Assembly (NCBI RefSeq): GCF_001570605.1
Contig: NZ_BBXG01000008.1
Location: forward strand, 62,001 to 126,000
Reading direction: 5' to 3'
DNA length: 64,000 nucleotides
From: Herbidospora cretacea
GTDB taxonomy: Bacteria; Actinomycetota; Actinomycetes; Streptosporangiales; Streptosporangiaceae
The translations under genes and the position numbers were made by a program. Position 1 is the first letter of the stretch, and the number at the start of each line of letters is the position of its first letter. The notes beneath the pieces were generated by a model. The model was given only the letters and a program-made list of their open reading frames with translations, did not search any database and was not told where the DNA came from. Positions 1 to 64,000 of this stretch are shown here, in pieces.

Positions 1-735
1 CCGGTCGTGCAGGTTCTTGGGAAGCTTCGCGTAGACGTCGTCGGAGTCGCCCGGCCCCGCGATCAGCAGCCGCGCGTCGGGCCGGTCCGTGGAGAGCTTC
101 GCGAACGCCTCCAGCAGCACGGCCAGGCCCTTGCGGGGTTCGTCCATCCGCCCCAGGAAGCCGAGGACCGTGCCGTCGGGGCCCCAGCCGGGGAGCGGCT
201 CGGCCTCGGCGTAGCGGTCGACGGTGACGCCGTTGGGGATCAGCACCGCGTCGCCGCCCAGGTGCTCGACCAGGGTCTTCCTGGCCGCGTCGGAGACCGC
301 GATCCGGCCGGTGATCTTCTCCAGGGCGGTGTTCAGGACGGGCGCGGTCGCCGTGACGGCGCGCGAGCGTTCGTAGGAGGCGTGGAAGGTCGCCACGATC
401 GGGCCGCGCGCGACCCAGCAGGCCAGCAGCCCGACCGACGGCACGGCGGGCTCGTGGACGTGGAGCACGTCGAAGCGGCCCTCGCGGATCCACTTGCGGA
501 CCCGGTTGGCCGACAGGAACCCGAAGGTCAGCCGGGCCACCGACCCGTTGTAGGGCACCGGCACGGCCCGCCCGGCCGACACCACGTAGGCGGGCAGCGG
601 CGCGTCGTCGCCGGCCGGGGCCATGACCGAGACCCGGTGGCCGTCGTCGATCAGCGCCTCGGCCAGGTCGCGCACGTGGGCCTGGACGCCGCCCGGCACG
701 TCCCACATGTACGGGCAGACGATCCCGATCCTCAC
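1..735 (-). CDS. pimA: Phosphatidylinositol alpha-mannosyltransferase PimA (3' end missing)
   Basis: GT4-family glycosyltransferase that transfers the first mannose from GDP-mannose to phosphatidylinositol on the cytoplasmic face of the membrane, starting PIM synthesis. The first 245 residues are visible. They begin MRIGIVCPYMWDVPGGVQAH, the acceptor-side glycine-rich loop typical of PimA, and include VLHVHEPAVPS, FHASYERS, LIPNGV and GFLGRMDEPRKGL. The C-terminal part of the GDP-mannose domain, including the EX7E motif, lies beyond the left edge. The start is GTG at 735, overlapping the patA stop as GTGA, so the two are translationally coupled. It is the last visible gene of pgsA-patA-pimA, the order known from mycobacteria. 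Confidence 0.93.
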   Translation of the reverse strand, partial: MRIGIVCPYMWDVPGGVQAHVRDLAEALIDDGHRVSVMAPAGDDAPLPAYVVSAGRAVPVPYNGSVARLTFGFLSANRVRKWIREGRFDVLHVHEPAVPSVGLLACWVARGPIVATFHASYERSRAVTATAPVLNTALEKITGRIAVSDAARKTLVEHLGGDAVLIPNGVTVDRYAEAEPLPGWGPDGTVLGFLGRMDEPRKGLAVLLEAFAKLSTDRPDARLLIAGPGDSDDVYAKLPKNLHDR

Positions 736-1646
736 GGCCGTGGCTCCCGGGGCTCCAGGTCTTCCAGCCAGAGCCGCTGGAGCATGTGCCAGTCCTCAGG
801 GTGCTCCGCGATGCCCTTCTCGAAGGCCGCCGCCATGCCCTGCGTGAGCGCGGCGACCTTCTCCTGCCGGGTCCCCTCGGCCGGCACGGGCACTTCCGGA
901 TGAACGTCTAAACCCCAGTCGGGGCCGTCGAACCAGATGGTCACCGGCACCAGCGCGGCCCCGGTCTGCAGGGCCAGCAGCGCGGGCCCGGCCGCCATGC
1001 GGGTGCGGGAGCCGAAGAAGTCGACCTCGATCCCGCTGTCGGTCAGGTCGCGGTCGGCCGGGAGGCAGACCAGCTTCCCGGCGCGGGTGCGCTGGGCGAG
1101 GGTGCCGAAGGCGTGGGCGGTGCCGCCCCCCTTGGCGGTCAGCGGCAGCACCTCCATCCCGATGGCGGTGCGGAAGGCGACGAACCTCTCGAAGAGCGAC
1201 TCGGGCTTGAGGCGCTCCATCACGGTCGTGAACGGGTGGCCGCACTGGATCATCCACATCCCGGCGGCGTCCCAGTTGCCCATGTGGGGCAGCGCGATCA
1301 CCACGCCGCGCCCGGCGTCGAGGTGGTCGAAGATGTGGTGGGCGTCGATCGCGCGGGTGCGGGCGTGGACGTCGGCCGGATCCATCGCCGGAAGCCGGAA
1401 GACCTCCATCCAGTAGCGCATGTAGGACCGCAGGCCCGCCCTGGACAGCTCCCGGAGCGGAGCCCCCTCGCGGCCGGTCACCCGGGCCAGGTTCGACTCC
1501 AGGCGGCGGACCGACTTGCCCTGCCGCCGCCACATGACGTCGGCGATCGCCTGGAAGGCCAGCGCGGCGAGCTTCAGCGGGACGTGGCGGACCACGGCCC
1601 AGCCGACCGTGTAGGCCGACGCGACGATCCGATCAGTGAGCGTCAT
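732..1646 (-). CDS. patA: Phosphatidylinositol mannoside acyltransferase (LpxL/HtrB family)
   Basis: Membrane-associated acyltransferase expected to acylate the mannose of PIM1/PIM2. The 304-residue protein has the HtrB/LpxL fold, with the HX4D-type catalytic motif in ALPHMGNWDAAG and a downstream CLPADRDLTDSGIEVDFFG segment typical of the actinobacterial branch. The chosen start is ATG 1646 (MTLTDRIV), which lies 14 nt inside the end of pgsA. An upstream in-frame start would overlap pgsA further and adds non-conserved sequence. Its stop overlaps the pimA start by 4 nt. Position between pgsA and pimA makes the PIM assignment strong. Confidence 0.92.
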   Translation of the reverse strand: MTLTDRIVASAYTVGWAVVRHVPLKLAALAFQAIADVMWRRQGKSVRRLESNLARVTGREGAPLRELSRAGLRSYMRYWMEVFRLPAMDPADVHARTRAIDAHHIFDHLDAGRGVVIALPHMGNWDAAGMWMIQCGHPFTTVMERLKPESLFERFVAFRTAIGMEVLPLTAKGGGTAHAFGTLAQRTRAGKLVCLPADRDLTDSGIEVDFFGSRTRMAAGPALLALQTGAALVPVTIWFDGPDWGLDVHPEVPVPAEGTRQEKVAALTQGMAAAFEKGIAEHPEDWHMLQRLWLEDLEPREPRP

Positions 1647-2238
1647 GCTCCACCGCCTGCTTGTGGACGACATGCATGCGCTGCCCCACAGTGATCACGC
1701 TGGCCGCGGCCAGCCCCCAAAGACCCACAGCCAGAACGTACGGCACGCCCAAACCGTCGAGGAAGGCCACCACGAGGACGACCAGCAGCCGTTCGCCGCG
1801 TTCGGCGATGCCCACGTTGGCGTGCATGCCCAGGCCCTCGGCCCGCGCCTTGGCGTAGGAGACGACCGCGCCGCCGACCAGGCAGAGCAGGCCGCCCAGG
1901 GCCAGCGCCCCCTGGTCGTCGAGGACCAGATAGACGATCAGGCCGGAGAAGACGCCCGCGTCGGCGACCCGGTCGAGGGTCGAGTCGAGGAAGGCGCCCC
2001 AGGTCGAGCCCTTGGTCATCCGGGCCAGGATGCCGTCGAGCAGGTCGGCCAGCACGAAGAAGGTGATCACCAGCGAACCGGCGACGAGCTGCCCTCGTGG
2101 GTAGAAGTACAGGGAAGAGGTCACCGTGCCGAGCGTGCCGAGCGCGGTGATCATGTTCGGAGTGACGCCATGGCGCGCGAGGAACCGGCCCAGCGGGCTC
2201 ATGAGTCTGGTCATAGCGGGACGCAGAACGTTCAGCAT
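1633..2238 (-). CDS. pgsA: Phosphatidylinositol phosphate synthase (CDP-alcohol phosphatidyltransferase)
   Basis: Polytopic membrane enzyme that condenses CDP-diacylglycerol with inositol 1-phosphate, giving the lipid on which PimA acts. The 201-residue protein carries the full CDP-OH-P signature: Asp65 and Asp68 in DLLDGILAR, followed by Asp85 and Asp89 in GAFLDSTLD, which bind the metal ions. About six hydrophobic segments are present. The start ATG 2238 (MLNVLRPAM) was preferred over an upstream in-frame codon because the added residues are not hydrophobic or conserved. It is first in the operon with patA and pimA. A CRP-like site lies about 55 nt upstream. Confidence 0.92.
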   Translation of the reverse strand: MLNVLRPAMTRLMSPLGRFLARHGVTPNMITALGTLGTVTSSLYFYPRGQLVAGSLVITFFVLADLLDGILARMTKGSTWGAFLDSTLDRVADAGVFSGLIVYLVLDDQGALALGGLLCLVGGAVVSYAKARAEGLGMHANVGIAERGERLLVVLVVAFLDGLGVPYVLAVGLWGLAAASVITVGQRMHVVHKQAVEHDAH

Positions 2239-2291
2239 GGCGCGTCTGATCGTAGGGCATGCGCCCACGCTCACATTCCCGGTCGGCCTCT

Positions 2292-2307
2292 TGTGATCTG
2301 GGCCACA
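2292..2307. promoter_or_regulatory. CRP/GlxR-like palindrome between pgsA and EF-G2 genes
   Basis: The sequence TGTGATCTGGGCCACA matches the TGTGA-N6-TCACA consensus of CRP-family regulators at 9 of 10 fixed positions. It lies in the 191-nt divergent intergenic region, so it could act on either gene. Assignment to a particular CRP-like protein is inference. Confidence 0.4.
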
Positions 2308-2429
2308 AACGTTGAGTGTGGGTTACACGCGCCTTTCCTATCGGGGTGCGGGGCGCGTCACTCAGGCGGCCGGGCGGCCGCCGGTCGCTCGCGCGGCCTG
2401 CGGTCTCCCCTCCCATCCAGGAGGCGAAA

Positions 2430-4547
2430 GTGGCGGAGAAGGCTAACGGAGGGACATCGGGAGCCGCGGGCAGGGCACCATCGGCCGACCAGCCGGACAT
2501 GGTGCGCAATGTCGTGCTCGTCGGCCATTCCGGATCGGGGAAGACGACCCTGGTGGAGGCGCTGCTCGCGGCGACCGGCACCATCCCGAGGACGGGCCGG
2601 GTCGAGGACGGGACCACGGTCAGCGACTTCGACGAGGTCGAGGTCCGCCAGCAGCGGTCGGTGAACCTGGCGCTGGCGCCGGTGACGCACAACGGGATAA
2701 AGATCAACCTGCTCGACACGCCCGGGTACGCCGACTTCGTCGGTGACCTGCGGGCCGGGCTGCGGGCCGCCGACGCGGCGCTGTTCGTGGTCGCGGCGAC
2801 CGACGGGGTCGACGGGCTGACCCGCCAGCTCTGGGAAGAGTGCGCGAGCGTGGGCATGCCGCGCGCGGTCGTCATCACCAAGATCGACCACCAGCGGGCC
2901 GACTTCGACGAGGTCCTCACCGCCTGCCAGGACGCCTTCGGCGACGGCGTCGCGCCGCTCTACCTGCCGGTGGGTGGCGAGGCGCTCGTGGGGCTGCTGT
3001 CCCAGCGCGTCTTCGACTACTCGGGCGGCACGCGCACCGAGAGGGAGCCCGACGCCGACGAGGCGATGCTGATCGAGCAGTACCGGGGCGACCTCATCGA
3101 GGGGATCATCCAGGAGAGCGAGGACGAATCGCTCATGGACCGCTACCTCGAAGGCGAGCAGATCGACACCAAGGTCCTCATCGACGACCTGGAGAAGGCG
3201 GTCGCGCGGGCCACGTTCCACCCGGTGCTGGTCACCGCGCCGGGCGTGGGCATGCCGGAGCTGCTCGAAGTGATCACGCAGGGGTTCCCGTGCCCGCCGG
3301 AGCACCGGCTGCCGGAGGTCTCGACCATAGACGGCAAGGCGATGAAGGTCTGCCGGTGCGACCCCGAGGGGCCGCTGGTGGCAGAGGTGGTCAAGACCAC
3401 GAGCGACCCCTACGTGGGCCGCATCAGCCTGGTCCGGGTCTTCTCGGGCACGCTCCGGCCCGACATGACCGTCCACGTCTCCGGGCACGTGCCCCAGCAC
3501 GAGCACGACGTCGACGAACGCGTCGGCGCGCTGTCCTCGCCCCTGGGCAAGACCCAGCGGCCGGTGGGCAAGTGCGTGGCGGGCGACGTGGTCGCGGTGG
3601 CCAAGCTCGGCCACGCCGAGACCGGCGACACCCTGTCGGAGAAGGACAATCCGCTGGTCATGGAGCCGTGGCGGATGCCCGAGCCGCTGCTCCCGGTCGC
3701 GATCAGGGCCAGGTCGAAGGCCGACGACGACAAGCTCTCCCAGGCCCTGGGCCGCCTGGTGGCCGAGGACCCGACGCTGCGGCTGGAGAACAACGCCGAG
3801 ACCCGGCAGCTCGTGCTGTGGTGCATGGGCGAGGCCCACGCCGACGTGCTCCTCGACCGGTTGTCGCGGCGTCACGGCGTCGAGGTGGAGAAGATCGATC
3901 TGCGGGTGCCGCTGCGCGAGACCTTCGGCGGGAAGGCCCAGGGCATGGGCCGCAACGTCAAGCAGACCGGCGGCCACGGCCAGTACGCCATCTGCCACCT
4001 GGAGATCGAGCCGCTGCCCTCGGGCTCGGGGTTCGAGTTCGTCGACAAGATCGTCGGCGGGGTGGTGCCGCGCCAGTTCATCCCGTCGGTGGAGAAGGGC
4101 GTGCGCAGCCAGATGGAGCGCGGGGTGGTGGCCGGTTACCCGATGGTCGACATCAGGGTGACCCTGTACGACGGCAAGGCCCACTCGGTCGACTCCAGTG
4201 ACATGGCGTTCCAGGTCGCGGGCGGCCTGGCGCTCCGGGAGGCCGCCGCGAAGGTCTCCGCGCTGCTGCTCGAACCGGTCGACGAGGTGTCGGTCCTGGT
4301 CGACGACGACTACGTCGGCAACGTCATGAGCGACCTGTCGTCGCGGCGCGGACGGGTGCTCGGCACCGAGCCCGTGGGGGTCGGCCGGACGCTGGTCCGG
4401 GCCGAGGTGCCGGAGCTGGAGATCACCCGGTACGCGATAGATCTACGTTCGATGTCCCACGGCACCGGGACGTTCACCCGGGCGTTCCTGCGCTACGAAC
4501 CGCTGCCCTCGCATCTCGCCGAGAAGGTCGCCACCCCCGCTGATTAG
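2430..4547 (+). CDS. Elongation factor G-like protein (EF-G2)
   Basis: Translational GTPase paralogue of EF-G, 705 residues, cytoplasmic. G1 is GHSGSGKTT (32-40), G3 is DTPGYADF (96-103) and G4 is TKID (150-153). Domains II to V follow in the normal order and end at the C-terminal EF-G domain. Two changes separate it from canonical FusA: Tyr100 replaces the catalytic His of the DTPGH motif, and TKID replaces NKMD. This is the pattern of the actinobacterial EF-G2 group; the mycobacterial member is reported to bind GTP without ribosome-stimulated hydrolysis. The start is GTG 2430, with AGGAGG six bases upstream. It stands alone, away from rpsL-rpsG-tuf. A role in stress or ribosome maintenance is possible but unproven. 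Confidence 0.88.
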   Translation: MAEKANGGTSGAAGRAPSADQPDMVRNVVLVGHSGSGKTTLVEALLAATGTIPRTGRVEDGTTVSDFDEVEVRQQRSVNLALAPVTHNGIKINLLDTPGYADFVGDLRAGLRAADAALFVVAATDGVDGLTRQLWEECASVGMPRAVVITKIDHQRADFDEVLTACQDAFGDGVAPLYLPVGGEALVGLLSQRVFDYSGGTRTEREPDADEAMLIEQYRGDLIEGIIQESEDESLMDRYLEGEQIDTKVLIDDLEKAVARATFHPVLVTAPGVGMPELLEVITQGFPCPPEHRLPEVSTIDGKAMKVCRCDPEGPLVAEVVKTTSDPYVGRISLVRVFSGTLRPDMTVHVSGHVPQHEHDVDERVGALSSPLGKTQRPVGKCVAGDVVAVAKLGHAETGDTLSEKDNPLVMEPWRMPEPLLPVAIRARSKADDDKLSQALGRLVAEDPTLRLENNAETRQLVLWCMGEAHADVLLDRLSRRHGVEVEKIDLRVPLRETFGGKAQGMGRNVKQTGGHGQYAICHLEIEPLPSGSGFEFVDKIVGGVVPRQFIPSVEKGVRSQMERGVVAGYPMVDIRVTLYDGKAHSVDSSDMAFQVAGGLALREAAAKVSALLLEPVDEVSVLVDDDYVGNVMSDLSSRRGRVLGTEPVGVGRTLVRAEVPELEITRYAIDLRSMSHGTGTFTRAFLRYEPLPSHLAEKVATPAD

Positions 4548-4553
4548 GGGTTT

Positions 4554-4588
4554 CCCGGCGCCGGTCGTTTCGTTTGAACGGCGCCGGG
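4554..4588 (+). terminator. Probable terminator after EF-G2 gene
   Basis: A perfect 10-bp inverted repeat, CCCGGCGCCG (4554-4563) with CGGCGCCGGG (4579-4588), and a 15-nt loop. It begins six bases after the EF-G2 stop codon. There is no clear T-run, as is common in high-GC actinomycetes. Confidence 0.6.
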
Positions 4589-4707
4589 GCATCTCCTCGC
4601 CCGTTGTGCGCCGTCACGCCGGCCCCGCAGACCAAATTCGTCTTCGGGGCGAAGCATTGCCATACCGATGCCACACTGTGACGGCCATCGCGTTCGGGGA
4701 GGGGCAA

Positions 4708-6219
4708 GTGAAACGTCAGTTGATCGCCGCCGGTGCCGTGGCCGCGACCGCTTCGGCGGGGGCCTATCTGCTCATGCCCACGGCGACCCCTGGGTTGGAG
4801 CGTGCCAGTTACGTGACCACGAGCACCGCCGCGGCCAAGAAGGCGGTCTGCCCGGCCGCCAAGCGCCAGATGCGCGGCATGTGGATCGCGACGACGCAGA
4901 ACATCGACTGGCCGTCGCGGGCGGGGCTGTCGCCCGCCCAGCAGCGGTCCGAATACGTCAAGATGCTCGACACCGCCGCGAGCCGTGGCATCAACGCGGT
5001 CTTCCTGCAGGTCAGACCAGCTTCCGACGCCATCTACCGGTCGTCGCTGGAGCCCTGGTCGCAGTACCTGACCGGCAAGGCCGGCAAGGACCCGGGCTGG
5101 GACCCGCTGCCGTTCCTGATCGCCGAGGCCCACAAGCGCGGCATGGAGTTCCACGCCTGGTTCAACCCCTATCGGGCCGCCTACACCGACAACGTCGCCT
5201 CGCTGCCGGCCAACCACCCGGCCCGCCGGCACCCGGGCTGGGTGGTCAAGCACGAGGGGCGGCTCTACTACAACCCGGGCCTTCCGTCGGTCCGCGACCA
5301 CGTCACCAAGGTGATCATGGACGTGGTCAACCGCTACGACGTCGACGGCGTCCACTTCGACGACTACTTCTACCCCTATCCGGGCCAGGGCACGAAGTTC
5401 AACGACACCGCCGCCTACGACAAGTACGGCGAGGGCAAGTCGCTGGCCAACTGGCGGCGCGCCAACGTCAACCAGCTGGTGGCGCAGGTCGACAAGGCCG
5501 TCCACCGGGCCAAGCCCTACCTGAAGTTCGGCATCAGCCCGTTCGGCATCTGGCGCAACAAGAGCAACGACCCGGCCGGGTCGAAGACCAACGGCATGTC
5601 GGCCTACGACGCGATCTACGCCGACCCGAAGGCCTGGATCAAGGCGGGCACGGTCGACTACCTGACCCCGCAGCTCTACTGGAACCGGGGCTTCGCCGCC
5701 GCCGACTACGACGTGCTCGCGCCGTGGTGGGCCAACGCGGTGAAGGGCAGCGGCGTCGACCTCTACATCGGCCAGGCGCTCTACCAGGTCGGCACCGGCG
5801 GGGCCTGGAACCGGCCTAACGAGATCCCGTCCCATCTGGCGGTGAACAAGCGCTACCCGGAGATCGAGGGTGACGTCTACTTCAGCGCCAAGCAGGTCGT
5901 GCAGAACCCGCTGAAGGTGATGACCCGGATCGCCGACGACTACTACCGGCGTCCGGCGCTGCTGCCGCTGATCAAGGGCCTGCCGACCAGGCCGCTCGGC
6001 CCGGTCAAGGCCCTGCGCGCCGCGGGCGCCACCCTCACCTGGACGGGCGTGCCCGGAGCGCGGGCCTACGCCGTCTACCGGGGCACCGGCAGCTCGTGCG
6101 AGCTGGTCGCGGTGACCACCCGGTCGTCGTTCCAGACCCGGGCCAACGGCACCTACCAGGTGACCTCGCTCGACCGCCTCTACAACGAGAGCACCCCGGT
6201 GTCGGCCCGCGTGGGGTGA
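4708..6219 (+). CDS. Secreted GHL10-type glycoside hydrolase (DUF187/YngK-like)
   Basis: Predicted exported TIM-barrel glycosidase of 503 residues. The N-terminus MKRQLIAAGAVAATASAGAY is a signal peptide. The GHL10 (DUF187) domain starts around QMRGMWIATTQNIDWPSR and includes AVFLQVRPASDAIY, MEFHAWFNPYR and VDGVHFDDYFYPYP; the acidic residues of the last motif are the likely catalytic or metal-binding group. The C-terminal 80 residues look like a fibronectin-III-type beta domain (LRAAGATLTWTGVPGARAYAVYR). The start GTG 4708 follows GGGGAGGGG closely. The substrate is not evident; relatives are thought to act on peptidoglycan-related or other complex glycans. It is followed in the same direction by another secreted glycosidase. 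Confidence 0.82.
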   Translation: MKRQLIAAGAVAATASAGAYLLMPTATPGLERASYVTTSTAAAKKAVCPAAKRQMRGMWIATTQNIDWPSRAGLSPAQQRSEYVKMLDTAASRGINAVFLQVRPASDAIYRSSLEPWSQYLTGKAGKDPGWDPLPFLIAEAHKRGMEFHAWFNPYRAAYTDNVASLPANHPARRHPGWVVKHEGRLYYNPGLPSVRDHVTKVIMDVVNRYDVDGVHFDDYFYPYPGQGTKFNDTAAYDKYGEGKSLANWRRANVNQLVAQVDKAVHRAKPYLKFGISPFGIWRNKSNDPAGSKTNGMSAYDAIYADPKAWIKAGTVDYLTPQLYWNRGFAAADYDVLAPWWANAVKGSGVDLYIGQALYQVGTGGAWNRPNEIPSHLAVNKRYPEIEGDVYFSAKQVVQNPLKVMTRIADDYYRRPALLPLIKGLPTRPLGPVKALRAAGATLTWTGVPGARAYAVYRGTGSSCELVAVTTRSSFQTRANGTYQVTSLDRLYNESTPVSARVG

Positions 6220-6257
6220 GGTTGCGCGCTTTTTGCGGCGATGTTGCTGGCTTATTG

Positions 6258-6344
6258 CGTCCGATGATCCGTTTCTGTCAGGATGAGGGCACCCCCTTAC
6301 CGGGTAGCGTCCGCCCGGTCCTTGCCAGAAAGGATCATCGGACG
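6258..6344 (+). promoter_or_regulatory. Structured leader: 13-bp inverted repeat sequestering the ribosome binding site
   Basis: CGTCCGATGATCC (6258-6270) is exactly complementary to GGATCATCGGACG (6332-6344). The right arm covers most of the AAGGA ribosome binding site (6330-6334) and the first base of the GTG start. A second hairpin, ACCGGG (6299-6304) with CCCGGT (6314-6319), lies inside the 61-nt loop. As RNA this would hide the translation start; as DNA it could instead be a bipartite operator. Confidence 0.45.
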
Positions 6345-8725
6345 TGGCTGTCTCGCGCCGTAGTTTCCTCGCCTCGGCCATCTCGGCGTCCGCCCTCGCG
6401 GCGGCCTCGACCCACCTGACCAGCAGCCCGGCGTTCGCGGCCAGCCCACCCGGTGACGTGGTCGGCAAGATCACCGTCGGCTACCAGGGCTGGTTCGCCT
6501 GCCGGGGCGACGGCTCCCCCATCGACCGCTGGTGGCACTGGAGCGGCCAGGACAACACCGTGCCGCCCTCGCCGTCCAACACCACGATCGTGTCGTGGCC
6601 GGACAACCGCGACTACACGCGGACCTACCCCACGCTCTACCAGAACCTGAACAACGGCCAGACGGCCAACCTGTTCTCCTCGTGGGACCAGCAGACGATC
6701 GACACCCACTTCAAGTGGATGCGCGACTACAACTGCGACACCGCCGCCCTCCAGCGGTTCAACCCCTTCGGCGCCGAGGGCCCCATCCGCGACGGCATCA
6801 CCGCCAAGGTCCGCCAGGCCGCCGAGGCCTACGGCCGCAAGTTCTACATCATGTACGACGTCACGAACTGGACGAACTTCCAGTCGGAGATCAAGACCGA
6901 CTGGACGACCAAGATGTCGGCGTACACGTCGTCGAGCGCCTACGCCAGGCAGAACGGCAAGCCGGTCGTCTGCATCTGGGGCTTCGGGTTCAACGACCCC
7001 GGCCGGCCCTTCCCCCCGGCGCCCTGCCTGGAGGTGATCAACTGGTTCAAGGCCCAGGGCTGCTACGTCATCGGCGGCGTGCCCACCTACTGGCGGCAGG
7101 GCATCAACGACTCGCGCACCGGGTTCAGCGAGGTCTACCACGCGTTCAACATGATCTCGCCGTGGATGGTCGGCCGGACCAACTCAGTGGGCGGGCTCCA
7201 GCACTTCTACGACAACTGCGTCGTCCCGGACGTCGCCGACTGCAACGCCAACGGCATCGACTACCAGCCCTGCGTCATGCCGGGCGACCTCCAGTCGCGC
7301 GCCCGCGCCCACGGCGACTTCATGTGGCGGATGTTCTACAACACGATCCGGGCCGGGTCGCACGCCATCTACATCTCGATGTTCGACGAGTACAACGAGG
7401 GCAACCAGATCGCCAAGACGGCCGAGACGCAGGCCTGGGTGCCGGCCGGGTCGGGCATCCTCGCGCTCGACGAGGACGGCACGTTCTGCTCCTCCGACTA
7501 CTACCTGCGGATCACCGGCGACGGCGGGCGGATGCTCAAGGGCCAGATCGCGCTGACCGCGACCCGGCCCACCCAGCCGGTCGTCGGCGGGCAGCCGCCC
7601 CAGTCGGGCAACCTAGCGCTGAACAAGGCCACCAGCGCCAGCAGCACCAACAACGGCTTCGTCCCGGCCAACGCCGTCGACGGGAACGCCTCGACCTACT
7701 GGGAGAGCTCCGGCGCCCTGCCGCAGTGGCTCCAGGTCGACCTGGGGGCCGCCTCGGTCCTCGGCCGGGCCGTGCTCAAACTGCCGCCCAATGCCGCGTG
7801 GGGCTCGCGGGTGCAGACGCTCACCCTGGCGGTCAGCGCCAACGGGAGCACCTGGACGACGGTCACCGGCCCGATCGGGATCACCTTCAACGCGGCGACC
7901 GGGAACCAGGCGACCGTCACGATCCCCGGGTTGAACGCCCGGTACGTCCGCGTGACGATCAGCGGCAACACCGGCTGGCCGGCCGCGCAGCTCTCCGAGC
8001 TGGAGGTCTACGCCGCCGACACGGTGGAGAACACCCCGCCCACCGCGCCGGGCAACCTGACCGTGACCGGGAAGACCTCGACCAGCGTGTCGCTGTCGTG
8101 GACGGCCTCGACCGACAACGTGGCGGTCACCGGCTACCAGGTCCTCCGCAACGGCGAGCCGGTCGCCTCGCCTGCCGGGCTCACCCACACGGTGACCGGG
8201 CTGGCCCCCGGGACCTCCCACACCTTCACGGTGAAGGCCCTGGACGGCCAGAACGCGGCCTCGCAGCCCTCGAACGCGGTGACCGTGACCACCGACGCGG
8301 CGGCGAACGTGAACCTGGCGGCCGGGAAGCCGACGTCGGAGAGCGGCCACGTGCAGAGCTACGGCTCGGGGAACGTCGTCGACGGCAACGCGAACACCTA
8401 CTGGGAGTCCCCCAACAACGCGTGGCCGCAGTGGGTCCAGGTCGACCTCGGGGCCGCCACGGCGGTGTCGCGGGTCGTGCTGAAGCTGCCCCCGGCGAGC
8501 GCCTGGCAGACCCGGACCCAGACGATCGAAATCCAGGGCAGCACCGACGGCTCGACGTTCTCGACCCTGTCGGCGGCGTCGGGCCGGACGTTCAACCCGT
8601 CGACCGGCAACACGGCGACGGTCACGTTCACCGGGTCGTCACAGCGGTACGTGCGGCTGCGGTTCACCGGGAACACCGGCTGGCCGGCCGGTCAGCTCTC
8701 GGAGTTCGAGGTGTACGCGTCCTGA
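6344..8725 (+). CDS. Tat-exported GH71/99-like glycosidase with two F5/8-type-C domains and an FnIII domain
   Basis: Exported multidomain carbohydrate-active protein, 793 residues. A Tat signal (SRRSFLASAISASALA) is followed by a catalytic domain of roughly 35-405 that resembles the GH71/99-like family (VGKITVGYQGWF, WWHWSGQD, FYIMYDVTNW, ISMFDEYNEGNQ). Then come a discoidin/CBM32-like domain (about 425-555), a fibronectin-III domain (about 565-655) and a second discoidin domain to the C-terminus. The two discoidin copies share VDGN.STYWES and GNTGWPA.QLSE.EVYA, indicating internal duplication. GTG 6344 is the start. The Tat route suggests folding in the cytoplasm. The substrate is unknown; GH99 relatives are endo-mannanases and GH71 are alpha-1,3-glucanases. 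Confidence 0.85.
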   Translation: MAVSRRSFLASAISASALAAASTHLTSSPAFAASPPGDVVGKITVGYQGWFACRGDGSPIDRWWHWSGQDNTVPPSPSNTTIVSWPDNRDYTRTYPTLYQNLNNGQTANLFSSWDQQTIDTHFKWMRDYNCDTAALQRFNPFGAEGPIRDGITAKVRQAAEAYGRKFYIMYDVTNWTNFQSEIKTDWTTKMSAYTSSSAYARQNGKPVVCIWGFGFNDPGRPFPPAPCLEVINWFKAQGCYVIGGVPTYWRQGINDSRTGFSEVYHAFNMISPWMVGRTNSVGGLQHFYDNCVVPDVADCNANGIDYQPCVMPGDLQSRARAHGDFMWRMFYNTIRAGSHAIYISMFDEYNEGNQIAKTAETQAWVPAGSGILALDEDGTFCSSDYYLRITGDGGRMLKGQIALTATRPTQPVVGGQPPQSGNLALNKATSASSTNNGFVPANAVDGNASTYWESSGALPQWLQVDLGAASVLGRAVLKLPPNAAWGSRVQTLTLAVSANGSTWTTVTGPIGITFNAATGNQATVTIPGLNARYVRVTISGNTGWPAAQLSELEVYAADTVENTPPTAPGNLTVTGKTSTSVSLSWTASTDNVAVTGYQVLRNGEPVASPAGLTHTVTGLAPGTSHTFTVKALDGQNAASQPSNAVTVTTDAAANVNLAAGKPTSESGHVQSYGSGNVVDGNANTYWESPNNAWPQWVQVDLGAATAVSRVVLKLPPASAWQTRTQTIEIQGSTDGSTFSTLSAASGRTFNPSTGNTATVTFTGSSQRYVRLRFTGNTGWPAGQLSEFEVYAS

Positions 8726-8743
8726 GTCCCCTCGGGTGACGCA

Positions 8744-8775
8744 GGGGCCGCGCCGATGCCACCCGGCGCGGCCCC
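8744..8775. terminator. Bidirectional terminator between glycosidase and efeB
   Basis: A perfect 12-bp stem, GGGGCCGCGCCG (8744-8755) with CGGCGCGGCCCC (8764-8775), and an 8-nt loop. It sits between two convergent genes and overlaps neither. Confidence 0.75.
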
Positions 8776-8779
8776 TCCC

Positions 8780-9994
8780 CTACGCGAACAGGCCCCGGCC
8801 CCAGTAGTCGCCGCCGTCCACGACGCCGGGCGGGCAAGCGAACAGGCCGCTGGAGACGTGGCGGATGTACTCGTTCAGCGGGTCGGTCTTGGCCAGGCTC
8901 ATCTGGATCGGCACGAACTGCGTGCGCGGGTCGCGCTGGTAGGCGATGAAGAACAGCCCGGCGTCGAGGCGGCCCAGGCCGTCGGAGCCGTCGACGTAGT
9001 TGTAGCCGCGCCGCAGCAGGTGGGCGTTCCCGTGGGCCGAGGGGTGGGCCAGGCGGACGTGGGCGTCGGGGCGCATCGCGGCCAGGTCGACGGGGTCGAA
9101 CTCGTTCTTCTTGCCGATGGGGGCGCCCTCGCCCTTGTCGCGGCCGAAGATCTCCTCCTGCTCGCGCAGGGAGGTGCGGTCCCAGGTCTCGACGGTCATC
9201 CGGATCTTGCGGGTGACCAGGTAGCTGCCGCCGGTCATCCAGGCCGCGCCGTCGTCGGGGTGGGCCCAGAGCTGGTCGCGCAGCAGGTCGGCGTCCTCCA
9301 GCTTGAGGTTGTTGGTGCCGTCCTTGAAGCCCATCAGGTTGCGGGCGGTGGCCTGGGCCCGCGAGGTGGAGGAGGTGCGGCCGAAGCCGAGCTGCGAGTA
9401 GCGGACCGACACCTTGCCGAACCCGATGCGGGCCAGGTTGCGGATGGCGTGCACGGCGACCTGCGGGTCGTGGGCGCACGCCTGGACGCAGATGTCGCCG
9501 CCCGAGATCTCCGGGGTCAGCGTCTCGCCGGGGAACCTGGGCAGGTCGGCCAGGGCCGCCGGACGCCTGGCCGCCAGGCCGAAGCGGTCGTCGAACAGCG
9601 ACGGGCCGAAGCCGATCGTCAGCGTCAGGCCGGAGGCGGGCAGGCCGAGGGCCTCGCCCGTGTCGTGGGGCGCGGCCTCGCGGGAGCCGCCGACCGCGCC
9701 GAAGGCGCCCGCCTCCTTGCCCTGGGTGAGGCGGGCGGCGGCGGCCGTCCACTCCTGGAGCAGTTCGGCGAGTTCGGCCCGGTCGGTCGTGATGACGTCG
9801 AAGGCGACGAAGTGGAGCCGGTCCTGGGCCGGGGTGACGATCCCGGCCTGGTGCTCGCCGTAGAAGGGGTAGGCGTCGTGCGGGGCCGGCGGCTTCGGCT
9901 GCTCGGGCTCGTCGGCGCGGGTGGCGAGCACGCCCGCGCCGGCCGCCACGACGCCGGCCGCGCCCAGGCCGAAGACCTTCCTGCGGCTGATCAT
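8780..9994 (-). CDS. efeB: EfeB, Tat-exported DyP-type heme peroxidase of ferrous iron uptake
   Basis: 404-residue dye-decolorising peroxidase-type protein. The Tat signal is SRRKVFGLGAAGVVAAGAGVL. The family GXXDG motif is GFKDG at 222-226, where the Asp takes part in peroxide cleavage, and a His-containing C-terminal segment (DAHVRLAHPSAHGN) supplies the proximal heme region. In EfeUOB systems EfeB works outside the membrane, oxidising ferrous iron or extracting heme iron. The start ATG (9994) directly abuts the efeO stop (TAG then ATG), so translation is coupled. It is the last gene of efeU-efeO-efeB, controlled by the iron box upstream of efeU. Confidence 0.93.
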   Translation of the reverse strand: MISRRKVFGLGAAGVVAAGAGVLATRADEPEQPKPPAPHDAYPFYGEHQAGIVTPAQDRLHFVAFDVITTDRAELAELLQEWTAAAARLTQGKEAGAFGAVGGSREAAPHDTGEALGLPASGLTLTIGFGPSLFDDRFGLAARRPAALADLPRFPGETLTPEISGGDICVQACAHDPQVAVHAIRNLARIGFGKVSVRYSQLGFGRTSSTSRAQATARNLMGFKDGTNNLKLEDADLLRDQLWAHPDDGAAWMTGGSYLVTRKIRMTVETWDRTSLREQEEIFGRDKGEGAPIGKKNEFDPVDLAAMRPDAHVRLAHPSAHGNAHLLRRGYNYVDGSDGLGRLDAGLFFIAYQRDPRTQFVPIQMSLAKTDPLNEYIRHVSSGLFACPPGVVDGGDYWGRGLFA

Positions 9995-11134
9995 CTACTG
10001 GGCCACCAGGGGCGCGATCTTGCTGATCGGCTCGGCGAGGGCGTTGATCACGTCGGAGAGCCGCTTCAGCTCGTCCTTGGACAGCTCGTTGTGCAGCCGC
10101 CAGCCGTCGCCCGCCTGGTGGGTGCCCAGTTCGGTCTCGGCGGCGGCGAACTTCTCGTCCAGCGTCTTGACCAGCTCCGGGTCGCGCTCCTCCAGCACCG
10201 GGCGGAGCGACTGGACGGCCGCCTTGGAGCCGGCCAGGTTGGCGGCGAAGTCCCACAGGTCGGTGTGGGACCAGACGTCCTCCTCACCGGTGATCTTCCC
10301 GGTGGCGACCTCGTCGAGGAGCTCCTTGGCGCCGTTGGCCAGGTTGAGCGGGGTCAGCTCGGCGGCGTTGGACTTCTCGACGATGGTCGTGACGTCGGCG
10401 ATCAGCTTGTCGGCGACCGGGCCGTCCGCGCTGATGTCCTTGGTGATCCAGAGGTCCTTCTCGATCTTGTGGAAGCCGGTCCACTCCTCGCCGTCGGCCA
10501 GGTCGGCCTCGCGGGCGTCGATGGCCGGGTCGAGGTCGCCGAAGATCTCGGCGACCGGCTCGATGCGCTCCCAGTAGGTGCGGGAGACCGGGAAGATCTC
10601 CTTGGCCTTCTCGACATCGCCGGCCTTGACCGCGTCGACGAACTCCTGCGTCTTGGTCAGCAGGGTGTCGCTCTGGCTCTTGATGTAGCGCTTGTAGCTG
10701 GCGGTCGCCTCGGCGAGCGCGGCGTCGGCGGTCAGCGGCTGGTGCTCGCCGGTGACGGTCAGCGCGTTGCGGATGCCCTTGCCGACCATGCCGGGCTTGC
10801 AGGCCGTCTCGTACGTCCCGGCGGGCAGCTCGGCGATGAGCTCGCGGGTCAGGCCGGGCACGATGTTCTCCACCTCGGCCATGACGCGGTCGCCCGGCGC
10901 GTAGACGTAGAACTCGGTGACCTTGCTGCCGCCGTTGGTGATGGCGAACGTGCTGGTGCCGGCGGCGATCTCGGTGACGCCCACGTCGCACGCGGTGTCG
11001 CTGGCGGCGACCGAGACCTTGCCCGGAGCCTTCGCGGGAGCGGCTGCGCCGGGTTCGCCGGCCGAGCAGGCCGTCAGGGCGGCCAGTCCGGCCAGGGCGA
11101 GCGCGCCGGCGGCGAGGCGGGTGATGGCGGACAT
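9995..11134 (-). CDS. efeO: EfeO, lipoprotein with cupredoxin and M75 (imelysin-like) domains
   Basis: 379-residue extracytoplasmic iron-binding component. The start ATG 11134 gives a lipoprotein signal ending in the lipobox LTACS. An N-terminal cupredoxin-like domain (VAASDTACDVGVTEIAAGT) is followed by the M75 helical domain, which carries the HXXE metal motif as HKIE in EWTGFHKIEKDLW. This full-length form (cupredoxin plus M75) is the classic EfeO rather than the short EfeM. Eleven bases separate it from efeU, and its stop touches the efeB start. It passes iron to the EfeU permease. Confidence 0.93.
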   Translation of the reverse strand: MSAITRLAAGALALAGLAALTACSAGEPGAAAPAKAPGKVSVAASDTACDVGVTEIAAGTSTFAITNGGSKVTEFYVYAPGDRVMAEVENIVPGLTRELIAELPAGTYETACKPGMVGKGIRNALTVTGEHQPLTADAALAEATASYKRYIKSQSDTLLTKTQEFVDAVKAGDVEKAKEIFPVSRTYWERIEPVAEIFGDLDPAIDAREADLADGEEWTGFHKIEKDLWITKDISADGPVADKLIADVTTIVEKSNAAELTPLNLANGAKELLDEVATGKITGEEDVWSHTDLWDFAANLAGSKAAVQSLRPVLEERDPELVKTLDEKFAAAETELGTHQAGDGWRLHNELSKDELKRLSDVINALAEPISKIAPLVAQ

Positions 11135-11145
11135 GGTGCTCCTGT

Positions 11146-11970
11146 TCAGGCCACGCGGGCGGCGGCGAGCTGCGGCCGGGACGGCCGGAGGAAGAGGAAG
11201 AGGGTCGGCGCCAGGTAGAGCGCCCACGCGAGGGTCTCCAGGACGCTGGGCTGCGGCGTGATGTTGAGCATCCCGGCCAGCAGCGCGCCGAACCACGAGT
11301 CGGGCGGCAGGGCGCCCGTGATGTCGAAGGCGTAGGTGTTCAGCCCGGGGAGGATGGCGGCCTCCTGGAGGTCGTGCACGCCGTATTTGAAGATCCCGGC
11401 GGCGACCAGGATGAGCAGCAGCCCGGTCCAGGTGAAGAACGTGGTGAGGTTGATGCGCACGGCCGACTTGTAGAGGGCGTAGCCGAGCACGACCGAGGTC
11501 AGCAGGCCGAGCGTGATGCCGACGAGCGGCTGGGCCGTGGTGGTCGCGCCCTGGACGGAGGCGAAGAACAGCAGCGCCGTCTCCAGCCCCTCACGGGCCA
11601 CCGCCAGGAACGCCATGACGACGACGGCAAGGGAGCCCATCTCCAGCGCGCTGGTCAGCTTGCCGCGCAGCTCACCGGAGAGCGCGCGGGCGGCCCGCCG
11701 CATCCAGAAGATCATCCAGGTGACGAAGACGACCGCGAGCAGCGAGGTGATCGCGTCGAAGAGCTCCTGGCCGGTGTGGCCGAGGTGGGCGGCGGTGAAG
11801 GTGAGGACCGCGCCGAAGCCGACCGACAGGGCCACGGCCGCGAATACCCCGGCCCACACGTGTGGCAGCTTGTCCGTGCGGTCGCTCTTGACCAGGAAGG
11901 CGACCAGGACCGAGACGACCAGAGTCGCCTCCAGACCTTCACGCAGGCCGATGAGATAACTCGCGAACAA
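11146..11970 (-). CDS. efeU: EfeU, FTR1-family iron permease
   Basis: 274-residue polytopic membrane permease with about seven transmembrane segments. It has two REGLE motifs, REGLEATL near the N-terminus and REGLETALLFF in the middle, the paired iron-transport signature of Ftr1/EfeU. The start codon is TTG at 11970, preceded by TAGGAG at a spacing of seven; no ATG or GTG fits better. It is first in the efeUOB operon. A DtxR/IdeR-type iron box sits about 46 bases upstream, so repression by iron is expected. Confidence 0.94.
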   Translation of the reverse strand: MFASYLIGLREGLEATLVVSVLVAFLVKSDRTDKLPHVWAGVFAAVALSVGFGAVLTFTAAHLGHTGQELFDAITSLLAVVFVTWMIFWMRRAARALSGELRGKLTSALEMGSLAVVVMAFLAVAREGLETALLFFASVQGATTTAQPLVGITLGLLTSVVLGYALYKSAVRINLTTFFTWTGLLLILVAAGIFKYGVHDLQEAAILPGLNTYAFDITGALPPDSWFGALLAGMLNITPQPSVLETLAWALYLAPTLFLFLRPSRPQLAAARVA

Positions 11971-12015
11971 ATGACACTCCTACCGTGGGCGAGCTTCAGC
12001 TACACGCGGTAGAAG

Positions 12016-12034
12016 TTAACATAGGCTCACCTAA
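12016..12034 (-). promoter_or_regulatory. DtxR/IdeR/DmdR-type iron box controlling efeUOB
   Basis: TTAACATAGGCTCACCTAA matches 15 of 19 positions of the actinobacterial iron-box consensus TTAGGTTAGGCTAACCTAA. It lies 46 bases upstream of the efeU start and overlaps the last codons of the converging-from-upstream M56 gene. Iron-dependent repression is the inferred role. Confidence 0.75.
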
Positions 12035-12939
12035 CTCAGGTAGCGGGCCGCCGCTTCCAGCAGTTCCCGCAGGTCCTCGACCGCCTCGCCGGTCCAGACG
12101 ACCGTCCCGGCGGCCAGCGCGATCGGCACGGACGCCAGCAGGGGGTGCGTCGGCCGCACCGGACCGAGCAGCGCCGCCACCCGCCGGGGCACCGCGCCCG
12201 CCGCCGCGTGCAGGGCCCCCAGCCCCGGGCGTCCGGCCGCCACCAGCGCGGCCTGCCCGACCGCCCGCGCCACCAGCCCCCGGTCCCCCGTCTCGGCCGC
12301 CGCGCTCTCGTCGGCGGCTCGTTCGACCAGGAAGCCGACCCGGGCGCTCACCCAGCGCAGCGCGGGATGCGCGGCCCCGGCCAGCTCCGCGAGCCGCACC
12401 AGCCGGTGGTGCGACCCGGCCAGGTGGGCCCGCTCGTGGGCGAGCAGGGCGGCGTACTGGGGCCCGGTCAGCGCCGCGCGCATCCCGGTGGTGACCACCA
12501 CCCAGCCCCGCCGCCCGCCACCGGGCACCGCGAAGGCGGTCGCCGCCTCGTCGTCGACCACGACGACGTCGCCCTCCCCCTGGGCGAACAGCCGCCCGGC
12601 GCGCAGGTCACGGCGGTGCCGCCGATGCGTCCACCCCACCGCCGCCAGCACCGCCGCCAGCAGCGGCATCGACCCCCACGGCACCCACGGCACCTGCGCG
12701 GTGTCGGCGGCGACGACCCCCGGCGACCACCCCATCAGGTGCGCCACGGTGGGCACCTCGGCGACGGCGTGCAGGGCGAACAGAGCCAGGTTCACGGTGC
12801 TGGCGACCGCGACCACCACGGCCGACCAGGCCAGCACCCGGGCGGCCAGCGCGGGCGGCAGCCGTCCCGCGACGAGGAGGGCGGCCAGCACGACCAGCGG
12901 CGGGACGACCACCACCGAGACCACGAAGTGATCGAACAT
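12031..12939 (-). CDS. M56-family membrane metalloprotease (BlaR1-like, no sensor domain)
   Basis: 302-residue membrane protease. Several hydrophobic helices surround a cytoplasmic zinc-protease domain with the HEXXH motif HERAH at 168-172. The start ATG 12939 follows GGAGGT at a good distance. Length and architecture fit the short actinobacterial M56 proteins, which lack the penicillin-binding sensor domain of true BlaR1. It is divergent from a BlaI-type repressor, the usual partner whose cleavage relieves repression. The signal sensed cannot be read from the sequence. Its last codons overlap the efeU iron box. Confidence 0.85.
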   Translation of the reverse strand: MFDHFVVSVVVVPPLVVLAALLVAGRLPPALAARVLAWSAVVVAVASTVNLALFALHAVAEVPTVAHLMGWSPGVVAADTAQVPWVPWGSMPLLAAVLAAVGWTHRRHRRDLRAGRLFAQGEGDVVVVDDEAATAFAVPGGGRRGWVVVTTGMRAALTGPQYAALLAHERAHLAGSHHRLVRLAELAGAAHPALRWVSARVGFLVERAADESAAAETGDRGLVARAVGQAALVAAGRPGLGALHAAAGAVPRRVAALLGPVRPTHPLLASVPIALAAGTVVWTGEAVEDLRELLEAAARYLS

Positions 12940-13016
12940 CCCGCACCTCCGGCGACCGTCTGGAACGGCCATCAGCCTGCCATGAGATCCACTATGTCCG
13001 GATAGGGTGTGCCTCG

Positions 13017-13394
13017 ATGGACAGTCGTGACGAGCGCCGCAAACCCGGCGAACTGGAAGCGGCGATCGTGACCGCCCTCCGCGAGGCGGGCCGCTCCCTG
13101 ACCCCCGGCCAGGTCCGCGAGCTGATCGCCCCGGAGGGCGGCCTGTCCTACAGCGCCGTGGTCACCACCCTGAACCGCCTGCACAAGAAGCAGGCTGTCA
13201 CCAGGCGGCGAGAGGGCCGCTCCTTCCGGTACGGCGCCCTGGTGGACGCCGCCGACCTCGTCGCCCAGCGGATGAGCGCCCTGCTCAGCGCCGAGTCCGA
13301 CCGCGCGGGCGTGCTCCGCCGCTTCGTCAGCGACCTGGGCGCCGAGGACGAGGATCTCCTCCGCCGCCTGCTGGCCGACGACCCCGAGGACTAG
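13017..13394 (+). CDS. BlaI/MecI-family transcriptional repressor
   Basis: 125-residue cytoplasmic DNA-binding protein. The winged helix shows the family pattern AIVTALREAGRSLTPGQVRE followed by SYSAVVTTLNRLHKKQAVTR and a FRYGALV wing. The C-terminal part is helical, as in the BlaI dimerisation region. It is divergent from the M56 protease 77 bases away, so this is probably a repressor/protease regulatory pair acting on the shared promoter region. No beta-lactamase is nearby, so a role in beta-lactam resistance is not implied. It ends nine bases from the converging LLM gene. Confidence 0.88.
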   Translation: MDSRDERRKPGELEAAIVTALREAGRSLTPGQVRELIAPEGGLSYSAVVTTLNRLHKKQAVTRRREGRSFRYGALVDAADLVAQRMSALLSAESDRAGVLRRFVSDLGAEDEDLLRRLLADDPED

Positions 13395-13403
13395 ACAGAG
13401 CAC

Positions 13404-14309
13404 CTATCCGGTGACGTGCCATATCCGCGCCGCCTCCTCCATCCGCTCCAGGAAGATCTCCTCGGTCGCGGTGGTGTCATCGAAGGTGAAGTCGAGGAAC
13501 ACCTCGTCGATCCCGGCCTCGACGTATTTCTCCAGGTCGGAGATGATGTCGTCCCAGGTGCCCTGGAACGGCCGCCTCCGGTGCTCGGTGAAGGCGACGT
13601 TGCCGCGCACGATCACCTCCGGCTCCGGCCGCCCGGCCTTGGCCGCCGCCTCGTTCAGGGTGGCGCGCAGGGGGAGGAACATCTCCAGCGGCAGGCCCCC
13701 CGGGAGCCAGCCGTCGGCCATTCGACCGGCCCGTTCGACCGCGGGAGGGGCGTACACGCCCAGATAGACGGGCGGGCAGGACGCCGGCTTCGGCTCGAAG
13801 CCCGTCTCGGGGACGGTGAAGAACCGGCCCGTGAACGCCGTCGTCGGCTCGGTCCAGAGGCTCCGGAGCACCGTGACGAACTCCTCCGACCGCCGCCCCT
13901 GGCCCTCGGGCGAGTTCCCGGCCGCCTCGATCTCGTCCAGCGACCAGCCCTGGCCCAGTCCGGCCCGCAGCCGGTTGCCGCTCAGCACGTCGAGGGTGGC
14001 GAGCTGTTTGGCCAGCACGACGGGGTTGTGCAGCAGCATGCAGAGCACGCTGGTGCCGAGCGTGATCCGCGACGTCACGGCGGCGGCGAAGGTCAGCGTC
14101 GTGACGGGGTCGAGGGCGGTCCGCATCGCCCGTGGCAGGCGGCCGTCCGCCGTGCCGGGATAGCGGCTGCGCGGGTTCACCGGGTCGAGCAGGCGTTCGC
14201 CCGCCCACAGCGAGTGATATCCGAGCGCTTCGGCGCGCTGGGCGACCGAGGCGATGAAGGCCGGTGTGGCGAGCGGGCCCAAGGTGGGCAGGCCGAGTCC
14301 GAGACGCAT
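13404..14309 (-). CDS. LLM-class (luciferase-like, F420-dependent type) oxidoreductase
   Basis: 301-residue TIM-barrel flavin/F420 oxidoreductase. It starts MRLGLGLPTLGPLATP and contains YHSLWAGERLL, ITLGTSVLCMLLHNPVVLAKQLATLD and GRLRAGLGQGW-like sequence (LRAGLGQGWSLDE), which are the conserved barrel strands and cofactor loop of the family. The substrate cannot be told from the sequence. The gene stands alone between the BlaI gene, which converges on it, and a divergent membrane protein gene. Use of F420 rather than FMN is inferred from the actinobacterial subgroup. Confidence 0.85.
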   Translation of the reverse strand: MRLGLGLPTLGPLATPAFIASVAQRAEALGYHSLWAGERLLDPVNPRSRYPGTADGRLPRAMRTALDPVTTLTFAAAVTSRITLGTSVLCMLLHNPVVLAKQLATLDVLSGNRLRAGLGQGWSLDEIEAAGNSPEGQGRRSEEFVTVLRSLWTEPTTAFTGRFFTVPETGFEPKPASCPPVYLGVYAPPAVERAGRMADGWLPGGLPLEMFLPLRATLNEAAAKAGRPEPEVIVRGNVAFTEHRRRPFQGTWDDIISDLEKYVEAGIDEVFLDFTFDDTTATEEIFLERMEEAARIWHVTG

Positions 14310-14418
14310 ACCGGGACCCTTCCACGATCATGCCCCGTTGACGCCGGACGGGTGGACGCGGCATGCGCCGACCCCCTACGGTGCCCCTTGCCTGGTGCGT
14401 CGACAGAGGGGGAACACC

Positions 14419-16521
14419 GTGCGGCGGTGGGCTGCGGGGATGGTCACGGCCATAGTGGTCACGCTCGCGTGGGGGGCGCCGGCGGCGGCCCGGACCTCGG
14501 CTCCGGGACAGGTGGCGCTCGTCGGGGTGCCCGGCCTGATGTGGACCGACGTCACCGAGGGTGACACCCCGAATCTCTGGCGGCTGGCCGGTGAGAGCGC
14601 CGTCGGGTCGCTGTCGGTCAAGTCCGTTGGCACGATCACCTGCCCCTACGACGGCTGGCTGACGGTCTCGGCCGGGGTGCGGTCGGCCGTCGGGCAGCGG
14701 TGCGGGCTGCCGCCCGAGCCGGTCGAGGGCACCAACATGCTCCACGAGTTCGGCTGGTTCGCCTCGGTCGCCGGGGTGCCGACCGCCGGATCGGTCGGAG
14801 CGGCAGGCGGCACGATGGCGGTCGGCCCCGGCGGGGTGCTCGCGCTGTCGGACGAGAACGGGGCCGTCGGCCGCTACCACGCCACGATCGACGAGGTCAC
14901 CGACTGGTCGGCGCCCGTCATCGCGGTCGACGTCGACGTGCTGATCCGGCCCTACATCGCCGCCGACGGGAAGGTCTCCCGCGACCCCGAATCGGTCGCC
15001 CCGGCCGTCCGGGCGGCGGCGGTCCGGCAGGCCGACGCGCAGGTGGGCGCGGTGCTGGCCAAGCTGCCGCCGAGCACGACCGTGCTGGTGGCCGGGCTCG
15101 CCGACCACGGGTCGGTCCCCCATCTGCGGGTGGCGATGATGCGCGCGCCGGGGACGACCGGCACCAGCCTGCTCGGATCGGGCTCGACCCACCGCGACGA
15201 CATGATCATCCTGCCCGACCTGACCGCGACGCTGTTCAGCGCGGCCGGGCAGGCCGCCGCCACCCCGCCGACCGTCATCGGCCAGCCGCTCAGGGTGGGC
15301 GACCCGATCCCCCGGGAGGAGGCCCTCGAACGCCTCCGCGACGCCGACACCGCCGGGCAGACGATCCGGAACATGGGCGGGATCTTCTTCACCGCGCTGG
15401 CCGTGCTCCAGGTGCTCTTCTACGTCGCGGCGTTCCTGCTGCTGCGCCGCCGCTCGGCGCTCGGGACGGTCAGGGTGGCCGCCGTGGCGCTGGCGTCGAT
15501 CCCGGTGTCGACCTACCTGATCAACCTCACGCCGTGGGAGGCGAGCCCCGCGCCCACGCTGACCCTGGTCGGCGGGCTGGCCGCCTGCGTCGTCGTGCTG
15601 GCCGTGCTCGCGCTGCGGGCGGCCCGGCTCACCAGGCCCGAGAACATCCTCGCGCCGCTCCTGGTCGTCGCGGGCGTCACCGCCGCCGTGCTGCTGGGCG
15701 ACCTCCTCTCCGGCACGCATCTGCAGCTCAACAGCGTGATGGGCTACACCGGCGTGGTCGGCGCCCGCTACTACGGCCTGGGCAACATCCCGTTCGCGCT
15801 GCTGGCCACGGCCGTGCTGCTGGTCGCCACCGGCGTGGCCGACACGCTGGTCCGGCACGGCCGCCGGTCGATCGCGGTCGCCCTGATCGCCGGGCTCGGG
15901 GTGTTCGCGATGATCCTCGGCGGCTGGCCCGGGGTCGGCAGCGACTTCGGCGGCGTGATCGCGTTCGTGCCCGGCATCGCGGTCGCGGCGCTCATCGTGG
16001 CCGGGCGGCGGGTGTCGGTCTGGAAGCTCGGCCTGTTCTGCGTGGCGGGCGGCGTGATCGTGCTGTCCATCGCCTACCTCGACTACCGCCGCCCGCCCGG
16101 GTCGCAGACCCACCTCGGGCGGTTCGTCGGGCAGATCTTCGACGGCACGTTCTGGCCGGTCATCGCGCGCAAGCTCGACGCCATGCTGGGCACGCTGCTG
16201 TCCCCCAACCTGATGCCGGTCGTCATCGCGGCGGTGGCGTTCCTGGTGTTCGCGGTGCTGCGGCCCGACCAGGCGACGGCCGGGGTGCTGCCGGTGGCGT
16301 TCGAGCGGGCGCCCATGCTGAAGGCCGGCCTGCTCGGCGCGCTGGTCAGCGGCGGCGTCGGCATGCTGGTCAACGACTCGGGCGCGGCCGTCCTGTCGAT
16401 GGCGCTGGCGCTGGCCGTGCCGCTGGTGCTGAGCGCCGGGATCCGGGCGATCCAGCTCGACGGCGGGTCAGCCGACGGCGGCCGTCCGCAGGGCGCGGTA
16501 AAGCAGACGCGCGTCGCCTAG
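14419..16521 (+). CDS. Polytopic membrane protein with N-terminal alkaline-phosphatase-like domain
   Basis: 700-residue protein. After a signal/anchor (about residues 1-25), residues 30-300 look like an extracytoplasmic alkaline phosphatase superfamily domain: VALVGVPGLMWTDV...TPNLWRLA resembles the metal- and nucleophile-bearing N-terminus of that fold, and LVAGLADHGSVPHL resembles its later metal-binding motif. From about 320 onward there are ten or more transmembrane segments. The start GTG 14419 is preceded by GAGGGGGA. The substrate is unknown; a cell-envelope phospho-substrate is a guess. Its 3' end overlaps the converging NurA-like gene by 54 bases. Confidence 0.68.
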   Translation: MRRWAAGMVTAIVVTLAWGAPAAARTSAPGQVALVGVPGLMWTDVTEGDTPNLWRLAGESAVGSLSVKSVGTITCPYDGWLTVSAGVRSAVGQRCGLPPEPVEGTNMLHEFGWFASVAGVPTAGSVGAAGGTMAVGPGGVLALSDENGAVGRYHATIDEVTDWSAPVIAVDVDVLIRPYIAADGKVSRDPESVAPAVRAAAVRQADAQVGAVLAKLPPSTTVLVAGLADHGSVPHLRVAMMRAPGTTGTSLLGSGSTHRDDMIILPDLTATLFSAAGQAAATPPTVIGQPLRVGDPIPREEALERLRDADTAGQTIRNMGGIFFTALAVLQVLFYVAAFLLLRRRSALGTVRVAAVALASIPVSTYLINLTPWEASPAPTLTLVGGLAACVVVLAVLALRAARLTRPENILAPLLVVAGVTAAVLLGDLLSGTHLQLNSVMGYTGVVGARYYGLGNIPFALLATAVLLVATGVADTLVRHGRRSIAVALIAGLGVFAMILGGWPGVGSDFGGVIAFVPGIAVAALIVAGRRVSVWKLGLFCVAGGVIVLSIAYLDYRRPPGSQTHLGRFVGQIFDGTFWPVIARKLDAMLGTLLSPNLMPVVIAAVAFLVFAVLRPDQATAGVLPVAFERAPMLKAGLLGALVSGGVGMLVNDSGAAVLSMALALAVPLVLSAGIRAIQLDGGSADGGRPQGAVKQTRVA

Positions 16522-17424
16522 CCGGTGGCGCAGCAGCTTCTCCAGCCCGCCGATCGGGACGAGGTTCTGCGGCGCCCTCGGGTCCTTGTAGTCGACCCCG
16601 GCGATCGGCGGCAGCGCCACCGTGACCTGGTCGGCCAGCGCGACGGCCTCCTCGACCGACAGCTCGGCGCCCGCCTCGCACCGGGCGATCCCGGCCCACG
16701 GCGCGGCAGAGACGGTGGGGAGCCGCAGATACCAGGCGTAGCGGCTCCAGTTCGTGCCCATGAAGAAGACCGGCGTCCGCTGGCCCGGCTTGAGGTCGGA
16801 CACCACCGCCGACTGGGCCGGCGGCAGGTAGGACGTGTGGTGGGTCTTCACGTAGCCGACCGCGTGGTGGAGGTGGGTGCGCCCCCGCAGCGGCCCGTCG
16901 ACCAGCAGCAGCTCGTCGTGGCCGGTGCCCGACCGGTAGTCGCGGACCGTGTCGACCTCCAGCTCGGTCAGCTTCTGCTGGAGCGCCAGTGACCCGTCGT
17001 CGTCGCCGGTCACTTCGAAGGCCGTGTACGTGACCGGCCCCGCCACCAGGTCGGCGACCCCTTTGGCCGGGCTGAACACCCCTCTCATGACCTCGACGGC
17101 CACCGGCTCGGCCCCCTGCTCGCCGCACCGGACGATCCCGGCGGCGTAGGAGGCCGCGATGCCGGGCGCGGGCATGCCGCCCTGCGGGTCGTCGACCCAG
17201 ACCCGGGCGTCGATCCGCCGGACGCCGTCGGCGATCAGCAGCGTGTCGGGCGCCTTCGCCGAGGAGCACGGCGTGATCGGCCGCCACTGCGGGATCGGGA
17301 TCTCGATGTCGAGCGTGAGGGCGGCGGAGCTGCCCTCCATCTCTGCCTCGAAGGCCAGGCTGGCGCCGTAGCCGGGGTCCCAGGGATCGACGCTGAACCC
17401 GGGGGCGTGGAACGTGGTGGTCAC
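16468..17424 (-). CDS. nurA: NurA-like nuclease
   Basis: 318-residue cytoplasmic protein with NurA-family features: TLLIADGVRRIDARVW, where the Asp is the expected metal ligand, LLLVDGPLRGR with a second Asp, the VGYVKTHHTSYLPP segment, and a C-terminal LEKLLRHRLGDARLLYR helix. NurA is a 5'-3' exonuclease/endonuclease that works with the HerA hexamer. The start GTG 17424 overlaps the SbcC stop as GTGA, implying coupled translation. Gene context (herA, mre11, rad50 immediately upstream) matches the archaeal resection operon and supports the call. The family assignment rests on motif reading, not on a profile search. Confidence 0.72.
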   Translation of the reverse strand: MTTTFHAPGFSVDPWDPGYGASLAFEAEMEGSSAALTLDIEIPIPQWRPITPCSSAKAPDTLLIADGVRRIDARVWVDDPQGGMPAPGIAASYAAGIVRCGEQGAEPVAVEVMRGVFSPAKGVADLVAGPVTYTAFEVTGDDDGSLALQQKLTELEVDTVRDYRSGTGHDELLLVDGPLRGRTHLHHAVGYVKTHHTSYLPPAQSAVVSDLKPGQRTPVFFMGTNWSRYAWYLRLPTVSAAPWAGIARCEAGAELSVEEAVALADQVTVALPPIAGVDYKDPRAPQNLVPIGGLEKLLRHRLGDARLLYRALRTAAVG

Positions 17425-19886
17425 CGAACCACCTTTCTGACGTGGGAGCCGGAGGCGTCGCGGGAGACCTCGAACCGGACCGGGACCCGGTCGGCCAGAG
17501 CCGGAACGTGGGTGACGACGCCGATCATGCGTTCGTGGCCGGAGGCGAGCCGTTCGAGGGTGGCGGCCACCATGTCGAGCGTGGCCGGGTCGAGGGTGCC
17601 GAAGCCCTCGTCGAGGAAGATCGAGTCGAGGCTGCGGGCCGCAGCGGCGGCCAGGCCCGCGACCTGGTCGGACAGGGCCAGCGCGAGGGCCAGGGAGGCC
17701 TGGAAGGTCTCGCCGCCGGACAGGGTCCGGGCGCTGCGGCGCAGCCCCGCCTCGGCGTAGTCGACGACCTCGATGTCGCCCCGGCCGCCCAGCACGAGTT
17801 CGTACTGACCGTCGGAGAGGTCTTTCAGGGTCTCCGACGCGGCGGCCACGAGCAGTTCGAGGGCCTCGGCGCAGAGCCAGCGCTCGAACTGGTTGGCCCG
17901 CAGCAGCAGGGCGAGTTCGTGGGCGACCCTGGCCTCGCTCTCGTGCGCCGCGACGCGTCCGGCCAGGTCGGCGGCGCGTTCACGGGCCTCCTGGACCCGG
18001 GCGAGCCGCTCGTCGGCCTGGGCGGCGGCGCGGGCGACCAGCTCGGCGACCTTGGTCGGCGCGGTCTTCTCCGTGATGTCCACCCCGTGGGCCCTGGTCA
18101 GGTCGGCCAGCGCCCGGCGGGCCTCCAGCGCGTCGCGTTCGGCCCGCTCGAAGCGGGCGTCGGCGGCCCGCGCGTCGGCGCGCTGACCGTCGGCGGTCCG
18201 GTCGCGCCAGGTGAGCAGGACGGTCCAGGCGGCGTGGACGTCTCCGGGGTCGAGCGGCGGCGGGCCGAAGGCGGACACGGTGTCGCGGGCGGTGTTCAGG
18301 TCGCGCCACGCCTGGTCGGTCTTGCGCCTGGCCTCGTCGACGGCGCGGGCGGCCTGGGTGGCGACGCGGCGGGCCTCGCGGGCCTCACGGCGGGCTGTCG
18401 CCACCCGTCGCGCGGTCTCGTCGATCCGCGCGAGCAGCGCCTCGATCGCGGCGGCCCGATCGGGGTCGGGCGGCGCGGTCGCGGCCAGGTCGAGAGCGCG
18501 GGCGGTGAGCACTTCGGCCTTGGCGGCGAGCCCGTCGTGGCGGGTGCGGGCCTGCTGCCCCTTCTCACGGACGGCGGCGAGGCGGCGTTCGGCGGCGGCC
18601 AGCGCCTCCGGCCCCGGACCTTGACGGAAGGCGTGCGCATGGCGGTCGTCCCGCCTGTCCGCGGGCAGGACGGGGACGACCTGGTGGCAGACCGGGCACG
18701 GGTCGCCCTGGACCAGGGTGCGGGCCAGGTCGGCCGCGGCATGGGCGATCCGCGCCTCGGTCAGGTCGCGGTCGGCCTCCTCGTAGTCGCGGAAGGCCTG
18801 GGCGAGCTCCTCGGCGGCCTTGGCCAGATCGCCCTCGACGCCGTCGGCCTCCCGCTGGGCCTCGACGGCCTCGGCGGTGCGGCGCGCGCGGTCGGTCAGG
18901 TCGGCCAGCTCGCGAAGGAGCGAGGCCCGGTCGCCCAGCGCGTCGAGGTCGCCGTCGGCCTTCTCCTCCAGCGCGTCGAGGCGGGCCTGCTCCGCCGCCG
19001 CGGCCTCGGCCTGTTCCCCGGCCCGGCGAGCCGACTCGGCCAGACCGCGCACCTCACCGGGGAGCGCGAGCGCACCGAGCAGGGTGAGGGCACGGACCAG
19101 CGCCGACCGTTCCTCCTCCGCGCTCTTCGCCGTCTCGTCGAGGACCCTCAGCCTCTCCAGGTCGGCGCCCACCCGTTCGGACAGGTCGCGCAGGGCGGCC
19201 ACCCTCGCCCGGGCGATCTCCTCGGCCTTCTCGTCGGCGTCGCGGAGGCGGGCCAGCTCTCCCCTGGCGAACTCGGCGGCCTGGTTCTGCCGGGTCTCCT
19301 CGACGACCGCGGCCTTGCGGACCTGCTCGTAGACGTCGGCGTCGAGGAGCTGGACCAGCAGGTCCTGGCGGTCGCTGGGGGTGGCGTGGAGGAACTCGGC
19401 GAAGCGGCCCTGGGGCAGCACGACGCACTGCGTGAAGAACTTGTATTCGAGCCCGGTGACCTTGGTGACCTCGGCGGCGACCTGTTCGCCCTCGGCCACC
19501 GGCTGGGAGGTCCCGGTCAGCGCGAGCAGGTCGGAGGCGGCCGGTATCGACGGGTCGAGCAGGTCGAGCCGGGCCTCCTTGGTGCGGACGGTGCCCTTGG
19601 CGTCGCGGAGCAGGGTCCGGACAGCGGCGTAGCGGCGGCCGGAGACCTCGAAGACCAGGGCCACCTTGCCCGAGGTCGCGGAGGGCGCCAGCGCGTGGGC
19701 GACGACGTTCTCCTTGCCCCACCGGGGCACGCTGCCGTAGAGGGCGAAGCAGACGGCGTCGATGACGGTGCTCTTGCCCGCGCCGGTCGCGCCGACCAGC
19801 GCGAAGTAGTCGACCTCCGCGAAGTCGACCTCGGTGGCGGCCCGGAAGCTGCCGAAGTTCTCCATGTGGAGCCGGATCGGGCGCAT
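17421..19886 (-). CDS. sbcC: SbcC/Rad50-type SMC-like ATPase
   Basis: 821-residue ATPase that partners Mre11/SbcD at DNA ends. The N-terminal Walker A is GATGAGKST, followed by IDAVCFALYGSVPRWG. Long Arg/Glu/Ala-rich coiled coils flank a zinc hook, CPVC, near residue 395. The C-terminal lobe has the signature LSGGETFQASLALALALSDQ and Walker B LDSIFLDEGFGTLD. At 821 residues it is shorter than E. coli SbcC, so the coiled coils are short. The start ATG 19886 follows GGAGGTGGG. It begins 19 bases after sbcD and overlaps the NurA-like gene. Confidence 0.93.
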   Translation of the reverse strand: MRPIRLHMENFGSFRAATEVDFAEVDYFALVGATGAGKSTVIDAVCFALYGSVPRWGKENVVAHALAPSATSGKVALVFEVSGRRYAAVRTLLRDAKGTVRTKEARLDLLDPSIPAASDLLALTGTSQPVAEGEQVAAEVTKVTGLEYKFFTQCVVLPQGRFAEFLHATPSDRQDLLVQLLDADVYEQVRKAAVVEETRQNQAAEFARGELARLRDADEKAEEIARARVAALRDLSERVGADLERLRVLDETAKSAEEERSALVRALTLLGALALPGEVRGLAESARRAGEQAEAAAAEQARLDALEEKADGDLDALGDRASLLRELADLTDRARRTAEAVEAQREADGVEGDLAKAAEELAQAFRDYEEADRDLTEARIAHAAADLARTLVQGDPCPVCHQVVPVLPADRRDDRHAHAFRQGPGPEALAAAERRLAAVREKGQQARTRHDGLAAKAEVLTARALDLAATAPPDPDRAAAIEALLARIDETARRVATARREAREARRVATQAARAVDEARRKTDQAWRDLNTARDTVSAFGPPPLDPGDVHAAWTVLLTWRDRTADGQRADARAADARFERAERDALEARRALADLTRAHGVDITEKTAPTKVAELVARAAAQADERLARVQEARERAADLAGRVAAHESEARVAHELALLLRANQFERWLCAEALELLVAAASETLKDLSDGQYELVLGGRGDIEVVDYAEAGLRRSARTLSGGETFQASLALALALSDQVAGLAAAAARSLDSIFLDEGFGTLDPATLDMVAATLERLASGHERMIGVVTHVPALADRVPVRFEVSRDASGSHVRKVVR

Positions 19887-19905
19887 CAGGAACCCACCTC
19901 CGCGG

Positions 19906-21057
19906 TCATGAGCGCGTCACCTCGTCGTGCAGGCGGTCGAAGAGAGCGCCCAGGGCCTCGACGTCCTTGCCGGAGGCGGTCAGGTATTCGCGGACCAGGT
20001 CACGCGGCCCCCGGCCGGCGCCCGTGGCCTGCCGTCGGCGCACGCTCGCGGGCCGGAAGTCGGGGTGCAGGTCGACCTGGAGCGCTCCGGGAAGCAGCTC
20101 CCGCACCGTGTCGGCCAGGCCCGCCCGGGGTTTCTCGGCCACGATCACTCTCAGCCAGGCGTCGCCCAGGTCGGCGGCCATCGCCTCCAGGCGCTCCAGG
20201 CTGCCGGTGACCGTCGTGAGCACCTTCGGCTTCTCCAGCGCGACCTCGCGGACCTGGGCCGGCGCGCCGGGCGAGACCTCGACGACCAAGACGCCCGGCT
20301 GGTTCTTCTCCTCGCCGAAGTCGACCGCGAGGGGCGAGCCGCTGTACCAGATCGGGCACGGCCCCGGCATCTGCTGGCGGCGGTGCAGGTGGCCCAGCGC
20401 GGCGTACTGGACCGTCGGGGGGAAGGCGGTCGACTCGAAGTAGTAGGAGAAGATCGTCTGGGCCTGGCGTTCGCCGCCGCCCATCTTCCCGCCCGGCAGG
20501 GTGCCGTGGGTGGTCACCAGGTTGATGGTGTCGCCGGTGAAGCCGCCGGTCAGCGCCTCGGCGAGGCGGCCGAAGCGGTCGGCGTAGCTGCGGTTGTGCT
20601 CGGCGGCCGTCTCGGTGATCAGCTCGGCGGCCCGGACGACGTGGCGGTGGGACAGGAACGGCAGCACGGCGCACTTGACCGGCTCGCCGGTCCGGGCGGT
20701 GAACTCGATCAGCCCGCCCTGGTCGGGCCGCCGGAACAGCCCCGACACGTGGATGCCGAGCGCCCCCAGCACCGGCCGGTAGACCTCCAGGAGCTGCGCG
20801 TTGTCGTGGTTGCCGGCCAGCACGACCACCTCGCGGCCGCCCTCCCGCAACTGCATCAGCGCGTTGACGACCAGACCCTGCGACTCGGGCGTGGGGGCCG
20901 AGGTGTCGAAGAGGTCGCCCGCGACCAGCACCAGGTCGACGTCTTCCCGGCGGGCCACGCCCACGAGCTCCCAGAGCACCGCGCGGTGTTCGTCGTGGCG
21001 CCCCCGGCCCTTGAGGACCTTGCCGACGTGCCAGTCGGCCGTGTGCAGGATCTTCAT
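19906..21057 (-). CDS. sbcD: SbcD/Mre11-type nuclease
   Basis: 383-residue metallophosphoesterase nuclease that forms a complex with SbcC. All phosphodiesterase motifs are present: HTADWHVGK (Asp and His at the N-terminus), LVAGDLFD, VLAGNHDN, VTTHGTLPG and YAALGHLHRRQ. The C-terminal part holds the capping and SbcC-binding regions. The start is ATG 21057. Nine bases separate it from herA and 19 from sbcC. Expected activities are 3'-5' exonuclease and endonuclease on DNA ends or hairpins, powered by the SbcC ATPase. Confidence 0.94.
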   Translation of the reverse strand: MKILHTADWHVGKVLKGRGRHDEHRAVLWELVGVARREDVDLVLVAGDLFDTSAPTPESQGLVVNALMQLREGGREVVVLAGNHDNAQLLEVYRPVLGALGIHVSGLFRRPDQGGLIEFTARTGEPVKCAVLPFLSHRHVVRAAELITETAAEHNRSYADRFGRLAEALTGGFTGDTINLVTTHGTLPGGKMGGGERQAQTIFSYYFESTAFPPTVQYAALGHLHRRQQMPGPCPIWYSGSPLAVDFGEEKNQPGVLVVEVSPGAPAQVREVALEKPKVLTTVTGSLERLEAMAADLGDAWLRVIVAEKPRAGLADTVRELLPGALQVDLHPDFRPASVRRRQATGAGRGPRDLVREYLTASGKDVEALGALFDRLHDEVTRS

Positions 21058-21066
21058 GGACGCCTT

Positions 21067-22815
21067 TCAGAATGGGGGAACGTCGTCTTCGGGGGCGGGC
21101 AGCCCGGCGAACGGGTCGTGCGCCGCGATCGACGCCGGGGACGAGACGGGGGCCGCCCCGGCCTCGGAGGGCCGGGTGGCCCAGGCCGGGAACGGGAAGT
21201 TGACGGCCAGCGGGACGGGGATCTCCGGCTGCACCACGAACATGGTGCCCGGCTTGGCGATGGTGGCCCGGTCGCGGGCGGTGCCCGTCAGCCAGCCGTA
21301 TTCGGACCTGGTGGCCTCGGCCGGGTCGAGCCTTCCCGCGACCCGGACGGCGCAGTTGGCCACGATACGCCGCTCCACCTCGGAGGCGGTCTGCTGGGCG
21401 CCGATCAGGATGACGCCGAGCGAGCGGCCGCGCTCGGCCACGTCGAGCAGGATCTCCTTGATCGGGGAGTCGCCGTCGCGGGGGGCGTACTTGTTGAGCT
21501 CGTCGAGGACCACGAACAGCAGCGGCCGGGCCGAGCCCGACAGCTCCTTGCGGGCGAACTCGCCGCGCAGCACGACGCCGACGACGAACCGCTGGGCGCG
21601 CTCGGGCAGGTTGTGCAGGTCGACGATGGTCACCTGGGCGTCGGAGACGCCGATCGAGTGGGGCCGCCCGGCCGGCAGGTCGCCGCGCACGATCGGGGTG
21701 AGCGACCTGATCGAGCTGCGCAGCCGCCGCAGGAACGCGTTGATCGTGCCGAGCGGCGTCGGGAAGCCCGTCCAGGTGGCCCGGGTCGACTCGTCGGCCA
21801 GCCGCTCGTCGATCAGGTCGACGAGCTGGGGGTAGGTGCGGCACTCGGCGTCGTCGACCTTGACCGCCCCCGAGGAGCCGAGCGGCTCGGCGAGCAGTTT
21901 CAGCCGGGCCGCGATCTGGCCGATCAGCAGGTTGTACTGCGACTTCTCGTCGTCGGCGTCGGCGAACACGTAGCGCAGGAGCTCGTTGTCGCAGAACTCG
22001 GCCAGGGTCCAGTAGAAGGAGCTGACGCCCTTGGTCCGGGCCGTGACGTGGGGCACGCCGTGGACGTCGCCGGGCCTCGGCGGCGCGAACACGTGGACGC
22101 TCCGGAACGCCTGCGCGGGCAGCCCGAGCGTGGCGTAGCCGGAGCGGGCGTGGTCGTCGACGCGGGTGTTGGCGTGGTCGAGGAACAGCAGGTCCTCGCC
22201 CTTGACCGAGAAGATCAGCGCCTTGGTGTTGGCCGCCTCGGCGCCCAGCACCCCGGAGTTGAACACCGAGTAGAGCAGGAACGTCGCGAACGAGGTCTTG
22301 GTCGCCACCCCGGACACCCCGGAGATCGACACGTGGGCGCCGCGGGTGCCGTCGAGGAAGTCGAAGTTCAGGTAGGCGGCCTCGCCGTCGCGCCCGATGC
22401 CCATCGGCACCCGCCGCTCCATCACGTCGAAATAGAGCGCCTGGTCGCGGTCGGCCCCCTTCGCCCGGAACGCCGGGGCCCCCGGCAGCGGCGGCACGAA
22501 CACCTCGGGCTCCACCCGGGTGACCCGCACCTCCGCGACCTCGACGACGGCGGCGGGCAGCGACCCCCCGGCGATCAGGAACACGTCGGAGTCGTAGGCG
22601 GCCCCCTCGTGGCGGGCCTCGACGTGGGTGACCACCCCCGCGACCAGCACCGTGCCGTGGCCGGGCACCTCGCGCCGCGTCACCACCACCTCGTCGAGCT
22701 GCACGACCTTCCCCGGCTCCAGGCCGATCCAGAACGACAGGGGCGAGGCCGACTGTGTGCCGAGCACACGGCCGACAGCCTCGCCAGCAGGGGCACCAGA
22801 GAACCCATCCGTCAC
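21067..22815 (-). CDS. herA: HerA-like hexameric DNA-translocating ATPase
   Basis: 582-residue ATPase of the HerA/FtsK superfamily. The N-terminal HAS-barrel (about 1-110) includes GRVLGTQSASPLSFWIGLEP and VLVAGVVTHVEAR. The RecA-like core has a variant Walker A, SGVSGVATKTSFATFLL, near residue 168, a Walker B, LLFVVLDELNKYAP, near 438, and the downstream GAQQTASEVERRIVANCAVR sensor segment typical of HerA. The start is GTG 22815. It directly precedes sbcD and lies 21 bases after the HIT gene. HerA pumps DNA to NurA during end resection in archaea, and the same partner genes are next to it here. Its motif variant should be checked against bacterial HerA proteins. Confidence 0.85.
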   Translation of the reverse strand: MTDGFSGAPAGEAVGRVLGTQSASPLSFWIGLEPGKVVQLDEVVVTRREVPGHGTVLVAGVVTHVEARHEGAAYDSDVFLIAGGSLPAAVVEVAEVRVTRVEPEVFVPPLPGAPAFRAKGADRDQALYFDVMERRVPMGIGRDGEAAYLNFDFLDGTRGAHVSISGVSGVATKTSFATFLLYSVFNSGVLGAEAANTKALIFSVKGEDLLFLDHANTRVDDHARSGYATLGLPAQAFRSVHVFAPPRPGDVHGVPHVTARTKGVSSFYWTLAEFCDNELLRYVFADADDEKSQYNLLIGQIAARLKLLAEPLGSSGAVKVDDAECRTYPQLVDLIDERLADESTRATWTGFPTPLGTINAFLRRLRSSIRSLTPIVRGDLPAGRPHSIGVSDAQVTIVDLHNLPERAQRFVVGVVLRGEFARKELSGSARPLLFVVLDELNKYAPRDGDSPIKEILLDVAERGRSLGVILIGAQQTASEVERRIVANCAVRVAGRLDPAEATRSEYGWLTGTARDRATIAKPGTMFVVQPEIPVPLAVNFPFPAWATRPSEAGAAPVSSPASIAAHDPFAGLPAPEDDVPPF

Positions 22816-22836
22816 CCTGGGCAGGGTAGTGCAGCC

Positions 22837-23364
22837 TTACGACGTTTTCTCAGGCCATGCCTGGGCGAGCAAGTCACGGGTGTCCCGGAGCAACTGTGGT
22901 AGAACGCGCGTGAGCCCCACGACGGGCATGAAGTTCGTGTCACCGCCCCAACGGGGCACGACGTGCTGGTGGAGGTGGGCGGCGATGCCCGCCCCGGCGA
23001 CCGTCCCGAGGTTCATCCCGACGTTGAACCCCTGCGCGCCGCTGGCGTCGCGGAGGCTGGTGAGGGCCTTCTGGGTGAAGCCGGCCAGTTCGGCGGTCTC
23101 GGCGGTGTCGAGGTCGGTGTAGTCGGAGACGTGCCGGTAGGGACAGACCATCAGGTGGCCGGAGTTGTAGGGGTAGAGGTTCAGGACCGCGTACACGACC
23201 TCGCCCCGGGCCACGATCAGCCCGTCGGCGTCGTCCATCTTCGGGATCTCGCAGAACGGGCACCCGTCACCGGCGCCCGGACCGGTCGGCTTGTTCTCTC
23301 CCTTGATGTACGCCATCCGGTGCGGCGTCCAGAGCCGTCCGAAAGCGTCGGGCACGTCTGTCAT
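22837..23364 (-). CDS. HIT-family hydrolase (AP4A phosphorylase/hydrolase type)
   Basis: 175-residue histidine-triad protein closely resembling mycobacterial Rv2613c: LWTPHRMAYIKGE, CPFCEIP, YAVLNLYPYNSGHLMVCPYRH and the triad HLHQHVVPRWGGD. Such enzymes split dinucleoside polyphosphates such as AP4A. The start ATG 23364 (MTDVPDAF) is preferred; ATG 23376 would add four residues. In mycobacteria the gene lies between thrS and pgsA, whereas here it is followed at 21 bases by herA and is probably co-transcribed with the repair genes. The two Cys in CPFC may bind zinc. Confidence 0.88.
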   Translation of the reverse strand: MTDVPDAFGRLWTPHRMAYIKGENKPTGPGAGDGCPFCEIPKMDDADGLIVARGEVVYAVLNLYPYNSGHLMVCPYRHVSDYTDLDTAETAELAGFTQKALTSLRDASGAQGFNVGMNLGTVAGAGIAAHLHQHVVPRWGGDTNFMPVVGLTRVLPQLLRDTRDLLAQAWPEKTS

Positions 23365-23382
23365 GTCGGCCAGCATATGGGG

Positions 23383-23414
23383 GACCCGCCGGCGATACCC
23401 CCGCCGACCGGGTC
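23383..23414. promoter_or_regulatory. Hairpin/inverted repeat between HIT and Asp23 genes
   Basis: GACCCG (23383-23388) pairs with CGGGTC (23409-23414), and inner CGGCG pairs with CGCCG. It lies in the divergent promoter region of the HIT and Asp23 genes. It may be an operator or a leader hairpin of the HIT-herA transcript. Confidence 0.25.
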
Positions 23415-23475
23415 TAACGCCGGACAAACCCTTCGATCTTCCGGCAGAATCCTGCTGACCTGAGGAGATGATCGT

Positions 23476-23943
23476 GTGACCGACGTCGCGTACGAGCACC
23501 AGAACGAGTCCCCCTCCGCGGAGTCCGAGGGAGAGGCCCCCCAGGAGCCGCAGATCTCCGTCGCGGGCCTCAAGGGCAAGATCACCGTCGCCGACGAGGT
23601 CGTCGAGAAGGTGACCGCCCTGGCCGCCAGGCAGGTCCCCGGCGTCGCCGACCTCGGCGGCGACCTGGCCCGGATCTTCGAGTCGGCCCGCAACACCATC
23701 GGCCTCGGCAGCAAGCGCGCCAGCCAGGGCGTCCGCGCCGAGATCCAGGACGGCATGGTCGCCATCGACATCACGATCGTCATCGTCTACGGACACGTGG
23801 TGATGGAGGTCGCGGCGGAGGTGCAGTCGAGCGTGGCCACCTCGGTGTCGCAGATGCTCGGGATGGAGGTCGTCGAGGTCAACGTGACCGTCGACGACGT
23901 CCGCCTCCCGGGCGAGGCCAAGCCGGGCGAAGCCGCCGCCTGA
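23476..23943 (+). CDS. Asp23/Gls24-family envelope stress response protein
   Basis: 155-residue protein. An acidic, disordered N-terminal 25 residues is followed by the Asp23/Gls24 domain: GKITVADEVVEKVTALAARQVPGVADLGG, VRAEIQDGMVAIDITIVIVYG and VSQMLGMEVVEVNVTVDDV. The start GTG 23476 follows GAGGAG. Members are membrane-associated scaffolds linked to envelope or alkaline stress; no membrane segment is present here. Many actinobacteria have several copies in clusters, but here it is single. It is separated from the converging DUF1996 gene by a strong terminator. Confidence 0.9.
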   Translation: MTDVAYEHQNESPSAESEGEAPQEPQISVAGLKGKITVADEVVEKVTALAARQVPGVADLGGDLARIFESARNTIGLGSKRASQGVRAEIQDGMVAIDITIVIVYGHVVMEVAAEVQSSVATSVSQMLGMEVVEVNVTVDDVRLPGEAKPGEAAA

Positions 23944-23952
23944 GACGTCGGA

Positions 23953-23984
23953 GAAGGCCGGGCCCCGCGGGGAGCCCGGCCTTC
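23953..23984. terminator. Bidirectional terminator after Asp23 gene
   Basis: GAAGGCCGGGC (23953-23963) pairs perfectly with GCCCGGCCTTC (23974-23984) over 11 bp with a 10-nt loop. It is located between two converging genes and followed by TTGCTT on the plus strand. Confidence 0.8.
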
Positions 23985-23998
23985 TTGCTTGGCGCTGC

Positions 23999-24967
23999 TT
24001 AGGGCTTGCCCTTGTCGATGCCGTAGCCGTTGCACTGGCGGCCGCCGTTGATGCAGTGCTTGACCAGCTCGGCCTGCCGGTTGCCCTCCCACGCCTCCAT
24101 GAAGTCGTAGTGGAAGGTGAAGCTCCCGCCCGATGAGTAGCGCAGGCCGTCGGTCCGGCCGCCGGGCAGCTTGTACGGGACCTTGATCTCCAGCATCGGC
24201 AGCGGGACCGGGAACGCCGCCGGGCACACGCTCTTCACCGGGTAGGCCATGTGGCTCTTGTGGTCGGCCGAGTCGAGGTCACGGCCGTTCCAGCAGCTCG
24301 GGGCCTTCAGCCGCACGATCAGCGAACTGCCCGACGGGCAGGACTTCGGGAAGTCGTTGAAGGTGCCGCCGCCGCAGGTCCAGGTGCCCTGGAAGGCCGC
24401 GGCCGACGTGGTGCGCATGTCGCCGACGATCAGCCGGAAACCGGCCGGGAACGGCTGCACCGTGCGGTAGTCCTTCACGCCCGACTTGTAATAGGTCGTC
24501 ACGATCTGCGGGTTCACGATCGTGCCGTTCTGGTACAGGGTCGGGATCCAGTAGGCCGACTTGTCCTTCACGTCCTCGCAGCTCGACTTGCCCAGGAGCA
24601 AGGAGGCGCGGGTCGACTTCGCGTTGGTGGTGGTGTTCCCGGCGAAGGTGTGGAAGTGGGACGCGCCCGCCAGGCCCGGGTAGACGATCGGGTCGTCGGC
24701 CAGGTGGTGGGTGGGCTTGCAGTTGGCGTGGATCTCGCGGTACTGCGCGAACGGCGGCGGCGTGGTGAAGGTCGGCACCGGCAGCGGCTTGGCGGTCGGG
24801 AACGGAGAGGCCACCGCTGTGGATGCCGCTGTGGACGCCGCTGTGGACGCCGCCGCGGGCGCCGCCCGGTGCGCGGCGTGCGGGTTGGCCATGGCGGCCG
24901 ACGAGGGCAGCAGGACCGCGGCCAGCACGATCGTCGCGGCTCTGCGCCATGGGCTGAGGGGAGACAT
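23999..24967 (-). CDS. Secreted DUF1996 domain protein
   Basis: 322-residue exported protein. The start ATG 24967 follows AAAGGA and gives a signal peptide (WRRAATIVLAAVLLPSSAAMA). A low-complexity Ala/Ser/Thr linker with three AAST repeats follows. The DUF1996 domain covers about 90-315 (HANCKPTHHLADDPIVYPG, SHFHTFAGN, YWIPTLY, CPSGSSLIVRLKAPSCWNG, HYDFMEAW). The conserved His-rich SHFHTF motif and six or more Cys suggest an extracellular, metal- or disulfide-stabilised fold. DUF1996 proteins occur in actinomycetes and fungi, often with carbohydrate-binding domains; the activity is not established. Confidence 0.85.
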   Translation of the reverse strand: MSPLSPWRRAATIVLAAVLLPSSAAMANPHAAHRAAPAAASTAASTAASTAVASPFPTAKPLPVPTFTTPPPFAQYREIHANCKPTHHLADDPIVYPGLAGASHFHTFAGNTTTNAKSTRASLLLGKSSCEDVKDKSAYWIPTLYQNGTIVNPQIVTTYYKSGVKDYRTVQPFPAGFRLIVGDMRTTSAAAFQGTWTCGGGTFNDFPKSCPSGSSLIVRLKAPSCWNGRDLDSADHKSHMAYPVKSVCPAAFPVPLPMLEIKVPYKLPGGRTDGLRYSSGGSFTFHYDFMEAWEGNRQAELVKHCINGGRQCNGYGIDKGKP

Positions 24968-24989
24968 CGATGTCCTTTGAAGTGGGGAG

Positions 24990-25011
24990 ACGTTCGGTGC
25001 GCGTCGAACGT
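24990..25011. promoter_or_regulatory. 7-bp inverted repeat upstream of DUF1996 gene
   Basis: ACGTTCG (24990-24996) and CGAACGT (25005-25011) form a perfect palindrome with an 8-nt spacer, 23 bases upstream of the DUF1996 start. It may be an operator, possibly for the adjacent response regulator, but that link is a guess. Confidence 0.3.
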
Positions 25012-25064
25012 TAGCCACCCGCCCGCCCGGCGGATTAGGCCCTAAGTCCCAGGACGGCTGACCG

Positions 25065-25745
25065 TCACGGCCCAATTCCGGGGCCGCCCGTCCACACCAC
25101 CATCGCCTCGGTGCGGCTGCCCACGTTGAGCTTGCCGAAGACGCTGTTCAGGTGGTTCTTCACGGTCTTCTCCGTGAGCCCGAGCCGGATCGCGATGGAC
25201 GCGTTGCTCAGCCCCTGCGCCAGCAGGTTCAGCACCTCGCGTTCCCGCCGGGTGATGCCGAACCTGGCCTGCACGGCATGCCTGCGCTCGGCCCGGTCCC
25301 GCTGCTCCTGGTCGCGTTCGGCCTGTCCCCGCACCAGCGAGGTGGCCACCGAGGCCGCCACCGGCGACAGCCAGCCCCGTCCCTCCGCCACGGCCAGCAC
25401 GGCGCTGAGCAGTTCGGGCGGGTCGAACTGCCCGTGGACGAGGTAGCCGCGCACCCCGCCCCGCAGCATGGCGGCGATGACGTCTTCGGTGTCGTCGCTG
25501 GTCAGCGCGAGCACCCGGGTGTGCAGGCTCATCTCCGACACGACCGAGAGCCCGTCGGCCAGCGGCATGCGGTGGTCGAGCAGGGTCACCCCGGGGCGCA
25601 GGCGGCGGGCCGCCGCGAGGCCGTCGTACCCGTTGCCGGCCTCGCCCACCACCCGGAGCCGCGCGTCGGCGGCCAGGAACGCCGACATGGCGGCGCGCAC
25701 GATCGGGTTGTCGTCGACGATCAGGACGTCGATCACCTGGCTCAT
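25065..25745 (-). CDS. NarL/LuxR-type response regulator
   Basis: 226-residue regulator. The receiver domain (1-120) begins DVLIVDDNPIVRAAM, with the acidic pocket DD and the phospho-acceptor Asp in TLLDHRMPLADG. The C-terminal LuxR helix-turn-helix reads ITRREREVLNLLAQGLSNASIAIRLG and TVKNHLNSVFGKL. The start ATG 25745 overlaps the kinase stop as ATGA, so the two are translationally coupled. A linker of charged Arg/Glu residues separates the domains. Targets are unknown; the adjacent DUF1996 gene is one candidate. Confidence 0.93.
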   Translation of the reverse strand: MSQVIDVLIVDDNPIVRAAMSAFLAADARLRVVGEAGNGYDGLAAARRLRPGVTLLDHRMPLADGLSVVSEMSLHTRVLALTSDDTEDVIAAMLRGGVRGYLVHGQFDPPELLSAVLAVAEGRGWLSPVAASVATSLVRGQAERDQEQRDRAERRHAVQARFGITRREREVLNLLAQGLSNASIAIRLGLTEKTVKNHLNSVFGKLNVGSRTEAMVVWTGGPGIGP

Positions 25746-26929
25746 TCGCCCACCTCCGTCAACTGGGCCACCGGCACGACGGCCGTGACCACGGTGCCCG
25801 CCCCGGGGAACGACCGCACCCGCAGGTGACCGCCGACCGCGCGGGCCCGCTCCGCCATGCCGACCAGGCCGAAATGGCCCTGGGACTGCAACCGGGACAG
25901 CTCCTCCGGCATGGTGAAGCCGACCCCGTCGTCGCCGACGATCAGCTCCAGGACACCTCCGGACTGGGTCAGGCGAATGGTGACATGGGAGGCGTGGGCG
26001 TGTCTGCGGATGTTGGTGAGCGCTTCCTGGAGCAGGCGGATCATCTCGTAGCGGACCGCGACGCCCGGCTCGGCGCAGGCGACGGTGACCCGGATGGTCA
26101 GGCCGATGTCCTGCTGCCAGGAACGGCAGATCTCGTGGACGACGTCCCCGAACGAACGGTCGGGCGAGTCGCCGCGCAGCCCCTCCAGCAGTTGCCTGGC
26201 CTCCCGGGCGGCGACCTCCGCGCCTTTGGACACGGTGTCGGCGAGCTGTTCGGCGAGCGCCGGGTGGCGGCGCAGCGACGACGGGAGCGCGAGGGCGGCG
26301 AAGGACACGCCCCGCAGCGTCTTGCTGACGGAGTCGTGCAGCTCACGGGCGAGCCGGGCCCGCTCGTCGGCCGCCGCCGACCGCTGGGCGGAGGACGCCG
26401 CCTCCACGCTCAGGTCCACGTATCGGACCAGCGCCGCCGCCGCGACCGCGCCGCCCATCCCGGCCAGCACGCTGAGCATGGGGAAGGCCATCACGAACGC
26501 CGCCACGTCGGGGCTGTAGGGCGCGGCCCGCAGCGCCCAGGCGGCGGCGCCGAACCCGAAGGCGGCCTGGACGGCCCAGATCGGCAGGGCCCGCATGCCC
26601 ATCAGCGCCCCGGCCAGCGCGGCCGAACCGGCGGCGAAGCAGAAGTAGGCCATGCCGCCCCGGCTCAGCAGCAGCACCCCCGACGCGACGACCCAGTCGG
26701 CCGCGATCACCGGCAGCGCGCGGCGCACGATCGCCGGGCGGCGGGTGAGCACGGTGACCTCGGCGACCGTGGCCACCACGGTCAGCGCGACGACCGAGAG
26801 CACCCGCCAGGTGCCCGGCACCAGCAGCAGGCCCGCCCCGGCCGAGGTGAGCACGACGGCCGCCCGGCCCAGCAGGACCGTCCGGCAGATCGCGGCGGGG
26901 GCGACGAGCGGATCCACGACCTGGGCCAT
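25742..26929 (-). CDS. NarL-type sensor histidine kinase
   Basis: 395-residue membrane kinase. The N-terminal half has about six hydrophobic helices and no recognisable extracellular sensor domain. The HisKA_3 dimerisation segment ARLARELHDSVSKTLRGVSF carries the phospho-acceptor His. The ATPase domain has EALTNIRRHAHASHV (N box), VGDDGVGF (G1) and GHFGLVGMAERARAVGG. The start ATG 26929 lies one base after the stop of the upstream lectin-like gene, and the stop overlaps the response regulator. With no large extracytoplasmic loop of its own, it may sense membrane state or rely on the upstream protein. Confidence 0.92.
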   Translation of the reverse strand: MAQVVDPLVAPAAICRTVLLGRAAVVLTSAGAGLLLVPGTWRVLSVVALTVVATVAEVTVLTRRPAIVRRALPVIAADWVVASGVLLLSRGGMAYFCFAAGSAALAGALMGMRALPIWAVQAAFGFGAAAWALRAAPYSPDVAAFVMAFPMLSVLAGMGGAVAAAALVRYVDLSVEAASSAQRSAAADERARLARELHDSVSKTLRGVSFAALALPSSLRRHPALAEQLADTVSKGAEVAAREARQLLEGLRGDSPDRSFGDVVHEICRSWQQDIGLTIRVTVACAEPGVAVRYEMIRLLQEALTNIRRHAHASHVTIRLTQSGGVLELIVGDDGVGFTMPEELSRLQSQGHFGLVGMAERARAVGGHLRVRSFPGAGTVVTAVVPVAQLTEVGE

Positions 26930-26930
26930 C

Positions 26931-27809
26931 TCACCGGCCCAGGGTGATGTCGTCGAGGTAGAACTCGTAGGCCTGGGGCAGCTGGTCGGTGGCGATGGCC
27001 ATGTCGATGCGCCGCAACCGGGACGGGGAGAGCGCCCCGACGTGCACGACGAAGGTGGCCCACTTCTCCGGGGGCGCCTGGAGCGTGACCGACCGGCCGC
27101 CCGGCCGCCCGGCCGACGGGGAGGCCGACAGCCGCAGGATGGTGCCGTACTGGCGTCCGCCGAAGATCCGTAACCGGAGCCGGGTGTCCGGCCGCGTCGC
27201 GACGGCGGAGTCGGCCAGCAGGGTGATGGTGGCGGGCTGCTCGCGGCTGTGGGTGCGCTTCTGGATCCGGACCGCGGCCTCATGGCCGTCGGGGACCTTC
27301 CGGCCGGGGTCCACGTTGGTGCCGCTGCCGGTGGCCTGCCAGCCGCTGCCGAGGGCGGCGGCGTAGATCAGGCAGGCGGGCACGGCGGTGACCTCCGTGA
27401 CCGCCGAGTTCCCGGCGGCGGCACAGGACGGATGGCGAGGACGCGGCGGCTTGGGGGTGACGGTCACCCGGACGACGGTGGTGGCCCTCTCGGAGGGCTC
27501 CGCGCCGGAAGACGGAGCCGGCGTCCGGGCCGACGTCTGAGCCGGTGTCTGAGCCGGTGTCTGAGCCGGGGCCGGCGCCGAGGGCGGGGAACTCCCGGGG
27601 AGAGGGGTCGCCCGCGCGCCGGCCTCCGCGTTGAGGCCCTCCCTGGGGATCAGCAGCGGCGGGACCGCGACCGCGATGCCGATCACGGCCGCGATGACCA
27701 GGACGTACCGCGCGCGCTGGCCGAAGCGCGTGGCCGGTCGCGGATCGCGGTGCGCGATCTCGTCATGACGGCCACCCGAACCGGGGCGCGAGAAGTCGTC
27801 GCTCAGCAC
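26931..27809 (-). CDS. Membrane-anchored protein with Pro/Thr stalk and beta-sandwich (sugar-binding-like) domain
   Basis: 292-residue protein of unknown function. A short cytoplasmic segment is followed by one transmembrane helix (YVLVIAAVIGIAVAVPPLL). A Pro/Ala/Gln/Thr stalk has PAQTPAQTPAQT repeats. The C-terminal 150 residues resemble a carbohydrate-binding jelly-roll, ending in the typical EFYLDDITLGR strand. The start GTG 27809 has only a weak ribosome binding site. One base separates it from the kinase gene, so the three genes form an operon. It is a good candidate for the extracellular sensor of the kinase, but no direct evidence shows this. Confidence 0.65.
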   Translation of the reverse strand: MLSDDFSRPGSGGRHDEIAHRDPRPATRFGQRARYVLVIAAVIGIAVAVPPLLIPREGLNAEAGARATPLPGSSPPSAPAPAQTPAQTPAQTSARTPAPSSGAEPSERATTVVRVTVTPKPPRPRHPSCAAAGNSAVTEVTAVPACLIYAAALGSGWQATGSGTNVDPGRKVPDGHEAAVRIQKRTHSREQPATITLLADSAVATRPDTRLRLRIFGGRQYGTILRLSASPSAGRPGGRSVTLQAPPEKWATFVVHVGALSPSRLRRIDMAIATDQLPQAYEFYLDDITLGR

Positions 27810-27963
27810 GGGTCCGCCGTCCCGACGCCGCCACAGGTCACGTTCACGTCCTTATCTTCCGCCACGTTCGCACCACCATGTGCGGACATGTCACCCGATT
27901 CGCCAGGTGGGCGCCGCCGTCCCGGAAACTGGGCCCAGCCCCCGTGTTCCCCTGGGACTTTGG

Positions 27964-28027
27964 GCCCACGTCGAGGCCCACGTCGAGGCCCGCGCACGAG
28001 GCCCGCGCACGAGGCCCGCGCACGTGG
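27964..28027. repeat. Short tandem repeats (12- and 13-mers) before thrS terminator
   Basis: Two copies of GCCCACGTCGAG (27964-27975, 27976-27987) are followed by two of GCCCGCGCACGAG (27988-28000, 28001-28013) and a third diverged copy at 28014-28027. The array ends against the palindromic terminator. It looks like slippage-derived tandem duplication. Confidence 0.75.
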
Positions 28028-28029
28028 AA

Positions 28030-28057
28030 AAGGCCGGGCCCCCGGGGGCCCGGCCTT
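28030..28057. terminator. Perfect 28-bp palindrome, probable terminator of thrS
   Basis: The two 14-base arms AAGGCCGGGCCCCC and GGGGGCCCGGCCTT are fully complementary with no spacer. It is 17 bases past the thrS stop on the minus strand and also upstream of the lectin-like gene. Confidence 0.75.
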
Positions 28058-28073
28058 GCCGATGTGTCAGACG

Positions 28074-30050
28074 TCAGGCGAGGCGGCGCTCGACGGCGTC
28101 GACGATCTCGGCGACGGCCTGGTCGACCGGGACGCCGTTGTTCTGCTCGCCGTTGCGGTAGCGGAACGACACCGCCCCGGCGGCCACGTCGTCGTCGCCC
28201 GCGAGCAGCATGTAGGGCACCTTCGACTTCTGGGCGTTGCGGATCTTCTTCTGCATCCGGTCGGAGGAGGAGTCGACCTCGATCCGGATGCCGTGGGCCC
28301 TGAGCTTCTTCGCGACGTCCTGGAGGTAGGCCACGTGGTCGTCGGAGATCGGGATGCCGACGACCTGGACGGGGGCCAGCCACGCCGGGAACGCGCCCGC
28401 GTAGTGTTCGGTCAGCACGCCGAAGAACCGCTCGATCGAGCCGAACAGCGCCCGGTGGATCATGACGGGACGCTGACGCGAGCCGTCGGCGGCGGTGTAT
28501 TCGAGCTCGAAGCGCTCCGGCAGGTTGAAGTCGAGCTGGATGGTCGACATCTGCCAGGTGCGGCCGATGGCGTCGCGGGCCTGGACGGAGATCTTGGGGC
28601 CGTAGAAGGCCGCGCCGCCCGGGTCGAGGACCAGTTCGAGGTTCTCGCCCTCGGCGACCTCGCGCAGGACCGTCGTCGCCTCCTCCCAGGTCGCGTCGTC
28701 GCCGACGAACTTCACCGGGTCCTTGGTCGACAGTTCCAGGTAGAAGTCGTTGAGGCCGTAGTCGCGCAGCAGGTCGAGGACGAAGCGGAGCAGTGAGACG
28801 AGCTCGCCGCGCATCTGCTCGCGGGTGCAGTAGATGTGGGCGTCGTCCTGCGTCAGGCCGCGCACGCGGGTCAGGCCGTGGACCACGCCGGACTTCTCGT
28901 AGCGGTAGACCGTGCCGAACTCGAAGGTGCGCAGCGGCAGCTCGCGGTAGGAGCGGCCCCGGGCGCGGAAGATCAGGTTGTGCATCGGGCAGTTCATCGG
29001 CTTGAGGTAGTAGCGCGCGCCCTCGAGCTCCATGGGCGGGAACATGCCGTCGGCGTACCAGTCGAGGTGGCCGGAGACCTTGTAGAGGTTGTCCTTGGTG
29101 ATGTGGGGCGTGTTGACGAAGGAGTAGCCGGCCTCCTCGTGCTTCTTGCGCGAGTAGTCCTCCATCACCTTGCGGATCACGCCACCCTTGGGGTGGAAGA
29201 CCGGAAGGCCGGAGCCCAGCTCGTCGGGGAAGGAGAACAGGTCGAGCTCGGCGCCCAGCTTGCGGTGGTCGCGCTTCTCGGCCTCCTCGAGGAAGGCGAG
29301 GTATTCGTCCTGCTTCTCGCGGGACTCCCAGGCGGTGCCGTAGATGCGCTGGAGCTGCGGGTTCTTCTCGCTGCCGCGCCAGTAGGCGCCGCCGGACCGC
29401 ATCAGCTTGAAGGCGGGGATCACGCGGGTGGTGGGCAGGTGGGGACCCCGGCAGAGGTCCTTCCACTTGAGGTCGCCGCTCTTGGGGTCGTGGTTGTCGT
29501 AGATCGTCAGCTCGGCGCCGCCGACCTCGACGCTCTCGCCGCTGTCGCCCTGCACGTCAGACTGGTCGGCGCCGCCCTTGAGGCCGATCAGCTCCAGCTT
29601 GTACGGCTCCGCCGCCAGCTCCTCGCGGGCCGCGTCGTCGGAGACGGCCCGGCGGGAGAAGGTCTGCCCCTGCTTGACGATCTCGCGCATGCGCTTCTCG
29701 ATGCGCTTGAGGTCGTCGGGCGTGAACGGGGCCTTCACGTCGAAGTCGTAGTAGAAGCCGTTCTCCACGGGCGGCCCGATGCCGAGCTTGGCCTCGGGGA
29801 ACAGCTCCTGGACGGCCTGGGCCATCACGTGGGCGGCCGAGTGGCGCATGATCGCCCGGCCGTCGTCGCTGCCGATCTCCACCGGCTCGACGGCGTCGCC
29901 CTCCTCCGCCGGAGCGGCCAGGTCCTTCAACCCGGAGGGGACGCGGGCCGCGATCACGGTCCGCCCGTCGGCCTCCAGCAGCTCGCCGTACGTCGTGCCC
30001 TCCGTTACCGAACGCTCGACCCCTGCGACGGTGACGGTGATTGCGGACAC
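28074..30050 (-). CDS. thrS: Threonyl-tRNA synthetase
   Basis: 658-residue class II aminoacyl-tRNA synthetase that charges tRNA-Thr. In order: TGS domain (1-65), editing domain with [11 protein letters not shown] (the HX3H metal motif), class II motifs in the catalytic core ([23 protein letters not shown] is in the upstream part; [21 protein letters not shown] is motif 2 region; [13 protein letters not shown] is motif 3), and a C-terminal anticodon-binding domain. The start GTG 30050 follows GAGGAG. No T-box leader is visible in the 63 bases upstream. In mycobacteria the gene sits next to the HIT gene and pgsA; here those genes are far away on the same strand. Confidence 0.97.
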
Positions 30051-30113
30051 GATGGTTCTCCTCAGACGAACGAGCGCGGATGACAGGCCGAGCCTACCGG
30101 GATTCCCGCATCC

Positions 30114-30707
30114 CTATTTCCCGCGCCGGTCCGGTGCGCCGAGGGCGATCAGCTCGGCCACGGTGCCCGCGAAGACGTCGAGGTCGAGCGGGCTGGCGGC
30201 GTACTGCTGGATGGCCCAGCCGGTCCACGGGGCCGGCACCCTCGGCTGCCCGGCCGGGCGGGCGGGGTCGGCGATCCACAGCGGGTAGCCCGACAGCCCG
30301 TCGCAGAAGCCCTCGGCCGCGAAGTGGAGGTGCGTCCACACGAAGGGGCGCAGCCCGGTCCGGCGGGTGACCTCGGCGCACCAGCGGCGGCCGAACTCGG
30401 CGACCTCGGGGGCGGGCAGCCCGTCGGTGGCCTTGAACTCCAGCGCGGCCAGGTCGCCGGGGGCGAGCCTGGCCGTGTCGAGGAAGTGCCTGGCCTGGGC
30501 GCGGGCGTCGCCCAGCGGGCGACCCACGTGGTAGGCCCCGCGGACGAAACCGGCCCGGCCCATGGCCGTCCAGTTCTCCGCGAAACGGGTGTCGGTGAGC
30601 CGGTCGCTCTCGGTGGCGCGCGCGAAGGCGAACACCGCGTCGCTCTCCGCGTGGGCCGTCCAGTCGACGGGGCCCTGCCAGTCGGACACGTCGATGCCGT
30701 GGATCAC
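30114..30707 (-). CDS. GH25-like (lysozyme-fold) protein with substituted catalytic residues
   Basis: 197-residue protein with the GH25 start GIDVSDWQG (Asp6 kept), FARATESDRLTD and YHVGRPLGDARAQARHFL. In place of the catalytic DXE pair (normally ALDVE or similar), it has ALEFK: Glu90 at the Asp position and Lys92 at the proton-donor Glu. No signal peptide is present, although GH25 enzymes normally act on peptidoglycan outside the cell or in phage lysis. The start GTG 30707 has a poor ribosome binding site. It may be inactive or a binding protein, or may have a moved active site. It lies between thrS and the glycosyltransferase, 21 bases from the latter. Confidence 0.72.
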   Translation of the reverse strand: MIHGIDVSDWQGPVDWTAHAESDAVFAFARATESDRLTDTRFAENWTAMGRAGFVRGAYHVGRPLGDARAQARHFLDTARLAPGDLAALEFKATDGLPAPEVAEFGRRWCAEVTRRTGLRPFVWTHLHFAAEGFCDGLSGYPLWIADPARPAGQPRVPAPWTGWAIQQYAASPLDLDVFAGTVAELIALGAPDRRGK

Positions 30708-30728
30708 CGATGAAGGGTAATACCGGGG

Positions 30729-31862
30729 CTAACGCCTCGCGAGCAGTTCGGTGAAGAGGGCCTCCCAGCGGGGCATGATCGAGTCGGCCGTGTAGTTCCT
30801 GGCCGTCTCCAGCGCCGCCGCTCCGAGCCGCTTGCGCAGCGCGTCGTCCTCGATCAGCCGGGTGATGCCCTCCGCCAGCGCGGTGGTGTCCTTGGGCGGC
30901 ACCAGCACGCCGTTGACGTTGTCGACGATCACGTCGCCGGGGCCGGTCGGGCAGTCGAAGCTGACCACGGCCAGGCCGTGGGCCATCGCCTCCAGCATCA
31001 CCATGGGCAGGCCCTCGAACCGGGAGCTGAGCACGTAGATCGAGGAGTCGGCGAGCTCGTCCCAGAGCTTCTCGGTGCGGCCCCGGAACTGGATCCGGTC
31101 GGTCTGGGTGACCTTGCCCCGCAGCTTGGGGAGCAGGGAGCCCTCCCCGTACACGTCGAGGGTCCAGTCGCGGTGCGGGACCTGCTCGAAGGCGGGGATG
31201 AGCAGGTCGAAGCCCTTCTGCGCCTTCAGGCGGCCCGCCGCGATGACGCGGGGGTTGACCAGGTCCGACTGGCGGCGCCCGCCGATGTGCACCGAGTTGG
31301 GCATCAGCCGGGTCTTCACCCCCGGCGCGAGCCGCTGGTATTCGTGCATGTCGGTCCGGGTCAGCACCGTGACGAGGTCGAGCCGGCCGTAGTGGCGGGC
31401 GATGTCCTGGCGGACCGGCTCCTTGTGGGTGCGCAGGTTCATGTGCTCCTGGCCGACCCGCACGACGCTCTTGCGGCCGTGCCGGGCGGCGATCAGGTTC
31501 AGCCCCGGGCGGGTGGTGACCAGGATGCCGTCGTCGAGGGCGGCGACGTACTCGGTGACCGCCTTCTCGACGTGGGCGGTGAACCAGTGGGCGGCGAACT
31601 CGCCCTCGGGCACCGCCTTGCCGCGCAGCCGCCGCATGACGCGGTCGGCGAAGGTGACCGGCTCGACGCCGCCGCGCTCGTCGACGATGGAGCTGATCTT
31701 GACGCGGGGGTCGATCTCGAACTGGGGGCGGTCACGGCGCTGGACGGTGCTGACGATCTCGACGTCGTGGCCGCGGGCTGCCATGGCGTTGGCCTGGGTA
31801 ATGACGGTCCGAATTGTTCCACCCATGCCGAACGCGTGGAGGAGCATATAGCGGATCTTCAC
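30729..31862 (-). CDS. GT4-family glycosyltransferase
   Basis: 377-residue GT-B glycosyltransferase. The N-terminal acceptor domain starts MKIRYMLLHAFGMGGTIRTV. The C-terminal donor domain has VIAAGRLKAQKGFDLLIPAF, the EX7E-type region SSRFEGLPMVMLEAMAHGLAVV and PTGPGDVIVDNVNGVLVPP. No membrane segments are present, so it acts on the cytoplasmic side. The start GTG 31862 overlaps the sulfotransferase stop as GTGA. Coupling with a sulfotransferase suggests that they build one sulfated glycan or glycolipid, but donor and acceptor are unknown. Confidence 0.88.
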   Translation of the reverse strand: MKIRYMLLHAFGMGGTIRTVITQANAMAARGHDVEIVSTVQRRDRPQFEIDPRVKISSIVDERGGVEPVTFADRVMRRLRGKAVPEGEFAAHWFTAHVEKAVTEYVAALDDGILVTTRPGLNLIAARHGRKSVVRVGQEHMNLRTHKEPVRQDIARHYGRLDLVTVLTRTDMHEYQRLAPGVKTRLMPNSVHIGGRRQSDLVNPRVIAAGRLKAQKGFDLLIPAFEQVPHRDWTLDVYGEGSLLPKLRGKVTQTDRIQFRGRTEKLWDELADSSIYVLSSRFEGLPMVMLEAMAHGLAVVSFDCPTGPGDVIVDNVNGVLVPPKDTTALAEGITRLIEDDALRKRLGAAALETARNYTADSIMPRWEALFTELLARR

Positions 31863-32758
31863 TTGGACAGGTACCCCCAGCTAACGCTCATCGGGCGGAG
31901 CAGGTCGGGAATCTCGGACTCGTCGGGCAGCTCACGCCCCTTCTGGACCTCACCGGAGCGGATCTTGTCCTTCCAGTCGCCCAGGCCCTTCTGCACCACC
32001 GTCTGCGAGGAGCCGTAGCGCAGCATGGCGGGCTCGAACGGGATGGCGAGGAACTCGCAGATCTTGCGGACCTGGCCCTCGGGGTCGTCGGTGAGCTCCT
32101 CGTAGTGGACCGTGTGACCTTCCAGCCCCTTGCGGGCACGCTCCACGGCCTTCATGTAGCGCAGCGCGTCGGCCGCCGCCGCCTCGAAGTCGCGCTTCTC
32201 CGGGTCGGCCTCGTGCCAGGAGCGGGCGATCGAGACGGGGTGGCGCAGCAGGAACACGAACCGGGCGTCGGGCCAGGCGGTCGCCAAGCGCTCGAAGGCG
32301 AAGGCGTTGGCCGGGGTCTTGTCGACGATGTGGCTCTTGCCGCTGCGCAGCAGCTCGCGGTGGAGCACCCGGTCCCACAGCAGGTGCTCCAGGTCGGCCT
32401 GGTTGTGGCCGAGGGCGTGCATCGCCCGTTCGGCCAGCCCGGTGCCGAATCCGACGGTGAGGCGGCGTACGTGCAGCTCGTGGGGGGCGTGCAGCAGCGA
32501 GTGGGCGTTGAGGATCGAGCGCAGCAGAGTGGAGCCCGACCGAACCGGCGACATCACGAAGATCGGAGCGCGCAGCAGCCGGTCGGTCCGGACGTCGGCC
32601 GGCGGCCGGACCTCCGAGGCGGGCGCGGAGGCGGGCTTGGCCGCCTTCGTCGCCTTCCCGGCCTTGGTGGCGCTCATCGACGGTGTCTCACCCATCTTGG
32701 TCAGATGGAACCCGGTGAACTCGCCCAGTGCAACGTTCACCCGTTGTTTCCAGTTCAT
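31859..32758 (-). CDS. PAPS-dependent sulfotransferase
   Basis: 299-residue sulfotransferase. The 5'-phosphosulfate loop is SPVRSGSTLLRSILNAH and the 3'-phosphate site is RFVFLLRHPVSIARS, both standard for PAPS enzymes; IVDKTPANAFAFE and YEELTDDPEGQVRKICEFL also match the family. A Lys/Ala-rich linker (about 29-50) precedes the catalytic domain. The start is ATG 32758, and translation is coupled to the downstream glycosyltransferase. The target is likely a carbohydrate or lipid of the cell envelope, inferred from the neighbour. No PAPS synthesis genes are visible in the window. Confidence 0.86.
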   Translation of the reverse strand: MNWKQRVNVALGEFTGFHLTKMGETPSMSATKAGKATKAAKPASAPASEVRPPADVRTDRLLRAPIFVMSPVRSGSTLLRSILNAHSLLHAPHELHVRRLTVGFGTGLAERAMHALGHNQADLEHLLWDRVLHRELLRSGKSHIVDKTPANAFAFERLATAWPDARFVFLLRHPVSIARSWHEADPEKRDFEAAAADALRYMKAVERARKGLEGHTVHYEELTDDPEGQVRKICEFLAIPFEPAMLRYGSSQTVVQKGLGDWKDKIRSGEVQKGRELPDESEIPDLLRPMSVSWGYLSK

Positions 32759-32816
32759 GGGTGGACCTTACGGACTTTTGCTGAGAATTGCCTGGACACC
32801 CCTTGAACTTGGCACT

Positions 32817-33509
32817 TCAGTGACGGTGCGTGTGATCCGGATGGCTGATGTCGCCGGGGTGCTCGTAACCGGGCGTTAACACGGCGGCCGCGCACCGGGC
32901 GTCCGCCCAGAGCGCGAACCGCCGCCGCCGGGCGGCGTCCAGGAGCAGCGCCCGGATCCGCGGCGCCGCCTCGGCGAGGGTCAGATCCCGGCGCGTGTAC
33001 GCCCCCACGACGAACTCCCCCACCCGCGCCCCCTCCGGGGCGGTGAAGACGGCCTCCGGCACCATCTCGGCGGCCGTCACCGCGTAGGTGATCGCCCGGT
33101 GGGTGACCAGCCGGGCCGGTCCCGGCCGGTAGCGGTCGGGGTTGGCGGCGTAGTAGCGGCCCACCGCCTCGTCGGGGACGGTGACGTCGGCGGTGAGGTC
33201 GCGGTAGACGGCCTGGGCGAGCGGGTCGCCCGCCAGCACGGCCGCCATGACGCTGCCCAGCTCCAGCCGGGCGGTGGCCGACAGCTCCATCGGCGGCCCG
33301 CCGGGGCGCAGCCCCCGCCGGCGGGCCTCGGCGGCGACCACGCGTTCGGCCACCAGGAGCTGGACGACCCAGCGGCGCAGCTGGCGGCCCTCGGTGGTGC
33401 CGTCGGCCGGAAGCAGGTCACCGCGGGGACCGCGGCGCAGTGCGGCCATCCGCGCGGTGACCTGCTCCAGCGTGACAGGGGTGCCCTCCACGAGGGCGGC
33501 GATCACCAT
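32817..33509 (-). CDS. Peptidyl-prolyl isomerase/SurA-like small protein, mannosidase partner
   Basis: 230-residue protein I do not firmly recognise. It resembles truncated SurA/PpiC-type chaperone proteins: an N-terminal helical part (VEGTPVTLEQVTARMAAL, RRWVVQLLVAERVVAAEARRRGL), then VTVPDEAVGRYYAANPDRYR, the phrase typical of the parvulin linker, and a short C-terminal domain rich in His at the end (HPGDISHPDHTHRH). No signal peptide is present. The ATG 33509 start lies seven bases inside the mannosidase gene, so it is co-translated as the last gene of the mannoside operon. The His-rich tail could bind metal. Confidence 0.55.
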   Translation of the reverse strand: MVIAALVEGTPVTLEQVTARMAALRRGPRGDLLPADGTTEGRQLRRWVVQLLVAERVVAAEARRRGLRPGGPPMELSATARLELGSVMAAVLAGDPLAQAVYRDLTADVTVPDEAVGRYYAANPDRYRPGPARLVTHRAITYAVTAAEMVPEAVFTAPEGARVGEFVVGAYTRRDLTLAEAAPRIRALLLDAARRRRFALWADARCAAAVLTPGYEHPGDISHPDHTHRH

Positions 33510-36500
33510 GCCCCCCGCACCTCGAACGGCACGGCGGGCGAGTAGCTCACCCGTCCGAACCACATGGCCTTGACCAGCAGCCACCACTCCCCCACCCGCA
33601 TGCCGAGCGGCACGTCGGCGACGACGTCGAGCGTCCGGCTCTCGCCGGGCCCGATGTCCAGCGGGTGGATGAGCGGCCCGGTGACCTCCCAGGTGCCCCA
33701 CGGCCCGAGCACCTGGACCTCGCCCCGGACGGCGTACCGGGCCCGGTTGGTCAGGCTCACCGGCAGCGCGGCCCGCTCTCCCGGGGACAGCGACAGGCCC
33801 TCCTGCGGCACGTCCACCACGAGCAGCGAGGCCGGACCGGGGCCGATCGGGTTCCCCGAGCCGTCGAAGAAGACGACGTCCTCGTGGACCTGGCCGCCGT
33901 GCTCCAGCGTGACGGCCACCGGCCAGGGTCCCTCCCCCGCGTCGGCCGCCGGGGTCACCGCGACGTCGAAGGTGGTCCAGCCGCGCGGCGGGAGCCGTAC
34001 CGGACGACGGGACGGCGAGGCCGCCCAGCCGGGCGGCACGACCACGCGGACCTCGCCCTCGGCGGCGGCGTCGACGAGGTCGCTGGCCAGCGAGACCGTC
34101 ACCGTCCCGGCGGCGGGCCGGGCGTGCACGCTCAGCGGTTGGTAGCCCAGCGGCGCGGCCCCCCGGTTGTGCAGCCAGTAGCGCGAGTACACCGGCTGGG
34201 CGGGCTCGGCCGACCGGCCCAGCCGGTCGCCGGGCCCCTCGGGGTCCCGCGTGCCGGTTCTCAGGACGAAGGTGGCGATCTCGCTCGGCCCGAGGTCGGC
34301 GGCCAGCGCGCCGTCGCGCACCTTGGCCTCGCTCGACGCGGTCTCCAGCAGGTCGGCCACCGCCGCCTCGGCCAGCGGGAACGGCGAGGTCACCCGGAGC
34401 GAGACCGGCCTGCCGTGCGGCTCGTAGAACCGCGCGGCGATCCCGGCGCGCGGGTCGGCCGGAAGCGCGCCGCCGCCCGCCGTCGGGTTCCCGGCCGCTT
34501 TGAACGCGGCCAGCACCGCCGCCCCGGCGGGCTCCACGGTGACGAGCGAGGCGGTCGCGGGCAGCGGGCCGTCGTGGGCCGGTTCGACGACCGGGCGCAG
34601 CGGATGGTTGTAGTCGTGCGCCTTGGCGACGATCCCGGCGTCGCGCCAGTCGCCGCCGCCTGAGGCGATGGCGTAGTCGAAGGTGTGGCTCCAGTGCTGG
34701 AGGCCGAACCCGGTCCCGTCGGGGGCGGTCCGGCGCGGCGGGTCGATCCACATCCCGGACGGCCAGCCGGTCGACGACCGCATCAGCGACAGGTGCAGCC
34801 GCCCCTTCAGGTCGACCGCGAACCCGGGCACGCCCCGGTTGAGGACGGCGACGGTCCGGCGCTCCTCAGTGTTGCCGGCGTGGCCGGTGTGGCCGGCCAC
34901 CTGGTCGATCCGGACGACGTGGTCCTCGATAACGTTGTCCGGCCGGCCGACGACCACCACGACGGGCAGATCGAGCGCGCCGCGCAGGTCCGACTCGGGG
35001 TGGAAGGCCTGCTCGCGGGTGAACCGGGCGGGCAGCCAGACGACCGCCGAGCCCTTCTCGGCGAGCTGCCGGTCGAGTTCCTCGGTGTAGGCGGGCCCGG
35101 CGGCCCGCAGCGCCTCGGCGGTGAAGGTGTTCTCCAGCGGCCCGCCGAGCGAGAACCGCACGTCGGGCAGGTTCGAGTCGAACGACAGCAGGCCGTAGCG
35201 GGTGCCGTGGGCGTGGGAGGTCGTCGAGGTCACGCCCGACTGGGCCAGCCTCACGGCCAGGTCGCGCGCGTCGGCGGTGTCCTCCTCGTGCGGCACGACG
35301 ATCTCGGCGACCGCGATCGGCACGCCCGTCCCGTCGGCGAAGGAGATCCGGGCCGGCGCGCTCAGGCCGAACCACTGGTAGGCCGGGTTGTCGAGCGTCC
35401 ACGGGTGTTCGGCGGTGTCGACGTCGGGGTGCGCGAAGGGCCGCCCGACGACCGCGTGGCCTACCTCGGAGACGGGCACCGCGCCCGGCACCGCGCACGG
35501 CCAGCGGAGCCGCAGCAGCTGGTCGGCCCCGTCGAAGGCGTCGACGTGGGTGGCGCAGTCGACCCGCGCGAGGCCGTCCCACAGCGTCACCGTCTGGGTG
35601 TAGGCGACCGGGCCGAGCGAGCCGGTGACGGTGATCCGCCGGCCGAGCCGCGACCGCTCGGTCGTCACCGAACGCGCGGGGTGGGCGGCGCTGCCCGTGG
35701 ACGCGCCCGTCGGCAGCAGGTGCCACGGGCCCTCACGGAAGACCGGGTGTTCGTGGTACTCCTCGTACACGACCAGCTCGTTGCCGACCTCGCCGGCGGT
35801 GATCAGCTCGTCGCCGGTGGTCAGGTCGACGAGGGAGACCACCCCGCCGCCGCGCAGCGGGTCGACGGTGAGCCGGTGGAACTCGTTCTCGATCGTGTAC
35901 GTCTCCTCGGCCGCCCACCCCTCACCGGCTCCCGACGCGGCGAGGCGGTAGGACCGGTAGCCGACCGACGGCACGTCCCGGGCCAGGAAGACGATCTCGG
36001 CCCTGGTGTCGTCGGCCCGCTCGACCAGGCACGGGATCTCGCTCCCGCCCTCGGCGGCCAGGCCGGTGAACGGCGCGGGGACCGTCACCCGCACGACATC
36101 GGTGCGCGGCCAGGCGTTGGCGTTGTAGACGATCACGCTGCGGCCCTCGGTGGAGGTGCGGGCCGCCAGGTGCGCCAGCGCCGCCGTGTGGACCTCCTCG
36201 GCCAGGTCGTAGGCCTCCCGCCAGCCCGCCAGCAGATCGAGGTAGACCTGGTCGGACTCGGTCCCGGTGATGGCGTCGTGGTGCGCCCCGAAGACGAGCT
36301 GCCGCCAGGCCTTGTCGAGCGCGGCCTCCGGATATTCGGCCCCACCGGCCAGGCAGGCCAGCGTGGCGAAGCGCTCGGCGTCGAGCAGCGTGTTCTCGGC
36401 GGCGCGCTGGGCCTGCTTGGTGTCGATGTACGACACGTCCTTGCCGGTGTAGACCGGGTTCATGTCCCGGGTCTGCGGCGACAGGCGGCGGCCCTCGGCG

Positions 36501-37651
36501 GCCAGTTCGGCGGTGACGGCCGAGAAGAACTCCCTCGGGATCGCGCACAGGAACCTCGGCCACGCGTACCGGGCGTTCCAGTCGCGGTGGATGTCGGTCA
36601 GCCACTTGTTCGGCGGGCTGTAGTCGGTGCCGACCGGGATCAGCACGTTCCGGGTGGCGGCGACCTTCTTGAGGTCGAGGAACAGGCCGTACACCGACTC
36701 CTCGGCCTTCTCCAGCGTCTGCGCCGAGTCCATCGACCAGCCCGCGCCGTAGTGGGCGGCCATGTAATGGGTCAGCAGGCCGCGCCCGGACGGGGAGATC
36801 CACTCGAACTCGGTGCGGAACTGCATGTCCGACGGGTCGCCGTGCGGCGTGTCGTAGGTGCCGACCTCCAGGATCGGCCCCCACTGGTGGAACGGCCCGC
36901 GCGCCCACGCCGACGAGGTGAGCCCGGCGTCGGCCATCATGCCGGGGAACTGCGGGTCGTGCCCGAACGCGTCGAGCTGCCAGGCGGTCGAGGGCTCGCC
37001 GCCGAGGACGTCGCGCTGGAAGCCGACCCCGTAGACGGCGTTGCGGATCGTCGTCTCGGCCCCGGTCAGGTTGGTGTTGGGCTCGTTGTAGGTGCCGCCC
37101 ATGATCTCCAGGCGGCCCTGGTTCACCAGGTCGGCGATGATCGCGCGGTTCTCCGGGAAGGTGTCCCAGTAGGGCTTGAGGTAGTCGACCTCGGCCAGCA
37201 CGAACTTGTAGTCGGGGTCGCGCCGGGCCAGCTCCAGGTGGGCGTCGATGAGCTGGAACGCGGTGAACTGGAAGCTCATCCGGATCTCCTGGGCGTCCGG
37301 CTGGTCCTCCCACTCGCTGGCGTACCCGGCCTGGGTGTTCCACCAGACGGGGTCGTAGTGGAAGTGGGAGACCAGGTAGACGCTCCAGCCGGGCTCGGCC
37401 ACCGTCATGGCCGCCCGCTCGTGGACGTCGCCCGCCCGGACCGCGATATTCGCGATCTGTCCCGGCTCGGCGTCGGTGGTGACCGGGACCTCATGGGTTC
37501 CCCTGCCGGGGACACCCCGCAGCTCCCCCTGCGCCTCGCCGGTGACCTCGATGTCGATCAGGCCGGGGGCCGACGTCGTGACCCGCAGGATCTGGCGGGG
37601 GGCCTCGGCCGGCCCGGCGAACAGCTCGGTGGACTCGATCGTCAGGCTCAT
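33503..37651 (-). CDS. GH38 alpha-mannosidase
   Basis: 1382-residue retaining alpha-mannosidase, with no signal peptide, so probably cytoplasmic. The GH38 catalytic domain begins at about 90 with YLVSHFHYDPVWW (zinc ligands His96/Asp100 region), followed by WQLDAFGHDPQFPGMM with the nucleophile Asp227. The middle and C-terminal beta domains are long, which makes the protein larger than the usual 1000 residues; the last 300 residues include beta-sandwich repeats such as VVPPGWAASPSRRPVRLPPRG. The start ATG 37651 overlaps the permease stop as ATGA. Together with the ABC transporter it would trim imported mannosides. An open frame extends upstream but only through the permease gene. Confidence 0.92.
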   Translation of the reverse strand: MSLTIESTELFAGPAEAPRQILRVTTSAPGLIDIEVTGEAQGELRGVPGRGTHEVPVTTDAEPGQIANIAVRAGDVHERAAMTVAEPGWSVYLVSHFHYDPVWWNTQAGYASEWEDQPDAQEIRMSFQFTAFQLIDAHLELARRDPDYKFVLAEVDYLKPYWDTFPENRAIIADLVNQGRLEIMGGTYNEPNTNLTGAETTIRNAVYGVGFQRDVLGGEPSTAWQLDAFGHDPQFPGMMADAGLTSSAWARGPFHQWGPILEVGTYDTPHGDPSDMQFRTEFEWISPSGRGLLTHYMAAHYGAGWSMDSAQTLEKAEESVYGLFLDLKKVAATRNVLIPVGTDYSPPNKWLTDIHRDWNARYAWPRFLCAIPREFFSAVTAELAAEGRRLSPQTRDMNPVYTGKDVSYIDTKQAQRAAENTLLDAERFATLACLAGGAEYPEAALDKAWRQLVFGAHHDAITGTESDQVYLDLLAGWREAYDLAEEVHTAALAHLAARTSTEGRSVIVYNANAWPRTDVVRVTVPAPFTGLAAEGGSEIPCLVERADDTRAEIVFLARDVPSVGYRSYRLAASGAGEGWAAEETYTIENEFHRLTVDPLRGGGVVSLVDLTTGDELITAGEVGNELVVYEEYHEHPVFREGPWHLLPTGASTGSAAHPARSVTTERSRLGRRITVTGSLGPVAYTQTVTLWDGLARVDCATHVDAFDGADQLLRLRWPCAVPGAVPVSEVGHAVVGRPFAHPDVDTAEHPWTLDNPAYQWFGLSAPARISFADGTGVPIAVAEIVVPHEEDTADARDLAVRLAQSGVTSTTSHAHGTRYGLLSFDSNLPDVRFSLGGPLENTFTAEALRAAGPAYTEELDRQLAEKGSAVVWLPARFTREQAFHPESDLRGALDLPVVVVVGRPDNVIEDHVVRIDQVAGHTGHAGNTEERRTVAVLNRGVPGFAVDLKGRLHLSLMRSSTGWPSGMWIDPPRRTAPDGTGFGLQHWSHTFDYAIASGGGDWRDAGIVAKAHDYNHPLRPVVEPAHDGPLPATASLVTVEPAGAAVLAAFKAAGNPTAGGGALPADPRAGIAARFYEPHGRPVSLRVTSPFPLAEAAVADLLETASSEAKVRDGALAADLGPSEIATFVLRTGTRDPEGPGDRLGRSAEPAQPVYSRYWLHNRGAAPLGYQPLSVHARPAAGTVTVSLASDLVDAAAEGEVRVVVPPGWAASPSRRPVRLPPRGWTTFDVAVTPAADAGEGPWPVAVTLEHGGQVHEDVVFFDGSGNPIGPGPASLLVVDVPQEGLSLSPGERAALPVSLTNRARYAVRGEVQVLGPWGTWEVTGPLIHPLDIGPGESRTLDVVADVPLGMRVGEWWLLVKAMWFGRVSYSPAVPFEVRGAW

Positions 37652-38460
37652 CCCTTGACCGCCCCGCCGGTCAGGCCCTTGACGAAGTTCTTCTGCAGGG
37701 CCAGGTAGAAGATCAGGATCGGCAGCGTGGCCAGGAACATGAAGGCGAAGACCGATCCGAAGTCCGATTGGTACTGCCCGATCGCCCGGTAGACGCCGAC
37801 CGTGACGGTCGTGCCGCTGTCGGGGCCGAGCACGATGAGCGGGGTCAGGAAGTCGTTCCAGATCCACACGCCCAGGAAGATCGTCACGCTGGCCGAGGCG
37901 GGCCGCAGCAGCGGGAAGACCACCTGCCAGAACACCCGGAACCGGTTCGCGCCGTCGAGCGCCGCCGCCTCCTCCAGCTCCAGCGGCACGCTCTTCACGA
38001 ACCCCGTGAACAGCAGCACCCCGAACGGCACGTAGTAGCCGACGTTCACCAGCACGAGCCCCTGCAGGGTCGTCATCAGGTCGAACCACTTCAGCACGGT
38101 CGTGATCGGGGCCATGATGACCGGCACCGGGATCATCAGCCCGCACAGCAGCGTGCCCATGGCGACCTTGGCGCCCCAGTGCCGCGAGCGGGCCAGGTAG
38201 TGGCCCAGCATCGCCGAGAAGATCGTCAGCACGGTCACCGACAGGGCCGTGACGGCGATCGAGTTGATCAGGCCGAAGGTGAACAGGTGGTCGGGCCGGT
38301 TCAGCACCGCCGCCAGGTTGTCGAACGTGGGCGGGAACGGCAGCCCGGCCGGGTCGGCCACCACGGCCGCGCTCGGCTTGAAGATGTTCACCAGCACCAG
38401 GTACAGGGGCAGGAAGAACACCACACCCACGAACGTGGCGACGATCGGCCGCGCGTTCAC
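37648..38460 (-). CDS. Sugar ABC transporter permease (MalG type)
   Basis: 270-residue inner-membrane permease with six predicted helices. The EAA loop is ELEEAAALDGANRFRVFWQVVFPLLRPA, which contacts the ATPase. The start GTG 38460 overlaps the previous permease stop as GTGA, and its own stop overlaps the GH38 start. No ATPase gene is present in the operon, so a shared MsiK-like ATPase encoded elsewhere is likely, as is common in actinomycetes. Confidence 0.93.
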   Translation of the reverse strand: MNARPIVATFVGVVFFLPLYLVLVNIFKPSAAVVADPAGLPFPPTFDNLAAVLNRPDHLFTFGLINSIAVTALSVTVLTIFSAMLGHYLARSRHWGAKVAMGTLLCGLMIPVPVIMAPITTVLKWFDLMTTLQGLVLVNVGYYVPFGVLLFTGFVKSVPLELEEAAALDGANRFRVFWQVVFPLLRPASASVTIFLGVWIWNDFLTPLIVLGPDSGTTVTVGVYRAIGQYQSDFGSVFAFMFLATLPILIFYLALQKNFVKGLTGGAVKG

Positions 38461-39401
38461 TGGGACACCTCTCTCTTCTGCAGGAACCGGAGCACGACCA
38501 CCGAGATGAACGCGACGATCGCGAGCATCACCGCGGCCAGCGCCGAGGAGTAGCCGATCCGGTTGCTCACGAAGGCCGTCTGCACGACCTGGAACGCCAT
38601 GGTCACCGTCGTGCCGTTGCCCGGCCCGCCGTTGGTGATCACGCGGACCTGGTCGTAGGCCTTGAAGCCGGTGATCAGCAGCATGACCACGTTGATGGTC
38701 AGCGCCGGGGCGAGCATCGGCCAGGTCACGTTGCGGAAGCGCTGGAGCGCGCCCGCGCCGTCGATCGAGGCGGCCTCGTTGAGCTCGCGCGGCACGCCCT
38801 GCAGCCCGGCCAGGTAGACCACGACGCAGAAGCCGAGCATCTGCCAGGTCATGATCCAGGCGATCGAGTAGAGCGCGAGGCCGGGGTCGGACAGCCAGCC
38901 CGGCGGCTCGTCGACCCCGAGGCCGCGCAGGGCCGAGTTGAGCAGCCCGTCGTCGGTCAGGATCGCCTGCCAGATGACGCTGATGACGACCGAGCTCAGC
39001 ACGACCGGGGTGAAGAACACCCCGCGCAGCAGCACGTAGAGCCTGGTCGGCCGGTCGAGCAGCATCGCGATCAGCAGCCCGCCCACGTTGGCCAGCACCG
39101 TGATGATGGCCGTGACGATGATCGTGTTGACCAGCGCCTGCCGGAACTCGGTGTCGCCCAGCAGGGAGACGTAGTTCCGCAGGCCCACGAACCGGGTCGG
39201 CGGGTTGAACGGGTTGAGGTTGGTCAGGCTGTTGTACGCCGTCATCCCGATCGGCACGAGCACGAAGAGTGCGTAGGCCACCAGGCCGGGGAGCGCGAAC
39301 AGGGCGAATCTGCCCAGGCCGGGCAGGAACCTGCCGGATCTCCTCCGAGGGGGCGCGGGCCGCGCCTTCACCCGCGCCGGGGGGCGCATGGTCTGTGTCA
39401 T
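38457..39401 (-). CDS. Sugar ABC transporter permease (MalF type)
   Basis: 314-residue permease. An N-terminal Arg/Pro-rich cytoplasmic tail (PPARVKARPAPPRRRSGRF) precedes six membrane helices. The EAA loop is ELNEAASIDGAGALQRFRNVTWPML. It forms a heterodimer with the adjacent MalG-type permease. It is separated from the binding-protein gene by a 114-base gap that holds a strong hairpin, so it is probably made in smaller amounts than the binding protein. Confidence 0.93.
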   Translation of the reverse strand: MTQTMRPPARVKARPAPPRRRSGRFLPGLGRFALFALPGLVAYALFVLVPIGMTAYNSLTNLNPFNPPTRFVGLRNYVSLLGDTEFRQALVNTIIVTAIITVLANVGGLLIAMLLDRPTRLYVLLRGVFFTPVVLSSVVISVIWQAILTDDGLLNSALRGLGVDEPPGWLSDPGLALYSIAWIMTWQMLGFCVVVYLAGLQGVPRELNEAASIDGAGALQRFRNVTWPMLAPALTINVVMLLITGFKAYDQVRVITNGGPGNGTTVTMAFQVVQTAFVSNRIGYSSALAAVMLAIVAFISVVVLRFLQKREVSQ

Positions 39402-39462
39402 CGGGTCGCCCCGCTCTGCTGGATCTGGGTCATCGTGGTACCGGTCGGCCGATCGGGAGGGC

Positions 39463-39488
39463 GCGGGGCGCGCGGACGCGCGCCCCGC
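39463..39488 (-). terminator. Intercistronic hairpin between binding-protein and permease genes
   Basis: GCGGGGCGCGCG (39463-39474) is fully complementary to CGCGCGCCCCGC (39477-39488), a very stable stem inside the operon. Hairpins at this place in sugar ABC operons commonly stabilise the upstream message or partly terminate transcription. Confidence 0.6.
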
Positions 39489-39515
39489 GGTGCCGGGTCT
39501 GCTGGGGCATGGAGG

Positions 39516-40811
39516 TTACTGGGTCGCCTTGGCGTACTCGTCGTCGAGGAACTCGGCGAACTGCTGGGCGTTCTTCTTGCCGGTGATCAGGTCCTGCACG
39601 CCGAGCGCGGCCTTGTCGGCCAGGCCCGGGGGCAGCGCGCCGTCGCCGGCCTCCTGGGAGAAGGCGTCGAAGATCGAGCCGTCGGCCATGCCCTTGGTGT
39701 AGATCTCGACGGTCGCGTTGTAGACCGGCCCCATGTCGGCGGGCGGGGTGTAGCCCTTGATCGCCGGGATCGAGCCGTCCTTGCGGACGAACGCGTCGTT
39801 GTTCTCCTTGTCCTCGTCGAACGCCAGCGCCCACTTCTTGGCCAGCTCGACGTTCTTCGCGGTCGCGCTCACCAGGGTGCCGCCGCCGGTGAAGGTCGGC
39901 GTGACCGGGGAGCCGTCGTCGGTCGGCCACGGGAAGGCCCCGACCTCGAAGGACGGCTTGTTGGCGTCGGCCGAGGTGGCGAACCAGGAGCCCATGGGGT
40001 ACATGGCGCCCTTGCCGTCGCGGAAGGCCTGCTCGGTGTCGGCGTAGGACCTGCTCAGGCCCGCCGGGTCGATGTACTCGTTCTTCGCCAGGTCCTCGAT
40101 CTTCTTCGCGGCGGCGACGAAGTCGGGGTCGGTGAACTTGACTTTGCCCTGGGCCCGCTGGAGCAGCCAGTCGGGCGTCTTCTTGTAGACGTCGGTGGCG
40201 ACCGTGCCGGTCAGCGGGTACATGTCCGCCCAGGTGTCGGCGCCGCCGCCGCCCACGACGAACGGGGTGGTGCCGCCGTCCTTGAGCTTCTTGGAGATGT
40301 CGAGAAGCTCCTGGTAGGTCGTCGGCGGCGCGGTGATGCCCGCTTTGGCGAACAGGTCCTTGTTGTAGTAGACAACCGGGATGACCTGCGTGTTGTACGG
40401 GAGCTGGTAGACCTTGCCCCCGATGGCCCCCGCCTTCGGCGCGATGAAGTTCTTCAGCTCCTCGTCGGTGAAGGGCGCGAGCTTGCCCGCCTGGGCGAAA
40501 CCGGCGGGGTTGACCGACTGCAGGATGTCGGGCAGGTTCCCGGCCGCGTCGAGCTGCTTGGCGTAGGCCGTGCGGTCGATGTTGGGCGTCACGAGCTTCT
40601 TGATGGTCACCTCGGGGACCTTCGCAGAGGCCCGCGCGATGGCGGCGTCCCAGAACGCCGCGTCCAGGTTGGGCGTCTCGAAGACCAGGAAGCTCAACTC
40701 GACCTTCCCGCCCGACGCCGCGGCGCCGCTCTCGGGCTGGGTGGTCTCGCCCACCCCGCAACCGGCCGCCGCCAGCACCGCGGCCAGGCCGAATATCAAA
40801 GTTCTGCGCAT
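39516..40811 (-). CDS. Sugar ABC transporter solute-binding lipoprotein
   Basis: 431-residue family 1 extracellular binding protein. The signal peptide MRRTLIFGLAAVLAAAGC ends in a lipobox Cys. The mature part has the two-lobe pattern with YQLPYNTQVIPVVYYNKDLFAKAGI and QAFRDGKGAMYPMGSWF. The start ATG 40811 lies nine bases after AGGAGG; GTG 40817, also in frame, is too close to it. It is the first gene of the mannoside operon and captures the substrate for the two permeases. A LacI-type operator lies 48 bases upstream. Confidence 0.94.
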   Translation of the reverse strand: MRRTLIFGLAAVLAAAGCGVGETTQPESGAAASGGKVELSFLVFETPNLDAAFWDAAIARASAKVPEVTIKKLVTPNIDRTAYAKQLDAAGNLPDILQSVNPAGFAQAGKLAPFTDEELKNFIAPKAGAIGGKVYQLPYNTQVIPVVYYNKDLFAKAGITAPPTTYQELLDISKKLKDGGTTPFVVGGGGADTWADMYPLTGTVATDVYKKTPDWLLQRAQGKVKFTDPDFVAAAKKIEDLAKNEYIDPAGLSRSYADTEQAFRDGKGAMYPMGSWFATSADANKPSFEVGAFPWPTDDGSPVTPTFTGGGTLVSATAKNVELAKKWALAFDEDKENNDAFVRKDGSIPAIKGYTPPADMGPVYNATVEIYTKGMADGSIFDAFSQEAGDGALPPGLADKAALGVQDLITGKKNAQQFAEFLDDEYAKATQ

Positions 40812-40858
40812 CAGCACAGCCCTCCTCGTCGCTGATCCGGCTCCCCGAAGCCGATTGA

Positions 40859-40870
40859 GATAACGTTATC
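40859..40870. promoter_or_regulatory. LacI-family operator of the mannoside operon
   Basis: GATAACGTTATC is a perfect 12-bp palindrome with the central CG step typical of LacI/GalR operators. It lies between the binding-protein gene and the divergent LacI-type regulator gene, so the regulator probably controls both. Confidence 0.7.
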
Positions 40871-40973
40871 CCGATACCGTAGAGTGTTGCGCGGAGGTTT
40901 CAAGAGCGAGGCGGGCAACGAATTGGTCACGGGCCGAATGGCGTCAGCGGGCGATCATGCGCATGATGGGCGG

Positions 40974-41996
40974 ATGCAGGAGAAGCCGAGGCCGCGCAGA
41001 GGCCGCAGACCCACCATGGTCGACGTCGCCCGCGAGGCGGGCGTGGCGCTGCGCACGGTCAGCAGGGTCGTCAACGACGACGCGACCGTCGGCGCCGAAC
41101 TCGTCGAACGGGTCCGCGCCGCCATCGCGAACCTCGACTACCGCCCCGACGAACGGGCCAGGCACCTGCGCCTGGGCGTGACCGGCACCCTCGGCGCGGC
41201 GGTCCGCCAGCTGTCCCACGTGAACCCGGTCCTGCGGGCGGTCGAACGCGCCGCCAGGAAGGCCGACCTCATGGTCCTGGCCGCCTCGACCGAGGACGAC
41301 GAGCAGATCGAGCGCCACGTGGTGGAGTCGATGTGCCGCCGCCGCTTCGACGGCATACTGCTCGAACCCATCGGGGCCGACCACGGCTACCTGGTCCCCG
41401 AACTGGCGGCCGGTCTGTCGCTGGTCGCGGTCGACCGCCCGGTCCTGGGCCTCGACGTCGACTGCGTCCTGTCGGACAACGTGGCCGGCATCGAGACGGC
41501 CTACTCCCACCTGGTCGCCCACGGCCACCGCCGCATCGCCTACATCGGCGACGACGAGCGCATCTTCACCGCGCAGGAACGCGCCACCGCGTTCCGGGCG
41601 TGCGTCCGGGCGAGCGGCGGCGCGGCCGACCACATGATCCACACGGGCCCGATACTGCCCGACCGCATCCAGGCCGCCCTGGAGAGCGCCCTGTCGGGCC
41701 CCGGCGCGGCCACGGCGATCATCACCGGGAACGCGACACTGAGCGTCGAGATCGTCCGCCGCTTCCGCGACCGGTCCGACGACGTGGCCGTCGTCGGGTT
41801 CGACGACTCGGAACTGGCGACCCTGCTCCGCCCCGACCTGACGGTGGTCGCCCAGGACGACGCCGCGATCGGCGACACGGCCATCACGATGCTCCGCAAC
41901 CGGATCGCCGACCCCGCCACGCCCGTCCGGAAGGTCACCGTCCCGGTGACCCTGCGCCCCCGGGGATCCGGCGAGACCCCACCCAAATCAGCCTGA
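40974..41996 (+). CDS. LacI-family transcriptional regulator
   Basis: 340-residue repressor. The N-terminal helix-turn-helix and hinge are PTMVDVAREAGVALRTVSRVVN and LDYRPDERARHLRLG. The periplasmic-binding-protein-like effector domain contains DGILLEPIG, VVAVDRP-like (LVAVDRPV), AHGHRRIAYIGDD and VAVVGFDDSELATLL. The start ATG 40974 was chosen because it places the DNA-binding domain at the usual distance; ATG 40938 is possible. It is divergent from the mannoside transport/GH38 operon and probably represses it until a mannoside binds. Confidence 0.92.
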   Translation: MQEKPRPRRGRRPTMVDVAREAGVALRTVSRVVNDDATVGAELVERVRAAIANLDYRPDERARHLRLGVTGTLGAAVRQLSHVNPVLRAVERAARKADLMVLAASTEDDEQIERHVVESMCRRRFDGILLEPIGADHGYLVPELAAGLSLVAVDRPVLGLDVDCVLSDNVAGIETAYSHLVAHGHRRIAYIGDDERIFTAQERATAFRACVRASGGAADHMIHTGPILPDRIQAALESALSGPGAATAIITGNATLSVEIVRRFRDRSDDVAVVGFDDSELATLLRPDLTVVAQDDAAIGDTAITMLRNRIADPATPVRKVTVPVTLRPRGSGETPPKSA

Positions 41997-42068
41997 CCGG
42001 CACCTTCGGCTTGACCGTCCCCCGGGGATGAGCCCTTCAGACCGTCCGTGGGAGAAGGGGAGACGCAG

Positions 42069-42716
42069 GTGCCCTCAGCAGTCGTCATCGGGGCCGGTCC
42101 GGGAATCGGCCAGGCCGTGGCCCGCCGGTTCGCCCGCGAGGGATACGCCCTCACCCTGATCACCCGGAGCGAGAGGACACTGCGGGCGGCGGCCGAAGCG
42201 GTGGGCGCGCCCTCGACCCTGGTGGCCGACAGCACCGACGAGGAGGCGCTGCGCCGCGCGCTCGACGAGGCGGCCGACCGCCACGGCCTGCCCGACGTGG
42301 TGGTCTACAACGCCGCGATCGTCCGCACCGACGGCCCCGGAGACCTGTCGGTCGAGGAGCACAAGAACGCCTGGGCGGTCAACGTGGTCGGCGCCCTGGT
42401 CGCCGCCGCCCACGTGGCCCCCGCCATGGCCGAGCGCGGCAGCGGCACCTTCCTCGTCACCAGCGGCATGCCGAAGCCCGACCCCCGCCGGGTCAGCCTC
42501 TCGCTCGGCAAGGCCGGCGTCCGCGCCCTGGTCACGCTGCTCGACGCGGAGTGGGGCGGCCGAGGGGTCCACTTCGCCAGCGTCACCGTGGCCGGCGCCG
42601 TCGCCCCGGGCGGCGCCTTCGACCCGGACGACATCGCCGGCCACTACTGGCGTCTCCACACCCAGCCGCGCGGGGAATGGCAGGGCGAGGTTCTCTACAC
42701 GGGCCGCCCCGGCTGA
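42069..42716 (+). CDS. Short-chain dehydrogenase/reductase
   Basis: 215-residue SDR-like oxidoreductase. The nucleotide-binding glycine motif is VIGAGPGIGQAVARRFAREG, and VYNAAIVRTD matches the NNAG region. In the active-site region there is a Ser in FLVTSGMPKPDPRR and a Lys in SLGKAGVRALV, but the catalytic Tyr of YX3K is not evident (position occupied by LSLGK). The start GTG 42069 follows AAGGGGAGA. It might be a reductase with an atypical active site. Its 3' end overlaps the converging BtrH-like gene by 22 bases. The substrate is unknown. Confidence 0.8.
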   Translation: MPSAVVIGAGPGIGQAVARRFAREGYALTLITRSERTLRAAAEAVGAPSTLVADSTDEEALRRALDEAADRHGLPDVVVYNAAIVRTDGPGDLSVEEHKNAWAVNVVGALVAAAHVAPAMAERGSGTFLVTSGMPKPDPRRVSLSLGKAGVRALVTLLDAEWGGRGVHFASVTVAGAVAPGGAFDPDDIAGHYWRLHTQPRGEWQGEVLYTGRPG

Positions 42717-43966
42717 CCAACCGGCGGCAGCGCCTCGCGGAGGGCCGCCACGGCGGCGGTCTCCGCGTGGTGAATGGTCGCGAGCCGCTCGCTCAGCGCC
42801 GGGAAGAAGCCGGGCGAGGGAGGGATCGCCTCCGCTTTCAGCGCCCACAGCTCCCGGGCCGCCGCCTCGGCGTCGGCCGTGCCGGACGAGCCCTCGGCCA
42901 CGGCCGCCCGGATCGCCACGAGCAGCTCCCGCACCCGCCGGTTCTCCGCCTCGGGGAGCGCCGTCTCGGCGAAGTCGTGCCACAGCCCGTGGATGCGCCG
43001 GAACTCGGCCGCGAGGTCGTGCAGCGGCAGACCGAGCAGGTCCCCGGCCTCGGCCAGGCCGTCGGCGAACAGGTCGCGGTGGTTGCCGCCGTCGCTGCCG
43101 ACCGGCTCGACCGCCTCCCACGCCGACAGCATCGCGCCCGCCAGCCCGCGCCCCCCGGCGAACACCTTCGGCCAGCCCTTCGCCGCCGACCCGTCGACGA
43201 CCGTGCGGCTCCACTTGCGCCACGCCGGCAGCGAGAACGAGTCGGAGGAACCGCTGAGATGCTCCGCGCAGTCGCGCAGCCCGGCCAGCACCGCCTCCTC
43301 CAGGTCGGGCTTGGCCGGGGTGATGGCGTGGAGCATGTTCCTGTACGACCCCACCCGCGCCCGCGCCGCGTCCAGCCGTTCCCGCTCGACCCGCAGCGGG
43401 GCGAGGTTGCGGTCGTCGACGTAGACCCCGCCCTCGTCCTCCCGGTAGACGACCACGGGATGCCCGCCGTGTCCGTCGAGGTGGGCGGGGAGGTGCCAGT
43501 AGCCGATGTGGAAGCGGTCGGGCAGCACCACGCACGCCCGCCCGGCGGCCAGCTCGGCCGACAACCGCGCCGACGCCCCCTTGGCCCCGCCGGTCAGGTG
43601 GACGTCGAAGGGCACCCCGAGCCGGGTCAGCGTGGTGTCCATCCACTTCAGCGGATACTGCCACCGGTTCCGGAACCCCAGCACGAGGGTGGCGGCGTCG
43701 TCGCGCTTGAACTCCCACAGGATGTAGCCCGCGCCGATCCCTCCCCCGGCCACGTAGACCAGCGGCTCGCTGACGGGGAACCCGCCGTTGCGCAGGATGC
43801 CGGCCACCGCGGCCGAGGCGGAGTGACGCCCGCCGTGGAGGGTCCAGCCGTGGTCGGTCTCGGGCCCCGTCGCGCCGGCGACGTGGGTGCGGGCGGTGGT
43901 GTAGCTCTCGCCCGTCTTGGCCATCCGCGCCCGGATGCGCGCCTTGAGCTGCTTCTTCCCGGTCAT
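42695..43966 (-). CDS. BtrH-like acyltransferase (BtrH N-terminal domain plus DUF4872)
   Basis: 423-residue protein. The BtrH_N part (about 35-170) shows GWTLHGGRHSASAAVAGILRN, PLVYVAGGGIGAGYILWEF and HIGYWHLPAHLDGHGGHPVVVY, a papain-like arrangement, and the rest is the helical DUF4872 region. The butirosin enzyme BtrH moves an acyl group from a carrier protein to an aminoglycoside; relatives occur in several peptide and lipid pathways. In this copy the usual N-terminal catalytic Cys position reads Arg-His (GGRHSA), so activity is uncertain. The start ATG 43966 has GGAG upstream. No carrier protein or synthetase is adjacent. Confidence 0.72.
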   Translation of the reverse strand: MTGKKQLKARIRARMAKTGESYTTARTHVAGATGPETDHGWTLHGGRHSASAAVAGILRNGGFPVSEPLVYVAGGGIGAGYILWEFKRDDAATLVLGFRNRWQYPLKWMDTTLTRLGVPFDVHLTGGAKGASARLSAELAAGRACVVLPDRFHIGYWHLPAHLDGHGGHPVVVYREDEGGVYVDDRNLAPLRVERERLDAARARVGSYRNMLHAITPAKPDLEEAVLAGLRDCAEHLSGSSDSFSLPAWRKWSRTVVDGSAAKGWPKVFAGGRGLAGAMLSAWEAVEPVGSDGGNHRDLFADGLAEAGDLLGLPLHDLAAEFRRIHGLWHDFAETALPEAENRRVRELLVAIRAAVAEGSSGTADAEAAARELWALKAEAIPPSPGFFPALSERLATIHHAETAAVAALREALPPVGQPGRPV

Positions 43967-44172
43967 GACGACTCCATCGCGGCCCACGCCGGCACCCGGC
44001 CCACGCCCGCGATGTCCGGCCCAGCCGCTTCGGTTCTCGCCAGATGAACGGGATCCGCCGCGCTCCAGAGGCGATGATGTCCCCTTTGCCCCCGCGAACG
44101 ACGGGCCGCGTGGAGACCCGCTGAAGGAGGTTGGGCGGTGGAGCCCGCCATCGCCGAACCTACCGCGCGGGG

Positions 44173-44814
44173 TCAGGTCTTCGGAAGGTCGACCTTCGGG
44201 ATCTCGACCGCGATCTCGTCGCCCAGCCGGTAGCCCGTCGCCAGGTCGAGCCGGTCGCCGCTCCAGAAGCGGCCCGGGTCGTACCAGTTGGCCGCCTTGC
44301 GGCCGGTCAGCAGCCCCATCGCCTCGTAGGTCACCGCGACCACCTCGGCGCAGTAGGCCGACTCCAGCGCCATGTCCCGCGACCGCCGCGACGGCAGCCG
44401 TCCCCGCATCCACCGCCCGGCCAGCCGCGCCGTCGAGGGGAAGGGGGTGCCGTCGAGGCGGGCGATCGTCTGGAGGACCGCGTCCTCCATCTCGCGGGTC
44501 ACGTCGGGCTGGAGCTGGCGGAGCCAGCCGCGCTGGCCGTACCTGTTCGACCACGTCGTCACGGCCTCGCGCAGGTCGTGGAGCTGCACGCCGCGCTGGC
44601 GCGTTCCCGTCCACATGTCGACGAGGGACTTGCCCAGCTCGGCGTGCCACATCAGCGGCGGGAGGTCTTCGATGACGACGGACATCCCCACGTGGTTCAC
44701 CGGGCTGTTGGTCGTCATCTGGATGGCCCGGTCGGGGACCGAACGGCCGCGGAAGACCCAGACGTCTCCGGTCCGGGTCTGGGTCAGCGCTTCGTCGAGG
44801 GTGATGCCGCTCAT
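44173..44814 (-). CDS. Permuted NlpC/P60-like (YiiX/YebB) cysteine hydrolase
   Basis: 213-residue cytoplasmic protein. The permuted papain-fold pattern is visible: RTGDVWVFRGRSVPDRAIQ, then the His in NSPVNHVGMSVV and, later, the Cys in LESAYCAEVVAVTYEAMGLL. This order (His before Cys) marks the circularly permuted NlpC/P60 group, which acts on lipids or acyl-peptides rather than peptidoglycan in some members. No signal peptide is present. The start ATG 44814 lies 17 bases from a divergent small ORF. It is in the same direction as the BtrH-like gene, 206 bases upstream of it; the gap shows no feature. Confidence 0.7.
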   Translation of the reverse strand: MSGITLDEALTQTRTGDVWVFRGRSVPDRAIQMTTNSPVNHVGMSVVIEDLPPLMWHAELGKSLVDMWTGTRQRGVQLHDLREAVTTWSNRYGQRGWLRQLQPDVTREMEDAVLQTIARLDGTPFPSTARLAGRWMRGRLPSRRSRDMALESAYCAEVVAVTYEAMGLLTGRKAANWYDPGRFWSGDRLDLATGYRLGDEIAVEIPKVDLPKT

Positions 44815-44831
44815 ATCGGTAACCTAAGCAC

Positions 44832-44993
44832 ATGCGCTGGTGGAAAATCCTGGGCCTGGCCGCGTTCGCCGGGGTAGCGGCAGGCGGAGTCGTCGCGGTG
44901 CGCGCGGAGCGCCGCCGCCGGGCCTACACCCCCGAGGAGATCCGCGACCGGCTCCGCGAACGGACGGCCGAGATCCCCTCCGAGGTCCCCTAA
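44832..44993 (+). CDS. Small single-pass membrane protein (53 aa)
   Basis: A 53-residue ORF starting MRWWKILGLAAFAGVAAGG, with one N-terminal transmembrane helix followed by a basic, then charged, tail (VRAERRRRAYTPEEIRDRLR). The structure is typical of small actinobacterial membrane peptides. It is divergent from the NlpC/P60-like gene, and its stop overlaps the end of the converging speE gene by three bases. The ribosome binding site is weak, and a leaderless transcript is possible. The function is unknown. Confidence 0.55.
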   Translation: MRWWKILGLAAFAGVAAGGVVAVRAERRRRAYTPEEIRDRLRERTAEIPSEVP

Positions 44994-45847
44994 CCCCGCA
45001 GCGAGCGGGGCGGCACGGTGTTGCCGGTCAGGGCCGCGTCGTCGATCGAGACGGGGCGGTAGGGCAGGCGCTCGAGGCGCTGGCGCATGAGGCCGACCGG
45101 GTCGGCCAGGGTGTCGGCGCGGGCGCTGACGAACGCCCACTCGTGCTCGTCGGAGCCGTAGTAGACCACCGACGGGAACGCCTGGGTGAAGCGGTCCCAG
45201 GAACGGCGCAGCGTGTCGTTGCGCCACATCGTCATGCAGCCCGCCTGGGTCGAGACGACGCCGCCGGGCGCCAGCGCCTTGCGGCACATCTCCAGGAACG
45301 GGGTTCCGTAGAGGCGGTCGTGCTGCGCGTCGCCCTCGGGGCTCTCGTCGGGGAGGTCGACCACGATGACGTCGTAGCCGGCGGCCGACTCCAGGAAGGC
45401 GTAGCCGTCCTCGTAGAGCATCCTGATCGGGCCGGTGGCCCGCTCGGCGGCGGCGAGGTCGGCGACGGTGTAGCCGTAGGGCAGGTGGTCGGCGCAGATG
45501 CGGACCGCCCGCCGGTCGATGTCGACGTGGTCGACGGCCTGGGCGCCGGCGGCGACCAGGATCTGGCAGGCGACGCCCTCGCTCGACCCGATGACCAGGC
45601 AGCGGTCGAGGCGGTCGGCGAGCAGGGCCGGCGGGATGACCAGGGCCTCGTGGTAGACGAGCTGGCTGAACTCGGTCGACTGGCGCTCGCCGCCGCAGAA
45701 CAGGCTCGCGCCCTGTTCGGTGACGGCGACGACGACGTCCTGGAACGGGGTGGCCTCCTCGTGGAGGACCTCGTCGACCCGCCAGAGCCGGCGCGTGCCC
45801 CGGGTCGTCGGCTCGTCGATCCACAGGTGTCCGTCGTGCTGGATCAC
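44990..45847 (-). CDS. speE: Spermidine synthase-like aminopropyltransferase
   Basis: 285-residue cytoplasmic enzyme that moves the aminopropyl group from decarboxylated S-adenosylmethionine to a diamine. Motifs include RQSTEFSQLVYHEALVIPP, the nucleotide-binding VIGSSEGVACQILV (a variant of the usual GGGDG), DIDRRAVRIC and DVIVVDLPDE, the catalytic Asp region. The change of GGGDG to GSSEG is worth noting and may alter substrate choice. The start GTG 45847 overlaps the speD stop as GTGA. It is the third gene of the decarboxylase-speD-speE operon. Confidence 0.87.
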   Translation of the reverse strand: MIQHDGHLWIDEPTTRGTRRLWRVDEVLHEEATPFQDVVVAVTEQGASLFCGGERQSTEFSQLVYHEALVIPPALLADRLDRCLVIGSSEGVACQILVAAGAQAVDHVDIDRRAVRICADHLPYGYTVADLAAAERATGPIRMLYEDGYAFLESAAGYDVIVVDLPDESPEGDAQHDRLYGTPFLEMCRKALAPGGVVSTQAGCMTMWRNDTLRRSWDRFTQAFPSVVYYGSDEHEWAFVSARADTLADPVGLMRQRLERLPYRPVSIDDAALTGNTVPPRSLRG

Positions 45848-46230
45848 AGGGGTACCTCCACCCGCTGGCCGCCCCTGCCGATGATCCTGGTCGTCACCCG
45901 GCCGGGGGTCAGCTCGGCGGCCAGAACGCTCACGGCCTTCCGGGGGTCGGCCCGGTCACCGCAGGTGAAAACGTCGACGAACGCAGCTCGGTGCTGGGGA
46001 TAAGTGTGCAACGAGGCGTGCGACTCGGCCAGCAGGGTCAGCACGGTGACCCCCTGGGGGACGAAACGGTGGGAGACCACCTCCATGACGGTCGCCCCCG
46101 ACTCCTTCATGGCCCTGGGCAGCAGGGTGCGTAACAGCGACTCGTCGTCGAGGAGCGCCGGGTCGGCGTCCTCGAACTCGACGATGACGTGGATGCCGCT
46201 GAAGCGGCCGATCTGCGCGGTCATGGTCAT
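45844..46230 (-). CDS. speD: S-adenosylmethionine decarboxylase proenzyme (short SpeD type)
   Basis: 128-residue proenzyme that cuts itself at a Glu-Ser bond to form a pyruvoyl group. The cleavage site is AESHASLHTYP, with Glu69-Ser70; His71 follows, and the later VDVFTCG holds the conserved catalytic Cys. This size matches the bacterial/archaeal class 1B enzymes. The product, decarboxylated SAM, feeds the neighbouring SpeE. The start ATG 46230 overlaps the previous gene stop by one base, and the stop overlaps speE. Confidence 0.94.
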   Translation of the reverse strand: MTMTAQIGRFSGIHVIVEFEDADPALLDDESLLRTLLPRAMKESGATVMEVVSHRFVPQGVTVLTLLAESHASLHTYPQHRAAFVDVFTCGDRADPRKAVSVLAAELTPGRVTTRIIGRGGQRVEVPL

Positions 46231-47417
46231 CAGCCCGGCACGCAGAAGGTCGGCAGCGCGGGCAGGCCGTTGACGGCGGCGCAGGAGTAGCTGGAGGTGT
46301 AGGCCCCCGCGTCCATGACCTCGACCGGGTCGCCCGGGGCGAGCGACAGCGGCATGGCGTAGTCGGTGTGCTTGTAGAGCACGTCATCGCCGTCGCTGGT
46401 CGGCCCGGCCAGCACGACGGGCCCGTCGGGGCCGAAGCCCGACGGGGCGTGGATGCGGTAGGCGATGGTGTCGTTCTCCGTCTCCACCAGGCCGTTGTAG
46501 CGGCCGACGTCGAGGAACACCCACCGGCGGGGATCCGCCGGCACTCCCCCGCGCACCGCGACCACTTCCGCGCGGATCATGCCAGCCGGGCCGACGAGGG
46601 ATCGGCCGGGCTCGATGACCAGTCGCGGGCGCTCACGCGGTTCGAAGTGGCGGGCGAGGGACAGGTCGACCGCCCGCGCGAACTCCTCGGGCGAGGCCGA
46701 CTGTTCGCGGTAGGAGATCGGGAAGCCCCCGCCGATGTCGATCACGGGTAACCGGACGCCCTCGGGCTCCAGCATCTTGGCGATCTTGGCGGCGGCGGCG
46801 ATCCCGGCGTCCCAGGCGGCGAGGTTGCGCTGCTGGGAGCCGACGTGGAACGTGACACCCTGAGGCCGCAGACCGCGGTCGGCGGCCTCCGCGAGCATCT
46901 CCGGCGCGGCCTCCTCGGGGCAGCCGAACTTGGCCCCGAACGGCATCGCGGCGGCCGGCGGCGTCACCTGGATGCGGCAGAAGACCTTCGAGCCGGGCGC
47001 CTCGACGATGATGTTGCGCAGGTCGCCGGGGTTGTCGAAGGCGAACGTGCGGACGCCGCGCTCGTAGGCGGCGGCCACGTCGGAGCGCTTCTTCACCGGG
47101 TTGCTGAACGACAGCCTGGACGCGGGCACCCCGCGCGCCAGGCAGAGCTCGATCTCGGCGAGGCTGGCGACGTCGAAACCGGCGCCGAGACGGGCGAACG
47201 TGGTGATGACGCCGGGTGCGGCGTTGGCCTTGACCGCGTAGAGGATCTCGGCGCCGATGAACGCCAGGCTCATCGCGCGGTAGGTCGACTCCAGTGTCGG
47301 CAGATCGATGAGCAGGCAGGGACTGGGCGTCTCGTGACGGTCGGCGAAGGCGCGCAGCCGCACTGCGGCCCCCTCCATCGCGCCCTCGACACGTCGAGTG
47401 AGAGTCAGGTCTGGCAC
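46230..47417 (-). CDS. Fold-III PLP-dependent amino acid decarboxylase (ornithine/lysine decarboxylase type)
   Basis: 395-residue alanine-racemase-fold decarboxylase, likely making putrescine or cadaverine. The PLP Lys is Lys63 in YAVKANA; other motifs are FHVGSQ, VIDIGGGFP (227-233 region), EPGRSLVG and the C-terminal VMDAGAYTSSYSCAAVNG. The motif that normally reads GPTCD, whose Cys is catalytic in ornithine decarboxylase, is GPTSDGDD here, with Ser341 in place of Cys. The start GTG 47417 follows AAGGGGGAG. It is first in the operon with speD and speE, which makes a diamine product certain in outline. A 32-bp palindrome lies just upstream. Confidence 0.88.
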   Translation of the reverse strand: MPDLTLTRRVEGAMEGAAVRLRAFADRHETPSPCLLIDLPTLESTYRAMSLAFIGAEILYAVKANAAPGVITTFARLGAGFDVASLAEIELCLARGVPASRLSFSNPVKKRSDVAAAYERGVRTFAFDNPGDLRNIIVEAPGSKVFCRIQVTPPAAAMPFGAKFGCPEEAAPEMLAEAADRGLRPQGVTFHVGSQQRNLAAWDAGIAAAAKIAKMLEPEGVRLPVIDIGGGFPISYREQSASPEEFARAVDLSLARHFEPRERPRLVIEPGRSLVGPAGMIRAEVVAVRGGVPADPRRWVFLDVGRYNGLVETENDTIAYRIHAPSGFGPDGPVVLAGPTSDGDDVLYKHTDYAMPLSLAPGDPVEVMDAGAYTSSYSCAAVNGLPALPTFCVPG

Positions 47418-47427
47418 GGCTCCCCCT

Positions 47428-47459
47428 TACTTTCCGTGGTATATCGCCCACCGAAAGTA
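47428..47459 (-). promoter_or_regulatory. 32-bp palindromic operator candidate of the polyamine operon
   Basis: TACTTTCCGTGG (47428-47439) and CCACCGAAAGTA (47448-47459) match as inverted arms at 11 of 12 positions, with an 8-base AT-rich spacer. It begins 11 bases upstream of the decarboxylase start codon, next to its ribosome binding site, so a bound protein would block transcription of the whole operon. Confidence 0.55.
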
Positions 47460-47505
47460 GTCATAGAGAACGCCTAATGACCATAACCTGAAGGTGACAC
47501 GGACC

Positions 47506-47550
47506 TTACTTAGCGAATTGGTAGAGCGACACGGTTTTAACCCTGTGGCG
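47506..47550 (+). other. tRNA-like remnant (D-arm and anticodon-arm similarity only)
   Basis: The stretch includes GAATTGGTAGAGCG, very like a tRNA D-arm, followed 6 bases later by GGTTTTAACCC, like a tRNA-Lys or tRNA-Leu anticodon arm. No acceptor stem or T-arm (GGTTCGA) can be found around it, and the anticodon stem has a mismatch. It is either a decayed tRNA fragment, such as the edge of an integration site, or chance. Confidence 0.3.
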
Positions 47551-47629
47551 AGAAGGGCAGAAGACAAGATTGCCGTCCACCCAAAGCCCGAAATTTCACC
47601 ACATGTGTGCTCTTGGTCTCTCGGTGTGA

Positions 47630-49351
47630 CTACATGTCCAGCACCACGGCCTCCCCGACGGGCGTGGAACAGCAGATCAGCGCGTCCCCCGGCGCGGGCG
47701 GTTCGAGCGGTTCGGTCCGATAGCCGATCTCACCGGCGAGCAGCCCCGTCACGCACGTGTGGCACACCCCCGTCCGGCACGACCAGCGCGCCGGCACGTC
47801 GCAGGCCTCGGCGAGCTCCAGCAGGCTGGCGTACTCCTCGCTCCACCGCACGGTCAGCCCGCTGCGCGCGAAGGTGACCTCCGGCCCGGTCCCCTGGCCG
47901 GCGGGCGGATGCGGCCGGACCTGCCGGGAACCCACGACACCGGGGTTGACAGCGGCCAGCGTGCCGAACAGTTCGGTGTGCACCCGCGACGCCGGAAGCC
48001 CGGCCCCGACCAGCGCGTCGGTCACCGCGCTCATGAAGCTCGACGGGCCGCATATATAGGCGTCGGTGTCGGCGGGCAGCCCCAGCTCGGCCAGCCGCTG
48101 GGCCGTTGGCCTGCCGATCTCCCCGCCGGGCGGCAGCTGCGCGCCGGGTTCGGGGGCGGTGAAGAAGACGTGCCGGCGCGCACCGGGGATCTCGCCGAGC
48201 AGCGCGCTCACCTCGTCGGCGAACACCTGTGATCTGACTGTACGAGTAACGTGCAGCCACCAGACCCCCCGATGAGCCCCCGTTTCAGCTCCCGTTTCAG
48301 CCAGGGTGTGGAGCATGGCCAGCACAGGGGTGACCCCGATCCCGGCGGAGATCAACGCCACCGTCGACGACGCGTCGGCCAGGGTGAAGTCGCCCCGGGG
48401 CGCGGCGACCTCCAGCGTGTCGCCCTCGGCGACCCGGGAGTGCAGGTATCCACTGACGTCGCCGCCGGGCTCGTGCTTGACCGTGATTCGATAGCCGGAC
48501 GATCCAAGCGACAGCGAGTAGCTGCGCACGGTGCCGCCGGGGATCCGCACCGTCAGGTACTGGCCGGGCAGCGCCACCGGCAGCGCCGAACCGTCGGCGG
48601 CGCCGAGGTAGAAGGAGACGGTGTCCTCGCTCTCCCGCCGCACCCGCGTGACGACGAGTGACCGGAACCCCGCCCACGCGGGCCGCGCCACCGGCCGGGC
48701 CGCCAGCATCTCGCGGAAGGACCCCTGCCAGCCGGGGCTGAGCGCGGGGTTGTCCAGCGCGGCCCGCAGCCGGGCGGGATCGCGCGGGCCGGGGAGATAG
48801 AGGAGCGCGTCGGCCTCCGCGACGGAGACCTCCCCCGCCCCGGCCGACAGGCGCTCGATCTCGTTCCCGGCCTCGACGACGCCCTCGGTGATCACCCGCA
48901 GGTAGAACCCGGGCCGCCGGTGGCCGACCAGGAGCGAGGCCATCTCCGGCACGCCCAGCCGCATCCCCACCCGGAAACAGGTGACGCGCGGCTGGGTGAC
49001 CTCGAACACGGCGCTGCCGATGCGGTAGCGGTCGCCGATGCAGACCCGGTCGTCGGGCAGCCCCTCGACGGTGAAGTTCTCCCCGAAGTGCCCCGGCACG
49101 AGGTCGTCGCGGCCGAGGTGACGACGCCAGTGGTCATAGGAGTCGGCCTGGTAGACCAGCACGGCCCGCTGCTCGCCGCCGTGCCCGTTCAGATCGCCCT
49201 GGCCGTCGCCGTCGAGGTTGAGCCGCCGCACCCGCCGCGGCCCCTCGACACTGGTCTTCCAGATGCCCGTGTGGACGGTGCGGCCCTCCCACGGCACGTC
49301 TTTGGGCAGGCCGACGTTGACCGACAGCAGTTTTCCGACAATTCCCCCCAT
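47630..49351 (-). CDS. MOSC domain/ferredoxin-type flavodoxin reductase fusion protein
   Basis: 573-residue fusion. Residues 1-215 are a MOSC domain of the YiiM type (GPRRVRRLNLDGDGQGDLNGHGGEQRAV, PGHFGENFTVEG, FEVTQPRVTCFRV; the Cys is the presumed molybdenum-cofactor ligand). Residues 225-330 are an FAD-binding reductase domain (RSYSLS) and 330-440 the NAD(P)-binding domain (ALISAGIGVTPVLAML, DAYICGPSSFM). The end is a plant-type 2Fe-2S domain (CRTGVCHTC with a distal Cys in LICCSTP). It would transfer electrons from NAD(P)H through FAD and Fe-S to a molybdenum centre, perhaps reducing N-hydroxylated compounds. It is 18 bases from the pirin gene. Confidence 0.9.
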   Translation of the reverse strand: MGGIVGKLLSVNVGLPKDVPWEGRTVHTGIWKTSVEGPRRVRRLNLDGDGQGDLNGHGGEQRAVLVYQADSYDHWRRHLGRDDLVPGHFGENFTVEGLPDDRVCIGDRYRIGSAVFEVTQPRVTCFRVGMRLGVPEMASLLVGHRRPGFYLRVITEGVVEAGNEIERLSAGAGEVSVAEADALLYLPGPRDPARLRAALDNPALSPGWQGSFREMLAARPVARPAWAGFRSLVVTRVRRESEDTVSFYLGAADGSALPVALPGQYLTVRIPGGTVRSYSLSLGSSGYRITVKHEPGGDVSGYLHSRVAEGDTLEVAAPRGDFTLADASSTVALISAGIGVTPVLAMLHTLAETGAETGAHRGVWWLHVTRTVRSQVFADEVSALLGEIPGARRHVFFTAPEPGAQLPPGGEIGRPTAQRLAELGLPADTDAYICGPSSFMSAVTDALVGAGLPASRVHTELFGTLAAVNPGVVGSRQVRPHPPAGQGTGPEVTFARSGLTVRWSEEYASLLELAEACDVPARWSCRTGVCHTCVTGLLAGEIGYRTEPLEPPAPGDALICCSTPVGEAVVLDM

Positions 49352-49369
49352 ACCGGAAACCTACCCGGC

Positions 49370-50293
49370 TCAGCGCTCGCGGCCCCGGGGCTTCAGCCGG
49401 AGAGAGGGCAGGTCAGGGGCGCGGAGCGGATCACCGTCGTAGCCGGGCACCGGGCCGAGGGCGCCCTCGCCCCACGACCGCCGGAACTCGACGATCTCGT
49501 CGTGCGACCGGCCGACGAAGTTCCACCACATGACGATCCGCTCCTCGAACGGCTCGCCACCGAGCAGCAGCAGCCGGGCGTCGCCCGCGAGGTCCACCGA
49601 GGAGCGGCCCGCGCCCAGGTAGAGCAGCGGCCCCGGCTCCAGCGCCGTCCCGGCGACCCGCGCCGTCCCCGACAACACGAGCGCGGCGTACTCCCAGGCG
49701 GGCTTCAGCGGCAGCCGCGCGGGCGCGGTCACCACGATCTCGGCCCCCACGATGGGCGTGTGGACGGTGGCGGGCGAGGCCATCCCGCCCAGGTCCCCCA
49801 GCAGGACGGTGACCGAGCAGCCGGGCTCGCTGAGCACGGGCAGATCGGGATGGTGCTCGAAGGCGGGGGCGATCTGCCGGGCGGCCTCCGGCAGGGCGAC
49901 CCAGAGCTGGGCGCCGTGCAGCCGCCCGTAGTCGGACTGCTCGGAGTGGGCGATCCCGCGACCGGCGGTCATCAGGTTGAGCTGCCCCGGCTTGATCACC
50001 TGCTCGCTGCCGAGGGTGTCGCGGTGCAGCACCTCGCCCTCGACGAGCCAGCTCACCGTCTGCAACCCCGTGTGCGGGTGGGGCGGCACCGTCATCGCGG
50101 CCGGTTCGGGGCCGTAGGCGTCGGCGAAGCACCAGGCCCCGACCATCCGCCGCCCGGCGGTGGGCAGCGTGCGGGTGACCTTCATCCCCCGGGTCCCGCC
50201 GAGGACCACGTCCCGGCCGGTCAGCAGCTCGGGTTCCCCCGGGCCCTCGCCGCCGCAGACGGCCTCGCGGGGGTCGTTCTCGAGGTTGCTCAT
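49370..50293 (-). CDS. Pirin-family bicupin protein
   Basis: 307-residue cupin protein. The N-terminal pirin domain carries the metal-binding residues in PHPHTGLQTVSWLVEGEVLHRDTLGS and GRGIAHSEQSD (His, His, His/Glu). The C-terminal cupin half is present (LLYLGAGRSSVDL). Some bacterial pirins oxidise quercetin and others bind partners; no specific role is shown here. It shares direction with the MOSC fusion, 18 bases downstream, and may be co-transcribed with it. A Met start at 50293 is clear. Confidence 0.92.
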   Translation of the reverse strand: MSNLENDPREAVCGGEGPGEPELLTGRDVVLGGTRGMKVTRTLPTAGRRMVGAWCFADAYGPEPAAMTVPPHPHTGLQTVSWLVEGEVLHRDTLGSEQVIKPGQLNLMTAGRGIAHSEQSDYGRLHGAQLWVALPEAARQIAPAFEHHPDLPVLSEPGCSVTVLLGDLGGMASPATVHTPIVGAEIVVTAPARLPLKPAWEYAALVLSGTARVAGTALEPGPLLYLGAGRSSVDLAGDARLLLLGGEPFEERIVMWWNFVGRSHDEIVEFRRSWGEGALGPVPGYDGDPLRAPDLPSLRLKPRGRER

Positions 50294-50312
50294 GTTCGGA
50301 AACCTACCGAAA

Positions 50313-50340
50313 AGGGCCCCGCTCGGACGAGCGAGGCCCT
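50313..50340 (-). terminator. Rho-independent terminator of the membrane-protein gene
   Basis: Read on the minus strand, an interrupted stem AGGGCC-CGCTCG with CGAGCG-GGCCCT closes over a short loop and is followed by TTTT. It is placed just downstream of the 409-residue protein gene and upstream of pirin. Confidence 0.75.
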
Positions 50341-50357
50341 GATCAGAGAGGTGGGTG

Positions 50358-51587
50358 CTACCCGACGTGGCTGCCGTTCACCGACAGGACCTTCTCGGCC
50401 GGCGGGATCACCGGGAACTGGCCGGTGTCGACGATGCCGTGCTCCAGGTAGGCGGCCTCGATGAGCGCGTGGGCCTTGGCCTCCAGCTTCCAGAGGGAGC
50501 GGAACTCCTTGCACATGTCGATCGGGACGCCGGTCTCCCGGGCGATGTCGGCCGCGCGGGGCACGAAGCGCTCCTCGATGGCCTGGTCCCAGTAGGCGCG
50601 GGCGGCCTTGATCCACGAGGCGCGCTGCATGGTGTCGACGGGGGCGATGGCCGGGCGGCGCTGCTCGTCCTCCTCGTCGGCGGGGGCCAGCAGGGCGCGG
50701 ACGGCGAGGGCCTGCTGCGGCGGCTCGGGCTCCCACGGGACCGGCGGGTGGAGGTCGAGCAGGGCGCTGGTGTTGAACAGCGCGCCGATCTGGGAGAGCA
50801 GCGCCTCCTGGCGCTCGCTGTCGTTGGCCAGGCCGGTGTGCTCGACGGCCTGGTCCATCGCGCGGTCGAGGCGGGCCAGCGCGACGCGCATGCGGCGCTC
50901 GGACGCGCCGGTCTCGCGCAGGTGCCGGGCGCGCTTGGCGGCCAGGGCGACCCGGGTGAGGCGGCGGTGGGCGTCGACGTCGCTGGCGGTGCGGTCGCTC
51001 GACTCGGCCAGGCCGAGGCGGACCATCGCGCGCTCGGGGGTGAGCCGCCAGTGGATGCGGTGACGGCCGGTGAGGCGGACCCGCTCGATGGCCATGCCGC
51101 GCTCCCACAGCCAGGCGGCGACCAGCGGGGCGGCCAGGCGGAAGATCGCCTCTGCGACGCTGGCGGCGTCCATCGCGGACAGCACGGCCGACAGGCAGGT
51201 GAGCACCCAGACGGCCAGGCCGTCGATGCCGGCGGCGTAGTTCTCGCGCATGTTGCGGCGGGCGCGCACGGCGCTCGTGATGACGGCGACCTCGATGAAC
51301 GCGAAGAGCAGCAGCCGCAGCGGGCCGTCGAAGCCCAGCACGTCACCGGCGAACTGCCACATGCCCTGGGCGGACACCCCCGTGGCGATGCTCGCGGCCA
51401 CCACGGTCAGGATGTCCTCGGTCGGGCGGGGCGCGACGTAGTTGCGCCAGATCCGGCCGGCTCCGCGCCAGACGGCGCGTAAGACATAAAGAAGGATGAC
51501 GAGCGCCACCAGGGCGAAGACGGCGATGATCGCCGCGCCGACGGGGTTGGCGGAGACCCAGCCGGAGATCTCTTCGAATTCAGGCAT
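50358..51587 (-). CDS. Membrane protein of unknown function with soluble C-terminal domain
   Basis: 409-residue protein with no family I recognise. Four or so hydrophobic segments in the first 165 residues (AAIIAVFALVALVILLYVL, ILTVVAASIATGVSAQG, LRLLLFAFIEVAVITSAV, LAVWVLTCLSAVLSA, and one more) precede a basic, helical region (ERMRVALARLDRAMDQ-like) and a C-terminal part that could be a small winged helix (RAADIARETGVPIDMCKEFRSLW). Its size and layout recall SpdB-type or plasmid-transfer-related actinomycete membrane proteins, but this is only a resemblance. It is transcribed away from the sigma factor gene and has its own terminator. Confidence 0.65.
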   Translation of the reverse strand: MPEFEEISGWVSANPVGAAIIAVFALVALVILLYVLRAVWRGAGRIWRNYVAPRPTEDILTVVAASIATGVSAQGMWQFAGDVLGFDGPLRLLLFAFIEVAVITSAVRARRNMRENYAAGIDGLAVWVLTCLSAVLSAMDAASVAEAIFRLAAPLVAAWLWERGMAIERVRLTGRHRIHWRLTPERAMVRLGLAESSDRTASDVDAHRRLTRVALAAKRARHLRETGASERRMRVALARLDRAMDQAVEHTGLANDSERQEALLSQIGALFNTSALLDLHPPVPWEPEPPQQALAVRALLAPADEEDEQRRPAIAPVDTMQRASWIKAARAYWDQAIEERFVPRAADIARETGVPIDMCKEFRSLWKLEAKAHALIEAAYLEHGIVDTGQFPVIPPAEKVLSVNGSHVG

Positions 51588-51776
51588 ACGGAACCATCAA
51601 TCTCGGCGTCCGACGGTATAACGACGCGATCATTCCAGAATGTCGCGTGCCATGCGCGTGAAACCCCTGTGACAGCGGGGAAATCGGTGATTCCAGCCTC
51701 CTGCGGAGGGTGGTCATATCGAGTACCGAACCGGGTGTAACCGGTGTTAGATGGCCCTCGTCGGAGGAGGACACCC

Positions 51777-52337
51777 ATGGACGTCGCCGACCTCGTCAAA
51801 GGGGCCGCGGGTGGGGACGAGGCGGCCTGGAACGCTCTCGTGGCCCGGTTCACCGGGCTGCTGTGGGCGGTGACCGCCGGGTTCGGGCTGGGCGACGACG
51901 ACCGGCGCGACGTCGTCCAGGAGGCCTGGTTACGGCTGGCCGAGCGGCTCGACCGCATCGAGCAGCCCGACAAGGTCGGCGGCTGGCTGGCCACGACCGC
52001 GCGGCGCGAGGCGCTGAGGCTGGCCAAGGCCGCCGGGCGGGTGACCCCGGCCGGCGACGACTTCATGGGCGAGGTCCGCTCCCCCGACCGCACGCCCGAG
52101 CAGGTCCTCCTCGACGCCGAACAGGCCGCGCTCGACGCGGCGCGGGCGACCCGGCTGCTGGCGGCGTTCGAACAGCTCGGCCAGCGCTGCCGCGACCTGC
52201 TGCGGATCCTGTCGGCGACGCCGCCGCCCAGCTACCTGGAGATCGCGGCCACCCTCGACATGCCGGTCGGCAGCATCGGCCCGACCCGCGCCCGCTGCCT
52301 GAAGTCCCTGCGCGCGAAACTCGGCGACCCCGAGTAG
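51777..52337 (+). CDS. ECF-like RNA polymerase sigma factor
   Basis: 186-residue sigma-70 family protein. Region 2 has WNALVARFTGLLWAVTAGFGLGDDDRRDVVQEAWLRL and the WLATTARREAL segment. Region 4 is LLRILSATPPPSYLEIAATLDMPVGSIGPTRARCLKSLR. The start ATG 51777 follows GGAGGAGG. No anti-sigma gene is adjacent; the next gene, 34 bases later in the same direction, is a large LuxR-type regulator. It may read its own promoter (a GTAACC-containing element lies 40 bases upstream), but that is only suggested by the sequence. Confidence 0.88.
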   Translation: MDVADLVKGAAGGDEAAWNALVARFTGLLWAVTAGFGLGDDDRRDVVQEAWLRLAERLDRIEQPDKVGGWLATTARREALRLAKAAGRVTPAGDDFMGEVRSPDRTPEQVLLDAEQAALDAARATRLLAAFEQLGQRCRDLLRILSATPPPSYLEIAATLDMPVGSIGPTRARCLKSLRAKLGDPE

Positions 52338-52371
52338 GTATCAGGATCGGCCGGTCACCCTCCTACCTTCC

Positions 52372-54777
52372 GTGACAATCGTGTCTGAACTGAGGGCCTC
52401 CTTCGTCGGACGTGACCGCGAACGGGCCGCCCTCGACGCATGCGCCGCGCGGGCCCGCTCGGGCCGCCCCGAGCTGGTCCTGGTCGACGGCCCGCCGGGC
52501 GTGGGCAAGACCGCCCTGGTCCGGGGCGCGCTGACCGGTTTCAGGGTGCTCGCCGCGAGCGGCGATCCCCTCGAAAGCTCCTTTCCTTACGGCTTCGCCC
52601 AGCAGTGGCTCCACGACGAACCGGCCGGTGACCCGGTAGAGGTGGGCGCCCGGCTGCTGGGCGCGCTCACCTCGTCGCCGGAGCCGGTGGCCCTGGTCGC
52701 CGACGACGCGCAGTGGGCCGACCTCCCCTCGGTCCAGGCGCTGGCGTTCGCGCTGCGCCGCCTGCACACCGGAGCCGCGCTGGTCGTCGTGGTCACCCGC
52801 GACGAGCCGCCCGACGGGCTGCGGCGGCTGCTGCGGGACGCGACCCGGCTGTCGCTGACCGGCCTGAGCGAGGACGAACTGGGCGAGCTCGCGGCGCACG
52901 TCTGTCCCGTCCCTCTCGGGCCCGCCGCGCTGGCCCGGTTGCGCGCGCACACCGGCGGCTCCCCGCTGCACGCCGAGGCGCTGCTCCGGCAGGCGCCCGA
53001 GGTGCTGGCCGACCCCATGGGGTTCCTGCCCGCGCCCCGGGGTTACGCGATGGACGTACAGGACCGGCTCTCGGCTCTCGACGAGAAGACCCGCGCGCTG
53101 GTGCGGGCGGCGAGCGCGCTCGGCGGGGAGTGCCCGCTCTGGCAGGCCGAACGGCTGGCCGGGACGCCCGACGCGATCCTGCTGCTCGACGAGGCGGTGG
53201 CGGCCGGTCTGCTGGTCCACCGGCTCGGCGGCGGGGAGCTGCTGGTGGCCTTCCCCGACCCGCTGACCAGAGCGGCGGTCTATGAAGGGCTGCGGCCGTG
53301 CGAGCGGGCGCGGCTGCACCTGGACGCCGCCGCGATCTGCCCCGACCCGGTCGACCGGCTGCGCCACCGGATCAGCGCCCTCTCGCGGGCCGACGACGCC
53401 TTCGCCCAGGAGGTGGCCGCCTTCGCACGGGAGCAGGGGGCGGCCGGGAACTGGGAGGTGGCGGCCGACCACCTGGAGCGGGCCGCCCGGCTGACCGCCT
53501 CCGCGCCGGGCCGGGGGGTGCTGCGGGCCGAGGCGGTGCACGCGCTCCTGCTCGCCGGTCAGCCCGGCCGGGCCGCCGAACTGGCCCGGGAGCCCAACGC
53601 CCACCAGGGCGCGCGGGCCTTCGCGGCGGGCATCGTCGCGGAGGCGTGCGGAGACGTGGAGCGGGCCCGGGGACTGCTCGACCTGGCGTGGCGTCACCGG
53701 GAACCGGCCCTCGCGGGGCCGATCGCCACCGCCCTGGCCCGGCTCTCCCTGTCCGGGGGGCACTGGGCGGAAGGGCACCGGTGGGCGTCGCGGGCGTCCG
53801 GCGCGGGAGCGGGCTTCGTCCGGATGGTGGCGCTGTTCGCCGTCGGGCAGCGGGACGAGGTTCTCCATGCCCCGCTGCCGGACCCGGCGGTGGCCTCCCC
53901 CGCGGACCTCGATCTCCTGACCGGCCGGGCCGCCGTGCGGTTGTGGACGGGCGATGCCGCGGGCGCGCTGACAGACCTGCGCGGGGCCTCCGGCGAGGTG
54001 GCCGGCGCGCTGCGCTGTCTCGCCGAGGTGCGCACCGGCGCGTGGGACGAGGCGCTCACCCACGCGACGGGCACCTGGACGGCGCCGTTCACGGCCGCGG
54101 CCCAGGCGATGGTTCACGCCGCACGGGGGGAGGTCGGCAAGGCGCGCACGCTGCTCTCGGGCCGGGGAACGGTCGGTGAGCCGGCGCGGGCGTTCCTCGA
54201 CACGGTGGCGGCTTTCGCGGATCAGGTCGAGAGGGGAACCCCGAATGCCGAAATATCGCCCCACACCGGATTCGGCTCGTCTGCCCGGCTGTCGCTCTCC
54301 GCTTTCTGGCCCGGCCTCGGCGAGGGTGACGCCCGAGCACAGCTCCGCCCGAGGGACGCGGCACAGGTGACCGCGCTGTTCGAGGAGGGGCTCCGCTCCC
54401 CCGATCCGTTCGAGCGGGCGCGGGCCGAGTTCGCCTTCGGGGCCCATCTGCGCAGGTCGGGGCGGCGTACCGAGGCGGCGGCCCATCTGCGGGCGGCCTG
54501 CGACGGGTTCGGGAAGCTGGGGGCGTTGCCGTTCCTGGAACGGTCCACCCAAGAGCTGGCGGCGTGCGGGCGGTCGAACGACGCGCTGACGGCCCAGGAG
54601 AACACCGTCGCCGGGCTGGTGGTGGCCGGGCTGACCAACAAGGAGATCGCCCGCCGGATGGCGCTCAGCGTGAAGACGATCGAGTATCACCTGTCGAACG
54701 TGTTCGCGAAGCTGGGGGTGTCCTCCCGGACCGCTCTGGTCGCGCTGCTGGTGCGGGGTCAGCCGCGCCGGGCGTAG
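52372..54777 (+). CDS. LAL-family transcriptional regulator (AAA ATPase plus LuxR HTH)
   Basis: 801-residue regulator. The N-terminal ATPase has ELVLVDGPPGVGKTALVRGAL (Walker A) and VALVADDAQWADLPSVQAL (Walker B). A long helical repeat region follows, and the C-terminal LuxR helix-turn-helix reads VAGLVVAGLTNKEIARRMALSVKTIEYHLSNVFAKLG. Such proteins activate antibiotic or catabolic genes, often on ligand binding. GTG 52372 or GTG 52381 could be the start; the first gives residues MTIVSELRAS. It follows a sigma factor gene closely and overlaps the converging ABC ATPase gene by 19 bases. No target is evident. Confidence 0.9.
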   Translation: MTIVSELRASFVGRDRERAALDACAARARSGRPELVLVDGPPGVGKTALVRGALTGFRVLAASGDPLESSFPYGFAQQWLHDEPAGDPVEVGARLLGALTSSPEPVALVADDAQWADLPSVQALAFALRRLHTGAALVVVVTRDEPPDGLRRLLRDATRLSLTGLSEDELGELAAHVCPVPLGPAALARLRAHTGGSPLHAEALLRQAPEVLADPMGFLPAPRGYAMDVQDRLSALDEKTRALVRAASALGGECPLWQAERLAGTPDAILLLDEAVAAGLLVHRLGGGELLVAFPDPLTRAAVYEGLRPCERARLHLDAAAICPDPVDRLRHRISALSRADDAFAQEVAAFAREQGAAGNWEVAADHLERAARLTASAPGRGVLRAEAVHALLLAGQPGRAAELAREPNAHQGARAFAAGIVAEACGDVERARGLLDLAWRHREPALAGPIATALARLSLSGGHWAEGHRWASRASGAGAGFVRMVALFAVGQRDEVLHAPLPDPAVASPADLDLLTGRAAVRLWTGDAAGALTDLRGASGEVAGALRCLAEVRTGAWDEALTHATGTWTAPFTAAAQAMVHAARGEVGKARTLLSGRGTVGEPARAFLDTVAAFADQVERGTPNAEISPHTGFGSSARLSLSAFWPGLGEGDARAQLRPRDAAQVTALFEEGLRSPDPFERARAEFAFGAHLRRSGRRTEAAAHLRAACDGFGKLGALPFLERSTQELAACGRSNDALTAQENTVAGLVVAGLTNKEIARRMALSVKTIEYHLSNVFAKLGVSSRTALVALLVRGQPRRA

Positions 54778-55556
54778 TAGCGGCCGTCGTGGCGGTCGAC
54801 CCGCAGGGGGCGGCCGAAGCACTCCGACAGGTGCTCACCGGTCAGCGTCTCCTCCACCGGACCGCCGGCCAGCACCCGGGCGTCGCGCATGAGCAGCGCG
54901 TGGGTGGTGGTCGCGGGGACCTCCTCCAGGTGGTGGGTGACCAGCACGGTCGCCAGGCCGGGGCGGGCGGCCAGGTCCTCCAGCGCCTCGATCAGGTCCT
55001 CGCGGGCGGGCAGGTCGAGCCCGGCGAAGGGCTCGTCGAGCAGCAGGATCTCCGGGTCGGCCATGAGGGCGCGGGCCACCCGGACGCGGGCGCGTTCGCC
55101 CTGGGAGCAGACGACGAAGAGGCGGTCGGCCAGGTCCTTGCAGCCCAGGTCGGCGAGGAGGGCCTCGGCCTTGGCGCGCTCGGCCGGGCCGTACTGCTCC
55201 CAGAGGGGGGCGCTGGTGCCGGAGTGGCCGGTCAGGACGACGGTCCTGGCGGTCGCGCCCTCCTCCTCCAGCAGCGACTCGTCGACCAGGCGCTGGCTGG
55301 CCGCCACCAGGCCGATGTGGCGGCGCAGCTCCCGCAGGTCGACCTTGCCGAGCTGCTTCCCCAGCACGTGGGCGGTGCCGGAGGTGGGGTGGCGGACGGT
55401 CGCGGCGACCGACAGCATCGTGGTCTTCCCGGCGCCGTTGGGGCCGAGCACCACCCAGTGCTCGCCCTTCCGGACCGTGAGGTCCACGTCGGAGACCAGC
55501 GCGCGGCCGACCACGCGGACGCTCACCCCGTGGAGTTCAAGCGCGGATTCGTTCAT
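54759..55556 (-). CDS. ABC transporter ATP-binding protein (YlmA/ModF-like)
   Basis: 265-residue ATPase. Walker A is VVLGPNGAGKTTML, Walker B with the catalytic Glu is EILLLDEPFAGLD, and the H-loop is LVTHHLEEVP. The signature is VCSQGERARVRVARAL, the SQGER form seen in this subgroup in place of LSGGQ. The start may be ATG 55556 (MNESALELHG) or the upstream GTG 55562. There is no adjacent permease or binding protein, so it may act with a distant transporter or have another role. It overlaps the converging LAL gene. Confidence 0.88.
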   Translation of the reverse strand: MNESALELHGVSVRVVGRALVSDVDLTVRKGEHWVVLGPNGAGKTTMLSVAATVRHPTSGTAHVLGKQLGKVDLRELRRHIGLVAASQRLVDESLLEEEGATARTVVLTGHSGTSAPLWEQYGPAERAKAEALLADLGCKDLADRLFVVCSQGERARVRVARALMADPEILLLDEPFAGLDLPAREDLIEALEDLAARPGLATVLVTHHLEEVPATTTHALLMRDARVLAGGPVEETLTGEHLSECFGRPLRVDRHDGRYYARRG

Positions 55557-55578
55557 CCGCACAGGATGTCAGGGCGTT

Positions 55579-57594
55579 TCAGGACACCCGGAACCGGCCT
55601 CCCACCCGGTCGAGGTCGGCGGGGTGGTCGGCGATGTGGATGCGGTCGCCGTCCTTCACCCCGGCCGGGACGGCCGAGTCGAGGTAGGTGTTGATTCCTT
55701 TGACCAGGAAGTCGTCGAGCCGTCCGTCGACGAGCCGGAGCAGCGCCGCGCCGCCCTTGGCGGTGATCAGCTCGATCGTGCGGCCGTCGAGTTCGAGGCA
55801 GACGGCGCCCTCGTGGTCGCTCTGGGTCAGCACGGTCAGGTAGGCGACGTCGCGGTCGGGGTGGACGCGCAGGTAGGCGTCGGCGTGGCCGTGGGTGACC
55901 CGGACCCGGGACTCGGCGGCGGCGGGCTCCGAGGGGAGGGCGTCGGCGAGGACCGTACAGGGATTGAGATGTTCGTCGAGGGTCGGCGCCGGGCCGTCGA
56001 CGACGACCGAGCCGCCGCCGGCGATGTGCGCGGCCAGCAGCGCCTGCACGTGGCGGTGCATGAACGGGCCGCCCGGCACGGTCACGGTCCCGTGGACCGC
56101 GAGGCTCTCGACGGTGGCGCTCTGGAGTTCCACCAGCGCGTAGTCGGTGCCCTCGGCGCGGTGGCGCTCGTGGTAGGCGCGCAGGGAGCGGCCGAGCTGG
56201 GGAGCCTGCGAGCCCTCGGGAGAGAAGGCGGCGATCCCGGCGTAGGGCAGGTAGAGGCCGTAGGCGCCGGCGCGCTCGGGGCGGGACTCCAGGAACTCCG
56301 CGCCGTGCAGCGCCAGGAAGTCCGACATCGACTTCAGCGTGTGGGCCTTGGGGGTGGCCTCGCCGTTCTCGTCGATGGGGGCGCAGTCGGGGTAGGGCGA
56401 CTCGTGCAGGCTGTCGAGCTCGTCGGTCCAGCCGGCGGTGTTGACGCCGGTGTAGACGTTGAACCCGGTCGCGCCGGCCGCCAGCGCCAGCAGCGTCTGG
56501 TGGTAGGAGGTCGCGCCGTCGGCGTAGGCGGGGTCGTAGAGCTTGGAGAAGCCCCAGTTCTCCTCCAGGTTCGGGCCGGGGGCGCGCTTGGCGGCGGTGA
56601 CGTAGCGGGCGTGGGAGTCGCGGTTGGCCGAGACGACGCCCATCCAGTTGGTGAAGCCGTAGTGGATGCCGTCCCACATCTCCGGCCGGACGCGGGCCAG
56701 CCAGTCGTCGAACGAGTGGTGGTGCTCGGCGGGCGGGTTGAGGTTCACGACCACCGGGACGCGCGGGCCGACGGCGGCGCTCCAGCGGTGGTAGACCTCG
56801 GCCAGGTATTCGGCGTGGAAGCGTCCCCAGTCGGAATAGGTCTGCAGCTCCTCCGATCGCGCAGGCCCGGTCCACTCCCTCGGGGGCTCGACGTCCGACC
56901 AGTCGTCGACCGCGACGGCGTGGACCCGGTTGTACTCCTCGACGGTGCCGTACCACTCCTTCACCCGCTCGCGGTAGAAGGCCAGCGCCGAGGGGCTGTA
57001 GTCGTAGGCGCTCAGCGGCAGCGCGCCGTTGGTGTAGATGCCCTCGTTGGCGATCTGCATCAGGATGATCGGGCCGTTCGGCCAGGTCGCCGGGTCGATG
57101 ACCTCCTTGCCGGCGGCGTTCAGCCACTGGGTGACCCAGCTGTCGAACAGCGGCGCCAGCGGCGCGGGCAGCGGTTCGCCGAGCCAGTCGGAGCTCGCCC
57201 CGGTCGCGTCGAGCACCGCCTCGATCGCGGGGTTGTTCCTCGGGCACACCCAGTCGGGCAGACCGCCGTAGTTGGTCTCGGCGTGGATGAACGGCCCGGG
57301 TTTGGCGACCACCCGGAGATCGAGCTCGTGGCAGAGCGCCAGGAATCCCACCACGTCCCGGTTGCCCTGGCTCTCGCCGGCGAAGTCGGGCGGCCCGTCG
57401 GGCGTCGGCTGGTGGTGCCGCCACGGGAGGTAGCAGGTGATCACGCGGATGCCCAGCTCGTCCCGGATCGCGATGAGCCGGTCGCGCCACACGGAAGGGT
57501 CGTCCCGGTAGTAGGGATAGTCGGCCGTTACGAGCACCTGCGGCTCGCCGTCGATGACGGTCACCCCGTCGCGGACCTCGATGGCCACGCTCAC
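55579..57594 (-). CDS. GH35-like beta-galactosidase
   Basis: 671-residue glycosidase without a signal peptide, so probably intracellular. The TIM-barrel carries VITCYLPWRHHQPTP, VVAKPGPFIHAETNYGGLPDW and PIILMQIANEGIY, where Glu of IANE is the likely acid/base; LEENWGFSKLYDP would hold the nucleophile. C-terminal beta domains follow. GTG 57594 abuts the AAGGAG sequence, so GTG 57588 (MAIEVRDG), five bases from it, is the better start. It is divergent from a ROK regulator, with an AT-rich promoter region between. The substrate is probably a galactoside; the sequence is distant from standard GH35. Confidence 0.85.
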   Translation of the reverse strand: MSVAIEVRDGVTVIDGEPQVLVTADYPYYRDDPSVWRDRLIAIRDELGIRVITCYLPWRHHQPTPDGPPDFAGESQGNRDVVGFLALCHELDLRVVAKPGPFIHAETNYGGLPDWVCPRNNPAIEAVLDATGASSDWLGEPLPAPLAPLFDSWVTQWLNAAGKEVIDPATWPNGPIILMQIANEGIYTNGALPLSAYDYSPSALAFYRERVKEWYGTVEEYNRVHAVAVDDWSDVEPPREWTGPARSEELQTYSDWGRFHAEYLAEVYHRWSAAVGPRVPVVVNLNPPAEHHHSFDDWLARVRPEMWDGIHYGFTNWMGVVSANRDSHARYVTAAKRAPGPNLEENWGFSKLYDPAYADGATSYHQTLLALAAGATGFNVYTGVNTAGWTDELDSLHESPYPDCAPIDENGEATPKAHTLKSMSDFLALHGAEFLESRPERAGAYGLYLPYAGIAAFSPEGSQAPQLGRSLRAYHERHRAEGTDYALVELQSATVESLAVHGTVTVPGGPFMHRHVQALLAAHIAGGGSVVVDGPAPTLDEHLNPCTVLADALPSEPAAAESRVRVTHGHADAYLRVHPDRDVAYLTVLTQSDHEGAVCLELDGRTIELITAKGGAALLRLVDGRLDDFLVKGINTYLDSAVPAGVKDGDRIHIADHPADLDRVGGRFRVS

Positions 57595-57600
57595 TCCTTC

Positions 57601-57742
57601 GCTGGAACACCCAATTGCTCTAATACATAGTCTATATCTTGAAAAAAGTCACCCACGGATCATTGGTAACGCTCCGACCACGGAGGATGACTTATTTTTG
57701 GCTCTGATCTAACATGGGCGCAGACGTGGGGGAAGGAAGATC
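57601..57742. promoter_or_regulatory. AT-rich divergent promoter region of beta-galactosidase and ROK genes
   Basis: This 142-base stretch is markedly AT-rich for the window, with ATAGTCTAT (57627-57635) as a short palindrome and several TTTTT/AAAAA runs. It holds the start regions of both divergent genes and probably the ROK operator. Confidence 0.5.
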
Positions 57743-58939
57743 ATGGTGAGGCCCGAGCGACGTACCGTCCGCGATCTCCGAAGGGGGAATCGGGCGGTCC
57801 TGTTGCGCGCGCTCTATTTCGCGGGCCCGACGAGCCGTCACGAGCTGACCGCCCTGACCGGGCTCAGCGCCGCGACCGTCAGCAACGTGACCGGCGACCT
57901 GCTCGCCGACAACATCATCATCGAGGCCGGGCTGGTCGACAGCGACGGCGGCCGGCCGCGCGTGCTGCTGCGCGTCAACCCGACCTACGGCTTCGCCGTC
58001 GGCGTCGACGTCGGTGAGACCCACGTCAGGGTCGAGCTGTTCGACCTCGACATGAACGAGTTGGCCAAGAGCGAGTTCGCGCTGCGCCCGGGGGCCCACG
58101 AGGTCGACGTCGTGGTGCGCCACATCCTGACCGGCATCGAGGCCGTCGTGGCCGACAGCGGGGTGCCGCCGTCGAAGGTGCTCGGCATCGGCGTGGGCGT
58201 GCCCGGCATCGTCGAGCGCGGCCCCGAGGCGATGATCCACGCGCAGACCTTCGGCTGGGACTCGGTCCCGCTCGGGACCCTGCTCCGCGCCGGAACCCCC
58301 TTCCCCCTGCACATCGACAACGGCGCCAAGACGATGGGCCAGGCCGAGATGTGGTTCGGCGCCGGCCGCGGCTCGCGCCACGCCGTCATCGCGCTGATCG
58401 GGTCGGGCGTCGGGGCCAGCATCATCGCCGACGGCGTGACCTACCGGGGGGCCAACAGCTCCGCCGGCGAGTGGGGCCACACCAAGATCGCCATCGGCGG
58501 CCGGGGCTGCCGATGCGGGGGCCGCGGGTGCCTGGAGGCCTACATCGGCGCCGAGGCCGTGCTGGAACGTGCCGGGATCGACTTCAACACCTCGACCGAG
58601 CAGGCCGCCTTCGCCGACCTGGTGGCCTCGGGCTCCCCCGTGATCGAGGAGACGGTCGAATACCTGGGCGCCGGCCTCGCCAACCTGATCAACCTGTTCA
58701 ACCCCGAGCGGATCGTCGTCGGCGGCTGGGCCGGCCTGCTCCTCGGCCAGCACCTGCTCACCACGATCAAGCAGAAGGCCGCCGAGAACTGCCTCACCCA
58801 GCCCTATTCGACCGCGTCGATCGTGCTCGGCCGCCTCGGCCCCGACGCCGTCGCCCTGGGCGCGGCCACGCTCGTCGTCGACGAATTCCTCCTCAGCACC
58901 ACCTCGGCGTCAGTGTCGCGGGAGCCCGCCGTAAGCTAG
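57743..58939 (+). CDS. ROK-family transcriptional regulator
   Basis: 398-residue repressor-type ROK protein. An N-terminal winged helix (LRRGNRAVLLRALYFAGPTSRHELTALTGLSAATVSNV) is followed by the ROK sugar-kinase-like domain, with GVGVDVGETHVRVELFDLD, GIGVGVPGIV, IDNGAKTMGQAEM and the zinc motif GRGCRCGGRGCLEAYIG. The start ATG 57743 follows GGGGAAGGAAG. Divergent from the beta-galactosidase gene, it likely represses it until a sugar binds. The helix-turn-helix makes it a regulator rather than a kinase. Confidence 0.93.
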   Translation: MVRPERRTVRDLRRGNRAVLLRALYFAGPTSRHELTALTGLSAATVSNVTGDLLADNIIIEAGLVDSDGGRPRVLLRVNPTYGFAVGVDVGETHVRVELFDLDMNELAKSEFALRPGAHEVDVVVRHILTGIEAVVADSGVPPSKVLGIGVGVPGIVERGPEAMIHAQTFGWDSVPLGTLLRAGTPFPLHIDNGAKTMGQAEMWFGAGRGSRHAVIALIGSGVGASIIADGVTYRGANSSAGEWGHTKIAIGGRGCRCGGRGCLEAYIGAEAVLERAGIDFNTSTEQAAFADLVASGSPVIEETVEYLGAGLANLINLFNPERIVVGGWAGLLLGQHLLTTIKQKAAENCLTQPYSTASIVLGRLGPDAVALGAATLVVDEFLLSTTSASVSREPAVS

Positions 58940-58993
58940 TTCGGCGCGCTGACCTTACGGATTTCCGTAACGTGAGGGCACGCATACCGCAGA

Positions 58994-59251
58994 ATGGCGT
59001 CAAACCCCCCACTGGCCGAGGAGATCACTTTGGGCACTTCACGCGACATCCTGGACCTCGCCCTCAGCGCCCGCGAACTGGCCGACAACCAGCCCGCGGG
59101 CACCCTGGAACACGCCGCTGCCACCTCCGTGGCGATCACGTGCGCGACCACCCGAGACGAGGACCAGGCCCGATCGGTGCTGGAGGGGGTATCCCCGGAG
59201 GAGGTCCGGGCCGCCGCCCTGGAACTCTTCGAACGTCTCGCCCAGCAGTAA
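58994..59251 (+). CDS. Small protein of unknown function (85 or 73 aa)
   Basis: Short ORF whose predicted product is helical and acidic: RDILDLALSARELADNQPAG, SVAITCATTRDEDQARSVLE and GVSPEEVRAAALELFERLA. ATG 58994 gives 85 residues; TTG 59030, preceded by GAGGAG at the right distance, gives 73 residues and is the more likely start. I do not recognise a family. It follows the ROK gene in the same direction after 54 bases. An inverted repeat lies just after its stop. Confidence 0.6.
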   Translation: MASNPPLAEEITLGTSRDILDLALSARELADNQPAGTLEHAAATSVAITCATTRDEDQARSVLEGVSPEEVRAAALELFERLAQQ

Positions 59252-59674
59252 CCGGATCGCGGAACTCGGCCTGTGGGGGTGCCGGGTTCCGAGCCCTGTC
59301 CGCGATCGCGACCGGCGAGGCCTGAACGCGTCGCCCGAAGTCCCCTGGCAATGCCGAGGCGCCCTCTCTGACCACTTCCGGGCCGGGACCGCACGATCGG
59401 CTGCCCTTTGCCGGGAAACCGGAACTTCGCCTCCCGGAGAGGTCGCGCGGATCGAGCGTCGCTGCCATGGGTGGAGGTCAGAAAGATCCGCCATCCCGGT
59501 CCCCCGTGTCCCGATCCATGATCCGAGACATGTCCGCGCGGACAGATCACGCGGATATCACCGCCCGGACCAAGGTCCGCAGCAAGACGTAGCTAGCCGG
59601 GGCGGTGGAGCTCCGCCACCCGGATCGGGAATGGATCTGTTCCTTGGGGCAAGACGCGGCTGCCCGCCGGGTGG
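59252..59674. other. Intergenic region with terminator-like inverted repeat
   Basis: This 423-base gap lies between converging genes. GATCGCGGA (59255-59263) and TCCGCGATC (59299-59307) form a 9-bp stem with an inner CTCGGC/GCCGGG pairing, three bases after the small ORF stop; this may be its terminator. In the rest I see no gene, RNA or repeat; codon use in both directions looks random. Confidence 0.5.
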
Positions 59675-61615
59675 TCACTCCGTTGGGTGGTCTGCCAGGA
59701 CCTCCAGGATTGACTCGCCGTATTTGGCCAGTTTGTTCTCGCCCACGCCGTTGATCGTGGCGAGGGCCGCGAGGTCGGCGGGGAGGCGGGTGGCGATCTC
59801 CTTCAGGGTGGCGTCGTGGAAGACGACGTAGGCCGGGACGCCCTGTTCCTTCGCGGTGGCGCCGCGCCAGGCGCGCAGGCGCTCGAAGAGCGGCTTGGCC
59901 TCCGACGGCAGGTCGGCGGCGGCCTGGGGGGCCGACTTGGCCACGGAGACCTTGGTCTTGCGCTCCGGGTCCTTGCGCATGTCGATCGTGCGCCGGCCCT
60001 TGAGGACGTCGGCGCTGGCGTCGGTGAGGATCAGCGTCGGATAGTCGCCGCCCTCGACGTCGAGGATGCCCAGCGCGAGGAGCTGGCGGATGACCGCGCG
60101 CCATTCGGGCTCGCGCAGGTCGGTGCCGACGCCGTAGACGCTCAGACTGTGGTGGCCGTATTGGCGGATCTTCTCGTTGTCGCGGCCGAGCAGGATGTCG
60201 GTGATGTGGGCGGCGCCGAACTTCTGGCGGCGTTCGCGGTGCAGGCGCAGCACGGTCGACAGGACCTTCTGGGCGGCGACCGTGCCGTCCCAGGACTCGG
60301 GCGGGGTCAGGCAGGTGTCGCAGTTGCCGCAGGGCTCGGCCTTCTGGCCGAAGTAGTCGAGCAGGCCGACGCGGCGGCAGCCGACCGACTCGCACAGCGC
60401 GAGCATCGCGTCGAGGTGGCTGGAGAGCCTGCGGCGGTGGGCGTCGTCGCCCTCCGAGGTGTCGATCATGCGGCGCTGCTGGACGACGTCCTGCAGGCCG
60501 TAGGCCATCCACGCCGTGGACGGCAGCCCGTCGCGGCCCGCGCGGCCGGTCTCCTGGTAGTAGCCCTCGATCGACTTCGGCAGGTCGAGGTGGGCGACGA
60601 ACCGGACGTCGGGCTTGTCGATGCCCATGCCGAACGCGATCGTCGCCACCATCACCAGCCCCTCCTCGCGGAGGAAGCGCGCCTGGTGGGCGGCCCTCGT
60701 CCGTGCGTCGAGGCCCGCGTGGTAGGGCAGCGCGGGGATGCCGTTCTGGCTGAGGAAGGCGGCAACCTGCTCCACCGAGTTGCGCGACAGGCAGTAGACG
60801 ATCCCGGCGTCGCCCTTGTGCTCGTTGCGGAGCAGGTCGAGGAGCTGCTTCTTCGGCTCGTTCTTCGGGACGACGCGATATTGGATGTTGGGCCGGTCGA
60901 AGCTGGCGACGAAGTGGCGGGCGTCGTCGAGCTTGAGCCGGGTGGCGATCTCGGCGTGGGTGGCCGGGGTCGCCGTCGCGGTCAGCGCCACCCGCGGCAC
61001 GTCGGGCCAGCGCTCGTGGAGGGCCGACAGCGCGAGGTAGTCGGGCCGGAAGTCGTGGCCCCACTGGGAGACGCAGTGGGCCTCGTCGATCGCGAACAGC
61101 GAGATCCTGGCCCGGTCGAGCAGCGCCATCGTCTGCTCCGACCGGAGCCGCTCGGGCGCGAGGTAGAGCAGGTCGAGCTCACCGGCGACGAACAGCGCCT
61201 CGATGGCCTGCCGCTCCCCCATGTCCTGCGTCGAGTTGAGGAACCCGGCCCGGACGCCGAGCGCGGTCAGCGCGTCGACCTGATCCTGCATCAGCGCGAT
61301 CAGCGGCGAGATCACCACGCCGACGCCGGGCCGCACGAGGGCGGGGATCTGGTAGCAGAGCGACTTCCCGCCCCCGGTCGGCATCAGGACGAGGGCGTCA
61401 CCGCCGCCGACGACGTGATCGATGATCTCCTGCTGACCGTCGCGGAAGGTGGCGTAGCCGAACACACGGTTCAGCACGTCATGAGGGTCGGTGAACCGGG
61501 TCTCCTCGGCCCAGGGGGCCATCTCGAGGCGCGGTTCGTCTTCGTCGTCCCAGTCGGGGGCCTCGGCGTCGGGCCAGGCGTCGGGCCAGGGGGCGAGTTC
61601 GTCGGGGGAAGCCAC
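59675..61615 (-). CDS. recQ: ATP-dependent DNA helicase RecQ
   Basis: 646-residue 3'-5' DNA helicase. After an acidic N-terminal tail ([12 protein letters not shown]), the helicase core has [18 protein letters not shown] (Walker A), [16 protein letters not shown] (DEAH) and [12 protein letters not shown] (motif VI). The RQC domain carries the zinc-binding CGNCDTC with Cys upstream in [10 protein letters not shown], and the HRDC domain ends the protein ([19 protein letters not shown]). Full length and all motifs are present. The start is GTG 61615. It stands alone in its direction, next to a decayed region. Confidence 0.95.
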
Positions 61616-62643
61616 CCGAACACCCTAACGACGCCGACCGACAAGCGGCACCACGCGAGGCTTGAATCAAGCTATAGGTCCCTAAGCACTATTTCGATAT
61701 AGCAAGGTCTGATTGTCCATTACGCCTATCCATCAAAGAAATTCTCCCCTCAATCATTTGAATGGCCACTAAGCGGTCAGGCTGTCCCCGATCAGGAGCA
61801 CATACTGACGATGGCCGCCGAACTCGTCGAGAGTGCCGGCGATCACGGGTCTCCGCCGGACGTTCCGGCACGCATGACGCGCCAGGCGGGCTCCCTCGCC
61901 AGCCATGACGCTGATCACAATCGAGATCGCGGAGACCCCACCAGGCCGGACCCGACCCTCCACGGCACTGGACCGACAAAGCGACTGAACGACCCCATTC
62001 AATGATCTTCCTGAAGAACATGAGCCCCTCATATGGCGCATCGCCAAGGGAAGGATTCAGCCGAAGACACCGCCCAGGAATTTTTCTGTACTGATGCACC
62101 ACGGCAAATGGGAGCTCGTCGAGCACCCGCGAGGCTGGATGCGCAAGGTGGCTTACCACATCGCACGGCGATCCCCCGATGGACCGTGGAGACGGATGCG
62201 TGAAGATCTTCGGGGCCAGGCTGATCGGAGCCCGCCTCGCCGCCCGCGAAGCCACGGCCCGCCTTCTTCGGACGGAGTGGCTGCTCACGCGACTCGACCT
62301 TCGGGAGAGCCGACCGGCCCAGTGAACGAACCGCCACCGATTTAGCCGAGAGGTTGCGCACGGCCCTCCGTCTGGGCCTCGTGTATCTGGACGCCCGGGA
62401 CCTGGACATCTCCTCGACGCGGATCCGTGATCACATCATTCTCGACGGGCTCATCTGGTCTGGCCCGCTTCGCGGAACGCCATTCGCAGGCGGTGGCGGA
62501 CGAGCTGTACGTCTTCCACCTCCACGTCGAAAGTGGCATGCGCTGCGCCGACGTGCTCAGAGCCGCCCATGTGGCCACGGGCGAGGGGACGCGGGCATGG
62601 CGGGACTGTTCACCACCGCCCGGGAGGCGACCCGCTGACGCCT
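61616..62643. other. Decayed intergenic region without intact genes
   Basis: About 1 kb with lower GC than the rest of the window, especially 61660-61800. No open frame here shows the third-position GC pattern of its neighbours. Fragments with coding character include a sigma-factor-like piece (62094 onward) and, near 62350-62450, a segment translating to LVYLDARDLDISSTRIRDHI, which recalls nucleotidyltransferase sequence. I see it as gene debris, possibly from past insertion and deletion. Confidence 0.5.
62094..62345 (+). pseudogene. ECF sigma factor-like fragment
   Basis: The N-terminal part of this 83-codon frame, WELVEHPRGWMRKVAYHIARR, resembles the end of sigma-70 region 2 and its following helix, where ECF factors often read nPrgWLrrvA.n.A. 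What follows loses similarity and becomes Pro/Arg-rich, as expected after a frameshift. No region 4 is found. Call is tentative. Confidence 0.35.
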
Positions 62644-63351
62644 TCATCCGTTCTCGCGGACGCGGGTCACGTACGCGACCAGTTCCCGCATGTCGTCGGC
62701 GCTCCACGGCAGGCGGGCGCTGATCTCCTCGCTGTTCTCGGCCCACATCCGGCGGGCCGCCGCCTCGGTGCCCGTTCCCCCGGCGTGGAACAGGGCGCCG
62801 ATGGCGTCCCAGCGGGCCACCAGGGCGCGCGCCTCCTCGGAGTCGGGGGCCCGGCCGGTCCGTACGCATTCCAGGAGGGACTCGACCAGGGTCCGCCACT
62901 CCGTCTTGGCGTTCTCCACGGCCTCGGGGCCGAGGTGCTCGCGGCGGGCGGCGAGGGAGTCCTGCTGTTCGGGGGTGAGGTAGGGGTCGAGCATGGCCAT
63001 CATCTCCAGGGCTTTGAGGTAGCCGGTCGGGTCGTCGTGGTCGAGCAGGCGGGTGAGCTGGGTCCTGAGGGCCTCGATCTCGGACGCGCGCCGGGACAGG
63101 GCCGCCAGGTGGGCGTGCAGGAGGGCGGTCATGGAGGCGGGGGCCTCCAGGGCGGTGGCGATCTCGTCCAGGGACAGGCCGAAAGTGCGCAGGGCCCGGA
63201 TGCGGTAGAGCCGCCGGAGGTCGTCGGGGCCGTAGCGGCGGTGGCCGTTTTGGGTCCTTTCGGTCGGTCGTAGAAGGCCTATTTGGTCGTAGTGGCGCAG
63301 CGCGCGTACGGTCGTTCTGGTCGCCTGCGCGAGCTGGCCGATCGTCCACAT
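62644..63351 (-). CDS. MerR-family regulator with TipAS-like C-terminal domain
   Basis: 235-residue regulator. The N-terminal MerR helix-turn-helix starts MWTIGQLAQATRTTVRALRHYDQIGLLRPTER, followed by NGHRRYGPDDLRRLYRIRALR and a dimerisation helix. The C-terminal 110 residues resemble the TipAS ligand-binding domain (LDPYLTPEQQDSLAARREHLG, ALVARWDAIGALFHAGGT), which in TipA binds thiopeptide antibiotics. The start ATG 63351 is 50 bases from a divergent alcohol dehydrogenase gene; a MerR site could lie in the short gap and act on it. The ligand is unknown. Confidence 0.9.
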   Translation of the reverse strand: MWTIGQLAQATRTTVRALRHYDQIGLLRPTERTQNGHRRYGPDDLRRLYRIRALRTFGLSLDEIATALEAPASMTALLHAHLAALSRRASEIEALRTQLTRLLDHDDPTGYLKALEMMAMLDPYLTPEQQDSLAARREHLGPEAVENAKTEWRTLVESLLECVRTGRAPDSEEARALVARWDAIGALFHAGGTGTEAAARRMWAENSEEISARLPWSADDMRELVAYVTRVRENG

Positions 63352-63400
63352 GCGGCAACCGTACGACCTGCCGTCACGTCCGATTCAAGGGGAGAAACCC

Positions 63401-64000
63401 ATGTTGGTGGCCCGGCTCCACGGCGCGGCGGATCTGCGGATCCACGAGGAGTCCGACCCGGTCCCGCAGGCCGGCGAGACCCTCGTCAGGGTGACCTCGG
63501 TGGGGGTGTGCGGGTCGGATCTCCACTGGTTCGGCGAGGGCGGCATCGGCGACGCCCAGTTGACGCAGCCCCTCGTCGTCGGCCACGAGTTCGCCGGGGT
63601 GACGCTCGACGGGCGGCGGGTGGCCGTCGATCCTGCGGTGCCGTGCGAGGAGTGCCCGTCGTGCCTGCGCGGTTACCGGAACCTCTGTCCTTACGTACGG
63701 TTCGCCGGGCACGGCGCGACCGACGGCGGGCTCCGCGAATACGTCGCCTGGCCGAGCGCCTGCCTGTTCCCGCTGCCCGACTCGGTGTCCGACCTCGAAG
63801 GGGCGCTGCTGGAGCCGCTCGGGGTGGCCATCCACGCCTACGACCTTGGGCATCTCCCCCTCGGCGGGCGGGCCGGCGTGGTCGGGTGCGGGCCCATCGG
63901 GCTGATGCTGATCCAGTTGCTGCAGATCGCCGGGGCGTCGATGGTCGCGGCGGTGGAGCCGCTGCCCCACCGGGCCGCCAAGGCGCGGGAGCTGGGGGCC
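63401..64000 (+). CDS. Zinc-dependent alcohol dehydrogenase-like protein (3' end missing)
   Basis: Medium-chain dehydrogenase; 200 residues are visible before the right edge. The zinc-site residues are present: VGVCGSDLHWFGEGG (catalytic Cys), VVGHEFAG (His-Glu), the structural zinc set CEECPSCLRGYRNLC, and the nucleotide-binding GVVGCGPIGLMLIQLLQI. The sequence resembles sorbitol/L-idonate or threonine-type dehydrogenases. The start ATG 63401 follows GGGGAG. Divergent from the MerR/TipAS-type regulator, which probably controls it. The C-terminal part, and so the substrate pocket, is not seen. Confidence 0.9.
   Translation, partial: MLVARLHGAADLRIHEESDPVPQAGETLVRVTSVGVCGSDLHWFGEGGIGDAQLTQPLVVGHEFAGVTLDGRRVAVDPAVPCEECPSCLRGYRNLCPYVRFAGHGATDGGLREYVAWPSACLFPLPDSVSDLEGALLEPLGVAIHAYDLGHLPLGGRAGVVGCGPIGLMLIQLLQIAGASMVAAVEPLPHRAAKARELGA

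Follow-up and report, generated by a model that had tools for sequence, protein, structure and literature searches.

A herA-sbcD-sbcC-nurA operon in Herbidospora cretacea with an SSB-type acidic tip on HerA

The window analysed here, a stretch of 64,000 nucleotides of Herbidospora cretacea contig NZ_BBXG01000008.1, was found to contain herA, sbcD, sbcC and nurA in that order, all on the minus strand, and its HerA ends in an acidic tip of the SSB type. Judged from the proteins that they encode, the four genes probably make up a bacterial DNA-end processing operon in which a NurA-HerA resection motor with its own SbcCD would dock onto SSB partners such as RecO. The tip, as read from the HerA sequence, is a new observation. 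In searches of open-licence PMC papers, no report was found of an SSB-like tip on HerA or of an actinobacterial HerA-NurA operon.

The four genes and their families

The first-pass annotation had described these four families, their order and their single strand, and the open frames of the window bore this out. The gaps between herA and sbcD and between sbcD and sbcC were 9 and 19 bases, respectively, and sbcC and nurA overlapped in GTGA (Table 1). All four proteins had database or structure relatives, so the frames did not arise by chance.

Table 1. Coordinates of genes and motifs in the window
Feature	Position	Strand	Description
herA	21067..22815	-	582 aa; hexameric FtsK/HerA-type DNA translocase, bacterial NurA-partner subfamily
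HerA Walker A, GVSGVATKTS	22291..22320	-	residues 166-175; family signature
HerA C-terminal tip, DDVPPF	21070..21087	-	residues 577-582; SSB-type, acidic
sbcD	19906..21057	-	383 aa; Mre11-type nuclease subunit, operon subtype
sbcC	17421..19886	-	821 aa; Rad50-type ATPase, short coiled coil, operon subtype
SbcC zinc-hook motif, CPVC	18687..18698	-	read in sequence
nurA	16468..17424	-	318 aa; RNase H-like nuclease
NurA D66	17227..17229	-	catalytic Asp; equivalent of DrNurA D53 by alignment
NurA K193	16846..16848	-	equivalent of DrNurA K201 by alignment
NurA R283	16576..16578	-	equivalent of DrNurA R309 by alignment

The 318-residue protein, which had been proposed to be NurA-like, was confirmed as a NurA. 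It matched D. radiodurans NurA at 2e-20 (phmmer), and its AlphaFold2 model (pLDDT 88.6) had an RNase H-like fold, with Foldseek matches to 7f6d_G (Deinococcus NurA, 1.3e-17), 1zup (2.6e-14) and 2ygk (3.5e-6). D66, K193 and R283 were invariant in 30 of 30 NurAs; the DrNurA numbering of their equivalents depends on an inferred chain-to-paper offset of 20. In DrNurA, D53 is a catalytic site, and mutant data for D53, K201 and R309 have been published (PMC9960219). Scans of the window protein against Pfam (E ≤ 1) and against NCBIfam and PADLOC (E ≤ 0.1) found no family. Since the NurAs of the cyanobacterial and Streptomyces plasmids described below likewise matched no Pfam family (E ≤ 0.001), the curated models are taken to miss this branch.

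HerA matched D. radiodurans HerA at 3.8e-137 (phmmer), and its AlphaFold2 model had a pLDDT of 78.4. The annotated Walker A sequence GVSGVATKTS was found. Contrary to what the annotation's term variant had implied, it is not odd in the family, since GISGVATKTS stands at the matching position of D. radiodurans HerA. K173 and T174 were invariant in all 16 sequences of an alignment of the window HerA with 15 relatives, and a degenerate-ATPase reading of this family signature was rejected. ATPase activity has been published for D. radiodurans HerA, which bears the same signature (PMC9960219). The equivalents of DrHerA K175, T176, K217, D220, D487, E488, R513 and R552 were invariant in all 16 HerAs, and that of R495 was kept in at least 90% of them. 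Walker A, Walker B, the catalytic D and the functional Arg residues of DrHerA were thus all found, with the exception of the neighbour-acting R154, which is not conserved and is D152 in the window HerA.

SbcD scored 170.2 bits against NCBIfam sbcd (TIGR00619), compared to a cut-off of 77.65, and matched the SbcD chain 4lty at 2e-27. SbcC was above the Pfam AAA_23 and SbcC_Walker_B cut-offs and matched the SbcC chain 6s6v at 2.3e-38; its 234.6 bits against NCBIfam sbcc lay below the cut-off of 478.5. The CPxC motif was present in 66 of 67 SbcC sequences of at least 700 aa. Both proteins gave their top scores with bacterial SbcCD models.

Linkage, distribution and relation to known systems

All four genes were present in 67 of 80 named loci, a set made up of the 80 best among 546 relatives and thus tilted toward close kin. 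In the phylum, 70 of 346 genomes had nurA together with a strong herA, and herA, sbcD and nurA lay on one contig in one direction in 60 of the 74 genomes with a strong herA or nurA. The proposed linkage in related genomes was therefore recovered, and the accompanying view that a linked HerA and NurA-like pair is unusual was rejected on the same counts. A strong HerA meant E ≤ 1e-80 in the linkage count, which excluded 50 of the 122 genomes that passed E ≤ 0.001: 29 of one family (f19) whose HerA-like frame was divergent (1e-17 to 1e-26), G275 (1.3e-29) and 20 with matches weaker than 1e-9, mostly long frames taken for the FtsK type. The distances of the four proteins were correlated at r 0.92-0.975 over 66 sets, a measure that ignores shared descent. 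One metagenome-assembled locus (L020) had a tipped HerA with the other three genes absent within 6 kb downstream.

In the class, a strong HerA was found in 17 of 296 genomes, and in 3 of the 28 listed members of the host family, after exclusion of 80 of 97 genomes as weak (best excluded E 1.1e-9). Most sampled members of the host family have no HerA and live without the four-gene unit. No operon SbcD was found in 25 of 25 HerA-negative members, and both SbcDs were present in 3 of 3 HerA-positive members. These findings show that, in the host family, the operon SbcD is present or absent together with HerA, in addition to a housekeeping SbcCD. In many deep-branching genomes the operon SbcD was the sole SbcD matched when all candidates were scored, so it looks housekeeping there.

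The host genome contains a second, housekeeping SbcCD pair (G000:C3), which lay outside the data of the first-pass annotation, as well as an AdnAB-like pair. The possibility that the operon encodes the sole SbcCD of the host was ruled out by this pair. The operon SbcD scored 197 bits against the SbcD of the cyanobacterial-plasmid operon and 81 bits against the housekeeping copy of its own host.

Among known systems, the D. radiodurans NurA-HerA complex (PDB 7f6d, 7wrw, 7wrx) has a HerA of the same subfamily and the closest NurA fold, and its NurA shares the catalytic D, K and R. The nurA-herA operon of D. radiodurans is not known to contain SbcCD. The organism has been described as lacking Mre11-Rad50 (PMC12977600). 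The herA, mre11, rad50, nurA operon of Sulfolobus contains the same four families (PMC4351679), as the annotation had pointed out, and this likeness holds. An archaeal source does not follow from it: bacterial models gave the best scores for the window SbcD and SbcC, so that the archaeal operon stands as a parallel rather than a demonstrated source. Moreover, the fold of the window NurA resembles that of SsoNurA only remotely (Foldseek 3.5e-6), and the operon is essential in Sulfolobus and patchy in the actinomycete lineage. A bacterial HerA linked to SbcCD is already in print for Oceanithermus, where hepA (herA) is followed by sbcD and sbcC (PMC5448004). On a cyanobacterial plasmid (L188) the order is nurA-herA-sbcD-sbcC, so that HerA is linked to SbcCD as in the window but nurA comes first; its HerA ends in IEADIDRF, without a tip.

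The C-terminal tip of HerA

The HerA tip, on which the first-pass annotation was silent, stands at the end of a tail (residues 554-582) predicted to be disordered in the single-chain model. A terminal PF was found in 96 of 96 class-level HerA rows and at least two acids before it in 94 of 96, with the window included and one species possibly counted twice. In 41 of the 80 named loci (best 80 of 546 relatives), the last six residues were exactly DDDIPF, which is the tip of E. coli SSB (PMC5872125). The C-terminus of SSB is likewise an acidic-PF hexapeptide at the extreme end of a disordered linker. The carriers differ: the SSB tip sits on an OB-fold single-stranded DNA binder and the window tip on a DNA motor.

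The main SSB of the host ends in SDEPPF and is the only one of three SSB-family frames with the tip; a search of the host genome with the patterns [DE][DE]xPF and [DE][DE]xPPF, for TAA or TGA stops only, matched SSB and HerA alone. Of the SSB C-termini at 30 loci, 25 had two acids and PPF or alike, one (L183) had DKPPF, and four (L160, L177, L182 and L184) had no such tail or were read in the wrong frame. Within one genus the tip letters of HerA and SSB differed, and we therefore propose no coupling between them. RecO_N was found in 14 of 15 genomes searched; it was not found in G086, though the HerA of that genome has the tip.

In the phylum sample, the tip was present in just 12 of 69 HerA tails by a loose rule (a terminal PF with at least one acid among the five residues in front of it), and only 8 of those had at least two acids when counted by eye; the 69 tails left out L108, read in a wrong frame, as well as G114 and G267, and the host genome is L083 among them. 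This scarcity indicates a core machine that is independent of the tip. D. radiodurans HerA had no such tip as far as its C-terminus is readable (...DDLGGKAAAEVGA, with the final four residues not read), and no extension was obtained with probes bearing a DDIPF tip.

Resection, defence and the role of the tip

The enzymatic action, strand polarity, tip partner and biological role of the unit are proposed as follows. SbcCD, of the Mre11-Rad50 type, would nick and clear blocked double-strand ends, after which the HerA hexamer would pump duplex DNA into the NurA dimer, which would digest mainly the 5' strand and leave a 3' single strand for RecA. Since each HerA tail closes with a copy of the SSB tip, the ring with its six disordered tails may recruit the normal SSB-docking proteins, with RecO as prime candidate, and these may couple resection to RecA loading. 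In the host, the unit would bring its own SbcCD and act as an accessory, alongside the housekeeping SbcCD and the AdnAB-like pair. There is good reason, from the sequences, to infer a complete resection machine, one of two functions that the first-pass annotation had suggested. DrNurA-HerA digests the 5' tail while translocating; against a role in resection, its resection is weak in vitro, and deletion of nurA-herA raised the tolerance of D. radiodurans to high mitomycin C and high-dose UV (PMC9960219). In T. kodakarensis, HerA-NurA cleaves both strands, and a role in resection is doubted by the authors of that study (PMC12977600).

We favour repair, with genome defence as a serious rival. HerA-NurA and SbcCD could degrade the DNA of invading phages or plasmids, in the manner of other HerA-nuclease pairs, with repair as a secondary function; we regard this as rather unlikely. 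It would account for the patchy presence of HerA in the class and host family, and for copies of the unit on a Streptomyces linear plasmid, adjoining the Wadjet genes JetA and JetB, and on the cyanobacterial plasmid, which is typed as conjugative. When the four proteins were scanned with PADLOC, the top matches were MADS components (SbcC to mad3, 6.6e-24; HerA to mad8, 1.2e-8), although NurA had no PADLOC match at E ≤ 0.1 and the NCBIfam anti-phage HerA models remained far below cut-off (NF042944, 16.2 compared to 850 bits; NF042943, 12.1 compared to 800). Sir2-HerA, DUF4297-HerA, TdpAB and MADS all share a HerA-type motor with the window, which is a similarity of single domains, and no Sir2 or DUF4297 partner is present among the four genes. 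TdpAB is a defence system, and its NurA-like chain was matched by the window NurA in Foldseek (3.6e-4). An antiviral role has been proposed for archaeal HerA-NurA (PMC12977600), and the housekeeping appearance of the operon SbcD in deep-branching genomes argues against defence.

A different reading concerns the tip only and fits either function: the PF tip could act as a structural clasp, either inside the HerA ring or towards NurA, rather than as an SSB mimic. An upstream DPF motif common to tipped and many untipped HerAs, the C-terminal protrusion with which SsoHerA embraces the adjacent protomer (PMC9960219) and the unmatched HerA and SSB tip letters within a genus are consistent with a clasp. 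We nevertheless consider it improbable, given the predicted disorder of the tail (single chain only), its variable length (29 to 60 residues after WATR across class-level HerAs) and the frequency of the exact E. coli tip among the named loci. That the operon is a redundant relic with little activity, kept by drift or selfish spread, is very improbable. The housekeeping SbcCD and AdnAB-like pair of the host, and a HerA split over several frames in a metagenome-like assembly (G114), would agree with a relic, but the frames are open, linkage is kept over deep divergence and the catalytic residues are invariant in NurA (30 of 30) and HerA (16 of 16).

The preferred resection reading may be carried further, tentatively and with more doubt than confidence: a HerA ring with six SSB-like tails could pass the 3' strand directly on to RecO, or to a different SSB partner, and load RecA in this way, and the unit with its dedicated SbcCD subtype could spread as a cassette through bacteria. 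If true, this would be a tail-mimicry answer to the built-in RecA loading of RecBCD. The role of bacterial NurA-HerA has been termed uncertain and controversial by the authors of the D. radiodurans NurA-HerA study (PMC9960219), and in another paper the connection of SbcCD to HerA-NurA in Deinococcus is left open (PMC4663267). The present findings provide a lineage in which SbcCD and HerA-NurA come and go jointly, and a HerA tip that may be a clue to the docking partner.

Operon layout and identity of its proteins

Frame reading confirmed that herA, sbcD, sbcC and nurA lie on one strand, as the first-pass annotation had described, with gaps of 9 bases between herA and sbcD and 19 bases between sbcD and sbcC, and a GTGA overlap between sbcC and nurA. 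The host genome comprised 8,280,334 bases in 36 contigs (window, C8:62001-126000), and the closest named relatives among the matches listed were Herbidospora species, with HerA identities of 93-94%. The operon transcript may be longer and take in an upstream frame, presumably a HIT-type hydrolase, because this frame shares the strand of herA and its end is 21 bases away from that gene. This upstream stretch was matched in 6 of 80 named loci (4 Herbidospora, 2 Acrocarpospora), some loci being truncated.

Frames of the operon and its upstream neighbor
Feature	Coordinates	Strand	Remark
herA	22815-21067	-	open frame
sbcD	21057-19906	-	open frame
sbcC	19886-17421	-	open frame
nurA	17424-16468	-	open frame
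HIT-type hydrolase (presumed)	22837-23796	-	motif HLHQHVVP; upstream of herA

The 318-residue NurA found no match in Pfam at E ≤ 1 or in NCBIfam and PADLOC at E ≤ 0.1. A sequence search against solved structures matched it to Deinococcus radiodurans NurA (DrNurA; 2e-20) and Thermotoga maritima TM1739 (0.03). An AlphaFold2 model built from a 30-sequence alignment (pLDDT 88.6) matched DrNurA in Foldseek (1.3e-17, TM 0.70), with further matches to TM1739 (2.6e-14), Sulfolobus NurA (3.5e-6) and a TdpAB chain (3.6e-4). D66, K193 and R283, the alignment equivalents of the published DrNurA residues D53, K201 and R309 (PMC9960219), were invariant in 30/30 aligned sequences, window counted in, as were W15, E41, E156 and D176. 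Fold and retained residues thus bear out the naming of this protein as NurA.

HerA residues 5-553 matched D. radiodurans HerA (DrHerA) at 3.8e-137. Equivalents of its functional residues as given in PMC9960219 (Walker A K175/T176, K217, D220, Walker B D487/E488, R513 and pore R552) were invariant in 16/16 sequences, and that of R495 was kept in at least 90% of the 16; R154 has no counterpart in the window HerA, which carries D152 there. The earlier description of the Walker A region as a variant did not hold, since the same Walker A is present in DrHerA, an enzyme with published ATPase activity. SbcD exceeded the NCBIfam sbcd cut-off; SbcC exceeded the Pfam Walker-domain cut-offs and fell below the NCBIfam sbcc cut-off. 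SbcC is short, at 821 aa; among 67 SbcC sequences of at least 700 aa, 60 measured 806-833 aa and 66 carried CPxC.

Gene orders and distribution

Among the named loci (best 80 of 546 HerA relatives), 67 carried the four genes in identical order, so that the proposed linkage in related genomes was upheld. The sequence ended within 3 kb past herA in 11 others, with sbcD and sbcC visible and nurA not, and 63 bases past herA in one. The sole herA-only locus of the 80 (L020, MAG contig, 9941-17838) encodes a HerA with the SSB-type tip, and none of sbcD, sbcC and nurA appears in the roughly 6 kb that follow; it is either an artefact of assembly or a herA that stands alone. In seven Glycomyces loci (L018, L019, L021, L022, L028, L055 and L079), additional sequence of roughly 0.5 to 2.7 kb lies between sbcC and nurA and may represent an added gene.

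In a phylum sample of 346 genomes, NurA was found in 72, HerA (E ≤ 1e-80) in 72 and both in 70. The 74 genomes with either protein showed the orders nurA-herA-sbcD (38) and herA-sbcD-nurA (22), the remaining 14 being split between contigs or missing a piece; herA-sbcD therefore forms a core, and two gene orders arise from the placing of nurA before or after it. The unit is patchy within the class (strong HerA in 17/296 genomes; 3 of 28 listed in the host family). A Streptomyces linear plasmid (L187, NZ_CP134205.1, 1-15740) carries herA-sbcD-sbcC-nurA, its nurA identified by eye, adjoining genes for Wadjet-type JetA and JetB and for an ImmA/IrrE peptidase. A cyanobacterial copy, in the order nurA-herA-sbcD-sbcC, lies on a plasmid typed as conjugative. 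Three genomes of family f19 in the phylum sample (G053, G065, G011) contain a more divergent HerA-like frame (E ~1e-22 to 1e-26) close to a weak SbcD match, and G053 and G065 also a weak NurA match, which suggests a third, divergent branch of this gene cluster.

An SSB-type tip on HerA

HerA C-termini were compared in 96 rows (80 named loci, best 80 of 546; the window; 15 class-level loci; repeats possible). All 96 ended in PF, 94 with at least two acids within the six preceding residues and 91 with D at -5. The last six residues were DDDIPF in 41/80 named loci, identical to the E. coli SSB tip reported in PMC5872125. The same ending was absent from the partner proteins (NurA 0/66, SbcC 0/67, SbcD 0/78). 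In the host, HerA ends EDDVPPF and the main SSB SDEPPF; a tip-type ending was absent from its two other SSB-family frames. Host-genome searches, covering TAA and TGA stops only and with no reversed-control matches, found [DE][DE]xPF-stop in SSB only and [DE][DE]xPPF-stop in HerA only. Residues 554-582 of HerA are predicted to be disordered, and a DPF-like motif lies in the linker in 95/96 rows; many actinobacterial SSB linkers (loci L155-L184) carry DDPW or DDPWA before the tip, resembling DPF or DPFA of the HerA tails. HerA of the Streptomyces plasmid ends IDEPPY.

DrHerA read ...AAAEVGA to four residues short of its C-terminus and DDIPF probes gave no extension, which argues against a tip in that protein. 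Among 69 HerA tails read in the phylum sample, 12 ended in PF with an acid at most five residues before, 8 of them with at least two acids. Ten of these 12 genomes were herA-sbcD-nurA and two (G097, G183) had nurA on a separate contig; of the 43 nurA-first genomes, 41 were read and none had a tip. The tip is read as having probably been added later, in part of the tree.

End resection or genome defence

The host carries a second, ordinary SbcCD (locus L217) and, at L222, a neighboring pair of UvrD-helicase/PD-(D/E)XK proteins with AdnAB architecture, which we take to be AdnAB-like. When the ordinary SbcD was used as query against 39 genomes, all 25 HerA-negative family members gave one SbcD match each (21 strong, 4 weak only, 1e-6 to 1e-8), and the operon SbcD was absent among these matches. 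Both SbcDs were present in 3/3 HerA-positive family members and in 7 of 11 further HerA-positive genomes; in the other four the operon SbcD alone was read (L021 Glycomyces, L048 Micromonospora, L066 Actinoplanes, L080 Pseudonocardia). The operon SbcD reached 197 bits with its counterpart from the cyanobacterial-plasmid operon and 81 bits with the ordinary SbcD of the host. Across 66 sets, the four operon proteins correlated in their pairwise distances at 0.92 to 0.975, a result that shared descent alone could yield.

We favor a role in DNA-end resection and repair over genome defence. Counted against repair are the better tolerance of high mitomycin C and UV by D. radiodurans without nurA-herA (PMC9960219) and the cutting of both strands by Thermococcus kodakarensis HerA-NurA, for which the authors suggested an antiviral role (PMC12977600). 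The top PADLOC matches were MADS components (SbcC to mad3, 6.6e-24; HerA to mad8, 1.2e-8), and the operon is possibly a distant relative of that defence system. Patchy presence and plasmid copies are as compatible with defence as with repair.

The gene families and the operon idea are already known, bacteria included, Oceanithermus being a precedent (PMC5448004); in the accessible parts of the open-licence literature no report was found of an actinobacterial unit with its own SbcCD or of an SSB-type tip on HerA. In the resection and repair reading, SbcCD would prepare blocked ends for HerA-NurA, which would digest the 5' tail during translocation as described for DrNurA-HerA (PMC9960219), because the key DrNurA and DrHerA residues are conserved. 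RecO of E. coli binds the SSB tip (PMC7913777); RecO_N was present in 14/15 genomes searched, the only miss being tip-bearing G086. The likeness of the endings suggests that the HerA tip may dock proteins that bind the SSB tip.
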